Assembly: GCF_010994755.1 (NCBI RefSeq)
Contig: NZ_WHSB02000001.1
Span: forward strand, 496,001 to 560,000
Direction: 5' to 3'
DNA: 64,000 nt
Origin: Shinella lacus
GTDB lineage: Bacteria > Pseudomonadota > Alphaproteobacteria > Rhizobiales > Rhizobiaceae
Shown here: positions 1 to 64,000 of the stretch, piece by piece
How the letters are laid out: the number at the start of each line of letters is the position of its first letter
Numbering within the stretch: the stretch's first letter is position 1
Position numbers and translations under genes: made by a program
Notes under the pieces: generated by a model
The model's database searches: none
What the model saw: the letters and a program-made list of their open reading frames with translations, nothing else
What the model was told of the DNA's origin: nothing

Positions 1-1175
1 TGGGAAAGCCACCAGGCGGCCGACCGTTCCTCGCCGCGCAGCGCCTCGCCATCGGCGCCGTGGCGGATTCCGTAGAACGGCAGCAGCGCCCGCGCGTCGC
101 CTTCGGCGGTTACGGTGGAGACGCCTTCGATGCTGTAGACTTCCAGCGCATGCAGCCGGCGGCTATCGGGCACGACGCGGTATTCGGTGACGGTCCGGTC
201 GAGCTTGATCGGCTCGGCCGCCTGCGGAAACAGGTTGACGATCGGCGTGCAGCCGAGCGCGAAGGCGGCAGCCGTGAGCGAACGTTCGAGACTCGGCACG
301 GAACGGTTGAGATAGATGAAGACGTCGAGCGTGCGGCCCTTGCCGGCAAGGCGGGCCGCGTCCGGGAAAGCGAGATCGACGAACAGGAACTTTTCCGGGA
401 AGGCGAAATATTCGGTGAGCAGCCGGTAGGCCGGGTGCGAGGCCTGCGGATAGGGCAACATGCTCTCGTCCTGGCCGAAACCGCCGGGCGACAGCGCCGA
501 AGCATCGAGCATCGCCGGATTGCGGTCGTTTGCGCCTTCGGCGAAGGCGACAGCCACCGCGTCGTTCAACAGAAGCTCGTAGAGGGGATAGACCAACTGC
601 GGCTGGCCGCGCAGGAAGAAGCGCAGGCGACCGGGATTATAGCTCGAAAAATCGAGGCCCTCGCCGGCCATTTCCAGCGTGAGGCGCAAGCAACCCGCCG
701 CATTGTGCGCCTGCGGCGTCTCCGGCGCGGTGATGGGACGGCCGGTCAGCGTCGCGGAACGAACGACGACCGGGTGCAACGTGACGTCGAAACAGGTGGA
801 GAAGCGGCAGCGCTCGCCGTCGACGGGCTCGGTATCGAGCAAAGTGCCCACGGGTACGTGATGTGGCTCCTGAAGCTCGACCTTCGGGTCGAGCTGGAGG
901 ATGGACATGGAGGGGATCGGGCGGTCGAAATGCGGATAGAGGATGCCGAGCATGGCATTGGTCAGCTCGGGAAAATCGTCGTCCATCTTCTGCCGCACGC
1001 GGGCGGTGAGATAGGCGAAGGCCTCGATCAGGCGGCCGACATGCGGGTCTTCGATCGCATCCTCGGACAGCCGCAACCGGCCGGCAATGCGCGGGTTTTC
1101 CGCGGCAAAGGCGGCGGCGGCCCTGCGGATGCTGAGAAGTTCGCGGTTATAGTGGACGAGCAGATCATCCGACAT
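1..1175 (-). CDS. tssF: TssF, T6SS baseplate subunit (N-terminal two thirds; runs off the left edge)
   Basis: TssF (ImpG/VasA) is a wedge component of the T6SS baseplate in the cytoplasm, assembling with TssE, TssG and TssK. The start is the ATG at 1175-1173, with GGAGAGGGG about 12 nt upstream. The visible 391 residues begin MSDDLLVHYNRELLSIR and continue with the family's early PRIAGRL, HVGRLIEAFAYLTARVRQK and FPELTNAMLGILYPH stretches, which are typical of the TssF N-terminus. Family members are usually near 600 residues, so about a third is missing at the left edge. It is the last visible gene of the minus-strand arm, 111 nt after tssM, and tssG would be expected next. Identity is confident from these motifs and the context. 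Confidence 0.93.
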   Translation of the reverse strand, partial: MSDDLLVHYNRELLSIRRAAAAFAAENPRIAGRLRLSEDAIEDPHVGRLIEAFAYLTARVRQKMDDDFPELTNAMLGILYPHFDRPIPSMSILQLDPKVELQEPHHVPVGTLLDTEPVDGERCRFSTCFDVTLHPVVVRSATLTGRPITAPETPQAHNAAGCLRLTLEMAGEGLDFSSYNPGRLRFFLRGQPQLVYPLYELLLNDAVAVAFAEGANDRNPAMLDASALSPGGFGQDESMLPYPQASHPAYRLLTEYFAFPEKFLFVDLAFPDAARLAGKGRTLDVFIYLNRSVPSLERSLTAAAFALGCTPIVNLFPQAAEPIKLDRTVTEYRVVPDSRRLHALEVYSIEGVSTVTAEGDARALLPFYGIRHGADGEALRGEERSAAWWLS

Positions 1176-1286
1176 GGGCTGGCCGAACCCCTCTCCAACG
1201 CCTTGTCGATTCGTAACGGCATCCCGGCGGTTGCGCGGACATTGGCGTACTCCTTCTCACCCTGTCAAGGAACCGTCGGGACCTCG

Positions 1287-4200
1287 TCATAGGGTGGGGC
1301 ACTTGAAATCGGACAACGTATCGCGCGCGAACGGATTGCGGGTCGCGGGTGCCGTCAGCCGCATGAGAACGGCCCGGTTGCCGACCCGGAACTGGTAGGT
1401 CACCACGTCGGTCGGGTTCTTGTCGACTTTGCGGCCCTGGTCGAAAAGCCGGAAGAGCGCCCAGGCGCCCTGCTCCGTCAGGATATTGCGCTGGCCGGCG
1501 ACCTCGGGCGTCATCGACATGGAGGCGCCCGCCACCAGGTTTTCCGGCGGCCAGAGATATTGCGTGCCCGCCGGCGGGCCGTGGCTGTAACTGGCCACCT
1601 TGCCGCCAATATCGAGCAGGAAGGCCCGCGCGGTCGCATCGAGCTTGCCGACCTCGACGGTGAAATCGACATTCGGTTTCTCCTGCCCGGCGAAGAAGAC
1701 CGTCTCGATATCATCCGCCTTCTCGAAGGCCGCGAGCACGGCATCGGGGAAACCGAGACCGAATTGCTGGCCGGCCTTCCAGCGCCAAGGCTTCGTCGTC
1801 CGGTCTATATAGGGTTTCAGGTAGTCGTTGCGGAACCCGGCAATGGCACCCTGCGGCCCGAAGAGCCGCGAAAAATCGTCGAGCGAGGCATCGTTGATAC
1901 TCTCGGTGTCGAAGGGATAGCGGCCGATCGTCGTCGCGGTGCAGAGCGGCAGCACCGTCGAGGTCCAGATTTCCGCCAGCCGCTCGCGCGAGCTTCCCCC
2001 CGTCACCGCGCCGACCTGGCTGAGAATGCGGGCGAAGAACGGCTGCACGCTCGGCGGAAGCTTGCCGTTGCGGTCGGTCAGCTGGCTGAGCAGCGTCTGC
2101 GGCTCGGTGCCGAGTTCCAGCACATCGCCGCCGGCTGCCACATGGTTGAGCTGCCGGTAGAGGGGTTCCAGCGCCGCCAGCATGTCGTCGACAGGCGTCT
2201 GCTGGCCTTCCGCCTTGGCAACGACCGCCTCGCGAAAGACCTTGAAATGATCGGTCACCGACTGCGGCACGTTGACGACGCGGCGGGGCGCGCGGACGGT
2301 CTTCGTCACCTGCGTCAACTGCTCGGCGACCATAGCTTCGATCGCACCCGCTGCGCTCGACGTGAGGTCCGTCAGGTCCACCTCGGCCGCGATGGCGACG
2401 AAGAGTTCCTTGGCGGGTGAAGGGTTGCCGGCGACGATCGCCACGGCATCGGCGAGGCGCCGCGGATCGGTCTCGCCGGCAATGCCGAGATCGGCGAGCA
2501 GGCTGTCCCAGCGGCTCATGTAGTTGACGCGGTAGAGATCGGCCAGGCCGTCGCGGATGCGGCCGGCCTCGCGTTCGCGGTCCAGCGCCGTGTCCGGCTT
2601 GCCCATCACCCAGAGGTCGGCGGCGAGCGCCAGTGCCGCGTCCCCCGAGGCGCGCATCATCACGCCGAAACCGTTCTTGGTGTAGATGCCCTCGATGCCA
2701 TCGAAGAAGCTCGCGCCGCTCACCCGCGCCAGTGCCTCAGGACCGGCGAGCCCCATATGGTCGACTGGCCGCCACATCGCCATCCCCTTCACCGCCGGGT
2801 AGGTCTCGGCCATGTCGTAGGCGAGCCGTGCGAGGCTATAGTCAGTGATCCGCGCACGCGCGTTTTCGATGAGCGCGCCGTCCGCGGAGGGTGTCGGGAT
2901 GGCGACCGAGGCAAGCTCGGAGAAGTGGTCGGCGATGCGCTGGTCTACCGCATCGCTGCGATCGTAGAGCATCCAGTTCGCCGCGAAATCGGGGCCGAGC
3001 AGCGCTGCCGTCTCGCGGCCGGGCGGGCGTTCGCCGGTCAGCATCAGGTAGAATTTCAGCTGCGTGAAGCGCAGGGCGGCGGGCGTCTGCTGGTTCGCCA
3101 GGCCCTGGCGCAGATATTGCCAGACGAAGGGGAGGAACAGGTTGGCGAGCGCCTTGTCATAGGCCTTGCGCGCCTCGCCCTGCACCGAGGACGGGCTGTA
3201 GAGGCCGAAGGTCGCGCCGCGTGGCTCCTCCTTGGCAAGTGTCGCCAGCCGGTCAAGCACCGCAAGCACCGGCTCGAAACGTGTCGAGAGGCTGCCGGCC
3301 GGCACCGCCTCGGCGATGCGCCCGCGCGCCGCCGTCGTCTGGTCGGTGACACTGGCCACATAGGCGCGCCCGTCGCTGAAGCCGAGCCACCAGAAGGCGA
3401 GCACGGTGAAGGCGGCGATGCAGAGCAACGTGTTGATCGCCAGGTCCTTGAAGCGGGCGGCCACAAGGGCCGGCCGCGTCAGGCCGCCGAGATCGGCCTC
3501 CGGCAGGATGACCTTGCGCAGCAGCCCGAAGAGAAAGAACGGCCGGACGCGGCGCGCGCCCGGATCCGGCGCAAGCGCCAGCGTGGCGGGGCTACGACCG
3601 AACAGCGGCGCGAGCGAGCCCGCCAGCGCATCGACATTGTCGCCGGTCTGGCGGCAGGAAACGAAGAAGACGCCGCGCATGTTCGTCGCCGCGCCAAAAC
3701 GGTGCAGCGTGGCGAGCTGCTGCACGAAGGGTTGGATGCGCTCGCGCAGCAGGGCGAATTGTGCGGGGAACTCGAAGGTGCGGCGACGGCGCAGCTCGTC
3801 CGGCTCCTCCTGCAGGCAGACGAACTGGCGTTGCGCGATGCGTTCGACGAGGCCGGCAAAACCCCGGTCGAGCGCTTCGGCGGGGCCGCGTGCATCGCCG
3901 CCAAGATCCGGCGCGATCGGGATGCCGAAGGCGGCCGCACGCTCCTCCGTCGTCAGGTCCTCAAAAATCTCCTCGAAGCCGACGACCCGGTCGAGCTTGG
4001 TGACGACGATATAGACCGGCGCATTGGCACGCAGGTGCTGGACGGCCTCGTCGAGCCGCTGGCGGATAGCCGTGGCATAGGCGACGGCCTGTTCCGGCAG
4101 CATGGCCAGCAGTTCATCGACGCTGACCGTCACGACGATGCCGTTGACCGGCTGGCGCGAGCGCAGGTGGCGGATGTGCTGCAGCGCCTGCTGCCAGAGC

Positions 4201-4802
4201 TGGCGCGCCTCGGGCGCCTCGCTGCCGGTAAGCCGGCCGGAAAACTCCACCAGCACGGCCTGGTCGCTGATGTGGAAACGGGCGGAGGGGGCCTCCACCG
4301 CGCCGTCGCTTTCGAAGGGCAGTGTCAGGCCGCTGGCGCGCACCAGCGAGGTCTTGCCGGCACCGTCCGCGCCGAGCAGCATGTACCAGGGCAGCGCATA
4401 CCGCGCGCTGACGAAGAGATCGCCATGGCCGCGCCGAAGCAGGCTCATTGCCCGGGCTGCGGCATCGCGGAAGGCGGAAATCTCGGCGTCGACCGCCGCC
4501 CGGTTGCGGTCCGTCCGGTCCGCCGCCTCTTCTTCCTGCTTGCGCAAAGCCGCGATCAGCGCAGCCTCCTCGCTGCTGCGCTTGGTGCGCATCAGGAAGC
4601 CGAGGCCGCCCCAGGCGAGCGCCAGAAGCAGGAGCAGCGTGAGGCGGGCGGCGGCGGATCCGAGCGGGCGCACCTCGCCGAAGCCGATCAGCGGGCCGAT
4701 AAACCAGATGAGAAGCGCCAGAAGCACGACAACGATGGTCAGGATGACGCTGGGGCGGCGCAGCGTGCGCCCGAATTTCCGCAATCTCGCCCGCACGCTC
4801 AC
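1287..4802 (-). CDS. tssM: TssM (IcmF), T6SS membrane complex ATPase-like protein
   Basis: TssM spans the inner membrane and periplasm and, with TssL and TssJ, forms the T6SS envelope channel. The product is 1171 residues, a normal full length. Two N-terminal membrane segments (about 19-41 and 52-71) are followed by a cytoplasmic domain with Walker A GADGAGKT at 144-151. A third membrane segment lies near 455-476, and a long periplasmic part follows. The start is a GTG whose GTGA overlaps the stop of the upstream gene by 4 nt, which suggests translational coupling. The intact Walker motif distinguishes it from TssM proteins that have lost it. A second, shorter IcmF-like protein is encoded immediately upstream. 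Confidence 0.96.
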   Translation of the reverse strand: MSVRARLRKFGRTLRRPSVILTIVVVLLALLIWFIGPLIGFGEVRPLGSAAARLTLLLLLALAWGGLGFLMRTKRSSEEAALIAALRKQEEEAADRTDRNRAAVDAEISAFRDAAARAMSLLRRGHGDLFVSARYALPWYMLLGADGAGKTSLVRASGLTLPFESDGAVEAPSARFHISDQAVLVEFSGRLTGSEAPEARQLWQQALQHIRHLRSRQPVNGIVVTVSVDELLAMLPEQAVAYATAIRQRLDEAVQHLRANAPVYIVVTKLDRVVGFEEIFEDLTTEERAAAFGIPIAPDLGGDARGPAEALDRGFAGLVERIAQRQFVCLQEEPDELRRRRTFEFPAQFALLRERIQPFVQQLATLHRFGAATNMRGVFFVSCRQTGDNVDALAGSLAPLFGRSPATLALAPDPGARRVRPFFLFGLLRKVILPEADLGGLTRPALVAARFKDLAINTLLCIAAFTVLAFWWLGFSDGRAYVASVTDQTTAARGRIAEAVPAGSLSTRFEPVLAVLDRLATLAKEEPRGATFGLYSPSSVQGEARKAYDKALANLFLPFVWQYLRQGLANQQTPAALRFTQLKFYLMLTGERPPGRETAALLGPDFAANWMLYDRSDAVDQRIADHFSELASVAIPTPSADGALIENARARITDYSLARLAYDMAETYPAVKGMAMWRPVDHMGLAGPEALARVSGASFFDGIEGIYTKNGFGVMMRASGDAALALAADLWVMGKPDTALDREREAGRIRDGLADLYRVNYMSRWDSLLADLGIAGETDPRRLADAVAIVAGNPSPAKELFVAIAAEVDLTDLTSSAAGAIEAMVAEQLTQVTKTVRAPRRVVNVPQSVTDHFKVFREAVVAKAEGQQTPVDDMLAALEPLYRQLNHVAAGGDVLELGTEPQTLLSQLTDRNGKLPPSVQPFFARILSQVGAVTGGSSRERLAEIWTSTVLPLCTATTIGRYPFDTESINDASLDDFSRLFGPQGAIAGFRNDYLKPYIDRTTKPWRWKAGQQFGLGFPDAVLAAFEKADDIETVFFAGQEKPNVDFTVEVGKLDATARAFLLDIGGKVASYSHGPPAGTQYLWPPENLVAGASMSMTPEVAGQRNILTEQGAWALFRLFDQGRKVDKNPTDVVTYQFRVGNRAVLMRLTAPATRNPFARDTLSDFKCPTL

Positions 4803-6577
4803 GTCAGGCTTTCCCGATAGGCGATGCGTCTGCGCGCCGCGTCGACATAGGCCCGGTCGATGGTAAACCCGCCAGCCTCGTCGATCGCCTCCAGAGCGCG
4901 GACGACGAATTCGCCATCCCGATCCCCGGCGATCGTCGGCGCGCGCTTTTCGAGCCAGGTCTTGAGCTGCGGCGATGCCGGATTGTCGGCAAGGGCGACC
5001 AGGTCCTTGAGGGCAGCTGTGTCGTTGTTGTCGTCGACGAGGTCGGCCTGAAGCCAGGCAGTGACTTCCGGCAGCAGTGCATTGGCCCGCACGGCACGTT
5101 TCGCGTCCGCAATGCCGTCGCTGAGCATCGCCCGCTTGTCGAGCCAGAAGGCGTAGGTGGGAACCGGGCGCTGCCCGTCCAGCATCACGCCGACGGCATC
5201 GAGCCGTTGCAGGGCGGAAAGCAGCACCGGCACATCGGCCCGGCGCAGCGGCCCTTTCAGCGGTGCCGCGTCGCCGATCGCCTCCTGCACCTGACGGCGC
5301 AGGCGGATCTCGTTGTCGAAGGTCGAGAACAGCACGTAGCCGCCGGCAGCGCAGGCAATGACGGTCGCGGCGATCGGCAGCCAGTAGAGGGTCGACCGCG
5401 AGGCGCCTTGCCGGTCCTTCAGCACCAGGCCGGCCTCCGGCAGGATCGCCTTCTTCACGGCACCGCTGATGAAATAGCCATGGTTCAGCTCGTCATCGAC
5501 GCCGAGATCGGGCGGCATCATGCCGCTGCGCGGCATGGCGAAGCGGCGCGACAGTTCCGGTAGCAGGGCGTCGATCGACAGCATTTCCTGCCGCGCGCTC
5601 GTCATGAAGATGCCGCGCAGCAGCACGCCGCGCCAGGTGCCGTTGCCCAGCGGCGTCATCGCGTCGATGAGCGGCATGACGATGCGCTGGATCGCGGCGA
5701 TCTGCGCGGAAAAACCGTGGATGTGGCTGCTGCGGATCGGCTCGGATTCCTTCGACAGCAGTTCGATATGGCGCTTGCGCATGGTCTCGACCATGTCGCC
5801 GAAACCCGCGTCGATCTCCGCATGCAGCGCATCGACGGTCTTCGGCTCCCTGGCGTCGTGCGGCAGGGCGAAACCCCAGGGCTGCGCCCGGTCGGCCGGC
5901 TCGATGCGCTCGAAAATCTCCTGGAAGCCGGGCACGAGATCGGTGCGCGACAGGAGCACATAGGCGGGCAGCGTCTGGTCCAGCATCTCGTCGGCCTGGC
6001 GGAACCAAGCGGCGATCGTCTCGGCGGTCATGCGCTGTTCGAGCTGGTCGGCCAGCACGAGATCGGCCGGGCTGACGACGAGCATGATGCCGTTGACGGG
6101 AAGTTTCGGCCGCACGGCGCGGAGCAGCCGGAAGAGTTCGCCGGCATCGTCCGACACCTGCGCCTCGACGAAGACGGCATCCGGCCCGACCCACCAGTTG
6201 GCGGGGCCGATGGTCTTCGGCATGCCGAGGCGCATTTCCGCACTTTCGAGCAGGCAGGTCTTGCCGCTGCCGGCCGGGCCGACGATCAGGAAGAACGGCA
6301 CCGAATAGCGCCCGCGCCGGCCCTTCAGGCCCCGATCGGCGAGGAAGGCGCCGACCTGGCGGCGCAGATCGCGCAATGCCGGCGTTTCAGGCGTCGAGCG
6401 CCGGAAAAACAGGCGCGAAAAGACGACCGGCAACAGTGCCCAGACAACCACCGGCAGAAGCGACAACAAAAGCCCGAGATCGGGATCGGCGACAAGAGGC
6501 TGCTTCGCCAGGAACCAGCTCGCGGCCGCAGCGGCCGCAAGTCCGAGAAGCCAGAGAATGAGCAGCCACGGCCTCAT
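4799..6577 (-). CDS. Short IcmF/TssM-like P-loop membrane protein (second paralogue in the locus)
   Basis: This 592-residue protein has the TssM layout in miniature. It has two N-terminal membrane helices (about 4-22 and 35-57), a cytoplasmic nucleotide-binding domain with Walker A GPAGSGKT at 100-107, TssM-like stretches (LPVNGIMLVVSPADL, LLSRTDLVPGFQEIFE) and a third helix near 394-414. Only about 175 residues follow, against about 700 in TssM, so nearly all of the periplasmic region that contacts TssJ is absent. The ATG overlaps the tssL stop by 4 nt and its own stop overlaps the tssM start, so it is translated as part of the operon. It is intact, not a fragment of the adjacent complete tssM. 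Its role is unknown; it could regulate or cap the TssM/TssL complex. Confidence 0.85.
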   Translation of the reverse strand: MRPWLLILWLLGLAAAAAASWFLAKQPLVADPDLGLLLSLLPVVVWALLPVVFSRLFFRRSTPETPALRDLRRQVGAFLADRGLKGRRGRYSVPFFLIVGPAGSGKTCLLESAEMRLGMPKTIGPANWWVGPDAVFVEAQVSDDAGELFRLLRAVRPKLPVNGIMLVVSPADLVLADQLEQRMTAETIAAWFRQADEMLDQTLPAYVLLSRTDLVPGFQEIFERIEPADRAQPWGFALPHDAREPKTVDALHAEIDAGFGDMVETMRKRHIELLSKESEPIRSSHIHGFSAQIAAIQRIVMPLIDAMTPLGNGTWRGVLLRGIFMTSARQEMLSIDALLPELSRRFAMPRSGMMPPDLGVDDELNHGYFISGAVKKAILPEAGLVLKDRQGASRSTLYWLPIAATVIACAAGGYVLFSTFDNEIRLRRQVQEAIGDAAPLKGPLRRADVPVLLSALQRLDAVGVMLDGQRPVPTYAFWLDKRAMLSDGIADAKRAVRANALLPEVTAWLQADLVDDNNDTAALKDLVALADNPASPQLKTWLEKRAPTIAGDRDGEFVVRALEAIDEAGGFTIDRAYVDAARRRIAYRESLT

Positions 6578-8019
6578 GGGGTCTTTTCCGCGGGGATCTG
6601 GAATTCGACGCGGCGGTTGCGCGCCCGGTTTTCACGACTGTTGTTGGCGATCAGCGGATCGTTCGCGCCGCGGCCCTCGAAGCTCACCCGCGCGGGGTCG
6701 TCGACATGGCGTTGCAGCATCTGCGCGGCGGAGCGGGCACGGGCAAGCGAGATCGCCATATTGTCGCCGAGCGGGCTTCCCGCCCCGACGGGCGTATTGT
6801 CCGTATGACCGACAACGGCGATCTTCCCGCTTTCAGCGTTCAGCGCATCGCCGATGCGGGTGATCAGCGGCTCCTCGCCGAGTGACAGGTCGGTGCCGCC
6901 GGAGGGGAAGGAGGCCTTCAGCATGCGGATGACCACCAGCTCGCCGACGCTTGCGACCTCGACGCGACCATCGGCGATTTCGGGCGCCAGCGCTTCGGAG
7001 AGCCGCTCGACCTGCGTCTTGCGCACCGGCGGCACGGGGTCGGGAATGGTCGGGATGCCGGCCTGCTCCACCAGAAGCGGGATGGCCGGGACCAGTGCGG
7101 CGATCTCGGAGGCGGTCTGCTCCATGCTGGAGCGCAGGCTGATCGAGGAAAACGCCCAGACGACGGCGAGAAGCGCCAGCAGCACCAGTGCCGCCAGCCA
7201 CGGGGCCGCCATGCTGCGCGGCGCGCGGTGCGGTGCGGCCGCACTCTGCCAGACCTGCGAAAGGTTGCGCTCGTAGGGGCCGCGCACCCGGCGGATGACG
7301 CGGTAGAGGTCCTGGCGCAGCCGGGCGAACTGCCCCTGCCCGCCGTCCATCACGCGATATTTGCCGCTGAAGCCGATCGACAGGCAGATCGCCATCAGTT
7401 CGAGCACGTCGATATTCTGTTCCGGCTGCTGGAGAAGCTGCTGGAGCAGGTCATAGAAACGCTCGCCGCCCCAGGTCTCGTTATAGAGGATGGAAACCAG
7501 GCTCTGGCTCGCCCAGCCGGTCGTCGCACCCCAGCGGGTGTTGAGGATGATGTCGTCAATGACGGCGCAAAGCGCGTAGCGCGACACGCGCACCAGCCGG
7601 TCCGGCGTATCGCGCGCCATCGCCGCCGTCTCGAAATTGCGGATCTCTTCGAGCACCCGGCGGCGGAATTCGGCGATGTCGTCGGGTGCCGCGCTCTCGT
7701 TGAGCCGGCCGGCAAGCCAGAGCAGCGGCGAAGCCGCGCCCACCAACGGGTTGACCGCCGCAAGCTCGAAGGCCTTTTCGATTGCCGGATCGCCGCGATG
7801 GCGCGCGCGCTCGACCGGCAAGGCATCCAGGCCGAAATCGAGGTCGTCCTTCTCGCTGGCCGCAGGACGGCCGCCGAAAAACCCGCCATCGCCGCCGCCG
7901 AAGCCGCCGCGCGGCAGGCTGTCCTGCCCGAAGGTCGTCGACTGGCGCGACGGCTGCCCGCCCAGCGGCCTGCGGATCGTATCGTCGGCACTCGGAAAAT
8001 CGGCAAATGGATCGTTCAC
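6574..8019 (-). CDS. tssL: TssL with C-terminal OmpA-type peptidoglycan-binding domain
   Basis: TssL (ImpK/DotU family) is an inner-membrane component of the T6SS envelope complex. The 481-residue protein has a low-complexity glycine-rich N-terminus (to about 55), the DotU cytoplasmic domain (about 60-250, including RVSRYALCAVIDDIILNTRWG), one membrane helix near 268-292 and a C-terminal OmpA-like domain. The OmpA hallmarks are GHTDNTP, SLARARSAAQML and NSRENRARNRRVEF, which bind peptidoglycan and anchor the complex to the cell wall. The start is GTG with GAGGAGG 5 nt upstream. It follows tssK by 10 nt and overlaps the next gene by 4 nt. Confidence 0.96.
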   Translation of the reverse strand: MNDPFADFPSADDTIRRPLGGQPSRQSTTFGQDSLPRGGFGGGDGGFFGGRPAASEKDDLDFGLDALPVERARHRGDPAIEKAFELAAVNPLVGAASPLLWLAGRLNESAAPDDIAEFRRRVLEEIRNFETAAMARDTPDRLVRVSRYALCAVIDDIILNTRWGATTGWASQSLVSILYNETWGGERFYDLLQQLLQQPEQNIDVLELMAICLSIGFSGKYRVMDGGQGQFARLRQDLYRVIRRVRGPYERNLSQVWQSAAAPHRAPRSMAAPWLAALVLLALLAVVWAFSSISLRSSMEQTASEIAALVPAIPLLVEQAGIPTIPDPVPPVRKTQVERLSEALAPEIADGRVEVASVGELVVIRMLKASFPSGGTDLSLGEEPLITRIGDALNAESGKIAVVGHTDNTPVGAGSPLGDNMAISLARARSAAQMLQRHVDDPARVSFEGRGANDPLIANNSRENRARNRRVEFQIPAEKTP

Positions 8020-8029
8020 GCCCGCCTCC

Positions 8030-9361
8030 TCAGTCCTTCACGGCCCAAAGGTCGAGCTCAAGCGCCGGGAAGTCGCCTGCGACATGGATGGCGAGGCCGT
8101 TGCCGGCCGCGACCTGCTTCCAGATCGGGCTGGAACGGTCGAGTTCGAAATAGGCCTTGCCCGTATGATAGGGGATCTGGCGCGGCGCCACCGGGAGCGC
8201 GCGCAACATGATGCCCGGAAGGGCGGCATTGACCAGTTCGGTGATCTGCTCGGCCGCGCCGATCTTGAACTGCCCGACGAGCCGGCGCACCAGCGCTTCC
8301 GCCGGCATATCGGCCTTGGCGGCGAGGATGAAGGAATATTTCGAATAGATCGAGCGGTCGGAAACATCGGCGACGCGGATGCCGTAGCGATGCTCGACGA
8401 GCGGGATGGTGATGGCGCTGCGTTCCAGCACCGCGCTCAGCGCCTGACGCACGGCGGCTGCCACCGGGGCGAAGGACAGTTGCAGACGCTCGTGATCGTA
8501 GACCGGGAAGGGACGCGGCCGGTGGCCGACGGCCGTAAAGGTGGCAAGCTCGCCGGCAAGCCCGATCATCGACGTGAAGAGCCGTTCGGGATGGACGAAG
8601 GTGGCCGACGCCATGTGGGTGAAGAGCGGCTGCCAGCGGTTGATCGTCTGGAGCATCATCATGTCGGTGATTTCGGCGGCCGTGCCGACATTGGTGCCGG
8701 CGAGCCGCGCGGCAATCGCTTCGCCACGGTGGTTGAGCAGGCCGACGATCTCGGTGAGCAGGCCGGACAGGATCGGCGAGACGGCGCAATCCATCGCCGG
8801 CGGCACATAGCTTTCGTCGAGCACCACCGAATTGTCGCTGCGCACCTCGACGATGCGCGCGAGCCCGATGCCGACGAGACCGCTGCGGTCGCTGGTATCG
8901 AGCGCATAGCGCAGGCGAAGCTTGCCGACATTGATGGGGGCTGCCGACACGTCGCCGCTATTGGCATCCGACACGTCGATCTCGGCGAGCGTATAGCGGG
9001 TCGTCAGTTCGGCCTCCGCGTCGGCTGCCTCGCGCCCGCCCGGTTCCGTCAGCGGCAGGGTGAGGTAGAGCACGGCGTTGCGGACGTTCTCGCCAAGCAT
9101 CAGCGGCGCGAGGCGCACGCTGTCGTCGGGCAGCGAAAACGGCGTGCCATCGGCAAAGACGCCGGCCGCCCGCTCAACGGCGAACTGGCCGATCGACAGC
9201 AGCTCGCGGTTCAGGCGCAGCTCCGTCAGGCCCCAGCCATGCGGCACGAGCGCTTTCGTCCGGCCCCTCAGCTGGCGCTCGAAATGGCGAGCCTCCTGCT
9301 GGAAATGCTGGGCACGGATAAACATCCCCTCCGACCAGATCACCTTGTCATCGAACGACAT
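8030..9361 (-). CDS. tssK: TssK, T6SS baseplate-membrane complex adaptor
   Basis: TssK (ImpJ/VasE) connects the cytoplasmic baseplate to TssL and TssM. The 443-residue product opens with MSFDDKVIWSEGMFIRAQHF, matching the conserved TssK start (a vhW-x-EGmfl-xPqHFQ-type motif), and has the usual length of about 440-450 residues. It lies between tssJ (76 nt upstream) and tssL (10 nt downstream) in the minus arm. The start is an ATG. Assignment rests on the N-terminal signature, the length and the position. Confidence 0.95.
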   Translation of the reverse strand: MSFDDKVIWSEGMFIRAQHFQQEARHFERQLRGRTKALVPHGWGLTELRLNRELLSIGQFAVERAAGVFADGTPFSLPDDSVRLAPLMLGENVRNAVLYLTLPLTEPGGREAADAEAELTTRYTLAEIDVSDANSGDVSAAPINVGKLRLRYALDTSDRSGLVGIGLARIVEVRSDNSVVLDESYVPPAMDCAVSPILSGLLTEIVGLLNHRGEAIAARLAGTNVGTAAEITDMMMLQTINRWQPLFTHMASATFVHPERLFTSMIGLAGELATFTAVGHRPRPFPVYDHERLQLSFAPVAAAVRQALSAVLERSAITIPLVEHRYGIRVADVSDRSIYSKYSFILAAKADMPAEALVRRLVGQFKIGAAEQITELVNAALPGIMLRALPVAPRQIPYHTGKAYFELDRSSPIWKQVAAGNGLAIHVAGDFPALELDLWAVKD

Positions 9362-9437
9362 GCATACCCTTCCCTCTGCCGGCGGCGCAGGTCCATCCCC
9401 GCGTCGCGACCGACCTTGCCCCTCTCTGCGAACCGTC

Positions 9438-9995
9438 TCAGTCCTGTGGCCCCATCTCCACGGACAGCGTCTTCAGGTCCACCTTGAGCTTAAATTTCTT
9501 GTCGCCCGGAAGCCCGACCATGGCGCGCCACTTTGCCTCTTCGAAATTGCGGAACCCGACGACCACCGCGATGATCGTCGTGCCCTCGATCATATTGGCC
9601 TTTATCCGCTGCACCTCCGCCGGCGCCAGATAGAGTTCCGTCTTGCCCAGCATGGTCGGCCCGAGCGTCTCCGCATCCGCCTCCCAGAGCTGGCGAAAAC
9701 TGGCATTGGCGAAGGCCGTCTCGGCGTTCAACTGGTAGAGCCGCATGACGACGGGTTGCGGCAGGCCGTCCGGCCCCGGATTGACCAGCGGCGAAGCGAC
9801 CGCGATGACGTCGATGCTGGCTTCCGCCGGCGCCGGCTTGATCTCGATCTCCTTCGGCGGCGGCTTCTTCGGAATGAGGCCACAGCCCGGCAGCGCGAAC
9901 GCAAACAGGCACAGGCACAACAGGACGAAGAGGCGCGAGACAACCGCGCGCATCCCGATCGACCACCGCCCCGCCGGAGAGTGCTCGATCGTCAA
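9438..9995 (-). CDS. tssJ: TssJ, T6SS outer-membrane lipoprotein
   Basis: TssJ is the lipoprotein that joins the TssM periplasmic domain to the outer membrane. The predicted 185-residue protein has a basic N-terminus, a hydrophobic stretch and a lipobox LPGC with the acylated Cys near residue 38, then a TssJ-like beta-sandwich sequence (VVMRLYQLNAETAFANASF). The chosen start is a TTG whose TTGA overlaps the fha stop; AAGGAG lies 8 nt before it. An ATG 42 nt further in (9953) would also leave a working signal peptide. From general knowledge, the well-studied Agrobacterium T6SS lacks TssJ, so this locus differs from it in the membrane complex. Confidence 0.9.
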   Translation of the reverse strand: MTIEHSPAGRWSIGMRAVVSRLFVLLCLCLFAFALPGCGLIPKKPPPKEIEIKPAPAEASIDVIAVASPLVNPGPDGLPQPVVMRLYQLNAETAFANASFRQLWEADAETLGPTMLGKTELYLAPAEVQRIKANMIEGTTIIAVVVGFRNFEEAKWRAMVGLPGDKKFKLKVDLKTLSVEMGPQD

Positions 9996-10738
9996 CCTGA
10001 CTTCTCCTTGCGAAGAAGTTCAACCAAACGCCCCTCGAACCTACGCTTTTCCTCTACGGACAAAACCAACATCGCCGTTTCAACAGCCTTAGCAAACACC
10101 GCCGCATCCAGCCCGAGGGCCTCCGCAGCGAAATTCGTCCCAGTATCGGCTATCGAGGCTACCGCCTCGCCCGCCGCATTGGTACGCGCAATCGAGGCAT
10201 TCCCCATGCCCCCGGAGATATCCACAGGTTTCGGCTCGCCATGCCGGCCGTCAGCCGTGGGTATCCACCAGTCCTGTAGGACCGCAACCTTGTCCCGGGC
10301 ATTCTCTGCCGCCGTATCCGGCAGGATCGCCGCCTTCACGGCCTCCGCGGCCTGCTCGTCGAAGCCGAACGGCCCCTCCGCGAAGGGATCGTCCGCGACG
10401 GGCAGCGGCGCGACGCCCGGCGCCGCCGTCTCGATTGCGACCGCGATGATCGCATCGCCGAGCGTCAGCACATCCTTGTCAACGAGCGTGCGGGAGGCTT
10501 CACGCCCCAAGGGCACGCCGTTGACCAGCACGCCATTGGTGGACATGTCGGTGAGCAGGAAGCCGCCGGCCTGCCGCTCGATCCGGCAATGCCGCTTGGA
10601 AACGACACGCTCGGGATCCGCCAGCACCCAGTCGGCATCCTCCGACCGGCCGATGACGAGGGCTCCCGTCTCGACGGTTCTTTCCCGCAGGCCGGTCGCC
10701 AGGCGCTCCGGGCCTTTGAGTACGAGTCGCAATTGCAT
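9992..10738 (-). CDS. FHA-domain T6SS accessory protein (Fha/TagH-like)
   Basis: The protein has 248 residues with an N-terminal forkhead-associated phosphothreonine-binding domain at about 5-95. Hallmarks are GRS at 30-32, the S47/RH49-50 pair and STNG at 66-69. The C-terminal 150 residues are less defined. In other T6SSs, Fha is phosphorylated by the kinase PpkA and dephosphorylated by PppA, and it licenses assembly. Neither enzyme is visible in this window, so the phosphoprotein partner is open. Its stop overlaps the tssJ start, and it lies 70 nt after the methyltransferase gene. ATG start at 10738. Confidence 0.88.
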   Translation of the reverse strand: MQLRLVLKGPERLATGLRERTVETGALVIGRSEDADWVLADPERVVSKRHCRIERQAGGFLLTDMSTNGVLVNGVPLGREASRTLVDKDVLTLGDAIIAVAIETAAPGVAPLPVADDPFAEGPFGFDEQAAEAVKAAILPDTAAENARDKVAVLQDWWIPTADGRHGEPKPVDISGGMGNASIARTNAAGEAVASIADTGTNFAAEALGLDAAVFAKAVETAMLVLSVEEKRRFEGRLVELLRKEKSG

Positions 10739-10808
10739 AGCCTACCCCCGACGGCGACCCGTTTTCCCGCCTCGCAGGGAATCACGGAATCGCTGGCTTG
10801 GCCGGATG

Positions 10809-11888
10809 TTACCCCACCGTTTTACGAGCGACTACCAGATATGCGGAATAATACATGCAGGATCGGTCGTGCAACCGGACATGCCAGGGTGCTTCTCCGA
10901 CCGAGCCCGTGCGCCGCAGGCTGCCGGCGGCGAGCGGCCCTTCGGAGAGCAGGAGGTCGAGGATGGCCTCCGGGCTGCCGGCGTGGGTTGAGCGCTGCGA
11001 ATGGCCGCCAAGCCAGGCCTCCACCGGCGTCACCTGCCCCGCCCAGTCGAAGGGCACGGACAACACGGCGCTGCCTTCGTCCACCAGCACGCGGCTGATC
11101 TCGGTGAGGCCCGCGCGCGGATCGCGCATACAATCGACGACGTTCATGCCGATGGCGAGCGCGAAAGTGCCGGAGGTAAAGGGCAGTGCCAGCGCATCGC
11201 AGAGCCAGACGTCGCCGCGCCCTTCGGCCCCGTGGCTGAGCGGATAGGTGCGCCGGTCATAGACCAGGCCGATCCGGCGCAAGCCGTAATCGACTTGGCC
11301 GCCGACCACGGCCTGGCGGCCGGTGCGTGCCAGCGGCACGGAAAGGTCGATGCCGAGCACGTCGCGGCCGAGCCGTTCGGCGGCGTCCACGACGGTGCGC
11401 CCGGCGGCGCAGCCGATATCGAGCACCGGGCCGTCCGGCAGCCCATCGTCCAGCATATCGAGCGCCTGCGTGAGATTGCGCGACACCGCTCCCGGCACCC
11501 CGCCGCCCGGCACCGGGGGAAAAGCCACGGGATCCTGGTCGCCCCAATGGTCCCAGGCATAGGAGGAGACGTGCTGGCGGATCGATTCGAGGCCGCTGCC
11601 CGGCCCCGCCGCATCCCCGAGCAGGCTTTCGACCGCGGGCGTGAGGTCGCTCCGCGCCAAGAGGTAGAAGAGGTTGTCCTGCACGAAGCGGCGTACTTCC
11701 GGCACGATGATCGGCATGCCGTCGATGATCGGGAATTCGGAGCCGCAGGCCTGGCAGCCGAGGATGCCGCTGGCGACATCGCCATGCGCCTCCGCCTCGA
11801 CGACACTCAACACCAGCGGCGCATCCCGCCCGTTCAGGCGGCAGACGGGGCAGACCGGCCGTAGTTTCTCGAAATGGGACAGGCGCAC
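10809..11888 (-). CDS. Zinc-ribbon class I methyltransferase within the T6SS operon
   Basis: The 359-residue protein begins with a Trm112-like zinc ribbon (Cys13-x2-Cys16 and Cys45-x2-Cys48). A Rossmann methyltransferase domain follows, with S-adenosylmethionine motif I VLDIGCAAGRT at about 155-165, then GIDLS and a post-motif VVDCMRDPRAGLTEISRVL typical of methyltransferase domain 11. The substrate cannot be told from sequence. The start is GTG, 1 nt from the stop of the upstream PAAR gene, so it is clearly in the operon. Such an enzyme is not a core T6SS part. Modifying a T6SS component, such as the neighbouring PAAR or FHA protein, or making a small molecule are both possible inferences. 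Confidence 0.85.
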   Translation of the reverse strand: MRLSHFEKLRPVCPVCRLNGRDAPLVLSVVEAEAHGDVASGILGCQACGSEFPIIDGMPIIVPEVRRFVQDNLFYLLARSDLTPAVESLLGDAAGPGSGLESIRQHVSSYAWDHWGDQDPVAFPPVPGGGVPGAVSRNLTQALDMLDDGLPDGPVLDIGCAAGRTVVDAAERLGRDVLGIDLSVPLARTGRQAVVGGQVDYGLRRIGLVYDRRTYPLSHGAEGRGDVWLCDALALPFTSGTFALAIGMNVVDCMRDPRAGLTEISRVLVDEGSAVLSVPFDWAGQVTPVEAWLGGHSQRSTHAGSPEAILDLLLSEGPLAAGSLRRTGSVGEAPWHVRLHDRSCMYYSAYLVVARKTVG

Positions 11889-11889
11889 G

Positions 11890-12270
11890 TCAGCCGCCGA
11901 TCATCACGGTCGGGCAGCCAGGCGGCAGGATTTTCCCTACGGGGCTCGGGATCGGCGCAACGCAGGCCGCATGCATCGTCATGTCATTGATTCGCGCTGC
12001 GGGCAGGTTGCCAATCAGGACCGTCGCGGAGCCCATGCTGATCATGCCCGGCCCGCCAGGAACGCAGCCTGGCAGGGAGCACAGAATGGTCATGTCCGTA
12101 ACCCTTGCGGCAGGCATGTTGCCAATCAGCACTGTCGGCAAGCCGCCGATGATCGCCAGCGGCAGGGCCGGATGCGGCACGGGCGTCGGAACGAGCGCGG
12201 CCGGATGGATCGGCGCATGGCAATGCGGCGCATCCTGCTTGACCAAATCCCCCATGCGCGCGGCGTTCAT
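11890..12270 (-). CDS. PAAR-domain spike-tip protein
   Basis: PAAR proteins sharpen the VgrG tip and can carry effectors. This 126-residue protein has the PAAR fold pattern with two near-identical internal repeats (TVLIGNMPAARVTDMT and TVLIGNLPAARINDMT) and a third partial one near the C-terminus (CPTVMIGG). Conserved His/Cys residues (HCHAP, LCSLPGC, MHAAC) could bind the tip metal. There is no C-terminal toxin extension, so any cargo would bind non-covalently. The ATG overlaps the stop of the upstream kinase gene by 4 nt. It is encoded on the opposite arm from vgrG, about 5 kb away. Confidence 0.92.
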   Translation of the reverse strand: MNAARMGDLVKQDAPHCHAPIHPAALVPTPVPHPALPLAIIGGLPTVLIGNMPAARVTDMTILCSLPGCVPGGPGMISMGSATVLIGNLPAARINDMTMHAACVAPIPSPVGKILPPGCPTVMIGG

Positions 12271-13274
12271 GATGCCCTATCCGTCCTGCTGGCCAACTGT
12301 TTTTCGATGCTCAACACGTTCCAGCCATTACGACGGCAGTAGGAAACCCTGTCAAGCAGCGTGCGGACGAAATGCATGCCGAGCCCGCCGATCTGGCGGC
12401 TTTCGAGGTCCGCATCGAGATCCGGCTCGGGAATGCCGAGCGGATCGAAGGGGCGGCCGTCGTCCTGCACCTCGATCGCCAGGCGGTCCGCGGCAATCGA
12501 CAGCGACAGCAGGATCTCGTGCGCCTCGCCGTCCTCGAAACCATAATTCACGGCGTTGGTGAGGATCTCGTCGAGCGCGACGTCGATGCGTGTGACGTCC
12601 TCCTCGCCGACGCCGTGCATCTCCAGGAAGCGCCGCACCTTTTCGGCCGCGACCTGGATGTCGCCATGGCTGTTGCCGATGGAAAAGATCGTCTCCTGCG
12701 CCAGGCGCCCCGGCGTCTTGAACAGCAGCGCGCAGGCGGCGCCGGAGCGGCTGCGGTCGATGCCGTCGCGGATAAGCCCGGCAATGTCCTTCGATGGCGC
12801 AGTGGCTTTGGGCGGATCGATATCGCCGGCGGCAAGCCAGGCGACGTCGCCGGACACCATTTCCCGCTGATTCGTCCGGCCGGAGATCGTCACCGCCGCC
12901 TTTCCACGCGCCGCATAAGACACCTTGCCGGACACCACGTCGAGAACGAGCAGGCCGATATCGAGGCCGGCTGTGTCGACGTGTGCCGCAAGCGCCTCCA
13001 GCGCCTGCCCCGCGCTCAGCGTCGTCGCGACGACCGCGCGCAACAATTGGCGCAGGCCTGTCGCGCGCAGCGCCGCGTCGATATCGCCCCCCGCGACGCG
13101 GGCCGTGCTGATCGCGAGCACCGAGCGGGCCGGCCAATGGTGATCGTAGAAGGAGATCGACCCACGCCCGTCACCGGCGCCGCCCTCCAGCTCGGCCTCG
13201 CGCCGGACGGGGAAACGCTGCGGCGAGAGCGACGCGCGCAGATGCGCGACAAGGGCTTCATCCGACACTGCCAT
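12267..13274 (-). CDS. Pseudo-PP2C fused to RsbW-type HATPase (anti-sigma-factor-like Ser kinase)
   Basis: The 335-residue protein has two parts. Residues about 35-190 follow the PP2C/SpoIIE fold pattern (SFYD at 41-44, VAGGDIDAAL, LDVVSGKVSYAARGK). However, the metal-binding sites are gone: GGD is replaced by SIS, the GDV site by STA, TSDG by AAGD, and the final DD pair by uncharged residues. Residues about 195-325 form an RsbW/SpoIIAB-like GHKL ATPase with N-box DEILTNAVNYGF (235-246), G1 DDG (271-273) and G2 GGLGMH (296-301). Such kinases phosphorylate STAS antagonists, and the divergent neighbour is a STAS gene. GTG at 13277 is an alternative start. It is the first gene of the minus arm. 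Confidence 0.85.
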   Translation of the reverse strand: MAVSDEALVAHLRASLSPQRFPVRREAELEGGAGDGRGSISFYDHHWPARSVLAISTARVAGGDIDAALRATGLRQLLRAVVATTLSAGQALEALAAHVDTAGLDIGLLVLDVVSGKVSYAARGKAAVTISGRTNQREMVSGDVAWLAAGDIDPPKATAPSKDIAGLIRDGIDRSRSGAACALLFKTPGRLAQETIFSIGNSHGDIQVAAEKVRRFLEMHGVGEEDVTRIDVALDEILTNAVNYGFEDGEAHEILLSLSIAADRLAIEVQDDGRPFDPLGIPEPDLDADLESRQIGGLGMHFVRTLLDRVSYCRRNGWNVLSIEKQLASRTDRAS

Positions 13275-13382
13275 CACGTCGTCACCCCAAAGCGTTTCAA
13301 AAAACCTTCTGGCAAGTCGTATAACTTTCTGAAATCATCACGCCACAAAGTGATCAACAGGAAGCCCGAGGTCAATATCATC
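13275..13382. promoter_or_regulatory. Divergent promoter region between the two T6SS arms
   Basis: This 108-nt gap separates the first genes of the two divergent arms and so should hold promoters for both. On the plus strand a candidate sigma-70-type pair is TTCAAA (13296-13301) and TATAAC (13320-13325), with an 18-nt spacer. I found no convincing sigma-54 (GG-N10-GC) motif and no convincing minus-strand pair. The promoter call is by eye only. Confidence 0.4.
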
Positions 13383-13712
13383 ATGAACATTGCCGAGACG
13401 CGGCAGGCAAACAGCCTAGTCGTCGCGCCCACCGGGCGGATAGACAGCCAGACCTCTCCGGTTTTCGACAGGCACCTCTCCGCCATCATCGAACGGGGCG
13501 ACGTGAACCTGATCATCGACCTGGCGGGCCTGGAATATATCAGCAGCACTGGGCTTTCCGCCTTTCTCTCCGCAGCAAAAAAGGTTCGCGCGGCAGGCGG
13601 ACGCATGTCGCTGACCGGGCTGAACAGTCGTATCCGTCTGGTCTTCGAAATGAGTGGTTTCTTAAGGTTGTTCCCAATCTATGCCAACGTAGATGCCGCA
13701 CTCTCCGGCTGA
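13383..13712 (+). CDS. STAS-domain anti-anti-sigma-like protein (RsbV-type)
   Basis: This small 109-residue protein spans a single STAS domain, like RsbV/SpoIIAA. The conserved loop reads YISSTGLSAFL; by alignment to SpoIIAA (DSSG) and RsbV (DSTG), Ser55 is the residue a partner kinase would phosphorylate, and the preceding Asp is replaced by Ser54. The start is the ATG at 13383; the SD-like AGGAAG lies about 20 nt upstream and CGAGG about 13 nt upstream, so initiation looks weak. It is divergent from the pseudo-PP2C-kinase gene and leads the plus arm, and a REC-PP2C phosphatase sits at the far end of that arm. Together they form a phosphatase/antagonist/kinase set. Confidence 0.9.
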   Translation: MNIAETRQANSLVVAPTGRIDSQTSPVFDRHLSAIIERGDVNLIIDLAGLEYISSTGLSAFLSAAKKVRAAGGRMSLTGLNSRIRLVFEMSGFLRLFPIYANVDAALSG

Positions 13713-13850
13713 AGGCCGATAGGGCGGTAGACTTTTACGGGAACTAGGAATTAGAGTTGCCCGTCATCTTGCCTATATGAATTGATTCTAGTCATCTTTT
13801 TGCGTTGGTGCGGATTGTCGCGTCGGCGCGGCAAAAGCTGGGGGGCCGCT

Positions 13851-16565
13851 TTGCTAAACGTAGATCTGCAATCACTCGTGGGGCGTCTGAACGCACTTTG
13901 CCGTTCGACGCTCGAAGGCGCGGTCGGGCTGACGCTTTCGCGCACCCATTACAATGTCGAAATCGAACATTGGCTGACGAAGCTCGTGGAGACGCCCGAC
14001 AGCGACGTCGCGGCCATCCTGCGGCATTTCGAGATCGATTCGAGCCGGCTTCTGGCGGACCTGACCAAGGTGCTGGACCGGCTGAAGACCGGCAACAGCC
14101 GCTCGCCGGCGCTGACGCCGAACGTCGTCAAATGGATCCGCGAGGCTTGGATCTATGGTTCGCTGCAATCCGGCGACACGTCGATCCGCAGCGGTTACCT
14201 CCTCGTCAGCCTGCTCGGCGACGATGCACTGTCGGCGCTGGCGCGTGATGCGTCCTCGCAATTCGCCCGAATCAATGCCGAGGTGCTGAAGACCGGCCTG
14301 ATGAAGATCGTGTCGGGCAGCAGCGAGGCCGGCCAGTCCGCCTCGGGCGCAAAGGCGACATCCTCCTCCGGTGACGCGCCCGCATCGTCCGGCTCCGGCG
14401 TCGTCAGCGGTTCCGCGCTCGACCAGTACACGATCAACCTGACGGCGCGTGCGCGCGACGGCAAGATCGACCCCGTGCTCGGCCGCGATTCCGAAACGCG
14501 CCAGATCGTCGATATCCTCACCCGCCGCCGGCAGAACAACCCGATCCTCACTGGCGAAGCCGGCGTCGGCAAGACGGCCGTCGTCGAGGGTTTTGCGCTG
14601 AAGATTGCTGCGGGCGAAGTGCCCCCGGCGCTGGCGGACGTGGAACTGCTCTCGCTCGACCTCGGCCTGCTCCAGGCCGGCGCTGGCATGAAGGGCGAGT
14701 TCGAGAACCGGCTGAAGAAGGTGATCGAGGAGGTCAAGGCCTCGGCGAAACCGATCATCATGTTCATCGACGAGGCGCATACGCTGATCGGCGCCGGTGG
14801 TGCCGCCGGCCAGAACGACGCTGCGAACCTCTTGAAGCCTGCCCTTGCCCGCGGCGAGATGCGCACGATCGCCGCCACGACCTGGGCGGAATACAAGAAA
14901 TATTTCGAACGCGACCCTGCGCTGACGCGCCGCTTCCAGGTGGTCAAGGTGGAGGAGCCCGGCGACGAGGCCGCCATCGCCATGATGCGCGGCCTGATCC
15001 CGACGCTCGAACGCCATCATGGCGTGCGTGTGCTCGCCGAAGCCGTGGAGGACGCAGTCCGGCTGTCCCGCCGCTACATTCCGAGCCGCCAGCTGCCCGA
15101 CAAGGCGGTGAGCCTGCTCGACACAGCCTGCGGGCGCGTCGCCATTGCGAGCAACGCCGTTCCGGCCGTCGTCGAGGATCGCCGCCGCCGGGTCAACATG
15201 ATCGACACCGATCTCGGCGTGCTGACGCGCGAAACCAAGATCGGCACGGACCATTCCGGGCGCATCGCTGATCTCAAGGACGAGCGGGTGCGCGTCTCCG
15301 AGGAACTCGAAAAGCTCGAAGAACAGTGGAACCGTGAAAAGGACCTGGTCGGGCAAATTCGCGCGCTGCACGATGCACTGACCGGGCCGGACGACGCACC
15401 TGCGGGCGAAAAGACCCCCGAGGAGATGAAGGCGGAACTGGCGACGCTGACGGCCGAATTGGAAGCGCTGCAGGGCGAGACGCCGCTGATGCGCGTGACG
15501 GTCGACGGCCAGGCGATTGCCGAGGTGGTCGGCAACTGGACGGGCATTCCCGTCGGCCGCATGGTTTCCAACGAGATCAAGACGATCCTCGCCCTCAACG
15601 ACAAGCTGCGCGAGCGCGTCATCGGCCAGTCGCATGCCCTGGAAGCGATCGCCGAGACGATACGCACCTCGCGCGCCAAACTGCTCGATCCGCGCAAGCC
15701 CATCGGCGTCTTCCTGATGGTCGGCACGTCCGGCGTCGGCAAGACCGAGACGGCGCTGGCACTCGCCGACCTGCTCTATGGCGGCGAGCAGAACCTCACC
15801 GTCATCAACATGTCGGAATTCAAGGAAGAGCATAAGGTCTCGATGCTGGTCGGCTCGCCGCCCGGTTATGTCGGCTACGGCGAAGGCGGCGTCTTGACGG
15901 AAGCCGTGCGCCGGCGGCCCTATTCGGTGATCCTGTTCGACGAGATGGAAAAGGCCCATCCCGGCGTGCAGGACGTGTTCTACCAGGTGTTCGACAAGGG
16001 CATGCTGCGCGACGGCGAAGGCCGCGACATCGACTTCAAGAACACCGTCATCATCATGACCTCGAATGCCGGCACCGACCTCATCCACCGCCTCTACGCC
16101 GATCCGGCCAAGCGGCCGGATGTCACGGAGCTGACGGAGGCAATCCGGCCGGAGCTGCTCAAGAGCTTCAAGCCGGCCTTCCTCGGGCGCTGCTCGGTCG
16201 TGCCCTATTTCCCGCTCGCAGACGACGTGATCCGCAAGATCGTCACGCTGCAGCTCAACCGCATCCGCAAGCGGTTCGCGGAGAATTACAACGCGACGCT
16301 CACCTGGGACGAGACGCTCGTCGAAGCGATCGCCAGCCGCTGCACCGAGGTGGAAAGCGGCGCACGAAACATCGAGTACATTCTGTCGCGTGGGCTTCTG
16401 CCGCGGCTTTCGTCGCATGTTCTCGCCGTCATGGCGGATGGCGGCCAGATCGGCGGATTGAAAGCCGTGCTCGATGAAAACGGCCAGTTCGAATTCCACG
16501 CGCAAACTTCGGGCGATACGGTCGTGCAGCCGGACCAACCGCCGGAATTCGTGGCAGCACAATGA
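13851..16565 (+). CDS. tssH: TssH (ClpV), AAA+ sheath-disassembly ATPase
   Basis: ClpV disassembles contracted TssB/TssC sheaths for reuse in the cytoplasm. The protein is about 904 residues from the TTG at 13851. It has a Clp N-domain (LEGAVGLTLSRTHYNVEIEHWL, typical of ClpV), NBD1 with Walker A GEAGVGKT near 234 and Walker B MFIDEAHT, a middle coiled region near 400-500, and NBD2 with GTSGVGKT near 624 and ILFDEMEKAHP. An upstream in-frame TTG at 13782 would add 23 residues unlike ClpV and lacks a ribosome site. The preferred TTG has only a G-rich stretch before it, so the exact start is uncertain. It follows the STAS gene by 138 nt. Confidence 0.95.
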   Translation: MLNVDLQSLVGRLNALCRSTLEGAVGLTLSRTHYNVEIEHWLTKLVETPDSDVAAILRHFEIDSSRLLADLTKVLDRLKTGNSRSPALTPNVVKWIREAWIYGSLQSGDTSIRSGYLLVSLLGDDALSALARDASSQFARINAEVLKTGLMKIVSGSSEAGQSASGAKATSSSGDAPASSGSGVVSGSALDQYTINLTARARDGKIDPVLGRDSETRQIVDILTRRRQNNPILTGEAGVGKTAVVEGFALKIAAGEVPPALADVELLSLDLGLLQAGAGMKGEFENRLKKVIEEVKASAKPIIMFIDEAHTLIGAGGAAGQNDAANLLKPALARGEMRTIAATTWAEYKKYFERDPALTRRFQVVKVEEPGDEAAIAMMRGLIPTLERHHGVRVLAEAVEDAVRLSRRYIPSRQLPDKAVSLLDTACGRVAIASNAVPAVVEDRRRRVNMIDTDLGVLTRETKIGTDHSGRIADLKDERVRVSEELEKLEEQWNREKDLVGQIRALHDALTGPDDAPAGEKTPEEMKAELATLTAELEALQGETPLMRVTVDGQAIAEVVGNWTGIPVGRMVSNEIKTILALNDKLRERVIGQSHALEAIAETIRTSRAKLLDPRKPIGVFLMVGTSGVGKTETALALADLLYGGEQNLTVINMSEFKEEHKVSMLVGSPPGYVGYGEGGVLTEAVRRRPYSVILFDEMEKAHPGVQDVFYQVFDKGMLRDGEGRDIDFKNTVIIMTSNAGTDLIHRLYADPAKRPDVTELTEAIRPELLKSFKPAFLGRCSVVPYFPLADDVIRKIVTLQLNRIRKRFAENYNATLTWDETLVEAIASRCTEVESGARNIEYILSRGLLPRLSSHVLAVMADGGQIGGLKAVLDENGQFEFHAQTSGDTVVQPDQPPEFVAAQ

Positions 16566-16639
16566 AGGCAATCCGGGGCGATTCTTAATAGTCCTCGTCT
16601 ATCGACAACACCTCCATCAGGATACCAAGGGAGCTAACT

Positions 16640-17116
16640 ATGGCAGTCTATCTGAAGTACGAAGGCATCGAAGGGGAAGCGACGCACGAAGCCCACAAGA
16701 AATGGATTGACGTGCAGTCCCTGCAGTTCGGCGTTGGCCGCGGCATCTCCACGCCCACCGGCGCCAGCACGAACCGCGAATCCAGCCAGCCAAGCGTCAG
16801 CGAAGTCGTCGTCACCAAGACGCTCGACAGTTCCTCGACGGCGATCTTCGCCGAGTCCGTAACGGGCACGGCAGGCAAGAAGGTTGAAATCCACCTCGTA
16901 AATACGGGCGACCCGGGCGACACCTATGTCGAATACACGCTGACCGACGCACTTATCTCGGGCTACAGCGTCTCGTCTGGCGGCGACCGTCCGACGGAAT
17001 CGATCTCCATCAACTTTACCAAGATCGAGTTCAAGTTCACGGCATTCGACGCGAAGAACAAGACTGCCAGCCCGAAGGTTGTCGGTTACAACATTGCCAC
17101 GGGCAAGAAGATCTAA
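16640..17116 (+). CDS. hcp: Hcp, T6SS inner-tube protein
   Basis: Hcp (TssD) hexamers stack to form the expelled tube. The 158-residue protein begins MAVYLKYEGIEGEATHEAHK and has the Hcp pattern WIDVQSLQFGVGRGIS, followed by VVVTKTLDSSS and an ISINFTKIEFKFTAFD C-terminal beta strand. The length is normal and there is no fused toxin domain. AAGGGAG sits 8 nt before the ATG. It lies 74 nt after tssH, and a GC-rich hairpin follows before vgrG, which may set separate mRNA levels for this abundant protein. Confidence 0.97.
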   Translation: MAVYLKYEGIEGEATHEAHKKWIDVQSLQFGVGRGISTPTGASTNRESSQPSVSEVVVTKTLDSSSTAIFAESVTGTAGKKVEIHLVNTGDPGDTYVEYTLTDALISGYSVSSGGDRPTESISINFTKIEFKFTAFDAKNKTASPKVVGYNIATGKKI

Positions 17117-17135
17117 CGTCGGTAGATTTGCCTTC

Positions 17136-17171
17136 GCGGCGCGGTCTTCTCGCGAAAGCGGGCCGCGCCGT
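17136..17171 (+). repeat. GC-rich stem-loop between hcp and vgrG
   Basis: CGGCGCGG (17137-17144) pairs with CCGCGCCG (17163-17170), extended by a G-T wobble. The intervening loop contains CGCGAAAGCG, which can form its own GAAA-tetraloop hairpin. No T-run follows, so it looks more like an mRNA-stabilising or attenuating structure than a full terminator. Confidence 0.55.
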
Positions 17172-17261
17172 AGGCTTCGACGGTGGCGGCTTGCCCGCCT
17201 CCGGCCTATTCAAACGACGTCGATGCGTGCCGCGCACACATCCTTCGGGTAGCAAGACTCT

Positions 17262-19298
17262 ATGGCGACGACCCTAGCTCAAGAGGACCATTGGATCACC
17301 CTGGAGACTCCTCTTGGGAAAGATGCCTTTCTTGCGACGGAAGCGCGTGGCAAGGAAGGCATTTCCAACCTCTTCGAATTCACCATCAGCGCCCTGTCCA
17401 CCCGTGCGACGATCGATCCAAGTGATCTGCTGGGCAAGAGCGTGACGCTCTCCATGGCCAGACCCCGCAGCACGCGCCGCTATGTCAACGGCATCGTCAC
17501 CGCCTTTTCCGCCGGCGCTTTCACGCGCAACGATTACCGGCTCTATACACTCGTCATCTCACCCAGCCTGTGGCTTCTCAAGCGCACGTCCGATCACAAG
17601 GTTTTCCAGGAAAAGACCGCCGTCGAGATCGTCGAGCAGCTTTTGGCGGACAGCGCCATCACCTTCGAAAAGAAGCTCAACTCTACCTACGATCCTTCGG
17701 AATACCGGGTGCAATTCGGCGAAACGGATTTCGACTTCTTCCAGCGCCTCCTCGCCGAGGAAGGCATCTTCTATTTTTTCAAGCACGAGGACGGAAAGCA
17801 CACGCTGGTGCTGGCCGACAATGCTTCCGCCTACGCCGAATGCCTGCAGGATACGGTCGAATACCGCCAGGGCCAGGAGGAGGCCGTAGACGGCGTCCAC
17901 ACCTTCGACAGCGGGGCGAGCCTCACCGATGCAATGTGGCATATCGAAGACTACGACTTCGAAAAGCCGGCAAACACGATCGAGGGTGAGCGCAAGGCGA
18001 ACCAGCAGCCGGCCGCCGGAAAGAAATGGGAGCACTTTCGCTTTCCCGGCAATTCCGTCAAGTCCGACACGCTGAAGCGTTTCGCCACCGTCGCCATCGA
18101 CGCCGCCGAGGCAGGCTTCGAGACGACGACCGGAGGCGGCACATGCGCAAGCTTCACGAGCGGCCATGCCTTCACGCTGAAGGCTCACCCCGTGGATGGC
18201 GAAAACCGCCGCATGACGCTGACCGAGATACGTCACGAAGCTCTCGACCGCGCGTATTTCAACATCCGGCCCGGCACGGAGGGCAAACCGTACTATCGCA
18301 ACACCTTTTCCTGCATTCCGGCAGCGCGTATCGCCCGTAATCCGCTACCGACGCCCAAACCCATCGTGCAAGGTCCGCAGACCGCCCTCGTCGTCGGGCC
18401 TTCCGGCGAGGAAATCCACACCGATAAATACGGACGCATCCGCGTGCAGTTCCATTGGGATCGTTACGGCAAGAAGAACGAGACAAGTTCCTGCTTCGTG
18501 CGCGTGGCGCAATCGCTCGCCGGCAGCAACTGGGGCTCCGTCTTCGTGCCGCGCATCGGCATGGAGGTCGTCGTGCAGTTCCTTGACGGCGATCCGGACC
18601 GCCCATTGGTAACGGGCGCCGTCTACAATGCCGACAACATGCCGCCCTGGGCTCTGCCCACCAACATGACGAAGAGCGGCCTGCTGACGCGCAGCAGCAA
18701 ATCGGGCCAGACGGCGAATGCCAACGAGCTTTCCTTCGAGGACAAGAAGGGCGAGGAGAAGATCACCTTCCACGCCGAAAAGGACTTTCTGCGCGAGGTT
18801 GAGAACGACGACACGCTGACCGTCGACCACGACCAGAAACGCACGATCAAGAACGATCGCACTACCGAGATCACAGAAGGCAATGAGACCTTCACGATCA
18901 AGAAGGGCAACCGGACAGAGAAGATCGAGACCGGAAACGAGACGCTCGACATCGACAAGGGCAAGCGCACGGTGACAATTGCCACCGGTGGCGACACGCT
19001 GACGCTCAAGCAAGGCGACCGGGCGGTGACGTTGAACGTGGGCAGCGACACCCTGACCCTCACCCAGGGCAATCAGACAACGAAGGCCAGCGCCGGCAAG
19101 ATAACCCTCGAGGCGATGCAGGGCATTACGCTGAAATGCGGTAGCAGCACAGTGGAGCTCACCCAGGCCGGCATCACCATCAAAGGTGTCACGGTGTCGA
19201 TCGAAGGGTCCGCCCAAAGCGAGATCAAGGGCCCGATCGTCAATGTCGCGGGCGATGGTATGGCCATCGTCAAGGGCGGCATGGTCAAGATCAATTAG
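17262..19298 (+). CDS. vgrG: VgrG (TssI), T6SS spike protein
   Basis: VgrG trimers cap the Hcp tube and puncture the target. The 678-residue protein has the gp27-like base (about 1-390; FEFTISALS, EYRVQFGETDFDFFQRLLAEEGIFYFF) and the gp5 OB domain (about 395-470; EIHTDKYGRIRVQFHWDR, WGSVFVPRIGMEVVVQFLDGDPDRPLVTG). From about 515 on, short repeats (TLTVDHDQKRTI, TFTIKKGNRTEKI, TLDIDKGKRTVTI, TLTLKQGDRAVTL) form the needle-like beta-helix. It ends in VKGGMVKIN with no toxin extension. It lies 145 nt after hcp and 6 nt before a small unknown gene that is the best candidate for a dedicated partner. Confidence 0.97.
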   Translation: MATTLAQEDHWITLETPLGKDAFLATEARGKEGISNLFEFTISALSTRATIDPSDLLGKSVTLSMARPRSTRRYVNGIVTAFSAGAFTRNDYRLYTLVISPSLWLLKRTSDHKVFQEKTAVEIVEQLLADSAITFEKKLNSTYDPSEYRVQFGETDFDFFQRLLAEEGIFYFFKHEDGKHTLVLADNASAYAECLQDTVEYRQGQEEAVDGVHTFDSGASLTDAMWHIEDYDFEKPANTIEGERKANQQPAAGKKWEHFRFPGNSVKSDTLKRFATVAIDAAEAGFETTTGGGTCASFTSGHAFTLKAHPVDGENRRMTLTEIRHEALDRAYFNIRPGTEGKPYYRNTFSCIPAARIARNPLPTPKPIVQGPQTALVVGPSGEEIHTDKYGRIRVQFHWDRYGKKNETSSCFVRVAQSLAGSNWGSVFVPRIGMEVVVQFLDGDPDRPLVTGAVYNADNMPPWALPTNMTKSGLLTRSSKSGQTANANELSFEDKKGEEKITFHAEKDFLREVENDDTLTVDHDQKRTIKNDRTTEITEGNETFTIKKGNRTEKIETGNETLDIDKGKRTVTIATGGDTLTLKQGDRAVTLNVGSDTLTLTQGNQTTKASAGKITLEAMQGITLKCGSSTVELTQAGITIKGVTVSIEGSAQSEIKGPIVNVAGDGMAIVKGGMVKIN

Positions 19299-19304
19299 GG
19301 GTAG

Positions 19305-19916
19305 ATGGTGAAAATCCAGACGGAAGCCTTTCGCAAGGTGACAGCCCAGACGGCACAGGATATCTGCGGCCGGGCGGAGCTTTCAGCCGAGGCCCTCCCC
19401 TTTCTATTGCCCACCCTGTCGCCACAGGGTTTCCTGTCGCTTCTGGTCGAGGCGGAAAACATTGGGGACGCCATACGTTTCCTCGCCTTCACCTTGCCGA
19501 TCCGCGAGGCGATCTGGTGGTGCTATGTCGTCGCTAAAACCAGCATTCCGGCACCGACGGAGCTGGAATTGCTGTGCCTGGAGCGTACGGCCGCCTGGGT
19601 CTACGAGCCGGACGATTCCCGCCGCCGCTCTTGCATGGAGTGCGCCGAATCGGCCAAGTTCAAGGGGGCTGCGGCCTATGCGGCACTCGCGGTCTTCTGG
19701 TCGGGCGGAAGCCTTGCGCCGGAAGGCATGCCGGACGCAGACGCCGACCCTCGGTTGGGGCCGATCGGTGCCGGGGCGTCGGTGCTGCTGTCGATTACAG
19801 CAGGAGATGCTAAGAACCTTGTGGAGCGCTTCGAGACAGCGGTGACACGAGGGGTGAACATTGCCAATGGCGGCAACGGCTGGTTGCCGGGCGAGCGGCC
19901 GACGGGAAGCAATTGA
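19305..19916 (+). CDS. Unknown VgrG-linked protein
   Basis: The 203-residue protein starts at an ATG 6 nt after the vgrG stop, with GGGG just before it, so it is almost certainly co-translated with vgrG. It has no signal peptide and no clear membrane helix. The sequence is alanine- and leucine-rich and probably helical. Visible stretches are IRFLAFTLPIREAIWWCYVVAK, the Cys pair CMEC near residue 106, and a C-terminal GVNIANGGNGWLPGERP. I do not recognise a catalytic motif. The position suggests an adaptor or chaperone loading cargo onto VgrG, or cargo itself, but nothing in the sequence decides this. Confidence 0.8.
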   Translation: MVKIQTEAFRKVTAQTAQDICGRAELSAEALPFLLPTLSPQGFLSLLVEAENIGDAIRFLAFTLPIREAIWWCYVVAKTSIPAPTELELLCLERTAAWVYEPDDSRRRSCMECAESAKFKGAAAYAALAVFWSGGSLAPEGMPDADADPRLGPIGAGASVLLSITAGDAKNLVERFETAVTRGVNIANGGNGWLPGERPTGSN

Positions 19917-19923
19917 TCCCAGC

Positions 19924-19942
19924 CGAATCGAGAGATTCGTTT
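19924..19942 (+). terminator. Weak terminator-like hairpin after the vgrG unit
   Basis: CGAATC (19924-19929) and GATTCG (19934-19939) form a 6-bp stem closed by a GAGA (GNRA) tetraloop and followed by TTT. It begins 8 nt after the stop of the VgrG-linked gene and 115 nt before tssA, so it may separate the hcp-vgrG unit from the tssA-tssE unit. Confidence 0.4.
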
Positions 19943-20056
19943 CAAGATCGATTAAGTATTTGGGGCTAAGCATTCTTCTGCCAGCTCCGCGCGTGCGGTA
20001 TCCGAGTAAAAGTTTCCAAGCGACCAGGCCCCGCAAGGGCAGGAGGATATCTACCC

Positions 20057-21187
20057 ATGGCTCTGCCGCAGGTCATCGATATCGACGCTCTGCTCCAGGC
20101 GATCTCGGAAGAGGCGCCTGCCGGGACAGATCCGCGCGCCGATAGCTCGCCTGCCTCGCTCTATTACCGCACCAAGGACGCCCGCAACGCCGCCCGCTCC
20201 GCGGAACGCGCCGCCGTCGAGACCGGTGGTGCATCGCCCGAGGAATGGGACACCGTCGCCGACACCGCGATGACGATCCTCGCTTCCCACGGCAAGGATC
20301 TCGAAATCGCCGCTTGGCTCGTTGAGGCTCTCTTGCGAACCGAAGGTTTTGCCGGCCTGCGCGACGGCATGAAGGTGCTCACCGGCATCGTCAACGGCTT
20401 CTGGGAAACCTGCTTCCCCGAGCTCGACGAAGACGGTGTGGAAGGAAAAGTTTCCGCAGTCGCGGGCCTCAACGGTTCGGGCGCGGTCGGAACACTCATT
20501 CAGCCGATCCGGCTTGTATCGATCACGCGCGGCTCGCAATGGAGCTTTTCGCTCTGGAACTACGAGCAGGCGCGCGACCTCGCGAAGGTCACTGATCCCG
20601 ACCGCCGCCAGGAGCGCATCGACAACGGCGCCGTGACCATGGAGCAATTCCTGGAAAGCGTGGCGGATACATCCGTCGCCTTCTTCGCCGAAACCCAGGC
20701 CGTCATCGTGGAGACGCTGGCGGCGCTGGCGGAGATGTCTGCAGCCTTCGATGCGGTGGCTGGTGTCGATGCACCGCCCGTTTCAGCGCTTCGCGAAATG
20801 CTGGAGGAAATCTCCCGCTCGATTGCCCACTTCGCCGCGGACAAACTTGCAGTCGCGAACTATTCTGCCGACAGCGAGGAAGTTTCCGCCGGCGACGCGG
20901 GCCAGCAAGGTGAAGGCGGTCAGCAGGTGTCCGGCACCGTCGTCGTCCGCAAGATCGAGGGCTACCAGTCCCGTGACGAGGCGTTGGCGGAACTGACGCG
21001 CATTTCCGCTTACTTTCGCAAAACCGAACCGCATTCGCCCATGTCGTACACGCTTGAAGACGCCGTCCGGCGTGCGCGCATGAGCCTACCCGATCTGTTG
21101 GTGGAACTGGTCGAAGACCCGGCCCACCTTCAGCGCATCCTGTTGGCGGCGGGCATCAAGCCGCCGTCGACCGAACAAGGTTATTAA
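20057..21187 (+). CDS. tssA: TssA, T6SS tube/sheath assembly cap
   Basis: TssA organises baseplate and tube-sheath elongation. The 376-residue protein carries the ImpA N-terminal domain (about 8-130), with the characteristic [29 protein letters not shown] and a [24 protein letters not shown] stretch, then a C-terminal part containing [40 protein letters not shown]. An AGGAGG lies about 9 nt before the ATG. A 140-nt gap and a weak hairpin separate it from the vgrG unit, so it may begin its own transcript with tssB, tssC and tssE. Confidence 0.95.
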
Positions 21188-21236
21188 TTCCCTATCGCAT
21201 ATCCGCAACCATTCACCGCTTGAAGAGGGGGCCGTC

Positions 21237-21746
21237 ATGGCAGAAAGCGTTCAACAGAAGCTCAAAAGGGTGCGCGCACCGCGCGTCCACATCACTTACG
21301 ACGTGGAAACGGAAGGCGCACAGGTCCGCAAGGAACTGCCCTTCGTCGTGGGCGTCATCGGCGATTTCTCCGGCAAGCCCTACGAGCCGCTGAAGCCGCT
21401 GCGCGACCGCAAGTTCATCCAGATCGACCGTGACAACTTCGACGACGTCATGCAGCGCATGACGCCCGGCGCGGAATTCAAGGTCGAGAACACGCTGGCC
21501 GGCGACGATACGTTGATGCCGGTCTCGCTGAAGTTCAAGTCGATCAACGACTTCGAGCCCGGCGCCGTCGTTGAACAGGTCGAGCCGCTTCGCAAGCTTC
21601 TCGCCGTTCGCAACAAGCTGCGCGACCTGATGTCGAAGGTGGACCGGTCGGAAGAACTCGAAAGCCTCCTGGAGGAGGTCCTGCAGAACACCGACAAGCT
21701 TGCATCCCTTGCCAACGAGCTTGGCGCCGAGAAAGCGAAGGAGTAG
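21237..21746 (+). CDS. tssB: TssB, small T6SS sheath subunit
   Basis: TssB (VipA/ImpB) pairs with TssC to form the contractile sheath. The 169-residue product contains the family hallmarks [26 protein letters not shown] and [18 protein letters not shown], and a helical C-terminus. Length is typical. GAGGGGG lies upstream of the ATG. It is followed by tssC after 4 nt, matching the fixed tssB-tssC order. Confidence 0.97.
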
Positions 21747-21750
21747 TCGA

Positions 21751-23244
21751 ATGAGCGCCGAGACCCAAACAGCCGGCAGCACAGCCGTCGCAGAAGAAAC
21801 CGGCTCCCTGAGCCTTCTCGACCAGGCCATCCAGGTCACCAAGACCGCCGAGCCGGACGAAATCCAGGACCTGTTGCGCACGCTGACGTCGGAAGCCCTT
21901 TCCGGCACGGTCACGTTCAGCAAGAACCTGACGCAGACCTTCAACAAGGCGATTGCCGCAATCGACGAAAAGATGTCGAAGCAGCTGACCGCCATCATGC
22001 ACAATGAAGAATTCCAGAAGCTGGAAGGCAGCTGGCGTGGCCTCAACTACCTCGTCAAGAATTCGGAAACCAGCTCGACGCTGAAAATCCGCGTTCTCAA
22101 CCTGTCGAAGAAGGAACTGCACAAGGACTTGACCAAGGCAGTCGAGTTCGACCAGAGCCAGACCTTCAAGAAGCTCTACGAAAACGAATTCGGCACACCC
22201 GGCGGCGAGCCCTACGGCGCGCTCATCGGCGACTTCGAGTTCGGCTCCGGCACGGAAGACCTCGAAGTGCTGCAGGGCATGTCCAATGTCGCTGCAGCCT
22301 CCTTCGCGCCCTTCATCTCGGCCGCAAGCCCGAAAATGTTCGGCCTGGAAAGCTTCACCGAACTCTCCAAGCCGCGCGATCTCGAAAAGATCTTCGACAG
22401 CTCGGAATACATCAAGTGGCGCGGTTTCCGTGACAGCGAAGACAGCCGCTTCGTCACGCTGACCATGCCGCGCGTGCTCGCCCGCGTTCCCTTTGGCTCG
22501 CAGGGCAAGCAGATCGACGAGTTCAAGTTCGAGGAAGCTCCGATCGACGCCAATGGCGTTGTCAGCAAGATGGAGTCGAACGACTTTACCTGGATGAATG
22601 CCTCCTACGCGCTCGGTGAGCGCCTGACATCAGCCTTCTCGAAGTACGGCTGGTGCGTGGCGATCCGCGGTGCGGAAGGCGGCGGCAAGGTCGAGAACCT
22701 GCCGACCTTCACCTTCACCAGCGACGACGGCGACGCCGACCAGCAATGCCCGACGGAAATCGGCATCACTGACCGCCGCGAGGCAGAGCTTTCCAAGCTC
22801 GGCTTCCTGCCGCTCTGCCACTACAAGAGCACGGACTACGCGGTGTTCTTCGGCGCGCAGACCACGCAGCGCGCGAAGAAGTACGACAAGCCCGATGCAA
22901 CGGCCAACGCGGCGATCTCTGCCCGTCTGCCTTATATCATGGCAACGTCGCGCTTCTCGCACTACCTCAAGGTCATGGGCCGCGACAAGATCGGTTCGTT
23001 CCTCGAAGTTCGCGATTGCGAAAACTGGCTCAACAACTGGATCCGCAACTTCGTCAACGGCAATCCGGATGCGAGCGCAGAAATGAAGGCGCAGTATCCT
23101 CTCGCCGAAGCCCAGGTTACGGTGAAGGAAATCCCCGGTTCCCCGGGTGCCTACAACGCTGTCGCTTATCTCCGCCCGTGGTTGCAGATGGAAGAGCTCA
23201 CTGCATCCATGCGCCTCGTCGCGCGCATCCCGCAGATGGGCTGA
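21751..23244 (+). CDS. tssC: TssC, large T6SS sheath subunit
   Basis: TssC (VipB/ImpC) is the major sheath subunit recognised by ClpV. The 497-residue protein shows the full ImpC pattern: [102 protein letters not shown] and a C-terminal [20 protein letters not shown]. The start is the ATG at 21751, 4 nt after tssB, with GGAG upstream. An in-frame extension into tssB exists but has no support. Confidence 0.97.
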
Positions 23245-23251
23245 CGCAGGC

Positions 23252-24790
23252 ATGGAACACGACGCAGTCATCGCCGTGGAAGACGCTTCCAGCGGCGATG
23301 GCGCAAAAAGCGAAGCCGGCATTCGGCTTCGCATCATCGATGCGGTTCTCGAGCGTGGCGGAGAGGAAACCTCCGCCACGCTCGACCGTTTCATCGCGAG
23401 CGACGACCCGGCGGAGTGCCTTCGCCTGTGGTTCGGCACACGCGGCGGCGGCGATGGCTGGCGGGCGGTGCTAACCCGAGACATCGCGGCGATCGATCCG
23501 CTGCTTGGCGACCAGGTCGATGCGATCATCCACACGGCGGAGTTCAAGGCGCTCGAAGCCACTTGGCGCGGCGTCGATTTGCTGCTGTCGGAAACCGGCA
23601 ACGACGACAAGGTCCGCATCAAGCTCTTCAATGTCACATGGTCCGAACTCTCGCGCGATTTCGATCGCGCGATCGAATTCGATCAGAGCACATTGTTCGC
23701 CAAGGTCTACAGCGAGGAATATGGCATGCCAGGCGGCGTGCCATATGGGCTGCTGCTTTGCGACCATGCGGTGCGTCACCGCGCGCCATCGGGTAGCGCG
23801 GGCCCGCAGGACGATGTCGGCACACTTTCCGGCCTGGCGCAGGTCGCGGCGGCATCGTTTTCTCCCTGCATCCTTGGTGCCGCACCGGAACTGTTCGGGG
23901 TCACCACTTTCGCCGACCTCTCCTATGCGCAGCGGCTCGATGCCGGTTTCCAGCTCGGTGAGTATCACCGCTGGCGCCGGCTCCGCGACCTGGAGGACAG
24001 CCGCTTCCTCGGGATCGCCATGCCGCGCATCCTGTTGCGCGACCGCTATAAGGACTCCGCCTCACGGCAGGACGGTTTCCGCTATAGCGAAGGCGGAGCG
24101 GGCGTCGATTCCTGGTTATGGGGCAATGCCGCCTTCGCCTTCGGCGTGATCTCCATCCGTGCGTTTCGCGAATGGGGCTGGTTTGCCGATATGTGTGGTA
24201 CGCGCGGCCCGCAGGCCGATCTTGGCGGCGTCATCAGCCACCTGCCGGTTGCGCAATTTTCGACCGGCGAGAAGGTCGCCTATCGGCGGCCGCTGGAAGT
24301 CGAGCTGACCGACAAGAAGCAAAAGATTTTGGAAGCTCTCGGTTTCATCGCGCTCACGCCGTGCAATTTCGATCGCTCTGTCGTCTTCCTTGGCGCGCAA
24401 TCGCTTTATGCGGCACCGAGTGACAACGACCTTCCAGCCCAGGTGAACGGCCGACTTTCCTCCATGCTGCACTACGTCATGTGTATGAGCCGGTTCGCCC
24501 ACTACGTGAAGATCATGGCGCGCGACCGGGTCGGCGCCTATACGACGCCGCAGGATCTCGAACGTTACCTCGAAGAATGGCTGCGCAACTACACGATCGG
24601 CAACACCGACGCCAGCGCGGAGTTGAAGGCGCGTTATCCGCTCGCCGGCGCGCGATTGGAAATGAGCGAGGTCAGCGGTCGGCCCGGCGTGATGAACTGC
24701 GTGCTGCACCTCCAGCCGCATTTCCAGTTCGACCAAGTCGTGACGGGGTTCCGGATGCGGACCGAAGTGCAATCCATGCGGTCGCGGTAG
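23252..24790 (+). CDS. Second TssC-type sheath protein (TssC paralogue)
   Basis: The 512-residue protein is a diverged TssC paralogue starting 7 nt after the tssC stop. It retains LEATWRGVDLLLSETG, AIEFDQSTLFAKVYSEEYGMPGGVPYG, RWRRLRDLEDSRFLGIAMPRILLRDRY, RFAHYVKIMARDRVGAYTT and a C-terminal LQPHFQFDQVVTGFRMRTEV. It has an N-terminal extension of about 60 acidic residues and a loop insertion near 175-190. Agrobacterium also encodes two adjacent TssC proteins (TssC41 and TssC40), so the pair is a known rhizobial arrangement. Whether it enters the sheath or acts at the baseplate is not evident. Confidence 0.92.
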   Translation: MEHDAVIAVEDASSGDGAKSEAGIRLRIIDAVLERGGEETSATLDRFIASDDPAECLRLWFGTRGGGDGWRAVLTRDIAAIDPLLGDQVDAIIHTAEFKALEATWRGVDLLLSETGNDDKVRIKLFNVTWSELSRDFDRAIEFDQSTLFAKVYSEEYGMPGGVPYGLLLCDHAVRHRAPSGSAGPQDDVGTLSGLAQVAAASFSPCILGAAPELFGVTTFADLSYAQRLDAGFQLGEYHRWRRLRDLEDSRFLGIAMPRILLRDRYKDSASRQDGFRYSEGGAGVDSWLWGNAAFAFGVISIRAFREWGWFADMCGTRGPQADLGGVISHLPVAQFSTGEKVAYRRPLEVELTDKKQKILEALGFIALTPCNFDRSVVFLGAQSLYAAPSDNDLPAQVNGRLSSMLHYVMCMSRFAHYVKIMARDRVGAYTTPQDLERYLEEWLRNYTIGNTDASAELKARYPLAGARLEMSEVSGRPGVMNCVLHLQPHFQFDQVVTGFRMRTEVQSMRSR

Positions 24791-24806
24791 CAAGGAAGGA
24801 TAGAGC

Positions 24807-25286
24807 ATGGCCCGCCTTCCCAACAAAGCGCCTCCGCGGCTTCCCCTCTTCGACCGGCTGCTACAGGGCGACAGTATCGAGACGGATCGCAACGTCGATC
24901 GCGCCATGCAAGAGATGCACGAATCCGTGCGGCGTGATCTCGAAATTCTCTTCAACACCCGTCCCGGTCGCCTGCCCGAGGACGAGAGACTTCTGGAACT
25001 GCGCCAGTCGATCCTGACCTATGGCCTGCCGGAGGTACAGAGCCAGCACCTCGCCTCGCCCGCCCAGCAGGAACAGTTCCGTAAGCACTTGGAAGAGGTC
25101 ATCCGCCGCTTCGAGCCGCGCTTCCGTGAGCTTTCCGTCGTGCTGGTCGTGCCGGAAAACCAGATGGAGCGGGTGCTGCGCTTCCAGATCAACGCCCTGA
25201 TGGAAACCGACAGCTCCAGCGAGGCCGTCACCTTCAACACGGCGATCGACCCCGTCACTGGCATGCTCTCCATCAACGGACGCTGA
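24807..25286 (+). CDS. tssE: TssE, gp25-like baseplate subunit
   Basis: TssE is the T4 gp25-like wedge protein that initiates sheath polymerisation. The 159-residue protein carries the GPW/gp25 domain (about 30-145), with VRRDLEILFNTRP, LLELRQSILTYGLPEVQS and FEPRFRELSVVLV. The length is in range. AAGGAAGG precedes the ATG, which lies 16 nt after the TssC paralogue. It is the last structural gene of the plus arm. Confidence 0.95.
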   Translation: MARLPNKAPPRLPLFDRLLQGDSIETDRNVDRAMQEMHESVRRDLEILFNTRPGRLPEDERLLELRQSILTYGLPEVQSQHLASPAQQEQFRKHLEEVIRRFEPRFRELSVVLVVPENQMERVLRFQINALMETDSSSEAVTFNTAIDPVTGMLSINGR

Positions 25287-25369
25287 GCCGTCTTTGAAAC
25301 CTCCGGCGATTGGCGTAACGTGATGGCGGCCGATCGCGGGTTCTACAGCACAGCATTCATGAGGTCTCT

Positions 25370-26536
25370 TTGGATTTCTCCCAGGCACGTATCCTCATCG
25401 TCGATGATATCGAGGACAACCGGGATGTGCTGGCACGCCGCCTCCGGCGGCTCGGCCTCGTCAACACCGTGCAGGCCGGCGATGGGCTCGAAGCGCTCGA
25501 AAAGGTGCGCGCGGAGCCCTTCGACCTGATCCTGCTCGACGTGATGATGCCGCGCATGAATGGCATCGATGCGCTTCAGGCATTGAACGACGAAGGCTGG
25601 CTCAAATCGCTGTCCGTCGTGATGATCTCCGCGGCGTCCGAAATCGAGACGGTGGTGCGCTGCATCGAGCTCGGCGCCGAGGATTACCTGCCGAAACCCT
25701 TCAACCCGGCACTGCTTGCCGCCCGCGTCGGTGCTGTGCTGGAAAAAAAGTTGCTGCGCGATATCAACCAGCGCCAGCTCGAACGGCTTGAACGGGAGCT
25801 GGCGGAAGCCTGGCTCTGCCAGCAATCCATGCTGCCGACCACCTTCCCCGTCAATCCCGCCCAGCTCGATATCTTCGCCAGCATCGACCCGGCGCTGGAA
25901 ATCGGCGGCGATCTCTACGACGTCTTCGAGGTAACGCCCGGCCTGATTGCGCTGGCGATTGGCGATGTCGCCGGCAAGGGCGCCTCCGCCGCCCTTTTCA
26001 TGGCGCGCACGCGCAGCCTGCTGCGCGCCGGCACCTTGCAATTCCACGCCATTTCGGGACGGGTGCCGCGCCCCTCGGAAATCATCGCCCTCGTCAATGA
26101 CGAACTCGGCAAGAACAATCCGAACTCGCGATTTGTCACGCTATTCTACGCCCTGCTGGAGGTCGCCACCGGCCGCCTCACCTACTGCAATGCCGGCCAC
26201 GTCTACCCGATCTGGACAAGCGGAAACACCGTCGCCGAAGTGGCGACAGCGCCCGATCCCGCGCTCGGTGTCATCGATGCGCTCGACTTCCACGACCACG
26301 AGCTCGTGCTCGCCGTGGGCGACCGCCTTTTCCTCACCTCGGATGGCCTTTCGGACATGCAGAACGCTGATCAGGAGCAGTTCGGAACAGAAAACATCCT
26401 TGCCGAAATCGCCGCCCGCCCAAACGCGTCTGCAACCGACCTCGCCCGTAGCGTACTGGCGACGGCCTATGCCTTTGCAGACGGCGCGCCGCAATTCGAC
26501 GACATCACCGTGCTCGTCTTTGGAAGGCTCAGTTAA
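25370..26536 (+). CDS. Response regulator with PP2C/SpoIIE phosphatase domain (RsbU-type)
   Basis: The 388-residue protein has a receiver domain (about 6-120) with acidic pair D12-D13, phospho-acceptor D57 (LLLDVMMP context) and K109, then a linker and a PP2C-type Ser phosphatase (about 165-388). The metal-binding aspartates are present: GGD181, YD184, GD199V, D325 in TSDG, and the D377-D378 pair. It should therefore be active, unlike the PP2C copy in the kinase fusion. The start is a TTG with GAGG 6 nt upstream. Position at the end of the T6SS plus arm and the STAS/kinase pair at 12267-13712 suggest that it dephosphorylates the STAS protein. No cognate histidine kinase is in the window. Confidence 0.93.
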   Translation: MDFSQARILIVDDIEDNRDVLARRLRRLGLVNTVQAGDGLEALEKVRAEPFDLILLDVMMPRMNGIDALQALNDEGWLKSLSVVMISAASEIETVVRCIELGAEDYLPKPFNPALLAARVGAVLEKKLLRDINQRQLERLERELAEAWLCQQSMLPTTFPVNPAQLDIFASIDPALEIGGDLYDVFEVTPGLIALAIGDVAGKGASAALFMARTRSLLRAGTLQFHAISGRVPRPSEIIALVNDELGKNNPNSRFVTLFYALLEVATGRLTYCNAGHVYPIWTSGNTVAEVATAPDPALGVIDALDFHDHELVLAVGDRLFLTSDGLSDMQNADQEQFGTENILAEIAARPNASATDLARSVLATAYAFADGAPQFDDITVLVFGRLS

Positions 26537-26594
26537 AGCGCTGTAAAGTCCTCATCCGGTAACATCGCAACTATCAATTGATGGGCGTTGGAAT

Positions 26595-26612
26595 AGCTTC
26601 GCGCGCGAAGCT
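26595..26612. repeat. Perfect 18-bp palindrome upstream of the unknown gene
   Basis: AGCTTCGCGCGCGAAGCT is a perfect palindrome starting 59 nt after the phosphatase stop and ending 19 nt before the GTG of the next gene. It could be a regulator site, or a hairpin with TTTA after it that ends the upstream transcript. Its position just before the ribosome site means it could also affect translation. Confidence 0.45.
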
Positions 26613-26631
26613 TTAGACCAAGGGGGATATC

Positions 26632-27435
26632 GTGCCTGGTAGTTTCAATTTTGGTGTGATCGACAAGACCGATGCGGAAGACGTCTGCTGGTGCGTCGTT
26701 GAATCTGTCGCGAGTGCGGATGATACGGCCTCGAATCTCATTTCCGTCATTCATTTTCTGCGTGAGGTCTACGGCGCCGAGGAGGCCGACGAAAAGGTCA
26801 TCCCAAACCCGGCCTTCCTGGCCAATGGCCACGACGGTCTGTCACCCAAGACCCGCAAGTATTTCACCGGGCGGACTTTCAAGGGACTGGGCGGAAGTGC
26901 CGTCAGTCTTGCAGGCGGCCTTGCATCCGGCGTGACGGCCGTCGACGTCGGCAGCATTCTGCGCGAGGGAAGCGCTGTTGGCACGACCGCTGCACATCTG
27001 ATCGGCATCAAGGCGGCCGGCACGGGGTTCAAAAAGAGCGAAACGGTCACGCGCTGGGTCGATGCGATGCTTAAGGCGAAAGTCGCGAAGATCGGCGTTC
27101 GCGGCGTGGGCCTGGCAGGCGCCGCTATTCCGATCCCCGCGGTCGGTCTCGCGACTAACATCGCCACGACCGTCGCCAAGCTCGGCATCAAGGTGACGCT
27201 GAGCAAGCTCGTCGCTCGCACCGCGATGGAAGTGCACTGGCGTGCCTATCAGGAAACCGTGATTGCCGGTGCCTTCGGCGCCCGTGGCGGGCCGGTCGGC
27301 CCCGCCTCTGCGATGTTCCACGAAATCTTCACCAAGCGCAGCTTCACGCGCATCTTCGGCAAACACGACACCGCGGCCCTGATCAAGGAGCCGGCCGGCT
27401 GGATGGCGCTGAATGACAAGCTTATGCTGATGTAA
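26632..27435 (+). CDS. Unknown Gly/Ala-rich protein at the T6SS border (effector candidate)
   Basis: The 267-residue protein starts at a GTG with AGGGGGA 6 nt upstream. The first 75 residues are soluble and acidic. Then come two glycine/alanine-rich hydrophobic stretches: about 80-140 (GLGGSAVSLAGGLASGVTAV, VGTTAAHLIGIKAAGTG) and about 155-190 (GVRGVGLAGAAIPIPAVGLA, followed by a basic amphipathic helix). The tail is RSFTRIFGKHDTAALIKEP. There is no signal peptide. I do not recognise the family. The amphipathic Gly/Ala-rich centre resembles membrane-inserting toxins in general character only. It is the last gene before a hairpin terminator, and no obvious immunity gene follows on this strand. 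Confidence 0.75.
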   Translation: MPGSFNFGVIDKTDAEDVCWCVVESVASADDTASNLISVIHFLREVYGAEEADEKVIPNPAFLANGHDGLSPKTRKYFTGRTFKGLGGSAVSLAGGLASGVTAVDVGSILREGSAVGTTAAHLIGIKAAGTGFKKSETVTRWVDAMLKAKVAKIGVRGVGLAGAAIPIPAVGLATNIATTVAKLGIKVTLSKLVARTAMEVHWRAYQETVIAGAFGARGGPVGPASAMFHEIFTKRSFTRIFGKHDTAALIKEPAGWMALNDKLMLM

Positions 27436-27442
27436 TGCAGTC

Positions 27443-27470
27443 TGACCCTGCTCTTTTGGGAGCAGGGTCA
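27443..27470. terminator. Bidirectional terminator-like hairpin at the end of the T6SS locus
   Basis: TGACCCTGCTC (27443-27453) and GAGCAGGGTCA (27460-27470) form a perfect 11-bp stem with a TTTTGG loop. It sits between the convergent unknown gene (ends 27435) and msrA (ends 27505). No T-run flanks it on either side. Confidence 0.65.
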
Positions 27471-27504
27471 AAGCGCTGCGGGCGGAACCTGTTTTTCTCT
27501 CCGC

Positions 27505-28227
27505 TCAGTTCGACGTCTTCGCCTCGGACACCAGCACCGGATCGTTCCGGTAGAGATCGGGGAAGAGCTTTCGCAGGTTCTCGATCTTCGGCATGTCGTT
27601 GTAGACGATGTAGGGCTGGCTCGGATTGAGGGTCAGGTAATCCTGGTGGTAGCCTTCCGCCGGGTAGAAGGACTGGCCGGGCTCGAGCTTGGTGACGATG
27701 GCCGCGTTGAACAGCCGGGCTTTGTTGAGCTCGGCGATATAGTCCTTCGCGACCTTCGCCTGCGCCTCGTCCTGCGGGAAGATCGCGGTGCGGTACTGCG
27801 TGCCGGTATCCGGCCCCTGACGGTTGAGCTGCGTCGGATCATGCGCGACGGAGAAGAAGACCTGCAGCAGCTTGCCGTAGCTGATCTTCGCCGGGTCATA
27901 GCTGATCTGCACGGCTTCGGCATGCCCGGTATCGCCGAGGCCGACCATCTCATAATGCGCCGTCTGCGCCGAGCCGCCAGCATAGCCTGAGACGGCATTG
28001 CTGACGCCCTCGACATGCTGAAAGACGCCCTGGACGCCCCAGAAGCAGCCGCCGGCGAAGACCGCGACGGCGGTATCCTTCGGCATTGCGATATCCTCGG
28101 CAGGCGCTGGAATGGCGATGCCCTCCTGCGCCGCCGCCGGCGCGGCCGAGGCGATGCCGGCGAGCGCGAAGAGCATCAGCGTGGTGGAACGGAAGGTGGG
28201 TCTGCGGTGCGTCGATGAATGGGCCAT
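27505..28227 (-). CDS. msrA: MsrA, periplasmic peptide methionine-S-sulfoxide reductase
   Basis: MsrA reduces the S-epimer of methionine sulfoxide. The 240-residue protein starts at the ATG at 28227 with GGAGACC upstream and has a Sec signal peptide (hydrophobic core about 16-30, AAPAAAQ cleavage region). It therefore acts in the periplasm, unlike the usual cytosolic enzyme. The catalytic motif GGCFWG puts the active Cys at 61, and the family's YHQDYL follows later. No other Cys is present, so this is a 1-Cys enzyme that needs an external thiol reductant. It lies just downstream of the CcdA-thioredoxin fusion, the likely electron donor. Confidence 0.95.
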   Translation of the reverse strand: MAHSSTHRRPTFRSTTLMLFALAGIASAAPAAAQEGIAIPAPAEDIAMPKDTAVAVFAGGCFWGVQGVFQHVEGVSNAVSGYAGGSAQTAHYEMVGLGDTGHAEAVQISYDPAKISYGKLLQVFFSVAHDPTQLNRQGPDTGTQYRTAIFPQDEAQAKVAKDYIAELNKARLFNAAIVTKLEPGQSFYPAEGYHQDYLTLNPSQPYIVYNDMPKIENLRKLFPDLYRNDPVLVSEAKTSN

Positions 28228-28243
28228 GTCTGGTCTCCGAGTT

Positions 28244-30055
28244 TCAGCCGAAGGTGAAGGCGTAGGCTTCCACGCCTGGGTCGAGGAAGCGGATTTCAAA
28301 GGTACGGTCGCGCGCGGCGTCCTTCTGGCGCACGAGCTGGTAGAGCCGCTGGCCGGTGATCACACCCGTCCCGTCGGCAGCGACGTCGACGCCATGATCC
28401 TCCGTCGGCGGCGCGCCGTCCAGCGTCACGCGAAAGCGGATCGGCTTGCCATCCGCCGCCGGGCCGAGCACCAGATGCAGGTCGCGGGCATGGAAGCGGT
28501 AGACGATGGCGCCGTCGGCGGTATTGAGTGCTGCATGCTCGCGGCCGATGGTCCACGAGCCGTCGAAACCCCATTCGTTGAGGCGCGGCCCGCCATCTGT
28601 GTAGGTGTGGGCCACTTCGTTGACGGCGCCGCCGGGTGACACGAAGTTCTGCGCCCGTTCGTAGCCGATATAGGTTTCCGGCGAGAGCACGTCGGCCGTG
28701 TCGGAGGCGGCCTGCGCGCCCGTCGCGTTCACCGCCACGATGTCCGATGCCACCTGCTTGGCGCCGGCCTCGGCCAGAAGTTTCTGGATGACTCGCTCGG
28801 ACTCGTCATAGCCGCCCTCGCCGAACTTGTGATGCCGGATGCGGCCTTCCGCATCGATGAAATAGTGCGCCGGCCAGTAGCGATTGTTGAACACGCGCCA
28901 GATCGCATAGTCGTTGTCGACGGCGACGGGATAGGTAGTGCCGAGATCGGTCGCCGCCTGGCGGACATTGCCGAGGTCCTTCTCGAAGGCGAATTCCGGC
29001 GTGTGCACGCCGATCACCACCAGCCCCTGGTCCTTGTACTTCTCGGCCCAGGCGCGAACATAGGGAATGGCACGCAGGCAATTGACGCAGGAATAGGTCC
29101 AGAAATCGACCAGCACGACCTTGCCCTTGAGCCCCTCCGTCGTCAGCGGCGGCGAGTTCAGCCATTCGACCGCGCCCGTGAGCGACGGCACGATGCCCTC
29201 GACCGGCAGGGCGCCCGTGGCGTTGGCCTGCGGGTTGGCCGCCATCATGGCCGATCCGCCGGCCATCATCGCCGAACCATCCGCCATCATGGCGGGATCG
29301 GCCTGCATCATGCCCGAGCCGCCGCTCATGGCGACCGGTTGCTCCGCGCCGAGCGCCTTGATCAACCGCTCTTCCAGCGCGACGGTGCCCGAAAGCGACA
29401 GCCGCGTCAGCAGCCCCGTATCGAGCCCGAGCGCGATGGCCGCGACGGCGACGAGGACCGCAGCCCCCAGCCCGCGCCGCACCCATTCACCGGCGCCAAG
29501 CGAGCGCTTCATCGCCGCGAAGACACGGCCGCCGACGAGGATCGCCAGCGCCAGCGAGGTCGCCGCGCCCGCGGCATAGGCGAGCAGCAGCACCGTCGTG
29601 CCGATATTGGCCCCCTGCAAGGCCGCGCCCGTCAGGATCAGGCCGAGCACCGGGCCGGCGCAGGGCGCCCAAAGCAGGCCGGTCGCGGCGCCGAGCAGCA
29701 GCGAGCCGCCAATACCGCCATCCGCCGACCGCGACAGCCGCGCGCCAAAATCCACCAGCGGGCGCGTCACCCGTTCGGCGATGGCGGGGAAGAGCAGCAT
29801 GATGCCGAAGACGGCGAGCAAACCGATCGCCGCAAAGCGCCCGTAACGGTTTGCCTCCACCGCCCAGCCGCCGGCCACAGCGGCAAGGCTTGCAATGAGC
29901 GCGAAGGTGACCGTCATGCCGGCGAGCATGGGCAGGCCGCTCTTCAGGAAAGGCCGGTCGGCCCGCGAGAAGACGAACGGCAGCACGGGCAGGATGCAGG
30001 GGCTGACGATGGTCAGCACGCCCCCCAGATAGGCAAGCAGGAACAGCAGCATCAT
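28244..30055 (-). CDS. CcdA-thioredoxin fusion (DipZ-like) with methionine-rich linker
   Basis: The 603-residue protein moves reducing equivalents across the inner membrane. Residues 1-215 form a CcdA/DsbD-type bundle of about six helices with Cys20 (SPC) and Cys132 (APC). A linker (about 238-285) holds nine methionines in 29 residues, as repeated GSAMMA-like units. Residues about 300-435 form a TlpA-like thioredoxin domain with Cys323-V-N-Cys326. A C-terminal beta-rich domain follows, as in DipZ of mycobacteria. The start is the ATG pair at 30055/30052 with GAAGG upstream; it follows msrB by 7 nt. With secreted 1-Cys MsrA and MsrB on each side, it probably recycles both enzymes. Confidence 0.9.
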   Translation of the reverse strand: MMLLFLLAYLGGVLTIVSPCILPVLPFVFSRADRPFLKSGLPMLAGMTVTFALIASLAAVAGGWAVEANRYGRFAAIGLLAVFGIMLLFPAIAERVTRPLVDFGARLSRSADGGIGGSLLLGAATGLLWAPCAGPVLGLILTGAALQGANIGTTVLLLAYAAGAATSLALAILVGGRVFAAMKRSLGAGEWVRRGLGAAVLVAVAAIALGLDTGLLTRLSLSGTVALEERLIKALGAEQPVAMSGGSGMMQADPAMMADGSAMMAGGSAMMAANPQANATGALPVEGIVPSLTGAVEWLNSPPLTTEGLKGKVVLVDFWTYSCVNCLRAIPYVRAWAEKYKDQGLVVIGVHTPEFAFEKDLGNVRQAATDLGTTYPVAVDNDYAIWRVFNNRYWPAHYFIDAEGRIRHHKFGEGGYDESERVIQKLLAEAGAKQVASDIVAVNATGAQAASDTADVLSPETYIGYERAQNFVSPGGAVNEVAHTYTDGGPRLNEWGFDGSWTIGREHAALNTADGAIVYRFHARDLHLVLGPAADGKPIRFRVTLDGAPPTEDHGVDVAADGTGVITGQRLYQLVRQKDAARDRTFEIRFLDPGVEAYAFTFG

Positions 30056-30062
30056 GCGACCT

Positions 30063-30545
30063 TCAGGTTTCCAGCGATTTGAAGCTGAGGGCAATTCCGT
30101 TCATGCAATAGCGCAGGCCCGTGGGCTGCGGGCCGTCGTCGAAGACATGCCCGAGATGCCCGCCGCAACGGCTGCAATGCACCGAGGTGCGGGTCATGCC
30201 AAAGGACACGTCGGTCTCGGTGCCCACGGCCTTGTCCAGCGGCGCCCAGAAGCTCGGCCAGCCCGTGCCGCTGTCATACTTGGTCGTCGAGGAGAAGAGA
30301 TCGAGCTCGCAGCCCTCGCAGGCGAAATTGCCGCGACGGTGCTCGTTGAGGAGCGCGCTTGTAAACGGGCGCTCCGTGCCGCTGCGTCGCAGCACCTCAT
30401 ACTGCTCGGGCGTCAGGAGCGTCTTCCACTCCTCATCCGAATGCGTGACGCTGAACGTGCCGGCCGCGGCCGCGTGCCGAAACGGCGCCCCGGCCAGGAT
30501 TGCCGCACAGGCGCTCTGAAGTAAAAACCACCGTCTCGAAACCAT
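30063..30545 (-). CDS. msrB: MsrB, exported peptide methionine-R-sulfoxide reductase
   Basis: MsrB reduces the R-epimer of methionine sulfoxide. The 160-residue protein starts at the ATG at 30545, behind a strong GGAGG, and carries an export signal with a twin-arginine-like SRRWFLL start and an AAAAG cleavage region. Two CxxC pairs (CEGC and CSRC) form the structural zinc site, and the catalytic Cys lies in GLRYCMNG near the C-terminus. The motif TKYDSGTGWPSF is the family signature. No resolving Cys is evident. It is the first gene of the three-gene msrB/dipZ-like/msrA operon. Confidence 0.95.
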   Translation of the reverse strand: MVSRRWFLLQSACAAILAGAPFRHAAAAGTFSVTHSDEEWKTLLTPEQYEVLRRSGTERPFTSALLNEHRRGNFACEGCELDLFSSTTKYDSGTGWPSFWAPLDKAVGTETDVSFGMTRTSVHCSRCGGHLGHVFDDGPQPTGLRYCMNGIALSFKSLET

Positions 30546-30687
30546 CTGAAGCCTCCGTATCGATCCGAAAACGTCTCTCGAAGACTGATACGACTCCACG
30601 CGCTATATTGTTACAGATATAGCGTCAGTCACAGTGATGTGAACGAAACCGGCGGGTGCACGCCGCCAGCAGCAGGGATGACATGCC

Positions 30688-31923
30688 ATGGGTCTCGACC
30701 AGTCCTTCGGGAAAAGCGCCATCAGTGTGGAGGAAGCGCGCCGGCTGATCAATTCCGGCATGCATCTCGTCGGGGAGGAGACGATCGGGCTGCATGCAGC
30801 GCTCGGGCGCGTCACGGCGACCGCGTTGACAGCGCTCACGACCTCGCCGCCCTTCGACGTCTCGGCGATGGACGGCTATGCGGTGCGGGCGGCCGAGATA
30901 TCGTCGGTCGGCATGCGTCTGCCGCTTTCCGGTGCGTCCAGGGCCGGCACGCCTGTCGTGCCCACGCTTTCGCCGGGAACCTGCATGCGCATCTTCACCG
31001 GCGCGCCCGTGCCGATCGGGGCGGACGCGATCGTCATCCAGGAGGATGTCGAGGCCGACGGGGGCCGCATCGTCTTCCAGACGCAGGCCAGGCCGGGGCT
31101 GTACATTCGCCCGGCGGGGCTGAACTTCAAGGCGGGCGACGAGATCATCCCGGCAGGTCGCACGATCAGCGCACGCGACATCGGCCTTTCGGCTGCCGCC
31201 GGCCACGGCACGGTCGCGGTTCGCCGCCGGCCGAGAATTGCCGTGCTCTCCACCGGAGACGAACTGGCGAACGACCCGGCTGGGGCCGGCGCCGGGCGGA
31301 TATTCGATGCAAACCGGCCCGCCCTCCTCGCGCTCGTGGCCGCCTGGGGCGGCGAGCCGCTCGATCTCGGAATCGCCCTCGACGACGATGCCGCCATCAC
31401 CACGGCGCTCCAGGGCCTGGACGCCGACCTTCTGCTCGTGACGGGCGGCGCCTCGGTGGGCGATCACGACCGCGTGCGCCCCGCCCTCCAGGCCCTCGGC
31501 CTCAGCTTCAATTTCTGGAAGATCCGGATGCGGCCCGGCAAGCCGCTGATGTTCGGCGCGCTCGGCAGCATGCCGGTCCTCGGCCTGCCCGGCAATCCCG
31601 TCTCGGCGCTGGTCTGCGCGCTGCTGTTCCTGAAGTCCGCCATCGCCGCCATGACCGGCGGCGATGCCTCCGGACCGCGCTTCGAGACTGCACGGCTGAC
31701 CTCCCCCATCGGAAAGACGGGCGAGCGCGACGATTATCTCCGCGCAACCGTCACCGCCAGCGATGGCGAACTCACCGTCGCGGCCTTCACGGAACAGGAC
31801 AGCTCGATGCTCGCCCTCCTCGCGGCGTCAAACGCCCTGCTCTTCCGCTCTGCCGGTGCGCCCGCAGCGGCCGCCGGCGAGACAGTCAAGGTCGTTCGTT
31901 TCGACACGCTTGCGGGCTATTGA
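30688..31923 (+). CDS. moeA: MoeA, molybdopterin molybdenumtransferase
   Basis: MoeA inserts molybdate into adenylylated molybdopterin in cofactor synthesis. The 411-residue protein has the expected length and motifs: SAMDGYAVRA near 59-68, RIFTGAPVPIGADAIVIQED, the MoCF domain with STGDEL near 191, VTGGASVGDHD near 252, and MRPGKPLMFG with LPGNPVSAL. It stands alone here, divergent from msrB across 142 nt and convergent with the kinase gene. Molybdoenzymes are not visible in the window. Confidence 0.95.
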   Translation: MGLDQSFGKSAISVEEARRLINSGMHLVGEETIGLHAALGRVTATALTALTTSPPFDVSAMDGYAVRAAEISSVGMRLPLSGASRAGTPVVPTLSPGTCMRIFTGAPVPIGADAIVIQEDVEADGGRIVFQTQARPGLYIRPAGLNFKAGDEIIPAGRTISARDIGLSAAAGHGTVAVRRRPRIAVLSTGDELANDPAGAGAGRIFDANRPALLALVAAWGGEPLDLGIALDDDAAITTALQGLDADLLLVTGGASVGDHDRVRPALQALGLSFNFWKIRMRPGKPLMFGALGSMPVLGLPGNPVSALVCALLFLKSAIAAMTGGDASGPRFETARLTSPIGKTGERDDYLRATVTASDGELTVAAFTEQDSSMLALLAASNALLFRSAGAPAAAAGETVKVVRFDTLAGY

Positions 31924-31957
31924 TATCCATAAGCCCGACCGATGATGCAGCGTCCTG

Positions 31958-33577
31958 TCAGCTCGCCAGATGCTCGAAAAGACGCGCGACCGCTTCCGCA
32001 CCCGGATCGACGTGACCTTCAAGCTGCTTGGCGTTGATGTAGGCGGCGCGGCCGGCTTTGGCGCGGGTCAGCGTTGCGGTGAAGTTTGCACCCTTCCTTG
32101 CCGCAGCCGCGGCGGCGGCGATGTTTTCTCCGAGCGCGTCGAGGGCGGGGGAAAGGGCGTCCACCATGGTCCGGTCGCCGATGCTGGCGCCACCGATCTC
32201 CTGCATGCGGGCGAGGCCTGCGCGCAGCGCCTCGCGCATCGGCAGTCCGCTCGACGCGCCGTCGCCTGCGGCGGCGAAGAAGATGGCGAGCAGCACGCCG
32301 GAGGAGCCGCCCATGGTCTGGCTCAGCTCCTGACCGATGGCCCGCAGCAACTGGGTGTGATCGGAGAGCGGCAGGCGGTCGATCGCGTTGATCAGCGCAC
32401 GGGCAGCACCCGCCAGCGTCGAGCCGGTATCGCCGTCGCCGGATTTCGCGTCCAGCGCATTGAGGTCCTGTTCGGCGGCGATCAGCACGTTGCAGCAATT
32501 GATCAGGAATTCGCGCGTCGCCCGATGCTCCGAGCGCATGGGCGTGATCGGCGTCAGGCCGTCCGGCAGGGCCGCGATGGCGATGGGCCGCACCTCGGAA
32601 ACCCCCGGCCAGGCGGCGATCGAAACCGGCGCCTTCAGGAGCTCAAGCTCGGCCGCGTCGGCGGCGAAGACCGAGATCGAAAAACCCTGCATGTCGAGCG
32701 AGGTCATCAGCGGCGCCGGGCCGATCGCATGGGCGATCTTTCCGCCGATGGACGACCCGAGCAGGTCACGGGCGAGCACGGACATTTCCAGCTCGGACGT
32801 GCCGCCGAGATTGTTGATCAGCGCGACATGCGGCCCCTCGCCCATGACGGCGGCGAGCCGCTCCGCCATGGTCGCGACGGAGGGACGGGCGCCGGCGAAA
32901 TCGATCTGCTCGACGCCGGCTTCGCCATGGATGCCGAGGCCGAGTTCGGCCTTGCCCTCCGGGATACGGTCCTCCTTCGGCGAGCCCGGAACCCGGCAGG
33001 TATCGAGCGACATGCCGATGGAATGCGTGCTGGCAATGACGTGCCTTGCCGCTGCCGTCACCGTTTCGAGGTCGGCGCCCCGTTCGGCAAGCGCCCCGGC
33101 GATCTTGTGCACGAACAGCGTGCCGGCGACGCCGCGCGCCTGCGGCAGGTCGGGAAGCGCGATGTCGTCCCCGACGATCACCATCGAGACATTGAGCCCG
33201 AAGGCACGCGCGCGCTCGGCGGCGAGGCCGAAATTCAGCCGGTCGCCGGTATAGTTCTTGACGATGAGCAGGCAACCGGCCGGCCCCGTCACCGCCAGGA
33301 TACCGGCGAGCACGGCGTCCACACTCGGCGAGGCGAAGACATCGCCGCAGACCGCGGCCGTCAGCATGCCCTTGCCGACGAAGCCGACATGGGCGGGCTC
33401 GTGGCCCGAGCCGCCGCCGGAGACGATCGCCACGCGCGACTTGTCCCAATCGCTGCGCAGCACGACGCGGATATGCGGATAGCCATCGAGACGGGTGAGC
33501 GCGCCGCCGGACAAGGCCAGCAACCCATCGATCGCCTCGGTGACGACGTCTTCGCGCTTGTTGATGAATTGCGCCAT
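31958..33577 (-). CDS. dhaK: Single-chain dihydroxyacetone kinase family protein (DhaK-DhaL fusion)
   Basis: The 539-residue protein fuses a DhaK ketose-binding domain (1-340) to a DhaL ATP-binding domain (about 360-539). His217 in GIHGEAG is the residue that forms the hemiaminal with the ketose in DhaK. The DhaL metal site is DAKSGDGDTGSTL. It would phosphorylate dihydroxyacetone or a related ketose; members of this family also act on erythrulose. It is the last gene of the ABC operon, 14 nt after the second ATPase gene, so the transported compound is probably phosphorylated directly or after one oxidation. The ATG is preceded by AAGGAGAAC. Confidence 0.92.
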   Translation of the reverse strand: MAQFINKREDVVTEAIDGLLALSGGALTRLDGYPHIRVVLRSDWDKSRVAIVSGGGSGHEPAHVGFVGKGMLTAAVCGDVFASPSVDAVLAGILAVTGPAGCLLIVKNYTGDRLNFGLAAERARAFGLNVSMVIVGDDIALPDLPQARGVAGTLFVHKIAGALAERGADLETVTAAARHVIASTHSIGMSLDTCRVPGSPKEDRIPEGKAELGLGIHGEAGVEQIDFAGARPSVATMAERLAAVMGEGPHVALINNLGGTSELEMSVLARDLLGSSIGGKIAHAIGPAPLMTSLDMQGFSISVFAADAAELELLKAPVSIAAWPGVSEVRPIAIAALPDGLTPITPMRSEHRATREFLINCCNVLIAAEQDLNALDAKSGDGDTGSTLAGAARALINAIDRLPLSDHTQLLRAIGQELSQTMGGSSGVLLAIFFAAAGDGASSGLPMREALRAGLARMQEIGGASIGDRTMVDALSPALDALGENIAAAAAAARKGANFTATLTRAKAGRAAYINAKQLEGHVDPGAEAVARLFEHLAS

Positions 33578-33591
33578 GATTTTTGTTCTCC

Positions 33592-34587
33592 TTAAGCTAA
33601 ACGCATGCCTGCCGCATCGAAGTAGAGCGGCCGCGACGGCTGGATTTTTATGGTTTCGCCACCCTTGAGCGGCGTGTGCGCATCCGTGACGGTAATGAGA
33701 TCATGTTTGCGGAAGGTGAGATGCAGGCGTGTCTGGTCGCCGAGATGTTCGACGCGCTTGACCAGCGCCTCCTCGCCTTCGCCCTGCGCGATATGCTCCG
33801 GCCTTAACCCAATGCTTTTGGCCCCGGAAGGGGCGCCTGCGAAAATGTCGGCCGGCAGCACGTTGATGCGTGGCTGACCGAGGCGGGTCGCGGCATAGAC
33901 GCTGACCGGCTGTTCATAGACCTCGCGCGGCGAGCCGAACTGCACGAGCCGGCCCTCGTTCAGCACGCCGACATGGGTCGCCATGGTCATCGCCTCGATC
34001 TGGTCATGCGTGACATAGAGCAGGGTCGCGCCGGTTTTCGCCTGGATGCGTTTCAGCTCGATGCGCAGGTCCGCCCGCAGCTTCGCGTCGAGCGAGCTCA
34101 ACGGCTCGTCCATCAGGAAGATCTGCGGGTTGCGGACAAGGGCGCGGCCGATGGAGACGCGCTGCATCTCGCCGCCGGAGAGCGCCGTCGCCTTGTTGTC
34201 CAGCTTGTGGGCGATCTGGAGCGTTTCGGCGACCTCGCGCACCTTGCGCTCGATCGCCTCTTTCGGTGTCTTGAGGAGCGGGGATTTCAGCGGGAACTCC
34301 AGGTTCTGGCGAACGGTCAGGTGCGGATAGAGCGAATATTGCTGAAAAACCATGGCGACGTTGCGTTCAGCCGGCGACAGGCCCTTCATCGGCCTTCCAC
34401 CGATATAGACCTCTCCACTGTCGGGCGTGTCGAGGCCGGAAACCATTCTGAGCGTCGTCGTCTTGCCCACGCCGGTCGGGCCGAGCAGCACGACGAAGGC
34501 GCCGTCGGGAACCGTCAGCGAGACATTGTCGAGCGCAAGCGTGTTGCCGAAGGACTTGCTCACATTTTGAAGAACGACTTCAGCCAT
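33592..34587 (-). CDS. ABC transporter ATPase, second of a pair (carbohydrate/polyol type)
   Basis: The 331-residue MalK/UgpC-type ATPase has Walker A GPTGVGKT (Thr where Ser is usual), Q-loop VFQQYSLYPH, signature LSGGEMQRVSIGRAL, Walker B ILMDEPLSSLDAKL-type and H-loop VTHDQ, then a C-terminal TOBE regulatory part. The start is the ATG at 34587 with AAGGAG upstream, overlapping the end of the other ATPase gene by 8 nt. Two different ATPases for one permease pair is the arrangement of rhizobial glycerol-type transporters (GlpS/GlpT), so they probably form a heterodimer. Confidence 0.93.
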   Translation of the reverse strand: MAEVVLQNVSKSFGNTLALDNVSLTVPDGAFVVLLGPTGVGKTTTLRMVSGLDTPDSGEVYIGGRPMKGLSPAERNVAMVFQQYSLYPHLTVRQNLEFPLKSPLLKTPKEAIERKVREVAETLQIAHKLDNKATALSGGEMQRVSIGRALVRNPQIFLMDEPLSSLDAKLRADLRIELKRIQAKTGATLLYVTHDQIEAMTMATHVGVLNEGRLVQFGSPREVYEQPVSVYAATRLGQPRINVLPADIFAGAPSGAKSIGLRPEHIAQGEGEEALVKRVEHLGDQTRLHLTFRKHDLITVTDAHTPLKGGETIKIQPSRPLYFDAAGMRLA

Positions 34588-35677
34588 GTGCGAGAACTCC
34601 TTCATTTGCCTCGGAAATAAGCGCCTTACCATTCTCCGCATCGAAGACCGACAGCGTGCGCGCATCGAAATCGAGGCCGATCAACTCGTCCTCGTGCACG
34701 ACATGGCTGGAGGGGATGCGTGCCTTCAGGTCGCCATGGCCGGTGGAGAGCGTCACGATCTGGGTGGTGCCGAGATATTCGACCGCGATCACGCGGCCCC
34801 GATAGGCGGCATCGCTGCTGAAGCGCACATGTTCCGGGCGCACGCCGAGCGTCAGTCGCCCGGCCCGACCTTCCCGCGTGGCCGGCACTTTCACCTTCAC
34901 GCCGCCAAGATCGATACTGTCGCCGCCAATGCCGATCATGCCGTCGAACTCCAGAAAGTTCATCGGCGGCGAGCCGATGAACTGCGCCACGAACTTCGTC
35001 GCCGGCCAGTCGTAGATCTGCTGCGGCCGGCCGAACTGCTCGACGACGCCGTGGTTCATGACGACGATCTTGTCGCCCATCTGCATGGCTTCGAGCTGGT
35101 CGTGCGTGACATAGACGGTGGTGGCGCCCATGCGGTCGTGCAGGGCGCGCAGCTCCTCCGCCATATGCTCGCGGAATTCCGCGTCGAGCGCGCCGAGCGG
35201 CTCGTCCATGAAGAAGGCTTTCGGGCGGCGCACGATGGCGCGGCCGAGCGCCACGCGCTGGCGGTCGCCGCCGGAAAGGCCGCCGACGGGTTTGTCCAGG
35301 ATATGCTCGATGCGGAGGATGCGGGCGACCTCGGCGACGCGCGTCTTCAGTTCCTCGCCGCGCAAGCCCTGGCTCAACAGCGGATAGGAGATGTTCTTGC
35401 GCACGTTCATATGTGGATAGAGCGCGAACATCTGGAAGACGAAGGCGATGTCGCGCTGGCTCGCCGGCTTCATGCCGACCTCCTCGCCGTCGATGAAGAT
35501 CTCGCCGGAAGTCGGCAGTTCGAGGCCCGCCATCATGCGAAGGGTCGTCGTCTTGCCGCAGCCGGAAGGGCCGAGCAGCATGAAGAACTCGCCGTCCTCG
35601 ATGGTGAAACTGGAGGAGCGGACCGCGGTGAAGGCGCCGAATTCCTTGCGCACGTTCTGGATTCTGATTTGCGCCAT
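34580..35677 (-). CDS. ABC transporter ATPase, first of a pair (carbohydrate/polyol type)
   Basis: This 365-residue MalK-like ATPase has Walker A GPSGCGKT, Q-loop VFQMFALYPH, signature LSGGDRQRVALGRAI, Walker B FFMDEPLGALDAEF and H-loop VTHDQ, plus a TOBE-type C-terminal region (LTLGVRPEHVRF). It powers the permeases encoded just upstream. ATG start 4 nt after the small membrane protein gene; the last 8 nt overlap the second ATPase gene. The sequence differs clearly from its neighbour, so the pair is an old duplication rather than a recent copy. Confidence 0.93.
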   Translation of the reverse strand: MAQIRIQNVRKEFGAFTAVRSSSFTIEDGEFFMLLGPSGCGKTTTLRMMAGLELPTSGEIFIDGEEVGMKPASQRDIAFVFQMFALYPHMNVRKNISYPLLSQGLRGEELKTRVAEVARILRIEHILDKPVGGLSGGDRQRVALGRAIVRRPKAFFMDEPLGALDAEFREHMAEELRALHDRMGATTVYVTHDQLEAMQMGDKIVVMNHGVVEQFGRPQQIYDWPATKFVAQFIGSPPMNFLEFDGMIGIGGDSIDLGGVKVKVPATREGRAGRLTLGVRPEHVRFSSDAAYRGRVIAVEYLGTTQIVTLSTGHGDLKARIPSSHVVHEDELIGLDFDARTLSVFDAENGKALISEANEGVLAHG

Positions 35678-35681
35678 CAGC

Positions 35682-35870
35682 CTACTCCGGGAAATGGCTG
35701 ACGATGATGAACATCACCGTACCCAGCAAGGTTATGACGAAGGACCAGGAATAGAGCACGAGGGCGAAGGGCTGCATGAGCATGACGACGCCCATGGCGA
35801 TCAGCACCGATGCCAGCATTTCCCAGGCGCCGCGCCGCAGATGCAGCAACCCGTTGAAGAATCTTGTCAT
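35682..35870 (-). CDS. Small two-helix membrane protein in the ABC operon
   Basis: The 62-residue protein (MTRFFNGLLHLRRGAWEML, ending VSHFPE) has two predicted membrane helices, about 17-35 and 38-57. Its ATG overlaps the permease stop by 4 nt (ATGA), and the first ATPase gene starts 4 nt after it, so it is a real, coupled gene despite its size. Small membrane proteins of unknown function occur at the same place in rhizobial glycerol/polyol transporter operons (for example GlpU). It may be an accessory subunit of the transporter. Confidence 0.82.
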   Translation of the reverse strand: MTRFFNGLLHLRRGAWEMLASVLIAMGVVMLMQPFALVLYSWSFVITLLGTVMFIIVSHFPE

Positions 35871-36805
35871 TTGCGGACTGCTCCGAATGTGATGCCGCGC
35901 AGCAAATGTTTGCGCAGAAGAATGGTGAACACCATGACCGGCACGAGGAAGAGGGTCGCGCCCGCGGCAACCGCCGGCCAATCCTGCCCGCTGACGCCGA
36001 TGATGGTGGGGATGAAGGGCGGCGCCGTCTGGGCGTTGCCGGATGTCAGCAGCACGGCGAAGGCATATTCGTTCCAGGCGAAGATCAGGCAGAAGATGGC
36101 CGTGGAGGCGATGCCCGTCGCGGCCTGCGGCAGCACCACCTTGTAGAAGGCCTGGAACCGCGTGTAGCCGTCGATCAGCGCCGCCTCCTCGTATTCGATC
36201 GGGATCTCGTCGATGAAACCCTTGAGCAGCCAGACCGAGAGCGACAGGTTCACCGCCGTATAGAGCAGGATCATGCCGGCATGGGTATCGCTGAGGCCGA
36301 GCGAGCGGAACATCAGGAAGATCGGGATGGCGACGGCGATCGGCGGCATCATGCGCGTGGAGAGGATGAAGAACAGCAGGTCATCCTTCAGCGGCACCTT
36401 GAAGCGCGAGAAGGCATAGGCCGCCGCGGTGCCGAGCACGATGCACAGCACCGTCGAGCCGAAGCCGATGATCACCGAATTGGTGAAACGTTCGGAAAAG
36501 CGTGAGGGGCCGGAAATGACGAGCCCGTCCTTGCGCACCAGCTTGTCGTACCAGGTCGTGGGCTCACCGAGCGCCTGCAATTGTTCCGGTGAAAGCCGGG
36601 TGCGCGTGGTGAAGACGTTGACATAGCCTTCCACCGTCGGCGTGAAGAAGGTTTTCGGGGGATAGGCGATCGCATCCGCCGGTGTCTTGAAGCTCGTCGC
36701 GATGATCCAGACCAGGGGAAGGATGGTGATCAGCGCGTAGAGCACGACCAGGCTGCCGGCGAACCATTTCTGCCGCAGGGACGGCTCGGTAACGGAATAG
36801 CTCAT
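35867..36805 (-). CDS. ABC transporter permease, MalG type
   Basis: The 312-residue inner-membrane permease has about six helices and the conserved EAA loop EEAALIDGYTRFQAFYKVVLPQA that contacts an ATPase. It resembles MalG/UgpE of sugar transporters and has a long periplasmic loop after the first helix. The ATG at 36805 overlaps the stop of the other permease gene (ATGA), and its own stop overlaps the small membrane protein start. Confidence 0.93.
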   Translation of the reverse strand: MSYSVTEPSLRQKWFAGSLVVLYALITILPLVWIIATSFKTPADAIAYPPKTFFTPTVEGYVNVFTTRTRLSPEQLQALGEPTTWYDKLVRKDGLVISGPSRFSERFTNSVIIGFGSTVLCIVLGTAAAYAFSRFKVPLKDDLLFFILSTRMMPPIAVAIPIFLMFRSLGLSDTHAGMILLYTAVNLSLSVWLLKGFIDEIPIEYEEAALIDGYTRFQAFYKVVLPQAATGIASTAIFCLIFAWNEYAFAVLLTSGNAQTAPPFIPTIIGVSGQDWPAVAAGATLFLVPVMVFTILLRKHLLRGITFGAVRK

Positions 36806-37749
36806 CGCTGTTTCACCTTGTTCAGGGCTTTGACGTAGATCGACGCAAGGCCGAAGACCGTGACGAAGAGGATGACGGCATAGGCGGATGCGTAGCCCGT
36901 GCGCCACTTCTCGAAGGCCTCGCGCTTCAGGTTGATCGAGGTAAGCTCGGTGATCGAGCCCGGTCCGCCTCCGGTGAGCTGCACCACGAGGTCGAACATC
37001 TTGAAGTTCTCGATGCCGCGGAAGAGCACGGCGAGCATCAGGAAGGGCAGCACGAGCGGGATGGTGATCGTCCAGAACTGCCGCCATTTGCTGGCGCGGT
37101 CGCATTCGGCGGCTTCATAGATGCTGGGCGGAATGGAGCGCAGGCCTGCAAGGCAGATCAGCATGACGAAGGGTGTCCACATCCAGGTGTCGACGATGAC
37201 GATGGCCCAGGGTGCCAGCGACACGTCGCCGATCATGGAGAAACTCGACGGGTCGGCACCCGTCAGGAAGCCGACGGCATAGTTGAACAGGCCGATCTGC
37301 GGCTGGTAGAGGAAGGTCCAGAAATTGCCCACCACCGCCGGGCTCAGCATCATCGGCAGCACGATGATCGTCGTCCAGAGGTCGTTGCCGCGGAACTTCT
37401 TGTTGATCAGGTAGGCGAGCGAAAAGCCGATCAGCACCTGAAGGACGATGGTCCAGATCAGGAAATGCGCGGTCGCCTGCATGGTCAGCCAGATGTCGCG
37501 GTCGGACAGGATGTTCAGGTAGTTCTTCAGGCCGACGAACTCGACCTCGGCATTGGGGCGATTGACACGGAAATTGGTGAAGCTCAGCCGGATCGTCCAG
37601 ATGAGCGGAAAGATGTTGACCGCCAGAAGCAGCACGATCGACGGGGCGACGAAGAGCCAGGCGAGCGCACGGTCAGACAGGCCGTGCATGCGTTTGGCAA
37701 TGGCGTGCGGCGTCGCTTCGGCGACCCGCTCCACGGATGATTTCAGCAT
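36802..37749 (-). CDS. ABC transporter permease, MalF type
   Basis: The 315-residue inner-membrane permease has a cytoplasmic N-terminus (about 1-28), six helices and the EAA loop IYEAAECDRASKWRQFWTITIPL. It pairs with the MalG-type permease encoded next. The start is the ATG at 37749 with AAGGGACATTCA upstream, 109 nt after the binding-protein gene; the gap contains a strong stem-loop. Confidence 0.93.
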   Translation of the reverse strand: MLKSSVERVAEATPHAIAKRMHGLSDRALAWLFVAPSIVLLLAVNIFPLIWTIRLSFTNFRVNRPNAEVEFVGLKNYLNILSDRDIWLTMQATAHFLIWTIVLQVLIGFSLAYLINKKFRGNDLWTTIIVLPMMLSPAVVGNFWTFLYQPQIGLFNYAVGFLTGADPSSFSMIGDVSLAPWAIVIVDTWMWTPFVMLICLAGLRSIPPSIYEAAECDRASKWRQFWTITIPLVLPFLMLAVLFRGIENFKMFDLVVQLTGGGPGSITELTSINLKREAFEKWRTGYASAYAVILFVTVFGLASIYVKALNKVKQR

Positions 37750-37784
37750 TGAATGTCCCTTGGTTTTTCAACTGAGCGGCGACA

Positions 37785-37808
37785 GAGCCGGGGGCAGATC
37801 CCCGGCTC
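37785..37808 (-). repeat. Stem-loop between the binding-protein and permease genes
   Basis: GAGCCGGGG (37785-37793) and CCCCGGCTC (37800-37808) form a perfect 9-bp stem with a 6-nt loop. There is no T-run. Such structures downstream of binding-protein genes often protect the 5' mRNA and keep the binding protein more abundant than the permeases. Confidence 0.65.
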
Positions 37809-37858
37809 CGGCCGCGCCTTGGTCCGCTGGGAGGCGGCGGGCACAAAGCTCGTGGCGG

Positions 37859-39193
37859 TCAGTACTTGCCTTCGTCGTCGAAGACCTGCGTCCAGTCCTT
37901 CGCCAGACCGTCGAGCGCTTCCTGCGCCGTCCCCTGGCCGGCGACCACATAGTCATGGAAGCGCTTCTGCGCCGCCTGCAGCAGCGAGGCGTAGGACGGC
38001 TCGGCCCAGAAGTCCTTCACGATGGCCATGGAATCGAGGAAGGTCTGCGCATAGGGCTGGCTGGTCGCAAAACCGGGGTCTTCGACCACCTTGCGCAGCG
38101 CCGAATAGCCGCCCATCTGCCACCATTTCTGCTGGACCTCCGGCTGGGCGAACCACTTGATATAGGCAAGCGCCTCTTCCTGCTTTTCGGACGCCGCGAC
38201 CACCGAAATGCCCTGCCCGCCAAGCTGGGCGAAAGCGACGCCATCCGGGCCTGCCGGGTTCGGGAAGTAGCCGGACTTGTCGCCGCCGACATTGGGATCG
38301 GCATTGATGCCCGGCCAGGTGAAGGCGAAGTTCATGTGCAGCGCGACCTGGCCCGACTTGTAGGCATCGATGTCCTCCGACATGTAGGCGTCGGAATGGC
38401 CGGGCGGCGTGCAGCAATTGTAGAGTTCCTTGTAGAACTCCAGGCCGGCCACCGCCTTGGCGGAATTCACGTAGCCGTCCAGCTCGTAGGGCTTGTCGGG
38501 ATTTTCGTACTGGAAGCCGAAGCTGTAGAGCACGTCCATGACGCCCATGGTGATGCCCTCGGAGCCGCGCTCCGTGTAGATCGCCGCGCCATAGACGGTC
38601 TTGCCGTCGATCTCGCGCTTCTGGAAGAATTCGGCGATGTCCTTTAATTCGGCGAAGGTTTTCGGCACCGCGAGATCGCGGCCGTATTTCTGCTTGAACT
38701 CCGCCTGGAGTTCAGGGCGTGCGAACCAGTCCTTGCGGTAGCTCCAGCCAACGACGTCGCCGAAGGCCGGCAGCGCCCAGTAGTTCGGCGAGTTCTTCGG
38801 CCATTCGGCATAACCGACGACGGTGGCCGGGATGAAGTCATCCATCTTGATTCCTTCCTTGTCGAAGAAATCGTTGAGCTTGACGTACTGTCCGTTCTCC
38901 GCGGCACCGCCGATCCACTGGCTGTCGCCGATCAGGAGATCGCAGAGCTTGCCGCCGGAATTCAACTCGTTGAGCATGCGGTCGGCGAAGTTCGGCCACG
39001 GGACGAACTCGAACTTCATGGTGTTGCCGCTCTTGGCCTCGAAATCCTTGCTGAGCTCAACGAGGGCGTTTGCCGGGTCCCAGGCGGCCCAGCAAAGCGT
39101 CAATTCGGCGGCGCCGGCCTGGCCGGTGTTTGCAACGCCGGCGGCCAAAAGGGCGCCGAGAGCGGTCAATGATCTGACTTTGTGAAAATTCAT
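37859..39193 (-). CDS. ABC transporter substrate-binding protein (carbohydrate/polyol type)
   Basis: The 444-residue periplasmic protein has a Sec signal peptide (about 1-29, ANTGQAGAAE) and the family 1 extracellular solute-binding fold: ELTLCWAAWDPANALVELSKDFE, FVPWPNFADRML, and the late KWFAQPEVQQKWWQMGGYSALRK. It captures the substrate for the two permeases. The ATG at 39193 has GGAGGAGG upstream. It is the first gene of the operon, directly behind the LacI operators and a candidate promoter. The substrate is inferred to be a small polyol or ketose, from the kinase at the operon end. Confidence 0.93.
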   Translation of the reverse strand: MNFHKVRSLTALGALLAAGVANTGQAGAAELTLCWAAWDPANALVELSKDFEAKSGNTMKFEFVPWPNFADRMLNELNSGGKLCDLLIGDSQWIGGAAENGQYVKLNDFFDKEGIKMDDFIPATVVGYAEWPKNSPNYWALPAFGDVVGWSYRKDWFARPELQAEFKQKYGRDLAVPKTFAELKDIAEFFQKREIDGKTVYGAAIYTERGSEGITMGVMDVLYSFGFQYENPDKPYELDGYVNSAKAVAGLEFYKELYNCCTPPGHSDAYMSEDIDAYKSGQVALHMNFAFTWPGINADPNVGGDKSGYFPNPAGPDGVAFAQLGGQGISVVAASEKQEEALAYIKWFAQPEVQQKWWQMGGYSALRKVVEDPGFATSQPYAQTFLDSMAIVKDFWAEPSYASLLQAAQKRFHDYVVAGQGTAQEALDGLAKDWTQVFDDEGKY

Positions 39194-39347
39194 GGTTGGG
39201 GCCTCCTCCCCCTCCCTTCCGACCTCCATCGAAAGGTGAAAACGCCCGTGGCGGGCAACAGGCGCGGAAGGACGCCTCCATGGGCCTGCCCTCTTCCACG
39301 CCATCTCCATGGCTGCGGTGTTCCTCCTCGCGGCCATGGAGAGAGTC

Positions 39348-39377
39348 ATATTGAGGTGCGCACCTCAATGCAAGCAA
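39348..39377 (-). promoter_or_regulatory. Candidate promoter of the ABC-dhaK operon
   Basis: On the minus strand TTGCTT (39377-39372) and CAATAT (39353-39348) are spaced by 18 nt. The perfect LacI-type palindrome fills the spacer, which is what a repressor blocking RNA polymerase would need. Read by eye. Confidence 0.45.
39350..39369. promoter_or_regulatory. LacI-family operator 1 (perfect palindrome)
   Basis: ATTGAGGTGCGCACCTCAAT is a perfect 20-bp palindrome with the central GC step typical of LacI/GalR operators. It lies in the divergent region between the binding-protein gene and the LacI-family gene, its likely ligand. Confidence 0.85.
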
Positions 39378-39380
39378 TTT

Positions 39381-39398
39381 TTGAGGTGCGCACTTCAA
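39381..39398. promoter_or_regulatory. LacI-family operator 2 (one mismatch)
   Basis: TTGAGGTGCGCACTTCAA repeats operator 1 with one asymmetric base. Its centre is 30 bp from that of operator 1, close to three helical turns, so two repressor dimers would sit on the same DNA face. It is nearer to the lacI-type gene and may mediate autoregulation. Confidence 0.82.
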
Positions 39399-39466
39399 TT
39401 CTTGCTTTTCGCCTGCTTTTGTTAGAGAAATCCGATTCAGACTCTTGGGAGGAGGAAAGCGGGCGC

Positions 39467-40498
39467 ATGCGGCCAACCGCAAAAGACCTGGCAGAAGCCG
39501 CAGGCGTCAGCCTGGCGACCGTCGACCGCGTGCTGAACGAGCGCCCGAATGTCAGCGGGAAGGCCGCGCGCAAAGTCGCTGAGGCGATCGAGCGCATCGG
39601 CTTCGTCCGCAACCCGGCCGCAGTCGCGCTGGCGCGCAACAAGACCTATCGCTTCCGCTTCGTGCTGCCGACCTCCGGCGACCAGTATCTCAAGGAACTC
39701 ATCGGCCGCGTCACCGAGGCGAAGGAAGCGCTGCGCGCCGATTCCATCGCGGTAGAGGCCGTGCAGATTCCCATGGCGGACCCGCACCATGTCGCCAAAT
39801 ACCTGACCGCCATCGATCCCGAAGCCATCGACGGGGTGGCCGTCATGGCGCCGGAATCGCCGCAGGTGCGCGACGCGCTGATGCGGCTCGTCGAGCGCGG
39901 CGTCAAGGTCGTGCAATTCCTCTCAGGCCAGGAACGGCTGGAGAGCGCCGACTATGTCGGCGTCGATAACTTCGCGGCCGGTGCCACCGCCGGCAAGATC
40001 GCCGGCCGCTTCATCAGCGAAAAGCCCGGCAAGATCATGGTGGTGGCGGAAACCATGATGGCGCTCGACAGCATCCAGCGCCGCCTCGGCTTCGACAGCA
40101 TCATCAACACCCAGTTCCCGCATCTCGAAATCCTGCCGTCGCTGGAAACCTATGCGGACGAAAAACGCACCGAGCTTATCATCCAGCGCACCCTGCAGCA
40201 CAACCCGGATACCGTTGCCGTCTATGTGTTGAGTTCGGAGGCACGGGTGCCGCTGTCGGCCATCTGGAACGCGCAGGGTTCCCGCCCCCTCACCGTCGTC
40301 GCGCATGAGCGCACCCCGTTCAGCGAAAGGGCTCTGATGGACGAGCGCATCGACGCCGTGATCGCCCAGGACCCCGGCCACGCCGTCAGAAGCGCGCTGC
40401 GCATCATGCGCGCCCGCGCCGATCACCGCGAACTGCTCGCCTCCCAGGAGCGGATCCGTATCGAGGTCCTGCTCAAGGAGAACCTTCAGCTCGAATGA
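39467..40498 (+). CDS. LacI-family transcriptional regulator of the ABC-dhaK operon
   Basis: The 343-residue protein has an N-terminal LacI helix-turn-helix (about 4-58; TAKDLAEAAGVSLATVDRVLNERPNVSGKAARKV) and a periplasmic-binding-protein-like sensor domain (about 62-330; VDNFAAGATAGKIAGRF, LVVAETMMALDSIQRRLGF-type). DRVLNE in place of the usual SRVLN is seen in the subgroup related to sugar/polyol regulators. The start is the ATG at 39467 with GGAGGAGG about 12 nt upstream. It is divergent from the binding-protein gene, and the two palindromes at 39350-39398 are its probable sites. Confidence 0.92.
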   Translation: MRPTAKDLAEAAGVSLATVDRVLNERPNVSGKAARKVAEAIERIGFVRNPAAVALARNKTYRFRFVLPTSGDQYLKELIGRVTEAKEALRADSIAVEAVQIPMADPHHVAKYLTAIDPEAIDGVAVMAPESPQVRDALMRLVERGVKVVQFLSGQERLESADYVGVDNFAAGATAGKIAGRFISEKPGKIMVVAETMMALDSIQRRLGFDSIINTQFPHLEILPSLETYADEKRTELIIQRTLQHNPDTVAVYVLSSEARVPLSAIWNAQGSRPLTVVAHERTPFSERALMDERIDAVIAQDPGHAVRSALRIMRARADHRELLASQERIRIEVLLKENLQLE

Positions 40499-40499
40499 T

Positions 40500-41681
40500 C
40501 TAGGCGACGCGGGCGTCGACCAACGTCTCGCCGGCAAGCGCCACGGTGTTCCTGCCCATGCGCTTCGCTTCGTAGAGCGCACTGTCGGCATCGCACAAAA
40601 GCCGCTCCAGTGTCGTCTCGGCAGGCGCCGCCAGGGCCACCCCGAGACTGACCGTCACGCAGCCATCGTCCAGTCCGCGATGGCGCATGGCGAGGTCTTC
40701 GATAGCGACCCGGATGCGCTCCGCCATCGCCAGTGCCGCCAGGGGCTCCCGATCAGCCGAGAGGACCAGCATCTCCTCGCCCCCGAAGCGGAACACGAAA
40801 GACGCCTCGTCCACCGTGTCGCGGATGCACCGCGAGACGGCGCGAAGGCAGGCATCGCCTTCGATATGGCCGTGAACGTCGTTGAACCGCTTGAAATGAT
40901 CGATGTCGAGCAGGATGGCGGCCACGGTTTTATGCTTCCCGCCGCTCCACAGGCCTTCGCAGATCCGCGCGAGCGAACGCCGGTTGAGCAGCCCCGTCAG
41001 CTCGTCCCGCTCGGCATTGCGCTCCAGCTGCCCGTAGAGCAGGCCGGCGCGCAGCTGGTTAAGAAAATTCTGCCGGTCCTTCTGCTCCAGGAAATAAGCG
41101 CTCACCGCCAGGAAGATCGAGAGGGTCACATAGAAGGTGATAATACCGGAATAGGTCACGGCGTCGAAGGCGCCCGTCATCTGCGTGGTGGTGAAATGCG
41201 AGGCGCACATCAGCGCGAGCCCCACAAGGACCGCGGGAAAACGCGGCCGCAATGCGATGACGAAGAACAGGAAGGCGGCGGAGTTGCCGTTCTGGTAGAC
41301 GAAGAGGTAGGGGCTGGCGCTTTGCGTGGCGGCAAGCATCGGCAGGGTGACGCCCATCACGGCGATCGCGACGGAGAGACTATCGTAGAGCAGCGCATTC
41401 CGCCAACGGCGTACGGTCAGGATACAGGCGATCACGAAGGGCGTGAACACCAGGAAACGCGCGAAGACCAGCGCGGTGAAGACATCCGCCATCATGGTGC
41501 GGTCGCCGAAATAGACGAGATCGTAGATTAGCGTGCCGATGACGCCCCAGATGACGGCGAGCCGCACCCGCTCCGCCACATAGTCCTTGCGGAAGGCGGC
41601 CTCGATATCCGGAGAAAAACGCAAGAACCGAAAGCCCCGCGCGATCTGGCGATCCACCTGGTCCAGCGTCACGACGCCCAT
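40500..41681 (-). CDS. Membrane-bound diguanylate cyclase (GGDEF protein)
   Basis: The 393-residue protein has about six N-terminal membrane helices (40-200), a short coiled linker and a GGDEF domain (about 215-385) beginning RDELTGLLNRRSL. The active-site motif reads GGEEM; a Glu at position three is accepted, while the final Met is unusual. The residues before it (DEASFVFR) lack the RxxD inhibitory site, so product feedback is not expected. It probably makes cyclic-di-GMP in response to a signal sensed in or near the membrane. It is convergent with the LacI-family gene, with 1 nt between the stops. Confidence 0.92.
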   Translation of the reverse strand: MGVVTLDQVDRQIARGFRFLRFSPDIEAAFRKDYVAERVRLAVIWGVIGTLIYDLVYFGDRTMMADVFTALVFARFLVFTPFVIACILTVRRWRNALLYDSLSVAIAVMGVTLPMLAATQSASPYLFVYQNGNSAAFLFFVIALRPRFPAVLVGLALMCASHFTTTQMTGAFDAVTYSGIITFYVTLSIFLAVSAYFLEQKDRQNFLNQLRAGLLYGQLERNAERDELTGLLNRRSLARICEGLWSGGKHKTVAAILLDIDHFKRFNDVHGHIEGDACLRAVSRCIRDTVDEASFVFRFGGEEMLVLSADREPLAALAMAERIRVAIEDLAMRHRGLDDGCVTVSLGVALAAPAETTLERLLCDADSALYEAKRMGRNTVALAGETLVDARVA

Positions 41682-41887
41682 TCCGAAATCCCCGCATGCA
41701 GCAAGATTACCTGACGTTACGGCAGAAAGCTGAACAACGACCTAAAGCAGGACCCATCGAACGTCGATGGCCCGTTCGCACCGACCTTGAGTTTGACGAC
41801 GGCAAAGGTTATTGCCTATCGCAGTAACGGACTGCGGCCGCTCGATCCTTCGAACCAGTCGATAGCCGGCACGCAGGACACCTTCCG

Positions 41888-43342
41888 TTGAACGCCACGA
41901 TCTACCGCGCCGTCGTCAATATCGCAGCAATCTGCGGTCTCTATCTTGCGGCAGCCATGCTCGTGCCGGCGCTTGTCGACATCTATTATGGTCATCGGGA
42001 CTGGAAGGTCTTCATGCTGTCGGCCGTGCTGGTCGGCGGCCTTTCAACCGTGACCGCGGCCGCGACACGCGCCGGCCCGCCGCCATTCAACAAGAAGATG
42101 GGCTTTCTGCTGGTCAACGTCCTATGGCTGGTCTTTTCGCTCGTCGGCGCCCTACCCTTCATGTTGTCGTCTCTCGACATGAACTTCGCCAAGGCGCTGT
42201 TCGAATCCGTTTCCGCCATCACGACGACGGGCTCGACGGTCATTTCGGGTCTGGACAATGCGCCACCAGGCATCCTGATGTGGCGCTCGCTCCTCCATTG
42301 GCTCGGCGGCATTGGTATCGTCGCCCTCGGCCTCTTCGTCATGCCCTACCTGCGCGTCGGCGGCATCTCCTTCTTCAAAATGGAATCGTCCGACACGAAC
42401 GATAAGCCGTTCGCCCGGATCGCCAGCTTCACCCGGGCGTTTGTCCTTATCTACGTGTTGATTACGCTGGCCTGCACGCTGGTTTTTGCCGCACTCGGCA
42501 TGAGCCGCTTCGATGCCGTCAACCACGCCATGGCGACGGTGGCGACCGGCGGTTTTTCGACCCATGACGCGTCATTCGGCTATTTCAACAGCTTGCCGCT
42601 GCTGTGGGCCGGCACCTTCTTCATGACGCTCTGCAGCCTACCCTTTTCGATCCTGATCGTCTTCATGGTCCGCGGCCGTCTTGATGCGCTGCGTGATCCG
42701 CAGATCGGCGTGTTTCTCGGCTATCTCTTGCTGTTTTCGGTGGCGATCGCAATCTACCAACGTCTCCAGAACGGCGTGCCGTTCCATGAAGCGCTTACGC
42801 ACTCTTTCTTCACCGTGTCGACGATCCTCTCCACGACCGGTTTTGCCAGCCAGGACTATACGCTCTGGGGACCGTTCGTGGTGACGATGGCGTTTTTCAT
42901 GACCTTCATGGGTGGATGTTCTGGATCGACCGCCGGCGGGATAAAAGCTTACCGGTTCATCATCCTCTTTAATTCGATCCGCACCGGCCTCTATAAGCTG
43001 ATCTATCCGAACGGGATCCATATCGTGCGCTACGGCAAGATGGCTGTTGATCCCGATCTGCAACGTAACGTTTTCCTCTTCTTCGTAACCTACCTCCTGC
43101 TGTGGGCCACCGGCAGCGTCGCCATGACGGCGATGGGCTACGATCTTCTGACCTCCGCATCATCCGTCATCACCGCGCTCTCCAACGTCGGGCCGGGCGT
43201 CGGCCCCATCGTGGGTCCGGCCGGAAACTTCTCGACGATTTCCGATCCGGCGCTCTATCTTCTGACGATCATGATGCTGCTCGGCCGTCTTGAGGTTCTG
43301 ACTGTCCTCGTTGTGCTGACGCCGCTCTTCTGGAAAAGCTGA
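41888..43342 (+). CDS. trkH: TrkH-type potassium uptake membrane protein
   Basis: The 484-residue protein has the TrkH/KtrB fold, four M1-P-M2 repeats with filter-like loops TTTGST, ATGGFS, STTGFA and NVGPGVG. The glycine of each filter is present, and the LLHWLGGIGIVALGLFVMPYLRVGG segment is typical of TrkH. It would take up K+ with a TrkA partner, which is not in the window. The start is a TTG at 41888 with a poor ribosome site, so the first residues are uncertain. The preceding 206-nt gap contains a 7-bp hairpin (41754-41770) but no recognised motif. Confidence 0.93.
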   Translation: MNATIYRAVVNIAAICGLYLAAAMLVPALVDIYYGHRDWKVFMLSAVLVGGLSTVTAAATRAGPPPFNKKMGFLLVNVLWLVFSLVGALPFMLSSLDMNFAKALFESVSAITTTGSTVISGLDNAPPGILMWRSLLHWLGGIGIVALGLFVMPYLRVGGISFFKMESSDTNDKPFARIASFTRAFVLIYVLITLACTLVFAALGMSRFDAVNHAMATVATGGFSTHDASFGYFNSLPLLWAGTFFMTLCSLPFSILIVFMVRGRLDALRDPQIGVFLGYLLLFSVAIAIYQRLQNGVPFHEALTHSFFTVSTILSTTGFASQDYTLWGPFVVTMAFFMTFMGGCSGSTAGGIKAYRFIILFNSIRTGLYKLIYPNGIHIVRYGKMAVDPDLQRNVFLFFVTYLLLWATGSVAMTAMGYDLLTSASSVITALSNVGPGVGPIVGPAGNFSTISDPALYLLTIMMLLGRLEVLTVLVVLTPLFWKS

Positions 43343-43345
43343 TCG

Positions 43346-44263
43346 CTAGTCGGGCGACGGCAGTACCTTCATGAAATCGATGAAGGCGCGCAGCGGGGCC
43401 GGCACCAGCCGGCGCCCGGGATAGTAGAGGAACGGGCCGGAAAAGCTCAACCACCACCGCTCCAGAACGGGAACCAGCGCGCCGCTCTGGAAGTGGGGTT
43501 TCAGCCAATCCTCGAAGAGCGATATGATGCCGGCTCCGTCGATCGCAGCCATGACGCCCAGGTCCGAACCGCCGCCCGCCTGCACGATGAGCGAACTCGG
43601 AGGATCGACCCGCACGACCTCGCCGTCGCGCTCGAACTCCCAGGAGCCGAGCGACCGGCCGGCGAAGCGGCTTCGAATGCAGGCATGCGACAGCAGGTCC
43701 CGCGGATGTTCGGGCCGGCCGCGCGCGGCAAGATAGGAGGGCGATGCGGCGCTGGCGAAGCGCTGAATGCGCGGGCCGATCGGCACCGCTATCATGTCCA
43801 GTTCCAGCCGCTCGTCATAGCGGATCCCGGCGTCGCACCCGGCGGCGATGATATCCACGAAATTCTCGTCGGTGACGATCTCAAGCTGGATGTCGGGATA
43901 GGCCGCCAGGAACTGCGGCACGATCTTCGGCAGCACCAGCCGCGCCGCACTGACCGGGACATTGAGCTTCAACGTTCCCGCCGGTCGCCCGCGCAGGCTC
44001 CGAACATGCTCGAGCGCGCCGCCGATTTCGCTGAAGGCCGGGCTGATGCGCTCCATGAGGCCGCGTCCCGCCTCGGTGGGCACGACGCTACGCGTGGTGC
44101 GGTTGAACAACCGGACGCCAAGCTCGGTTTCGAGGCGCCGCACGGCGTCGCTCAAGGCAGACGAGCTGCTGTTGGTCGCGCGGGCCGCCTCGCGAAAACC
44201 GCCGGCCCGCGCCACGGCCAGGAAAGCGCCCAGATCCGCCATGTTCGAGCTACCCAGCGTCAT
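43346..44263 (-). CDS. LysR-family transcriptional regulator
   Basis: The 305-residue protein has the LysR winged helix-turn-helix (about 7-66; FLAVARAGGFREAARATNSSSSALSDAVRRLE) and a substrate-binding domain. It belongs to the CrgA/PA2206-like group (RYDERLELDMIAVPIGP). The start is the ATG at 44263 with GGAGGAC upstream. It is divergent from the aldo-keto reductase gene, across 111 nt that should hold its binding site, and probably controls that gene. Its stop is 3 nt from the trkH stop. Confidence 0.92.
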   Translation of the reverse strand: MTLGSSNMADLGAFLAVARAGGFREAARATNSSSSALSDAVRRLETELGVRLFNRTTRSVVPTEAGRGLMERISPAFSEIGGALEHVRSLRGRPAGTLKLNVPVSAARLVLPKIVPQFLAAYPDIQLEIVTDENFVDIIAAGCDAGIRYDERLELDMIAVPIGPRIQRFASAASPSYLAARGRPEHPRDLLSHACIRSRFAGRSLGSWEFERDGEVVRVDPPSSLIVQAGGGSDLGVMAAIDGAGIISLFEDWLKPHFQSGALVPVLERWWLSFSGPFLYYPGRRLVPAPLRAFIDFMKVLPSPD

Positions 44264-44374
44264 GTTGTCCTCCACCACTGTCCGCCATCACGGACAAGCT
44301 GTGCGGATTATATCCCATTTTCGCTGCGGACAAGCCGCCCTATTTCAGGATCGATCAGACAATGGAGGCACGAC

Positions 44375-45253
44375 ATGTCCAATCTTGACAAATCCGGCAC
44401 ATACAAACTCGGCGACTTCACGGTAAAGCGGCTCGGCTATGGCGCCATGCAGCTTGCAGGAAAAGGCGTCTTCGGCCCGCCGAAGGATCGGGCGGAAGCG
44501 GTTGCCGTGCTGCGCGAAGCCGTGGAGAGCGGGGTCGACCATATCGACACCAGCGATTTCTATGGACCGCATGTCACCAACCAGATCATCAACGAGGCGC
44601 TGCATCCCTACAAGGACGACCTCGTCATCGTCACCAAGGTCGGCGCGACGCGGGGCGCGGATGCGTCGTGGAACCCGGCCTTCTCGAAGGAAGCGCTGAC
44701 GCAGGCCGTGCACGACAACCTGAAGAACCTCGGCCTCGACGCCATCGACGTCGTCAACCTGCGTGCCATGTTCGACGTGCATGGGCCTGCGGAAGGCTCG
44801 CTGGAGGAGCCGCTTACGGTTCTCGCAGACCTGCAACGCCAGGGCCTGATCAAGCATATCGGGCTGTCGAACGTCACCGCCCGGCAGATCGCGGATGGCC
44901 GGAAAATTACGGATATCGTCTGCGTCCAGAACCAGTACAACCTCGCCCACCGGGGAGACGACGCCCTGATCGACCAGCTGGCGGCGGAAGGCACCGCCTA
45001 TGTGCCCTTCTTCCCGCTCGGCGGATTCTCGCCGCTGCAATCCGCAACCCTGTCGGAGGTCGCCGCGGATCTGGAAGCGACCCCGCTTCAGGTCGCCCTC
45101 GCCTGGCTCCTCGCCCGCAAGCCGAACATCCTGCTGATCCCCGGCACCTCGTCCCGCGGCCATCTGCGCGAAAATCTCGCCGCCGCCGATATCGAGTTGC
45201 CGGCGGAAGCGATGCAGCGGCTTGACGGCATTGCCGCGGCGAAGGCCGATTGA
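44375..45253 (+). CDS. pdxI: Aldo-keto reductase, PdxI (YdbC)-like pyridoxal reductase
   Basis: The 292-residue protein has the aldo-keto reductase barrel and is strikingly similar in motif order to E. coli YdbC/PdxI: RLGYGAMQLAGKGVFGPP, HIDTSDFYGPHVTNQII, VQNQYNLAHR, YVPFFPLGGFSPLQS and ILLIPGTSS. The catalytic Asp, Tyr and Lys are visible. The usual catalytic His is Arg in DVVNLRAM, as in the YdbC group. PdxI reduces pyridoxal with NADPH. GGAGG lies 9 nt before the ATG. LysR control is inferred from the divergent neighbour. The general AKR class is certain; the vitamin B6 role is by resemblance. Confidence 0.88.
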   Translation: MSNLDKSGTYKLGDFTVKRLGYGAMQLAGKGVFGPPKDRAEAVAVLREAVESGVDHIDTSDFYGPHVTNQIINEALHPYKDDLVIVTKVGATRGADASWNPAFSKEALTQAVHDNLKNLGLDAIDVVNLRAMFDVHGPAEGSLEEPLTVLADLQRQGLIKHIGLSNVTARQIADGRKITDIVCVQNQYNLAHRGDDALIDQLAAEGTAYVPFFPLGGFSPLQSATLSEVAADLEATPLQVALAWLLARKPNILLIPGTSSRGHLRENLAAADIELPAEAMQRLDGIAAAKAD

Positions 45254-45257
45254 TGCT

Positions 45258-45286
45258 TGAACGGGCCGGCAGTTGCCGGCCCTTCA
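45258..45286. terminator. Bidirectional terminator-like hairpin
   Basis: GGGCCGGC (45263-45270) and GCCGGCCC (45275-45282) form a perfect 8-bp stem with an AGTT loop, extended by TGAA/TTCA across a one-base bulge. It sits between the convergent aldo-keto reductase gene and the ABC ATPase gene, overlapping the stop codon of the latter. Confidence 0.7.
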
Positions 45287-46024
45287 ATGTTTCAGGATCT
45301 GGCTGAGGAAGAGCTTCGTGCGCTCGTGCTGCGGGTTCTTGAAGAATTCTTCCGGCTTGCCCTGCTCGACGATCTGCCCCGCGTTCATGAAGATCACCCG
45401 GTCGGCGACGGCGCGGGCGAAGGCCATTTCGTGGGTGACGCAGACCATGGTCATGCCGTCGCGCGCCAGGCCCGTCATGGTGTCGAGCACTTCGGACACC
45501 ATTTCCGGATCAAGCGCGGACGTCGGCTCGTCGAACAGCATGACGGCCGGCTGCATGCAGAGCGAACGGGCGATCGCCACGCGCTGCTGCTGGCCGCCGG
45601 AGAGCTGGACGGGATATTTGTCCGCCTGTTCGGGAATGCGCACCCGCTCCAGGAATTGCAGTGCGGTCTTGCGGGCCTCGGCCTGCGAGACGCCCTTGAT
45701 CCACATCGGGCCGACCATGCAGTTCATCAGCACGGTCATGTGCGGGAAGAGGTTGAAGTGCTGGAAGACCATGCCGACATTTTTGCGCACCTCGCCGACA
45801 TTGCGCATCTTGTCGTGCAGGGGGATGCCGTTGACGACGATGTCGCCCTCCTGATGCGCCTCCAGCCGGTTGAAGCAGCGGATCAGCGTCGACTTTCCCG
45901 AGCCGGAAGGGCCGCAGATGACGATGCGCTCGCCTTTTTCGACCGTCAGGTTCACATCGGTCAGCACCCGGAACGCGCCGTACCACTTGGAGACGTTGCG
46001 GACGTCGATGATCTTTTCGCTCAT
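45284..46024 (-). CDS. Polar amino acid-type ABC transporter ATPase (GlnQ/HisP type)
   Basis: The 246-residue ATPase has Walker [10 protein letters not shown]-loop [14 protein letters not shown], signature [15 protein letters not shown], Walker [15 protein letters not shown] and H-loop VTHEMAFA, all typical of the GlnQ/HisP group. The ATG overlaps the permease stop (ATGA). It forms one operon with the permease and binding protein, and probably with the catabolic genes upstream. Confidence 0.93.
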
Positions 46025-46995
46025 CGGACTTTGCTCCTCGCATAATGACGCTCGATGCGTGACTGGATGAGTTCGAGGCAGATCGACACGCCCCAGTAGA
46101 GCATCGCGGCGGAGATCAGCATTTCCATATGCTGGAACGACTTCTGGCCGAGCGTGCGCGCCAGGAACATCAGCTCCCAAACGCCGATGACCGAGACGAG
46201 CGAACTGTCCTTCAGCATCGAGATGAACTGGTTGCCGGTTGGCGGGATGATGACGGGCAGCGCCTGTGGCAGGATGATCTTGCGCATGGTGATGCCGAAG
46301 CCGAAGCCGATCGAGCGCGAGGCCTCCCACTGGCCACGGTCGATGCTCTGGATGCCGGAGCGGAAGATCTCCGTCATGTAGGCGCCGTAGCACAGCGATA
46401 GCGCCAGGATGCCGGCCGGCACCGCATCGATGATGAAACCGAGTTGCGGCAGGCCGAGATAGATGAGGTAGACCTGCATCAAGAGCGGCAGGCCGCGGAA
46501 GAACGAGGTGTAGAAACTCGCGATCGCATAGGCGAACCCGTTCGTCGAGAGCTTTGCGACAGCACCGAGAATGGCGATGGCGGACGCGATGACGATGGAG
46601 ATCGCCGAGACGTAGATCGTCGTGAAAAGCCCCTGCGTGACGAGGAAGGGCAATTTCTCGGCCATGAACGGCAGGCTGAGGTTGAACGTCTTGAAGAAGG
46701 CGAGGAACAGCAGCAGGAGTTCAAGCCAGACGATCGTGATCTGCACCCTAAGCGAGGCGAAGCCGATCAGGACGACGTTCAGGCAGAACAGCACCGCGAT
46801 GACGAAGGCGATGGCGAAGCGGCCGTAGATGCCGCTTTCCAAGGGTTCGCCGATCACCGGGCGCATCAGCTCGCCCATCGACGTTCCCGAGAGATCGAAG
46901 GTGAGGAACAGGGCGAAGATCGCCGCAAACATCACCGCGACGAACCACGGCTTGTGGACGAGCACTTCGGACTCGACGGTATCCGGATACAGCAT
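46021..46995 (-). CDS. Polar amino acid-type ABC transporter permease with N-terminal extension
   Basis: The 324-residue permease has the HisM/GlnP domain (about 115-320; [47 protein letters not shown], the EAA-like loop). It is preceded by about 110 residues with two or three additional helices, so it is longer than the usual 220-240. A single permease gene implies a homodimer. ATG start, 63 nt after the binding-protein gene; a stem-loop lies between. Confidence 0.92.
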
Positions 46996-47015
46996 CTCCG
47001 CTCCCTGAATGTAAG

Positions 47016-47040
47016 GCGCGGCCCGGTTTTCCGGGCGCGC
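47016..47040 (-). repeat. Stem-loop between the binding-protein and permease genes
   Basis: GCCCGG (47021-47026) and CCGGGC (47031-47036) pair around a TTTT loop. The stem continues with GCGC/GCGC across a one-base bulge at 47020. On the minus strand this lies just after the binding-protein stop. Confidence 0.6.
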
Positions 47041-47058
47041 GCGAACGGATGGGTCTTT

Positions 47059-47892
47059 TTACTGCGTGACCGTGTAGTCGACACCGTACCACTTGACCGA
47101 CAGCTTGCTCAGCGTGCCATCGGCCCGGATCGCGTCCACGGCCTCGGCGATCTTCTCGCTCAGCTCCTTGTCGCCATGCTCGACGGCAACGGCAAGGGGC
47201 TCGAAGAAGACCGGCTTGCCAAGCTGCTTGATCGGGTAGCCGGCCTTCTCCGCATCGAGAATGCTCGGCAGCGTGGAAACGACGGCATCGAGGCGCGTCC
47301 CATCGCCGAGACGCAGGTCGTCGAAGGCGGTGGTGGAGTTGGCGTAGGATTTCACCTCGCCGGCCTTGAACTCATAGGTGAAAGGCGGCGCGCCGGCGGC
47401 GTCCAGCGTCAGGTCCTGGTTGGCATAGGCTTCGAAGGTCGAGGTTGCCGTCACGCCAACGACCTTGCCTTCGAGGTCGGAGAGCTTTTCCGCCTTGCTG
47501 TCCTTGTGCACGGCGACGGCGGCGGGCGTGTAGTAGTAAACTGCCGGGAAATCGAAGATTTCGGCGCGTGCCTTGGTCGGCGTCATCGAGCCGACATGCA
47601 TGTCCCAGCGGCCCTGCCACTTGCCGGCCGTGATGATGTCCCAGCCCGGCGTCACGAACTCGACGGAGACGCCGAGATGTTTGCCGATCTCCTTGGCGAC
47701 GTCGATATCGAAGCCGTCCATCTCGTTCTTGTCGTTGACGAAGGATTGCGGTGCCCAGTTGGCATCGGTCGCGACCTTCAGGGTCTTGGCGGCGAGCACC
47801 CGGTCCAGAACGGCACCGGCCTGGGCCGGCACGGCGGCGAGCGAAAGCGAGAGAGAGGCGACGAGCGCCGCGAGTGTCGATGTCTTCATCAT
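47059..47892 (-). CDS. Polar amino acid-type ABC substrate-binding protein
   Basis: The 277-residue periplasmic protein has a Sec signal peptide (about 1-25, AVPAQAG) and the family 3 solute-binding fold: LKVATDANWAPQSFVNDKNEMDGFDIDVAKEIGK, WQGRWDMHVGSMTPTKARAEIFDFP, LEGKVVGVTATSTFEAYA. The start is the ATG pair at 47892/47889, with GAGGGAAC upstream. It begins a three-gene transporter 150 nt after the CMD-family gene. The ligand is probably an amino acid-like or small nitrogenous compound linked to the upstream catabolic genes. Confidence 0.93.
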   Translation of the reverse strand: MMKTSTLAALVASLSLSLAAVPAQAGAVLDRVLAAKTLKVATDANWAPQSFVNDKNEMDGFDIDVAKEIGKHLGVSVEFVTPGWDIITAGKWQGRWDMHVGSMTPTKARAEIFDFPAVYYYTPAAVAVHKDSKAEKLSDLEGKVVGVTATSTFEAYANQDLTLDAAGAPPFTYEFKAGEVKSYANSTTAFDDLRLGDGTRLDAVVSTLPSILDAEKAGYPIKQLGKPVFFEPLAVAVEHGDKELSEKIAEAVDAIRADGTLSKLSVKWYGVDYTVTQ

Positions 47893-48042
47893 GTGTTTGT
47901 TCCCTCTGTCCATTGTCGTTTCTGTCGACGGCGCGGGTTCCTCTCCCTGCCGATGGTATCAATCTTGGGGCTTATCGCCCCTCCCCGTCTTCCGGCGTTC
48001 CCAAGCAGCGCGTGGCCCCTGGCTTCATCGAAATGACGGAAA

Positions 48043-48432
48043 TCAAGTCGTGCCCTCCACGCCCATTTCCGCGCGGATGGCGCGGGCCACCCGGAACGCC
48101 TCGACGCCTGCCGGTACGCCGCAGTAGATCGCGATCTGGAGAAGAGCTGCCTGCAATTCCCTGTCCGTCAGGCCATTGCGGATGGCGCCGCGGAAATGGA
48201 TGCCGAATTCATACATGCGGTTGCTGGCGGCAAGCATGCCGAGGTTCAGGAGGCTGCGCTGCTTGAGGTCGAGGCCGTCGTCCGTCCAGCCCAGGCCCCA
48301 GCAATATTCGTTGAGCAGGTCCTGCAAGGGCGCAGAAAAGGCATCCGCCCCGGCCTTGGCGCGATCGACATAGTCGTCGCCGAGCACGCGCCGCCGGACC
48401 GCTTCGCCCTCTTTGCGCAAAGTCTCATCCAT
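48043..48432 (-). CDS. Carboxymuconolactone decarboxylase (CMD) family protein
   Basis: The 129-residue protein resembles PcaC-type 4-carboxymuconolactone decarboxylases (RRRVLGDDYVDRA, FNEYCWG-like NEYCWGLGW, QRSLLNLGMLAAS, EFGIHFRGAIRNGLT, AIYCGVPAGVEAFRVA). The AhpD-type CxxC is absent, so a peroxidase role is unlikely. The start is the ATG at 48432, overlapping the hydrolase gene by 8 nt. Next to a flavin monooxygenase, and without other protocatechuate genes, it probably acts on a different ring-cleavage product. Confidence 0.88.
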   Translation of the reverse strand: MDETLRKEGEAVRRRVLGDDYVDRAKAGADAFSAPLQDLLNEYCWGLGWTDDGLDLKQRSLLNLGMLAASNRMYEFGIHFRGAIRNGLTDRELQAALLQIAIYCGVPAGVEAFRVARAIRAEMGVEGTT

Positions 48433-49237
48433 GGGCCGCCTCCGTCTTCGAGACGAAATTGTCGATGGCTTCGGCCACGACGCCCGGCGCCTCGATGAGG
48501 ATGGAATGGCGAAGGCCCGGAAAGAGGGTAAGCTGCGATCCCGGGATGCGGTCATGCATGTAGCGGGCCATGCGCGGGTTGGAGCCGACATCCTCCTCGC
48601 CGGTGGCGATGAGGGTCGGGCAGCGGATCTGGTCGAGGAAACCGCCGAAATCCGTCTCGGCCAGCACCCGATAGGCAGCCGCATAGCAGTCCGGATCGTT
48701 CTCCGCGTCGCGCGCCCGCAGCCAGGCGATCACGTCGGGATGTTCCTCCTGAAACGCTTCCGTCAGCCAGCGCGAAAGCGATGCCGTGTGGTGATCCGCC
48801 GGTGTCCCAGCCTGAAGCGCCGCGAGGCGGGAGAGGACGCGTTCGCGCTCCTCGGGCGTGCGGCCCGCAACCGTTGACAGCAGCACGAGCCGGCGCAGGC
48901 GCGGCAGATGCGTCAGCGCGAGACGCTGGGCGATCAGGCCGCCGAGCGAAAACCCTGCGAGATTGAAGGTCGTGAACCCGGCCTTGTCGGCAAGCGCCAG
49001 CGTCTCGGCCACGAAGTCGTCGATCTCGTAGCGGCCCTTAATGCGGCTTGACCTGCCATGGCCCCGCAGGTCGAAGGTCAGGATCGTGAACCGGTCCTTC
49101 AACCGCTCCACCACGCCGGACCAGGCCTCCAGATAGGAGCCGACGCCGTGAATGCAGACGAGCGGCTCGCCGCCATCGCCATCGATGCGATAGTTGAGCG
49201 TGACCTCGCCGACCGTGTGCTCTCGTGCCTCCGCCAT
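48425..49237 (-). CDS. Alpha/beta hydrolase (RutD/PcaD-like)
   Basis: The 270-residue hydrolase has HG (oxyanion) in VCIHGVGSYLEAW, the nucleophile elbow GFSLGG (Ser near 95), an acid in TGEEDVGS and the catalytic His in GLRHSILIEAP. It resembles enol-lactone hydrolases and RutD, which clears an aminoacrylate in the Rut pathway. The start is the ATG at 49237, 2 nt from the stop of the monooxygenase gene and overlapping the CMD gene downstream. Substrate unknown. Confidence 0.9.
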   Translation of the reverse strand: MAEAREHTVGEVTLNYRIDGDGGEPLVCIHGVGSYLEAWSGVVERLKDRFTILTFDLRGHGRSSRIKGRYEIDDFVAETLALADKAGFTTFNLAGFSLGGLIAQRLALTHLPRLRRLVLLSTVAGRTPEERERVLSRLAALQAGTPADHHTASLSRWLTEAFQEEHPDVIAWLRARDAENDPDCYAAAYRVLAETDFGGFLDQIRCPTLIATGEEDVGSNPRMARYMHDRIPGSQLTLFPGLRHSILIEAPGVVAEAIDNFVSKTEAAHG

Positions 49238-49239
49238 GA

Positions 49240-50316
49240 TCAGCCCCCCGCAGCCGCCCGCTTCCGGTCGTTCTCGCGCGCGGCGAAGACCGGCATGACC
49301 TCTTTCACGAAAAGCTCGATCGTGCGCTTCTGCAATTCGAAGGGCAGGTTGAAGGTGAGGCCGAGGCAATATTGATCGACACCCGCCGCTTCGAAGACGA
49401 GCAGCTTCTCGATCACCTCGTCCGGCGTGCCGAACATCAGGTTCTTGCGGATGTTCTCCGGATTGTAGTTCTCCTTGCCCTTCACCGCCTCATAGGGCAC
49501 GGCCTCGGGAAAGCCGTTCTGCACAGTGCCAGCATTCTGCATGAGATTCTCGAAGGCGCGGCCATAATCCATGCTGTGCTGCACGGCCTTTTCCCAGCCA
49601 TCCGGCCGGTCGTAGACGCAGGTGCGCCGCTGCATCATGAAGCGCGGGCGCGGCACCTCCGGATGGTCGGCTACGGCCTTGTGGAACTTGTCGGAGAGCA
49701 CCTGGATTTCGGCAGCCGGTGCCGAGAGCGGCGTCGACAGGATGCTCGCACCATTGGCGATTGCCCAGTCGAAAGTGCCGGGATCGCGCGCGGCGACCCA
49801 GATGCGTGGATGCGGCTGCTGCAAGGGTTTGGGCACGGAGGTGGCGAGCGGGAATTTCCAGTAGTGACCGTCATGGGCATAGTCGCCAGCCCAGAGCTTC
49901 TTCACCGCCGGAACGATCTCCTTCATATAGGCGACGCCTTCCTGCTGCGGCATGCCGCCCGCCATCCGGTCGAACTCGTACTGGTAGGAGCCGCGCGCGA
50001 TGCCGAATTCCAGCCGGCCGTTCGTCAGGTGGTCGCAAAGTGCCGATTCGCCCGCCAGCCGGATCGGGTCCCAGTAGGGTGCCACCAGCGTCGAGGTGCC
50101 GAGCCGCAGTTGCTCGGTATGCTGCGCCAGCCAGACGAGCGTCTGGAACGGATTGGGCGAGATCGTGCATTCGATCGTGTGATGCTCGGCGGTCCAGAGC
50201 ATCTCGAAGCCGCCCTCGTCGGCCATGCGGGCCAGCGTTAGTAGGTTGTTCTTCGCGGTCGCCATCGGCACATCCGGCGAGAAGCGTTCCATCGTGAGCG
50301 AGACTGCGAACTTCAT
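49240..50316 (-). CDS. Luciferase-like (LLM class) flavin-dependent monooxygenase
   Basis: The 358-residue TIM-barrel enzyme belongs to the bacterial luciferase group (MKFAVSLTMERFS, FEMLWTAEHHTIECTISPNPF, LRLGTSTLVAPYWDPIRLAGE, GRLEFGIARGSYQYEFDRM). Such enzymes use reduced FMN from a partner reductase and often open N-heterocycles, as RutA does for uracil, or oxidise amines. A flavin reductase is encoded two genes upstream in the same operon. ATG start; 21 nt after the aldehyde dehydrogenase gene. Confidence 0.93.
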   Translation of the reverse strand: MKFAVSLTMERFSPDVPMATAKNNLLTLARMADEGGFEMLWTAEHHTIECTISPNPFQTLVWLAQHTEQLRLGTSTLVAPYWDPIRLAGESALCDHLTNGRLEFGIARGSYQYEFDRMAGGMPQQEGVAYMKEIVPAVKKLWAGDYAHDGHYWKFPLATSVPKPLQQPHPRIWVAARDPGTFDWAIANGASILSTPLSAPAAEIQVLSDKFHKAVADHPEVPRPRFMMQRRTCVYDRPDGWEKAVQHSMDYGRAFENLMQNAGTVQNGFPEAVPYEAVKGKENYNPENIRKNLMFGTPDEVIEKLLVFEAAGVDQYCLGLTFNLPFELQKRTIELFVKEVMPVFAARENDRKRAAAGG

Positions 50317-50337
50317 GGTTCTGCCTTTCGATGCTTG

Positions 50338-51852
50338 TTACTTGAGGCGGATGACGAAGGGGTCCTGCATCGCGCCGGAATAGTCGATGATCACGTTCTT
50401 CAGCCGCGAGAATTCGTGCATCACCTCGAAGCCGCCGCGCCGGCCGTAACCGCTTTCCTTGAAGCCGCCATTGGCGGACATGAAGGAGGCGGAGCGATAG
50501 GTGTTGACCCAGACGGTGCCGGCCTCGATCTCGTTGGCGAAACGCAGCGCCCGGTCGATATCCTTCGTCCAGATTCCGGAAGCGAGGCCATAGCGGGTAT
50601 CGTTGGCGAGCCGGATCATCTCCGCCTCGTCGCGGAACGGCATGACGCCGACCACGGGGCCGAACAGTTCGTCGCGCATGAAGGTCATGTCGTTTTCGGC
50701 ATCGACCATCACCGTCGGCTCGAAATACCAGCCGCCAGGCGCAAGCCCATCCTTCTGCGGCCGCCGTCCGCCAGCAGCGATCGTCGCGCCCTGCTTCACA
50801 CCCGAGGCGACATAGGATTCGACCTTGGAAAGCTGGTCGGCGAGCGCCAGCGGGCCGATATCCGTGTCGTCGCCGGTCGGAAGACCGACGCGAATGCGCT
50901 GCGTGCGGGCGACGAGGGCTTCGATGAACCTGTCGTAGACGCTCGCCTCGACGAAGCAGCGCGAACCGGCAACACAGGTCTGTCCCGCCGCCGCGAAGAC
51001 ACCGGAGACGACGCCGTTCACCGCATGCTCGATATCGACATCGCCGAAGACGACATGGGGCGACTTGCCGCCGAGCTCCATCGAGCAGGGCACGAGGTTC
51101 TGCGCGGCGTTGCCGGCGATGCGGCGGCCGGTGGCGGTGCTGCCGGTGAAGACGTATTTCGCGACGTCCGGATGGCGCGTCAGGGCCTCGCCGGCGCTCT
51201 TGCCGGTGCCTGTCACCACATTGACGACGCCGGCCGGGAAACCTGCCTCATGGATGAGTTCGGCCAGCGCCAGCGTGGAGGCCGTCGCATGTTCGGAAGG
51301 CTTTATGACGATGGTGTTGCCGATCGCAAGGCAGGGCGCCAGCGTTCCGGTCAGCAGCATCAGCGGCGAATTCCACGGCGTGATCATGCCGATGACGCCA
51401 AGCGGCTCTCGCAGGTTGATGTTCAGCGTATCGAGCCGGTTGATCGGGATCGTGTCACCCTGCAACTTGTCGGCCATGCCGGCGAAGTAGTGGTAGCTGT
51501 CCGGCATTGCGCGCATCTGCGCCCGCGTTTCCTTGAGCAGCTTGCCGTTGTCACGCGTCTCGATCTCGGCAAGCGCATCCGCATTGGCCCGCACCAATTC
51601 GGCGAGACGGCGCACCAGCGCACCGCGATCGGTCTGCGTCATGCGCCGCCATTCGGGATTGCGGAAGGCGGCACTGGCAGCGGCGACGGCCGCCTCGACA
51701 TCGTCCGCATCTGCCTCGGCAAATTCATACCAGGGCGCGCCCGTCGTCGGATCGAAACTCTGGATGTAGTTGCCGTTCTTCGGGGCCACGAACCGGCCGT
51801 CGATGAACAGCAGCTGGCGGGAGCCCTCGATGGAGCTGACTGTCGTCTTCAT
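50338..51852 (-). CDS. NAD(P)-dependent aldehyde dehydrogenase
   Basis: The 504-residue enzyme has the standard aldehyde dehydrogenase layout: ITPWNSPLM near 159, KPSEHATASTLALAELI, FTGSTATGRRI, the general base Glu in MELGGKSPHVVFGD and the nucleophile Cys in AAGQTCVAGSR (near 300). The conserved DELFGPVVGVMPF and NANDTRYGLA-like segments follow. It would oxidise an aldehyde released by ring or side-chain cleavage. It starts 1 nt downstream of the flavin reductase stop, so the two are tightly coupled. Confidence 0.94.
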   Translation of the reverse strand: MKTTVSSIEGSRQLLFIDGRFVAPKNGNYIQSFDPTTGAPWYEFAEADADDVEAAVAAASAAFRNPEWRRMTQTDRGALVRRLAELVRANADALAEIETRDNGKLLKETRAQMRAMPDSYHYFAGMADKLQGDTIPINRLDTLNINLREPLGVIGMITPWNSPLMLLTGTLAPCLAIGNTIVIKPSEHATASTLALAELIHEAGFPAGVVNVVTGTGKSAGEALTRHPDVAKYVFTGSTATGRRIAGNAAQNLVPCSMELGGKSPHVVFGDVDIEHAVNGVVSGVFAAAGQTCVAGSRCFVEASVYDRFIEALVARTQRIRVGLPTGDDTDIGPLALADQLSKVESYVASGVKQGATIAAGGRRPQKDGLAPGGWYFEPTVMVDAENDMTFMRDELFGPVVGVMPFRDEAEMIRLANDTRYGLASGIWTKDIDRALRFANEIEAGTVWVNTYRSASFMSANGGFKESGYGRRGGFEVMHEFSRLKNVIIDYSGAMQDPFVIRLK

Positions 51853-51853
51853 G

Positions 51854-52846
51854 TCATTGTCCTTGGTCTTGGGAGGCCTGGAGCCAGGCGCGGGCTTCGC
51901 CGTCGATCATCGCGACACGGCCGCCGTCGTCGGAATCCATGTAGATGCCGAAGCGGCCCGCCAGCCGCTCGCGCCCGTAGCGCCGCAGCATGGAGCGCAG
52001 CTCATGGGTCGCGATCGTGTCGTAGGGCAGGTCGTCGATGGGGAAGAAGCGGAGGTCGGCGGGAAGATTGCCCGTGGCGCCCTCGCCCGCGAGACGCGCC
52101 CGGTAGACGAGATAACCGGGATCGCTGTCGGCGACGTCGAAGACGGAATAGAGGAAGGTTTCCTCCGGCACGAGGCGCAGCGCATCACCGCCGTCGAGCA
52201 CAAGCTGGCTGTCCGCCTTGCGCCGGCGTGCCGACGGCAGCACCCAGCCGCCCTTGCCGTCCGAGCGCAGCAGCAGGCTGTCGCCCGCCTCGATGAGATA
52301 GCCGATGATCATGCCGTGCGAGGCGAGCCAACCGGTCGGCAACGGGTCCTTCACGCTCGCATAACGGCCACGGCAGAAACCGAGCGGCGCGGTCGGGCTG
52401 GTGCCGAAGGCGCGCACCTGGCCGATCAGAATGGCGTGATCGCCGGCGTCGACCGCGCTGTGAAGGCTGCAATCGAACCAGGTCAGGCTGTCGGTGAGGA
52501 CCGGCGCACCCGTATGTACCCGGTCGTGGTTGACCGACTGGAACTTGTCCTGCGCCTTCGAGGCGAAGGTCGCCGATACGTCGACCTGCCCCTCATGCAG
52601 GATGTTGACCGCAAAACAGTCCGCCGCCTTGAACACCGCATAGCTGGACGCCGACTTGGCGACGCAGACGAGCAGGAGCGGCGGATCGAGCGACACGGAG
52701 GTGAAGGAATTCGCGGTCATGCCGCGCGGCGTGCCGTCGGCTTCGAGCGTGGTGATGACCGTCACGCCGGTGACGAAGGTGCCGAAGGCCCGGCGCAGCG
52801 CGATCGGGTCGATCGGTGCATCCTGTGCTGCCGCTTGCTCCACCAT
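51854..52846 (-). CDS. Flavin reductase fused to a Nudix-like domain
   Basis: Residues about 12-170 form an HpaC/DIM6-type FMN reductase (RRAFGTFVTGVTVITT, GMTANSFTSVSLDPPLLLVC, FAVNILHEGQ, FDCSLHSAVDAGDHAILIGQV). Residues about 175-320 look like a Nudix-fold domain (MIIGYLIEAGDSLLLRSDGKGGWVLPSA), but the REUxEE catalytic box is not intact, so it may only bind nucleotide or flavin. The reductase would supply reduced flavin to the luciferase-like monooxygenase. First gene of the catabolic operon, 120 nt after the regulator gene. Confidence 0.88.
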   Translation of the reverse strand: MVEQAAAQDAPIDPIALRRAFGTFVTGVTVITTLEADGTPRGMTANSFTSVSLDPPLLLVCVAKSASSYAVFKAADCFAVNILHEGQVDVSATFASKAQDKFQSVNHDRVHTGAPVLTDSLTWFDCSLHSAVDAGDHAILIGQVRAFGTSPTAPLGFCRGRYASVKDPLPTGWLASHGMIIGYLIEAGDSLLLRSDGKGGWVLPSARRRKADSQLVLDGGDALRLVPEETFLYSVFDVADSDPGYLVYRARLAGEGATGNLPADLRFFPIDDLPYDTIATHELRSMLRRYGRERLAGRFGIYMDSDDGGRVAMIDGEARAWLQASQDQGQ

Positions 52847-52903
52847 CCCGACCTCCTCTCCGGTTCATTGAGAGGAAGCTACCGCCGCCGGCCGGCCGCT
52901 TCT

Positions 52904-52920
52904 TCCTCCTAGGCGGAGGA
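52904..52920. repeat. Inverted repeat between regulator and catabolic operon
   Basis: TCCTCC (52904-52909) and GGAGGA (52915-52920) flank a 5-nt spacer in the 120-nt gap upstream of the flavin reductase gene. It could be a regulator site for the catabolic operon or a weak hairpin after the regulator gene. Confidence 0.35.
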
Positions 52921-52966
52921 GAGTGGCAGAGAGTTCTCCTGCGCTTCGAAGGAGAGCACGAAGGCG

Positions 52967-54790
52967 TCAGCGTTCGCTGAAGGCGTGGTTCTCGATCACG
53001 CCGTAGAGACGCAGGGCGAGCTCGACGGAAAAGCGTCTTTCCGCCGTTTCGACATCGATGCCGAAGAGTTCCTGGATGCGCGAGAGCCGGTAACGCAACG
53101 TCGTCACATGCAGGCCGAGGCGGTCGGCGCAGGCCTGGCTGCGGCAGCCTTCTTCGAGATAGGCCGACAGCGTTTCCAGATAGGGCGTGCCGTTCTCCCG
53201 GTCGTGTTCGGCAATGGCGCCGATGCTTTCACGGACGAAACTGCGCACGTCGCCCACATCGGCGGCGGAAACGAGCATGGGCAGTGGGCCGAAATCCTGT
53301 GTGGAGAGTGCCCCCGTCAGCCCGAACGAACGGCCGATGCGGATCATCCGGCTGCACCGCTCCCAGGCGGCGGGGTAGTCTTCCAGCCCGGCGCAGCGAT
53401 TTCCGGCAACGATGACCGGCGCCTCGTCGAAATAGCGGCCCAGTTCATCCGCCATGCGGCGCATGAGTTTTGTCGTGCGCTCCTGCTTTCGCCCCGCCTC
53501 GTGCGGCACGAGGCAGACGACACCGCCATCGATGGCGACGAGGCTCGCTTCCAGCGAAGCCTGCCGCAGGATGCGCGACAGGGTGTGCTCGACATCGACG
53601 GAACCGCCGCCGAAGGCCTTCGCCTTTTCCGGAAAATCGACGACGATCATCTGCTGGGGCGTGGAAAAATCGAGCCCGAGACGCGTAGCGCGCTGGTTGA
53701 CATCCCCAGCATCGTGCCAGCGCCGCTCGACGACTTCGAAAAACAGCTCGCTTTGCGTGCGCGTCTCGAAACGAAAGCGCAAGAAGGAACGCATCATCTG
53801 CACGCTCAGCGCAAACTTGGCGCTGTCGAGCATGAGCTGGTCCAGCTCGCCCTCGGCGACCGCGCCGGGAAAGATGGCGAGCGCCCCGACCAGCTGCCGG
53901 TCGACCGTCAGGGCTTCGATCCGCGCGGAGACACGCAGCCGCCGCGTGCCGTCATCCAGCAGGATCGCCGCCGTTTCCAGGGTGCCGCGCTCGACGGCAT
54001 CGCGGGCCGCCTTGATGAGCGTGCGGGCGAAGGCCGTCGGGGCTGCGGCCTGCCATGCCGCATCGTCGAAGTCCGTTGCCAGCGGCGAGCGACCTGCGAT
54101 CACCTGATTGACGGTAAAATCGACGACGACGAGCGGATTGGGCAGGAGCCGGCCCACCATCGCAGCAAGCGAGGAGACGGAGCCGTCACTGAGCACATGT
54201 TCCAGCAGCGACGTATGCGCGGTGAGCGCCCGGTCCAGCCGATCGGACGCCCGTTTTTCCGCGGCGAGGCGATGCTGCTTTTCCACCGCGATCGCGCCGA
54301 GATGGATGATCGTTCCGAGAAAGGCGAGATCGTCTTCCGTGACCTCCGTCACCGTGCGGGCGATGACGCTCAGCACCATCGGCCGGCCCTCGGCGTCGGC
54401 GCAGTTCATCGGCATGACGAGCACGGTGCGGTAATCCCGCTCGAAGGCCTCCTTGCGGTAGCCGGGAAACTCGGCACTCTCGCGTGCATCGCGCAGATAG
54501 ACCGGCTCGTTGCGCTGGAGCGCGATCAGCGACGGGCTGGTCGCCAGTTCCCAGCGGTCGGGCAGGTCGCGCTGGATGAGCGTGGGATCATGCCGCACGA
54601 TGACATGGGCATAACCATGCGCCGCATCGATGCCCATGATGGAGCCGAGCGCCCAGTTCGCATGCCGGCAGGCTGCCGCAATAAGGTGCTGCAGCACGGT
54701 CGTCAGGTCGCCGCCGCTGTTGATCTGGCTGGCAACGTCGCGAAGCGAAAGTATCCGTGATTTCTGGTCCAACCCGCCGCACACTCCCAT
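52967..54790 (-). CDS. GAF-PucR (CdaR-type) transcriptional regulator
   Basis: The 607-residue regulator has an N-terminal GAF-like sensor domain (about 15-185; WALGSIMGIDAAHGYAHVIV), a central region (about 200-520) of the CdaR/PucR type and a C-terminal PucR helix-turn-helix (about 540-600; RSQACADRLGLHVTTLRYRLSRIQELFGID). PucR proteins usually activate catabolic genes in response to substrate. The start is the ATG at 54790 with AGG close by; longer in-frame starts exist but extend into the divergent promoter region. It is flanked by the catabolic operon downstream and a divergent DUF1185 gene, both likely targets. Confidence 0.88.
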   Translation of the reverse strand: MGVCGGLDQKSRILSLRDVASQINSGGDLTTVLQHLIAAACRHANWALGSIMGIDAAHGYAHVIVRHDPTLIQRDLPDRWELATSPSLIALQRNEPVYLRDARESAEFPGYRKEAFERDYRTVLVMPMNCADAEGRPMVLSVIARTVTEVTEDDLAFLGTIIHLGAIAVEKQHRLAAEKRASDRLDRALTAHTSLLEHVLSDGSVSSLAAMVGRLLPNPLVVVDFTVNQVIAGRSPLATDFDDAAWQAAAPTAFARTLIKAARDAVERGTLETAAILLDDGTRRLRVSARIEALTVDRQLVGALAIFPGAVAEGELDQLMLDSAKFALSVQMMRSFLRFRFETRTQSELFFEVVERRWHDAGDVNQRATRLGLDFSTPQQMIVVDFPEKAKAFGGGSVDVEHTLSRILRQASLEASLVAIDGGVVCLVPHEAGRKQERTTKLMRRMADELGRYFDEAPVIVAGNRCAGLEDYPAAWERCSRMIRIGRSFGLTGALSTQDFGPLPMLVSAADVGDVRSFVRESIGAIAEHDRENGTPYLETLSAYLEEGCRSQACADRLGLHVTTLRYRLSRIQELFGIDVETAERRFSVELALRLYGVIENHAFSER

Positions 54791-54797
54791 CCTAGGC

Positions 54798-54811
54798 CCG
54801 CAATAATGCGG
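54798..54811. promoter_or_regulatory. Inverted repeat in the divergent region upstream of the PucR-type gene
   Basis: CCGCA-ATAA-TGCGG is a 5-bp inverted repeat with a 4-nt centre, 8 nt upstream of the regulator start, in the 147-nt region shared with the DUF1185 gene. It is a candidate operator or 5' hairpin; no second copy was noticed upstream of the flavin reductase. Confidence 0.35.
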
Positions 54812-54937
54812 CGCGAAGCCCGTGAATGCTACTTGTTTTCGGAGGATCACTGCCGCTCCGTTTCCTCGGAACGATAGGAAGATCGCTGGCCGCTGCACGC
54901 TAGGTTGAGGAAACGGTCAACAGACGGCGGAAAAGAC

Positions 54938-55528
54938 ATGGCGCTCGGCATCAGAAAGATCTGCACCTTCCTCGAGGAAACCCACATCGAGGGCGGCAAG
55001 GCCGCGCCGCGTTCCCTCAACATCGTCGTCGTCGCCGCCATCATCCAAAATCCCTGGTCCGGCAAAGGCTTCGTCGAGAACCTGCGGCCCGAGATCATCG
55101 ACATTGCGGGGCCGTTGAGCGAGGAGATGACCCGCCGGCTGCTGGCGCAAATGCCGGCGGACAAAATCGAGGCTTGCGGAAAGGCGGCCGCGGTCGGCGT
55201 CAACGGCGAAATCGAGCATGCCTCGGCGATGATCCACACGCTGCGTTTCGGCAATCCCTTCCGCAATGCGATCGGCGGCACGAACTATCTGGAATTCGCC
55301 AATACGCGCAACGCGCCCGGTGCCCTGCTCTCCTTGCCGATGATGCACAAGAGCGAAAACGGCAAGCGCTCCCACTTCCTCACCGCCAATTTCCAGATTG
55401 CCGACGCGCCGCATCCCGACGAGATCGTCATCGCCATCGCCGCCGCCGACGGCGGCCGCCCGCACGCCCGCATCGCAGACCGGTTCCAGGACATTGCGGA
55501 AATGGAGGCTGAGCTCTCACGGGGCTAA
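54938..55528 (+). CDS. Amino acid synthesis (AA_synth, DUF1185) family protein
   Basis: The 196-residue protein matches the DUF1185/AA_synth pattern: IRKICTFLEETHIEGGKAAPRSL near the start, VVAAIIQNPWSGKGFVENL, and C-terminal EIVIAIAAADGGRPHARI. The biochemical function of the family is not established; solved members are small oligomeric proteins. From general experience these genes sit beside flavin monooxygenases and hydrolases in catabolic clusters. GGAAAAG lies upstream of the ATG at 54938. It is divergent from the PucR-type regulator and probably co-regulated with the operon on the other side. Confidence 0.87.
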   Translation: MALGIRKICTFLEETHIEGGKAAPRSLNIVVVAAIIQNPWSGKGFVENLRPEIIDIAGPLSEEMTRRLLAQMPADKIEACGKAAAVGVNGEIEHASAMIHTLRFGNPFRNAIGGTNYLEFANTRNAPGALLSLPMMHKSENGKRSHFLTANFQIADAPHPDEIVIAIAAADGGRPHARIADRFQDIAEMEAELSRG

Positions 55529-55608
55529 GGCTAACGGCTTGAAACAAGTAGTGTCGGAATCTCGTTTGGCTGATCGTCTTCAAGACGGACAGACCAGGGA
55601 GAACGACA

Positions 55609-56256
55609 ATGACGATCACCATCACCGCCTTTGAAAGCTCACCCGATCGCGGCAGGGGCCTGGCGCGCGACATGCGCGTTCGCTGGGCGCTTGAGGAAGT
55701 GGGGCAGCCTTACGAGGTTCGGCTTGTTTCGTTCAAGGCGATGAAGCAGCCCACGCATCTCGCACTTCAGCCCTTCGGACAGATCCCGACCTATGAGGAA
55801 GGCGATCTGGCTCTGTTCGAGTCCGGCGGTATCGTGCTCCACATCGCGGAGCACCATCCGGGCCTGCTGCCGGAGGATGCGAATGCCCGGGCGCGCGCCA
55901 TCACATGGATGTTTGCCGCGCTCAGCACGGTGGAGCCGCCCATTGTCGAGCGCGAAGCCGCCCACTATGCGGAGCGCGACGAGGCCTGGCACGAGGCGCG
56001 CCAGCCCATTCTCAAGGGTCGCATCCGTGACCGGCTGGACCAGCTTTCCGACCGGCTCGGCGATGCCGACTGGCTTGACGGCGCGTTCAGCGCCGCCGAC
56101 CTCCTGATGGTGACGGTGCTGCGCCGGTTGGAAGGCTCGGATATTCTGGGCGACTACCCAACCCTCTCCGCCTACATCGCCCGCGGCCAGGCCCGACCCG
56201 CTTACAAACGTGCTTTCGACGCGCAGCTAGCGGTGTTCACTGCCACGCAGAAATGA
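55609..56256 (+). CDS. Glutathione S-transferase
   Basis: The 215-residue protein has an N-terminal thioredoxin-like GST domain (MRVRWALEEVGQPYEVRLV, PFGQIPTYEEGDLALFESGGIVLHIAE, where the cis-Pro and the ES pair bind glutathione) and a helical C-terminal domain (about 90-205, FSAADLLMVTVLRRL). It would conjugate or reduce electrophiles in the cytoplasm. GGGAGAA precedes the ATG. It lies alone, 80 nt after the DUF1185 gene, and may or may not belong to that unit. Confidence 0.92.
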   Translation: MTITITAFESSPDRGRGLARDMRVRWALEEVGQPYEVRLVSFKAMKQPTHLALQPFGQIPTYEEGDLALFESGGIVLHIAEHHPGLLPEDANARARAITWMFAALSTVEPPIVEREAAHYAERDEAWHEARQPILKGRIRDRLDQLSDRLGDADWLDGAFSAADLLMVTVLRRLEGSDILGDYPTLSAYIARGQARPAYKRAFDAQLAVFTATQK

Positions 56257-56609
56257 CCTCAAGCGGCTAGCATGACCCGTACGCCTTGATCCCGCCGCAA
56301 AATCCCCTATAAACCGAATCGGTCTGCTTCCTACCGATTCGGTAGGCAAACAAAACGAGGGTCGGCCATGGGACAGGGCAAAGGAATGACGATCTTAGAC
56401 GGCTCACGTCACGCCGTCAGAAGGCACCTCCATGTCGCCGTCTCCGTGACGTCCGCGCCCGGCACGGGCGTCACGATGCGCCGACCCGAAATATAGCCCA
56501 TCTCGTCTGGCATTCGGCGCGCCCGCCCAGACGCATCCCCCAAAACCCATGAGGTCACGAAGCACAGGGCATGTGCTTGCGATGACGCGCGCTTATGAAA
56601 GGAACTTCC
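56257..56609. other. 353-nt stretch without a supported gene
   Basis: The stretch between the GST and lipoprotein genes contains twin palindromes (56313-56345) and, 22 nt later, a possible 42-codon reading frame (56368-56496) that I do not accept as a gene. The remainder shows nothing recognisable apart from the AAAGGAAC ribosome site before the lipoprotein. It may be the remains of a deleted TetR-controlled gene. Confidence 0.5.
56313..56345. promoter_or_regulatory. Twin palindromic operator, TetR-like
   Basis: ACCGAATCGGT (56313-56323) and CTACCGATTCGGTAG (56331-56345) share the core ACCGA-N-TCGGT. Their centres are 20 bp apart, about two helical turns. This is the usual look of a TetR-family binding site; the TetR gene at 57015-57572 is the nearest candidate. 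Confidence 0.6.
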
Positions 56610-56954
56610 ATGCAATCAAGACCCCTTCTCGCCCTCACACTCGCCGCGGCGGTGTTCGCTTCCGGCTGCCAGTCCAGATCCCAGTCCATGGACGAAGCCT
56701 ATAATATCTGCGCCGATAGCGGCATGCGGCCGGGTGGCTGGCAGCACCAGCGCTGCACCCGCAACATCTATTCGGAAAATCGCCGCAAGGCCGATCAGGC
56801 CGCAGCCGCGGTTGCCGTCGGCGTCGCGGCAACGGCTGTCGGCGCCTATGCGATTTCGCAGGCCAACAAGGACAAGCACAAGGATAGGGATCGCAGGGAT
56901 CGCGGCTGGCAGAGGGATCGGCACGACCCATATTGGCCGAAGCGCGCCCGGTAA
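56610..56954 (+). CDS. Small lipoprotein with charged tail
   Basis: The 114-residue protein has a lipoprotein signal (MQSRPLLALTLAAAVFASGC, lipobox ASGC), a Cys-containing region (YNICADSGMRPGGWQHQRC), an alanine-rich hydrophobic stretch (about 63-82) and a highly charged Lys/Arg/Asp C-terminus (KDKHKDRDRRDRGW). It is probably anchored in the inner or outer membrane. The residue after the Cys is Gln, which favours the outer membrane by the +2 rule. AAAGGAAC lies upstream of the ATG. Function unknown. Confidence 0.82.
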   Translation: MQSRPLLALTLAAAVFASGCQSRSQSMDEAYNICADSGMRPGGWQHQRCTRNIYSENRRKADQAAAAVAVGVAATAVGAYAISQANKDKHKDRDRRDRGWQRDRHDPYWPKRAR

Positions 56955-56985
56955 TCGCCCTCGCCCGCATCATCGATTTTCTCTA

Positions 56986-57013
56986 GCCCCGGCCGGAAAA
57001 CTCCGGCCGGGGC
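56986..57013. terminator. Bidirectional terminator-like hairpin
   Basis: GCCCCGGCCGG (56986-56996) and CCGGCCGGGGC (57003-57013) form a perfect 11-bp stem with loop AAAACT, between the convergent lipoprotein and TetR genes. No T-run on either side. Confidence 0.7.
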
Positions 57014-57014
57014 G

Positions 57015-57572
57015 CTACGGCTGCCGGTGGCCCAGCGCATTCATCGTTGCGGCAACCATGGAGGCGCGCCATTCCTTCGTCTGTTTCGTGCGCACCGCGA
57101 GATTGGCGGTGATGCCGAGGCCCGAAAAGGCGCAGGTCACGCGAATGATCCGGTCCAGTTCTAGTTTCTGAAGGTCGATGCCGATCGCCTCGTACATGAT
57201 GAAGCCGATCTCGTTCATCTCCTGATCGTTGGGATCGGGATCGAGCGCGATACGGTTGCCCAGCGCCGAAATGCCCGGCTGCTCGAAGGCGAAGGTGACG
57301 GAGGCCTCGACCACCGCAAGATCACGCTCGCGTCCGACCGGCAATCCCTTCACGCTTTCCAGCATCTCTTCGGCATGCTCGCGCAGCGTCCGGATGCCGG
57401 CATCATAGATGGCCTGCTTGCTCGGGAAATGATGCAGCAGCCCGGCTTTCGAATAGCCGACGGCTTCGGCGATCTGCGAGAGCGAGGCATGCGCAAATCC
57501 GTGTTGGGCGAACAGAGCGGCCGCCCGATCGATGATCCCGGCCTCGATTTCGGATTTTGTCGGCCTGAGCAT
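57015..57572 (-). CDS. TetR-family transcriptional regulator
   Basis: The 185-residue protein has a TetR helix-turn-helix (about 10-55; IIDRAAALFAQHGFAHASLSQIAEAVGYSKAGLLHHFPSK) and a helical ligand domain. The start is the ATG at 57572; a longer in-frame start would add 39 unrelated residues. It is convergent with the lipoprotein gene. The closest palindromes of TetR type are at 56313-56345, about 1.2 kb from its start, and no such site is visible in its own 145-nt upstream gap, so autoregulation is not supported. Confidence 0.9.
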   Translation of the reverse strand: MLRPTKSEIEAGIIDRAAALFAQHGFAHASLSQIAEAVGYSKAGLLHHFPSKQAIYDAGIRTLREHAEEMLESVKGLPVGRERDLAVVEASVTFAFEQPGISALGNRIALDPDPNDQEMNEIGFIMYEAIGIDLQKLELDRIIRVTCAFSGLGITANLAVRTKQTKEWRASMVAATMNALGHRQP

Positions 57573-57717
57573 GAACGGACCCAACGTTGATTGCCTTGTG
57601 CGGCGAGCTCTAGGCCTGCGGCACCCTCGCCCGCTATACGAAATGCGGCGATGTTTGTCAGTCTGCTTTCCGCGCGGGGCCGGGCGCAAGCCTCTCCACG
57701 CACAGATTTGGACAGGC

Positions 57718-58755
57718 TTACCCGGCGCGCTCGGTGGCCTCTCCCGCCGTCACCGGGGTTTCTTCCGGAGAGCGTGTGTTCCTGAAGAACTCCCACATGC
57801 GGCCGGTGGCGTCGCGTTCAGAGGTCACCTTGCCGTTTGCGTCGAAGGTTCGGAACAGCACGCTGCGGGCCGGCCAGTCGTGGGTGTTTTCCTTGAGCAG
57901 ATAGGATGTGATGCGCGCACCGCTGGCGCAGGTGTCGAACGACAGCGCCGTCATCGCCGCATCGGTGAGGACGTCGCCCTTGGCCTCGCACTTATCCAGC
58001 TCCGCCCAGCGCCGCAGCGCGGCTTCGCCACCATATTGCCAATAGGGCCTTCCGCCGCCAATGAAGGGATTGGTGACGTCCTTCATGCCGGAGAAGGCGA
58101 TGATCGAGATCGGATTGCCGGGATTGCAGGATGCGACATCCGGCTGCCAGACGCCATCGCGCTCCACCGGATAGCCGGCGCGCAGGCCCATGACGAAGCC
58201 GGCGGCTGCGAAGTCCGGGTGCCCATTGCAGATATATTGGGACAGCATGCGACCGCCGCCCGAATAGCCGGAGGCGTAGATGCGTGTCGGGTCGACGCAG
58301 AAGGTGTCCTTCACCGTCTTGATGGCATCCTTGATGTAGCGCTCGTCGTCGTGCGTGCCGCCCTTCGTCACGCCCGGCACGTTCCAGGCATGCGTGCCCT
58401 TGTACTGCCCGTCGAGGCTGCCCTGCAGCGCGATCGCCACGAAGCCTTCGCGCTCGGCGACCGCGTCCCAGCCGCTACGGCGAAACTGGCCGGCCGGACC
58501 GGAATTGCTGCCGTGAAAATCAAAAACGACGGCGAGCCTGGTCTTGCCGTTATAGGCAGCCGGAATATGGGCCAATGCCGGCCGCTCGATGCCGCCGGTT
58601 TTTACCGTGAACTCTATCTGGCCGGGCGCAATGGGCTGGCCGCAGCCTGCTGCAAAAGCGGGGCCGGCAAGGCCGAGAGCGAGAAGCAGGCCCATCGCTG
58701 TCACGCGGATAGAACCTTCATGCCGCACGCGGCCAAGCAGACGAAGTATATCCAT
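57718..58755 (-). CDS. Secreted PHB-depolymerase/feruloyl-esterase-like hydrolase
   Basis: The 345-residue protein has an N-terminal export signal (hydrophobic stretch about 21-35, AGPAFAAG) and an LpqC/PHB-depolymerase-type alpha/beta hydrolase domain: VVFDFHGSNSG, the nucleophile elbow GYSGGGRM (Ser near 150) and the acid in FSGMKDVTNPF. It probably cleaves esters in the periplasm or outside the cell; polyhydroxybutyrate itself is only one option. The start is the ATG at 58755 with AGGG upstream; an internal Met near 21 is an alternative. Confidence 0.87.
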   Translation of the reverse strand: MDILRLLGRVRHEGSIRVTAMGLLLALGLAGPAFAAGCGQPIAPGQIEFTVKTGGIERPALAHIPAAYNGKTRLAVVFDFHGSNSGPAGQFRRSGWDAVAEREGFVAIALQGSLDGQYKGTHAWNVPGVTKGGTHDDERYIKDAIKTVKDTFCVDPTRIYASGYSGGGRMLSQYICNGHPDFAAAGFVMGLRAGYPVERDGVWQPDVASCNPGNPISIIAFSGMKDVTNPFIGGGRPYWQYGGEAALRRWAELDKCEAKGDVLTDAAMTALSFDTCASGARITSYLLKENTHDWPARSVLFRTFDANGKVTSERDATGRMWEFFRNTRSPEETPVTAGEATERAG

Positions 58756-58921
58756 CAAAACGCCCTGTGAGTGCTGGTCTGTATCGGCTGGCACTGTCGC
58801 TCCTAATACAGGAACATTTTACGCAAGGTATTGATGGTGCTGCCGTCGCACGTGGATGCCGTGTCACCTCCGGCATGTCAAGGCGTTGACCTAGAATTCA
58901 CTAGTGCGACCCCGCCCTCCT

Positions 58922-59722
58922 CTACGCATCCTTGCGCTTCAGCCTGATCGAGACAAGCAAACCGAGCACCAGGCCGAAGACAACGAGGTTGATCAGCGTC
59001 GAGAGCGCATAGAGCTCCGGCTTGACGCCGTAGCGCAAGGCGCCCCAGGCGACGGACGGCATGGTTGGCGTCGCGCCCAGCAGATAGAAGGAAATGTCGA
59101 GACCGTTGAGCGACAGCACGAAGGCGGTGATGAGGCTGCCCATGATGGCCGGCCAGGTGATCGGCAGCATGATCTCCAGGAAGGAGCGCACGGGCGACGC
59201 GCCGCAGACGATGGCCGCCTCGTTCATGCGCCAATCATATTTGTAGAGCATGGCCGCCATGATGAGGAAGCAGAAGCTGAAACAATGCACGGCATTGGCG
59301 ATGATCGCCGTCACCATGTTCCCCTGCAATTCGAACAGCAGATAGTAGAGCGCCATGCTGGAAATGCCGAGCATGATCTCCGACACGAAGAGCGGCGCGG
59401 CAAACAGGATGGCGTAGAACAGCGCCCTGCGGCCACCGAACCTCAGCACGCCTATCGTGGCGAGGAAGCCCAGCACCGTCGACAGCACCGCCGTGCAGGA
59501 GGCAAGCAGCAGGCTGTTCAGGAAGGCGCTCTGGTAGACGGTGTTGTTGGACAGCCGCACATAGCTCGCGAAGTTGAACTCCGGCGGATAGGGGAAGTTC
59601 GGCCGGCTCGACAGCGACGCGAAGAGGATGTGGACGATCGGCATATACAGGAAGGCGAAGACCAGGATGACGAAGGCTGCAAGCAGCCATTTGGCGATGG
59701 CATCGGACACATGCGGGCTCAT
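58922..59722 (-). CDS. Spermidine/putrescine-type ABC permease, PotC-like
   Basis: The 266-residue inner-membrane permease has six helices and a PotC-like layout (SSRPNFPYPPEFNFASYVRL, EAAIVCGASPVRSFLEIMLPITWPAIMGSL as the EAA loop). It pairs with the PotB-like permease. The ATG at 59722 lies 1 nt after that gene's stop region. Last gene of the operon. Confidence 0.92.
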   Translation of the reverse strand: MSPHVSDAIAKWLLAAFVILVFAFLYMPIVHILFASLSSRPNFPYPPEFNFASYVRLSNNTVYQSAFLNSLLLASCTAVLSTVLGFLATIGVLRFGGRRALFYAILFAAPLFVSEIMLGISSMALYYLLFELQGNMVTAIIANAVHCFSFCFLIMAAMLYKYDWRMNEAAIVCGASPVRSFLEIMLPITWPAIMGSLITAFVLSLNGLDISFYLLGATPTMPSVAWGALRYGVKPELYALSTLINLVVFGLVLGLLVSIRLKRKDA

Positions 59723-59723
59723 C

Positions 59724-60587
59724 TTACTGCCTCCCCATTCCGGTAAATCCGGTCCTGCGCAGATCGACGCCGAAGCTGAGGATCGCAAGCGCGAGCGCCG
59801 AAAACAAAAACAACACGACGCCCATGGCCGCACCCAGCGCCCAGGTGCCGGACTCGCCGAATTGCTGTGACATCGACATGCCGTAAAGCGTGCCGTTCGG
59901 TCCGCCGAGGAACCGCGGCACCAGCGAGGCGGACAGCGTTGGGATGAAGGCCAGCATGAAGCCGACGAGCGTGCCGGACAGATTGAGCGGCCAGACGACC
60001 TCGGTGAACACCCGGAAGCGGTTGGCGCCGCAGGCATTGGCGGCATGGGCGAGGCGGAAATCGAAGTTGATCAGCGAAAGATAGACCGTGGTGACGACCA
60101 GCGGCAGGTAGAGATAGATGAAGGCGATGAACGAGGCGACATTCGAATACATGATGAGCCGCAGCGGCGCCGCCCCCATCCGCACAAGCATGCCGTTGAC
60201 GAGGCCTGCCGGCCCCAGCATGCCCTGAAGCGCGATCAGCCGCAGCACTTCGCCGGAGAGGAACGGGATGACGAGCAGCAGCGACAGGATGATCCGGTAG
60301 CGGCCGCCATAACGCACGATGAAATAGGCGATTGGCCAGGCCATGACGACAAGCGTAACCGAGACGCCAACCGCCATCATCAGCGACCGCAGGAAGAAGG
60401 TGATATAGGCCCCCTCCGTCGCCAGCGTGACATAGTTGTTGAGCGTCAGTTCGCGCACGATCTTGTAGTTCTCGGTCTGCCAGAAGCTGAGCACGACGAG
60501 CGCGATGAGCGGGAAGACGAAGAAGAACAGCAGGAAGCCGCTCGGAACGTAGAGCAGCAGGCGCTGGCGCAGCGAAACGTTTGGCAT
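59724..60587 (-). CDS. Spermidine/putrescine-type ABC permease, PotB-like
   Basis: The 287-residue permease has six helices and the PotB pattern (PSGFLLFFFVFPLIALVVLSFWQ near the N-terminus, HAANACGANRFRVFTEVVWPLNL as the ATPase-contacting loop). The start is the ATG at 60587 with GGGGAG upstream, 2 nt after the ATPase stop. Confidence 0.92.
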   Translation of the reverse strand: MPNVSLRQRLLLYVPSGFLLFFFVFPLIALVVLSFWQTENYKIVRELTLNNYVTLATEGAYITFFLRSLMMAVGVSVTLVVMAWPIAYFIVRYGGRYRIILSLLLVIPFLSGEVLRLIALQGMLGPAGLVNGMLVRMGAAPLRLIMYSNVASFIAFIYLYLPLVVTTVYLSLINFDFRLAHAANACGANRFRVFTEVVWPLNLSGTLVGFMLAFIPTLSASLVPRFLGGPNGTLYGMSMSQQFGESGTWALGAAMGVVLFLFSALALAILSFGVDLRRTGFTGMGRQ

Positions 60588-60589
60588 CG

Positions 60590-61666
60590 TCAGCTCCCCG
60601 CCTTGAAGATATGGCAATCGGACGGCGCCCAGGAAAGCAGGACGCGCTCCTGAATGGGCAGCGGATCGTTGCGCTTCGGCTTGACGACGATCACGGTGTC
60701 GCCGCGATCGGTCTCCAGGATATATTCGAGAAACGGTCCGCGCAGCACGATATCGGACACCGTGCAGACGATGCCGCTGCCGCCTTCGGATTTCGGGCTC
60801 AGGTCGAAGCGCTCGTTCTTGACGAACACGTCGAGCGCATCGCCGGGCTGGAACTTTTCCTGCGGGGGCAGCGGGAACTCGTGGTCGTAGCGGGCAAGCC
60901 GCACCGTCTTGCCGTCCGGCGTCACCGTACCCTGGAATTTCGTCGACTTGCCGACGAAGCGGGCGACGAAGGGCGTCGGCGGGCTGTCGTAGATCGCCTG
61001 GCGCACATCGAGCGCCTCCAGCCGGCCATTGTGGATCACCGCGATCCGGTCGCTCATGCTGAGCGCTTCTTCCTGGTTGTGCGTGACATAGATGAAGGGG
61101 ATGCCGAGCTGCTTCTGGTAGCGGCGGATCTCGACCTCCATTTCCTGGCGCAGTTCACGGTCGAGATTGGCCAGCGGCTCGTCGAGCAGCAGCAAGGTCG
61201 GCCGGGCGATGAGGCCGCGGCCAAGCGCGACGCGCTGCTGCTGGCCGCCGGAAAGCTGGCTCGGATAACGATCGAGCAGTGCCGTCAGCGACAGGACGCC
61301 GGCCACCCATTCGAGCCGCTCGTCGATCACCGTTTGCGGCTCCCTGCGCATACGCAGCGGAAAGGCGAGGTTCTCGCGCACCGTCCGGTGCGGGAAGAGC
61401 AGGAACTCCTGGAACACCATGCCGATGCCGCGCTTGTGCGGCGGCAGCCCGGTGACGTCCTTGCCTTCGAAACTGATGTGCCCCTCGGTCGGCCGGTCGA
61501 GGCCGGCGATCAGGCGGAGCAGCGTGCTCTTGCCCGAACCGCTCGGCCCGAGGATGGCGATGAACTCCTCCTTGGCGATGTCGAGGGTGACGCTGTCCAG
61601 CGCCTTTACCGCGCCGTAGCGGCGCGAAACATTGTCAATCCGGATATAGGAATCGCTTTGTCGCAT
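60590..61666 (-). CDS. Spermidine/putrescine-type ABC ATPase, PotA-like
   Basis: The 358-residue ATPase has Walker [10 protein letters not shown]-loop [13 protein letters not shown], signature [15 protein letters not shown], Walker [15 protein letters not shown] and H-loop [11 protein letters not shown]-terminal TOBE domain (about 275-355) is present. It drives the PotB/PotC-like pair. ATG start, 85 nt after the binding-protein gene; a stem-loop lies in the gap. Confidence 0.93.
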
Positions 61667-61693
61667 GAAATGGACCTGTGCTCATGAGATGGG

Positions 61694-61720
61694 GGCCAGG
61701 GCGTGAAAGCCGCCCCGGCC
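61694..61720 (-). repeat. Stem-loop between the binding-protein and ATPase genes
   Basis: GGCC-A-GGGCG (61694-61703) pairs with CGCCC-C-GGCC (61711-61720), with one A-C mismatch and a 7-nt loop. It lies just after the binding-protein stop on the minus strand. Confidence 0.55.
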
Positions 61721-61751
61721 GCCTTATCTGGGAGGATGGAATACGGGCAGG

Positions 61752-62903
61752 TCACGCCGCCTGTACGTTCGACCATACGCGTTCCCACTTTTCAGGGGAG
61801 GACGGCTGGTCGAACATGAAGAGGTCGGCGATCTCGCTCGAACGGTCCATGAGGAAGAGCTTGCGCTCGTCCTCCGTCGATATGGCGCGCAGGTCGACCG
61901 TGGTCGAGCAACCCGCCACTTCGCCGATCTTCTTCATCACCGGCGCCGAGATCATGATGTCGATGAAGTTGTAGCAGAGGTCGAGCTTCGGCCCGTCCTC
62001 CACACCGGACGTGACCAGCCAGGTATCGACCCAGCCGAGCCCGCCTTCCTTCATCTTCAGCGCATGACGGAAGTCGACGGCCGGAGCGCCCTGGCTTTCG
62101 GCGGTCAGCAACTGGCGGAAGACCTGCGCGAACTCGGTCGCGGCCACCACGGCGCCGCTTTGCAACAACTGGAAGAGCGTCGGGTTGTCCTGGTAGCGGG
62201 TGAGCAGCAAGGCCTTCTGCTGGACGAGCAACTTCTCGATCTCGGTAAGCTCCTCGTCGGTCAGGACGTAGGGATTGAACGGCTTGCCATCCGGCCGGGG
62301 CTTGATGCGGCTGCCCAGGCGATCGGTGACCAGGAGTGCGGCGAGCGCGATGTTTTCCTCGAAGCGGGAGCTGGTCGAAAGCATGCCGGAATAATCGGCA
62401 TTGAACATGCATTCGAGCGTCTCGGTCTTCTCCGGCGCCACCTTGCCCGCATCGTAGGTGATGCCGTAGGCGCCCCAGCAGAACGGAAAGCCGATCTTGC
62501 CGCCCGCTTCCGGCTCGGAGAGCACGTCGAAGGCCGCGGCCTGGAACTCCGGCAGGTAGCCGCCGGCATTCGGCACCTTGGCATAATCGACCGTGCGCAG
62601 CAGCTTTTCGCGATAGTAGAGCTGCGGCCAGAAACCGTCGGCCTGGACGAGGTCGAACTCCTTGGAGCCGCCGACGCGCAGCTTGTTATAGGCCTCGGAA
62701 TTTCCGTCGAAGAAGGTCGGAACGAACTTGACCTTGTTGGTCTCCTCGAAGGCGGTGATCTGGTCGGGCAGAAGATAGGCCTCCCACATCAGCGCGCGGA
62801 CCTGGTCGGGCGCCGCCCAGGAGGGCCGTATGAAAGGCATGGTGAGTGCCGCCGTGGTGCCGGCGGCGAGAATGGATCGGCGTGTGAACTTCTTGTCGAA
62901 CAT
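61752..62903 (-). CDS. PotD-like ABC substrate-binding protein with Tat signal
   Basis: The 383-residue periplasmic protein has a twin-arginine signal (FTRRSILAAG, cleavage near PSWAA) and a PotD-like fold (VRALMWEAYLLPDQITAFEETNKVKFVPTFFDGNSEAYNKL, FDLVQADGFWPQLYYREKLL, FCWGAYGITYDAG). It probably binds a polyamine or another amine. It is encoded between the class III aminotransferase and the ATPase, and the aminotransferase would act on the imported amine. ATG start; GGGGATCAC upstream. Confidence 0.92.
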   Translation of the reverse strand: MFDKKFTRRSILAAGTTAALTMPFIRPSWAAPDQVRALMWEAYLLPDQITAFEETNKVKFVPTFFDGNSEAYNKLRVGGSKEFDLVQADGFWPQLYYREKLLRTVDYAKVPNAGGYLPEFQAAAFDVLSEPEAGGKIGFPFCWGAYGITYDAGKVAPEKTETLECMFNADYSGMLSTSSRFEENIALAALLVTDRLGSRIKPRPDGKPFNPYVLTDEELTEIEKLLVQQKALLLTRYQDNPTLFQLLQSGAVVAATEFAQVFRQLLTAESQGAPAVDFRHALKMKEGGLGWVDTWLVTSGVEDGPKLDLCYNFIDIMISAPVMKKIGEVAGCSTTVDLRAISTEDERKLFLMDRSSEIADLFMFDQPSSPEKWERVWSNVQAA

Positions 62904-63032
62904 TGTCGTGATCCCCTTTGTTGGTCTTGCTGAACAGCGTCGCGTGCTTCGGCACGTCTTGTCATTCCCAGTGTTTCTTGCTTTCGGTGCTTCCGGCAGG
63001 CTTACCGCCGGAAGCTTTTGCGGGCTGGACGC

Positions 63033-64000
63033 TCAGGCGATGCCATCCGCTTCGATCGAGCCCAGCACCTCGTCGAGCACGTCGAGCGCGTGGGCCATAT
63101 CCTCCATGGAGCAATCCAGCGGAGGCTTGACCTTGATCAGGTTGCCGAGGCCGGCATAGCGGCTTTCGCCGAACAGCACACCACGATCGACACCGCGACG
63201 GTAGACCTCTGCGGCGGCCGCGCGCGCCGGCTCCTTGCTGTCGCGATCCTTGACCAGCTCGATCGACACGAAGAGGCCCGGCCCCCGGACATCGCCGATC
63301 AGCTTGCGGCGCCCCGCCATCTCATGCAGGCGGCCGGTGGCATATTCGCCGAGCGCATGCGCCTTCTCGCAGAGCCCGTCGCCGATGATCGCATCCACCG
63401 TAGCGACCGCGGCGGCCATCGCCACAGGGAAGGAGCCGAAGGTGAGCGCATCTTCGCCGGAATCGAATTTTTGGAGCTTGTCGCTGGCGAAGATGCCGGC
63501 CAGCGGGAAGCCGCCGCCGATGCCCTTGCCGAAGGTCATGATATCGGGAACGATGCCGTAGAAATCGGCCGCGAACATCTTGCCGGTGCGGCCGAAGCAG
63601 CTCTGAATTTCATCCCAGATCAGCAGGATGCCGCGGCGGTCGCAGATCTCGCGAACGCCCTTCAGGTAGGAATGCGGCAGCACGATATGGCCGCCATTGC
63701 CCATGATCGGCTCCATCATGATCGCCGCGACGCCGCCATCGACGCCCCTGTCGATCGCATCTTCGAGCAGCGACAGGCAGAGCTGGACGTCGGTCTCGGG
63801 ATCGAGGCCGAGGCGCGGGCGATACGGATCGGGATGCGGCACGCGGGTGAAGCGCGGCGAAATCGGCAGGAAAGGATTGTTCGGATGCGGCCAGCTTGCC
63901 GCCATCGTGGTGATCGAGCGGCCGTGATAGGCATCCTGCAGGACGATCAGGTTCTGCGCGCCGGGGCGGTTCTTGAAGGCGAGCTTCATCGCCATTTCGA
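63033..64000 (-). CDS. Class III PLP-dependent aminotransferase (5' end beyond the right edge)
   Basis: The visible 320-plus residues are the catalytic and C-terminal parts of an omega-amino acid/polyamine-type aminotransferase: VLQDAYHGRSITT, AIMMEPIMGNGG, LLIWDEIQSCFGRTG (PLP-ring Asp), TFGKGIGGGFPLAG (PLP Lys) and LIKVKPPLDCSMEDM. The internal ATG at 63995 lies inside the domain, so the true start is off the window. It precedes the PotD-like gene by 129 nt on the same strand and probably removes the amino group of the transported amine. Confidence 0.93.
   Translation of the reverse strand, partial: EMAMKLAFKNRPGAQNLIVLQDAYHGRSITTMAASWPHPNNPFLPISPRFTRVPHPDPYRPRLGLDPETDVQLCLSLLEDAIDRGVDGGVAAIMMEPIMGNGGHIVLPHSYLKGVREICDRRGILLIWDEIQSCFGRTGKMFAADFYGIVPDIMTFGKGIGGGFPLAGIFASDKLQKFDSGEDALTFGSFPVAMAAAVATVDAIIGDGLCEKAHALGEYATGRLHEMAGRRKLIGDVRGPGLFVSIELVKDRDSKEPARAAAAEVYRRGVDRGVLFGESRYAGLGNLIKVKPPLDCSMEDMAHALDVLDEVLGSIEADGIA

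Follow-up and report, generated by a model that had tools for sequence, protein, structure and literature searches.

A STAS–kinase pair as a candidate partner switch dedicated to one T6SS lineage in Shinella lacus and its relatives

The window, a stretch of 64,000 nucleotides of Shinella lacus DNA, holds a T6SS locus built of two divergent gene runs. The leftward run (minus strand) is headed by a serine-kinase gene (12267–13277), which overlaps by 4 bases the gene for a PAAR protein (11890–12270; PF05488). It continues with genes for a methyltransferase-like protein conserved in 10/10 loci of the clade described below (10809–11888; Pfam) and an FHA protein, a candidate target of the switch proposed here (9992–10738), and then, as assigned with Pfam, tssJ (9438–9995), tssK (8030–9361), tssL-OmpA (6574–8019), a short tssM-like gene (4799–6577), tssM (1287–4802) and tssF, which runs past the window's left edge (1–1175; PF05947 at G000:C1:495352–497175). 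Beyond tssF, outside the window, lie tssG, a methyltransferase gene and then a Hanks-kinase gene. The rightward run (plus strand) is headed by the gene for a STAS antagonist (13383–13712), followed by tssH/clpV (13782–16565; AAA, AAA_2 and ClpB_D2-small, 75% identity to the annotated AU20 TssH), hcp (16640–17116; PF05638), vgrG/tssI (17262–19298; Pfam), a DUF6931 gene (19305–19916; PF22011, E = 1.5e-40) whose position makes its product a probable vgrG-linked accessory, tssA (20057–21187; PF06812), tssB (21237–21746; PF05591), tssC (21700–23244; PF05943), a second tssC-like gene (23147–24790; PF05943), tssE (24807–25286; PF04965) and a gene for a REC-PP2C phosphatase of the SpoIIE family (25370–26536). 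A minus-strand reading frame at 13872–16571 has no Pfam match and was rejected as a shadow of tssH.

The sequence-only reading had described an RsbW-type HATPase kinase at 12267–13274. The RsbW-type HATPase was borne out (HATPase_c_2, E = 1e-24), but the gene is 3 bases longer and the protein is not a plain RsbW, since it carries an N-terminal PP2C-like fusion. This degenerate PP2C domain occupies about 195 N-terminal residues and matches the Pfam SpoIIE profile weakly (E = 0.0034). In an alignment of nine homologues, the first three PP2C metal motifs are replaced in 9/9, and the fourth has no counterpart. Judged by these residues, the N-terminal half of the kinase is predicted to be a dead PP2C-like domain. 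The GHKL N, G1 and G2 boxes (E-N, DDG and GGLGM) are invariant in all nine clade kinases aligned, and RsbW models match at E = 3e-13 and 5e-12, both under their equivalog cut-offs. The best PDB match of the kinase structure model is 3ke6, the RsbU and RsbW domains of Rv1364c from Mycobacterium tuberculosis (E = 5.5e-15); with a TM-score of about 0.4 and an rmsd of 14.9, the arrangement of the domains differs. Rv1364c likewise places a PP2C fold before an RsbW fold in a single chain, except that the PP2C part of the kinase described here is without metal motifs. The full-length kinase matched only Shinella sp. SUS2 in the collection search, and outside its own genome the order and phylum samples were matched by its HATPase part alone.

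The other two proteins have the expected residues, in agreement with the earlier assignments of a phosphorylatable Ser55 and of intact metal ligands at these positions. The STAS protein (PF01740, E = 3.7e-21; TIGR00377 above cut-off) carries Ser54-Ser55-Thr56 in the motif Y-I-S54-S55-T-G, in which S54, S55 and G57 are invariant across 11 STAS rows. S55, the candidate phosphosite, aligns with the phosphosite serines of RsbV (6m36) and SpoIIAA (1auz). The REC-PP2C protein (Response_reg, E = 8.5e-29; SpoIIE, E = 5.9e-43) retains the metal motifs GGDLYD, GDVAGKG, SDG and FDDIT, and its relatives share 53–83% identity with it. Pairwise dN/dS lies between 0.10 and 0.26 across the three genes (STAS and kinase compared with two relatives, REC-PP2C with one).

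Several lines of evidence connect the STAS and kinase genes with this T6SS. First, the pair occurs in all ten loci found of one clade, which spans two families and at least five genera (the window, SUS2, seven fetched loci in which its presence was confirmed with profiles, and Aureimonas AU20), and in none of the 33 other same-family T6SS loci fetched (profiles, E ≤ 1e-4), where 'same family' is read from the closeness of the comparison genomes to Shinella. The 33 include the second T6SSs of G796, G602 and G631. Several comparison loci are cut by contig ends, and G023, G603 and G659 are below 23 kb. The 33 were chosen among 82 TssK matches listed, the window's own included, and bring the fetched loci to 40 with the seven of the clade; G856 was left out of the TssK search, and of 197 plasmid records the 20 listed were covered. 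All ten pair-bearing loci fall on one side of a 100/100 branch in the TssK tree, and AU20 branches first within the clade under midpoint rooting; a second TssK tree was built without 7 distant rows and with 4 new ones. Because the ten loci form one clade, their unanimity represents a single gain with retention rather than ten independent events. Regular absence or random replacement of the module in related loci, which the earlier reading had named as evidence against it, does not hold for the STAS/kinase pair.

Second, gene order is largely kept. The kinase gene directly adjoins the PAAR gene in 10/10 clade loci, with the 4-base overlap in seven, and the STAS gene immediately precedes tssH in 8/10; G602 has a gap of 2.6 kb between STAS and kinase, and neither G602 nor G694 has tssH after STAS.

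Third, a genome-wide profile search found the T6SS kinase to be the sole strong RsbW-type match in the genome of the window, as in all of the 9/9 clade genomes searched. A search for RsbW beside TssB covered 71 of 88 TssB-positive genomes and 9 others, the 17 omitted being mostly from genera already represented. Within the phylum sample, 70 further genomes with a T6SS showed no such neighbour, although four of the six matches lie on contigs without TssB, where distance is not measurable; the arrangement is thus not general. One further candidate, a single RsbW and STAS beside a different T6SS in G072, was set aside because its neighbours (MFS, ABC substrate-binding and PP2C genes) resemble a self-contained btr-like cluster and because TagF and PP2C_2 lie on the same 32.5-kb contig.

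Together these results support the pair's belonging to the T6SS and not to the genome at large. A switch that merely travels with the locus while regulating another process would, on the sequences compared, be very improbable, given retention of the pair over at least five genera, the kinase–PAAR gene overlap, the dN/dS of 0.10–0.26 and the single strong RsbW-type copy per genome.

Of the usual threonine-phosphorylation parts, the sequence-only reading had reported an FHA protein, which is present (FHA, E = 1.1e-16), and had seen no PpkA, PppA or TagF. For the last two this stands: TagF (PF09867) and PppA-type PP2C_2 (PF13672) have no match in the whole genome of the window. For PpkA it does not. 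The leftward gene run continues outside the window and, 3.2 kb beyond the edge, encodes a PpkA-like Hanks kinase (E = 4.1e-24 to Pkinase) whose K, HRD and DFG residues were all read in the sequence; its apparent lack was an artefact of the window's edge. TagF has no match in four clade genomes (G000, G719, G740 and G856), whereas the remaining five have it only beside their second T6SS; in these five, TagF and PP2C_2 are retained with that other T6SS and may act here as well. All 14 same-family control genomes carry TagF, as does G072. PP2C_2 finds no match in 5/14 controls either, so the result for PppA is weaker than that for TagF.

The third component is less constant. The 'complete module' of the earlier reading is therefore not constant: STAS and kinase are together in 10/10 clade loci, but REC-PP2C adjoins the T6SS in only four (the window, SUS2, G719 and AU20). 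It lies elsewhere in the genome in G631, away from the T6SS, while five other clade genomes yielded no close copy, two of them, including G694, carrying a cNMP-PP2C instead; G740, G670 and G796 yielded neither a close REC-PP2C nor a cNMP-PP2C, so another PP2C must serve there. The phosphatase input of the switch thus varies between clade members. Close REC-PP2C copies occur together with the haem-c Cache protein DUF3365, both being present in 6/12 genomes and both absent in 6/12. In the window's genus, DUF3365 and a hybrid histidine kinase are encoded at the opposite end from REC-PP2C; in AU20, the genes for DUF3365, hybrid kinase, REC, REC-PP2C and Hanks kinase are contiguous. Next to its T6SS, AU20 further carries a btrO-M-N-U-like set made up of SpoIIE, MFS, ABC substrate-binding and glutamate-cysteine ligase genes.

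This variability bears on whether the three proteins form one pathway. REC-PP2C might act elsewhere, with other PP2Cs of the locus serving STAS and the kinase: it is away from the T6SS in 6/10 loci, and two other SpoIIE phosphatases, a coiled-coil PP2C and a SiaA-like PP2C, flank 8/10. We consider this unlikely, because in G130 and G155 a REC-PP2C (53% identity) is contiguous with STAS and HATPase genes, and because in AU20, which branches first in the clade, it sits beside the Hanks kinase. In G155, DUF3365, hybrid kinase, REC, REC-PP2C, kinase and STAS form one cluster, with no T6SS gene detected in 20 kb.

A second, SiaA/slr1658-like module flanks 8/10 clade loci and has a SiaA-like HAMP-PP2C with slr1658-family proteins. 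Its scores lie under the cut-offs for SiaA (124.9 against 700 bits) and SiaB (22 against 85 bits), SiaC has no match in it, and one of two genes exceeds the slr1658 superfamily cut-off. The slr1658 and RsbW profiles align at 85% probability, over 44 columns only. The flanking methyltransferase has an slr1659-like N-domain, which was rejected as a demonstrable STAS: it scores 38.9 bits against an NCBIfam slr1659 superfamily cut-off of 100, and profile comparison found no similarity. The presence of this second module leaves the pairing of phosphatase and antagonist ambiguous.

We propose that STAS and the pseudo-PP2C/RsbW kinase probably act as this T6SS lineage's own, dedicated partner switch, in place of the TagF/PppA brake. 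Without a signal, the kinase would phosphorylate STAS at Ser55 and stay free to hold a T6SS target inactive. Once a PP2C is switched on, STAS would be dephosphorylated and bind the kinase, freeing the target. For the window's genus, REC-PP2C would be the phosphatase in question, driven by the DUF3365 protein and the hybrid histidine kinase. An alternative wiring, like that of SypA or BtrV, would make STAS itself the output. Since the switch would take the brake's place on the Hanks-kinase/FHA pathway, its direct target is most likely FHA or the membrane complex by which FHA is recruited; this is the least certain step.

We infer that the switch acts on assembly of the T6SS and not on transcription. 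On the Rsb pattern, transcription of the tss genes would instead depend on an unlinked sigma factor or regulator, with the kinase as its anti-sigma factor or STAS as its activator. The named models that fit the kinase best are those of anti-sigma factors, matched under their cut-offs; the STAS and kinase genes flank a divergent promoter region; and RbaVWY of Rhodobacter capsulatus is reported to alter gene expression with no known sigma factor (PMC3999984). We nevertheless judge a transcriptional output rather doubtful: the missing TagF points to a post-translational layer, and the AU20 stretch has no annotated sigma gene, except for a sigma-54-dependent regulator. The earlier statement that the window lacks a sigma factor holds for the locus genes scanned (window 1–34665, plus L043 5842–18876).

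A broader version of the dedicated-switch proposal is more tentative, and we find it less likely than not. Partner switching with inputs that can be interchanged may have supplanted the TagF/PppA brake, in which case a periplasmic haem-c Cache sensor (of redox or nitric oxide) and the hybrid kinase would gate T6SS firing through REC-PP2C, STAS and the pseudophosphatase-kinase, with a slr1658/slr1659-SiaA-like switch layered on and an independent origin of the same solution in a Burkholderiales T6SS. In Caballeronia NK8, PP2C, HATPase, STAS and second STAS genes stand beside hcp and tssB of a divergent T6SS. To the question of what restrains and triggers T6SSs that have no PppA or TagF, this lineage offers a genetically compact candidate answer: a resident partner switch whose kinase is fused to a pseudophosphatase and whose sensory phosphatases can be exchanged.

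Compared with known T6SS control, the locus shares a Hanks kinase and an FHA protein with the PpkA-Fha-PppA/TagF pathway, but its genome has no match to PppA-type PP2C_2 or TagF. A word search of a review of that pathway (PMC10482370) found no occurrence of partner, STAS, anti-sigma or SpoIIE, and no partner switch in a T6SS was found in the literature searched, in keeping with the earlier impression that such a resident switch is not well described. GHKL boxes, a STAS serine and SpoIIE-type PP2C metal ligands are all present, as in Rsb-type partner switching; unlike in sigma-B and sigma-F control, the scanned genes of the locus include no cognate sigma factor. In Pseudomonas aeruginosa, HsbR/HsbA and SiaABCD follow the same partner-switch logic, and the flanking module here has a SiaA-like HAMP-PP2C; the output of the Pseudomonas systems is biofilm control, and no diguanylate cyclase lies among the locus genes scanned. 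RbaY joins REC to PP2C and works with the STAS protein RbaV and the HATPase RbaW, a likeness to the present set in architecture only; in R. capsulatus, rbaV and rbaW form a two-gene operon and rbaY was identified apart from it, no sigma target was found and a gene transfer agent is affected (PMC3999984).

The nearest precedent is BtrUVW of Bordetella, in which a SpoIIE phosphatase, a STAS protein and a serine kinase are encoded with a secretion system, and BtrU, BtrV and BtrW are required for T3SS secretion (PMC7498569). BtrUVW serves a T3SS and has a linked ECF sigma factor, BtrS, as well as BtrA, whereas the locus described here has a T6SS, a kinase–pseudo-PP2C fusion, a REC-type phosphatase and, in the locus genes scanned, no sigma factor. 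The parallel with the little-understood BtrUVW control of T3SS suggests that partner switching may have been recruited repeatedly to secretion machines rather than to sigma factors.

The T6SS locus of S. lacus (draft genome G000, 7.04 Mb; other G numbers denote further genomes of the searched collection) consists of two divergent gene runs, probably operons, that meet at ~13.3 kb of the window. The leftward run comprises the kinase (12267–13277, minus strand), PAAR, a methyltransferase, FHA, tssJ, tssK, tssL-OmpA, a short tssM, tssM and tssF, and continues beyond the window edge with tssG, a second methyltransferase and a Hanks kinase. The rightward run holds STAS (13383–13712, plus strand), tssH, hcp, vgrG, DUF6931, tssA, tssB, tssC, a second tssC, tssE, REC-PP2C (25370–26536, plus strand) and a gene of no known identity. 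The kinase thus opens one run and STAS, its presumed antagonist, opens the other. Synteny with Shinella sp. SUS2, the nearest named relative found, extends through the T6SS. Across the ten loci of this T6SS clade, the kinase gene always adjoins PAAR, with an overlap of 4 bases in seven loci and 26 bases in G602, and a gap of 18 bases in G694 and 63 bases in Aureimonas sp. AU20. tssH lies directly 3′ of STAS in eight of the ten and elsewhere in G602 and G694; 2.6 kb separates STAS from the kinase gene in G602.

The second tssC-like sheath gene (23147–24790) is divergent, its counterparts in the clade sharing ~33–37% identity with the first tssC. The short IcmF/TssM-like protein (4799–6577) is an N-terminal domain only and sits beside a full tssM in 10/10 clade loci. 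The product of 26632–27435, after REC-PP2C, has no Pfam match, is 91% identical in G719 and SUS2 and is a possible effector or accessory protein. Three methyltransferase-like proteins are encoded within the T6SS gene runs or next to them (10809–11888 in the window; 11036–12214 and 16234–17772 in the fetched locus L043, left of the window).

The sequence-only reading had described a three-part Rsb-like module; STAS, REC-PP2C and an RsbW-type kinase are present with intact motifs, but a probable N-terminal pseudo-PP2C in the kinase had been overlooked. STAS matches PF01740 (E 3.7e-21) and carries Ser54-Ser55-Thr56-Gly57, with S54, S55 and G57 invariant in an 11-row alignment. All four PP2C metal motifs can be read directly in REC-PP2C, and the GHKL boxes of the kinase are invariant in nine aligned clade members. 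Kinase residues 1 to ~195 form a PP2C-like domain, which matches SpoIIE weakly in Pfam (E 0.0034); a PP2C profile also scores weakly, above the inclusion line in seven of nine homologues and below it in G670 and G694, and Pfam matches only the HATPase part in AU20. Along its length, the predicted kinase structure (mean pLDDT 79.9, pTM 0.62) matches 3ke6, which comprises the RsbU and RsbW domains of Rv1364c (E 5.5e-15); a TM-score of ~0.4 and an rmsd of 14.9 show that the two differ in how their domains are arranged. All nine homologues have lost three of the four metal motifs to other residues, and nothing in the alignment corresponds to the fourth. A PP2C-like fold with lost metal motifs makes the protein, on sequence and model, most likely a pseudophosphatase-kinase.

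The association of the STAS/kinase pair with this T6SS clade is not a matter of chance. First, the pair is present in the window, SUS2, G719, G740, G670, G796, G631, G602 and G694, and a tenth, named member lies in another family, on plasmid pAU20a of AU20 (67% and 40% identity to the STAS and kinase of the window). Second, a profile scan of 40 fetched T6SS loci detected STAS and RsbW in 7/7 clade loci and 0/33 others, the latter including second T6SSs of G796, G602 and G631; a SpoIIE profile weakly matched two of these 33 (G823 and G778, E 3e-5 to 7e-5). Third, in TssK trees with first nine and then ten clade loci, a branch with 100/100 support sets these loci apart, indicating that the pair was gained once and then retained in at least five genera. 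Fourth, among 80 genomes searched, each of the nine clade genomes has one strong RsbW-type match, at the T6SS; a second match, in G856, is weak and partial (E 4.6e-10). The best HATPase_c_2 match in G000 has E 9.4e-25 and the next best E 7e-7. RsbW matches at E ≤ 1e-9 occur in 6 of 70 other T6SS genomes, two of them on the TssB contig, at distances of 0.8 and 1.4 Mb, and four on contigs other than that of TssB. A plasmid collection contains 197 records with TssK at E ≤ 1e-60 and 5 with a kinase match, AU20 being in both sets.

Left of the window lies a second module, comprising a coiled-coil-type PP2C, an slr1658-like gene and an slr1659-like domain fused to a methyltransferase (both below cut-off), a SiaA-like Cache-HAMP-PP2C (dCache below cut-off) and an slr1658-superfamily gene above cut-off. 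It stands beside the T6SS in eight of ten clade loci (window, SUS2, G719, G740, G670, G796, G631 and G602), on the opposite side in G602. In G694, three genes of the module map to a different contig, none was found in the AU20 stretch, and the slr1658 and slr1659 profiles matched 0/33 non-clade T6SS loci.

TagF and the PpkA/PppA pair had been reported as not visible in the window. Genome searches of G000, G719, G740 and G856 returned neither TagF (PF09867) nor PP2C_2 (PppA type), extending that observation to the whole of G000; for PpkA it does not hold, a PpkA-like Hanks kinase lying 3.2 kb left of the window. In G670, G796, G631, G602 and G694 a single TagF lies ~5–6 kb from a second TssK, and PP2C_2 shares the contig or the neighbourhood of the second T6SS; G670 and G796 each have one further strong PP2C_2 copy, on a contig where TssK gave no match. 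TagF is present in 14/14 same-family control genomes and in G072, and PP2C_2 had no match in five of these controls (G684, G752, G648, G618 and G589), so that the TagF result alone is clean. The annotated 41-kb stretch of AU20 shows neither; tagF and PP2C are annotated at Tistrella and Pseudoroseomonas T6SS loci, and tagF at a Skermanella locus. The switch thus stands where the TagF brake is missing, and we infer that it may replace the TagF/PppA brake.

The input of the switch is modular. Of the 12 genomes searched, six carry REC-PP2C relatives at ≥53% identity, and a DUF3365 protein is encoded in those six and in none of the remainder. No close REC-PP2C was found in G740, G670 and G796; G602 and G694 instead encode a cNMP-binding PP2C just 5′ of tssH. 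DUF3365/Tll0287 domains are described in a preprint as c-type haem Cache sensors, some NO-binding and some probably redox (PMC12889525); the G000 protein contains a CXXCH motif. AU20 encodes DUF3365, a hybrid histidine kinase, REC, REC-PP2C (58%) and a Hanks kinase contiguously beside the T6SS, and G155 groups DUF3365, hybrid kinase, REC, REC-PP2C, HATPase and STAS in a single cluster, where a 20-kb stretch revealed no T6SS gene. REC-PP2C, hybrid kinase and DUF3365 are together in G631 (C1:737666-743389), on the 8.45 Mb contig that carries its T6SS at 7.93–7.98 Mb; REC-PP2C and DUF3365 are 67 kb apart in G130. The G000 locus has REC-PP2C at its right end and, at its left, the hybrid kinase and DUF3365, so the module previously called complete resembles the two ends of a single cascade. 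On a Skermanella rosea plasmid, DUF3365 (haem-c Cache) is flanked in the annotation by tagF and the Ser/Thr kinase of another T6SS (locus L208, 23423–24295), which ties this sensor family to T6SSs a second time.

Beyond gene content, we infer the following mechanism. Kinase and STAS would be encoded so as to be co-produced with the T6SS machine; the kinase would act on STAS Ser55, a sensory PP2C would counter it, and freed kinase or freed STAS would control a T6SS component. FHA or the TssL/TssM complex is favoured as the target, because the missing TagF acts on Fha (PMC10482370; PMC5995506). Gene content fits both a classical wiring, in which the kinase would hold the target, and the SypA or BtrV type, in which STAS is the output (PMC8256260). 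A 2023 review of T6SS regulation (PMC10482370) nowhere mentions partner, STAS, anti-sigma or SpoIIE, and titles and abstract beginnings at the top of full-text listings, most subscription papers lying outside them, yielded no T6SS partner switch, in agreement with the initial impression that such a use is not well described.

Related gene sets adjoin other secretion systems. On a plasmid of Caballeronia sp. NK8 (Burkholderiales), one of the 5 records with a kinase match, an unannotated set encodes a Cache-type PP2C, a HATPase and a STAS protein, their genes overlapping at the ends, plus a second STAS (locus L206, 12872–16662); it lies beside a divergent T6SS, next to its hcp and its tssB (32% identical). 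A Nitratidesulfovibrio plasmid encodes STAS and an ATP-binding protein inside a T3SS operon, near type I-C CRISPR genes (L211, 12001–12768). Together with BtrUVW, these few cases, met through queries rather than by survey, point to repeated recruitment by secretion systems. Beside T6SSs, the AU20 plasmid (L209, 1679–8924) and G072 (L032, 12027–20000) each encode an MFS transporter, an ABC substrate-binding protein and a SpoIIE phosphatase, with a glutamate-cysteine ligase in AU20 and a GNAT-like gene in G072; both sets resemble btrO-M-N-U at the T3SS locus of Bordetella, as listed in PMC7498569.
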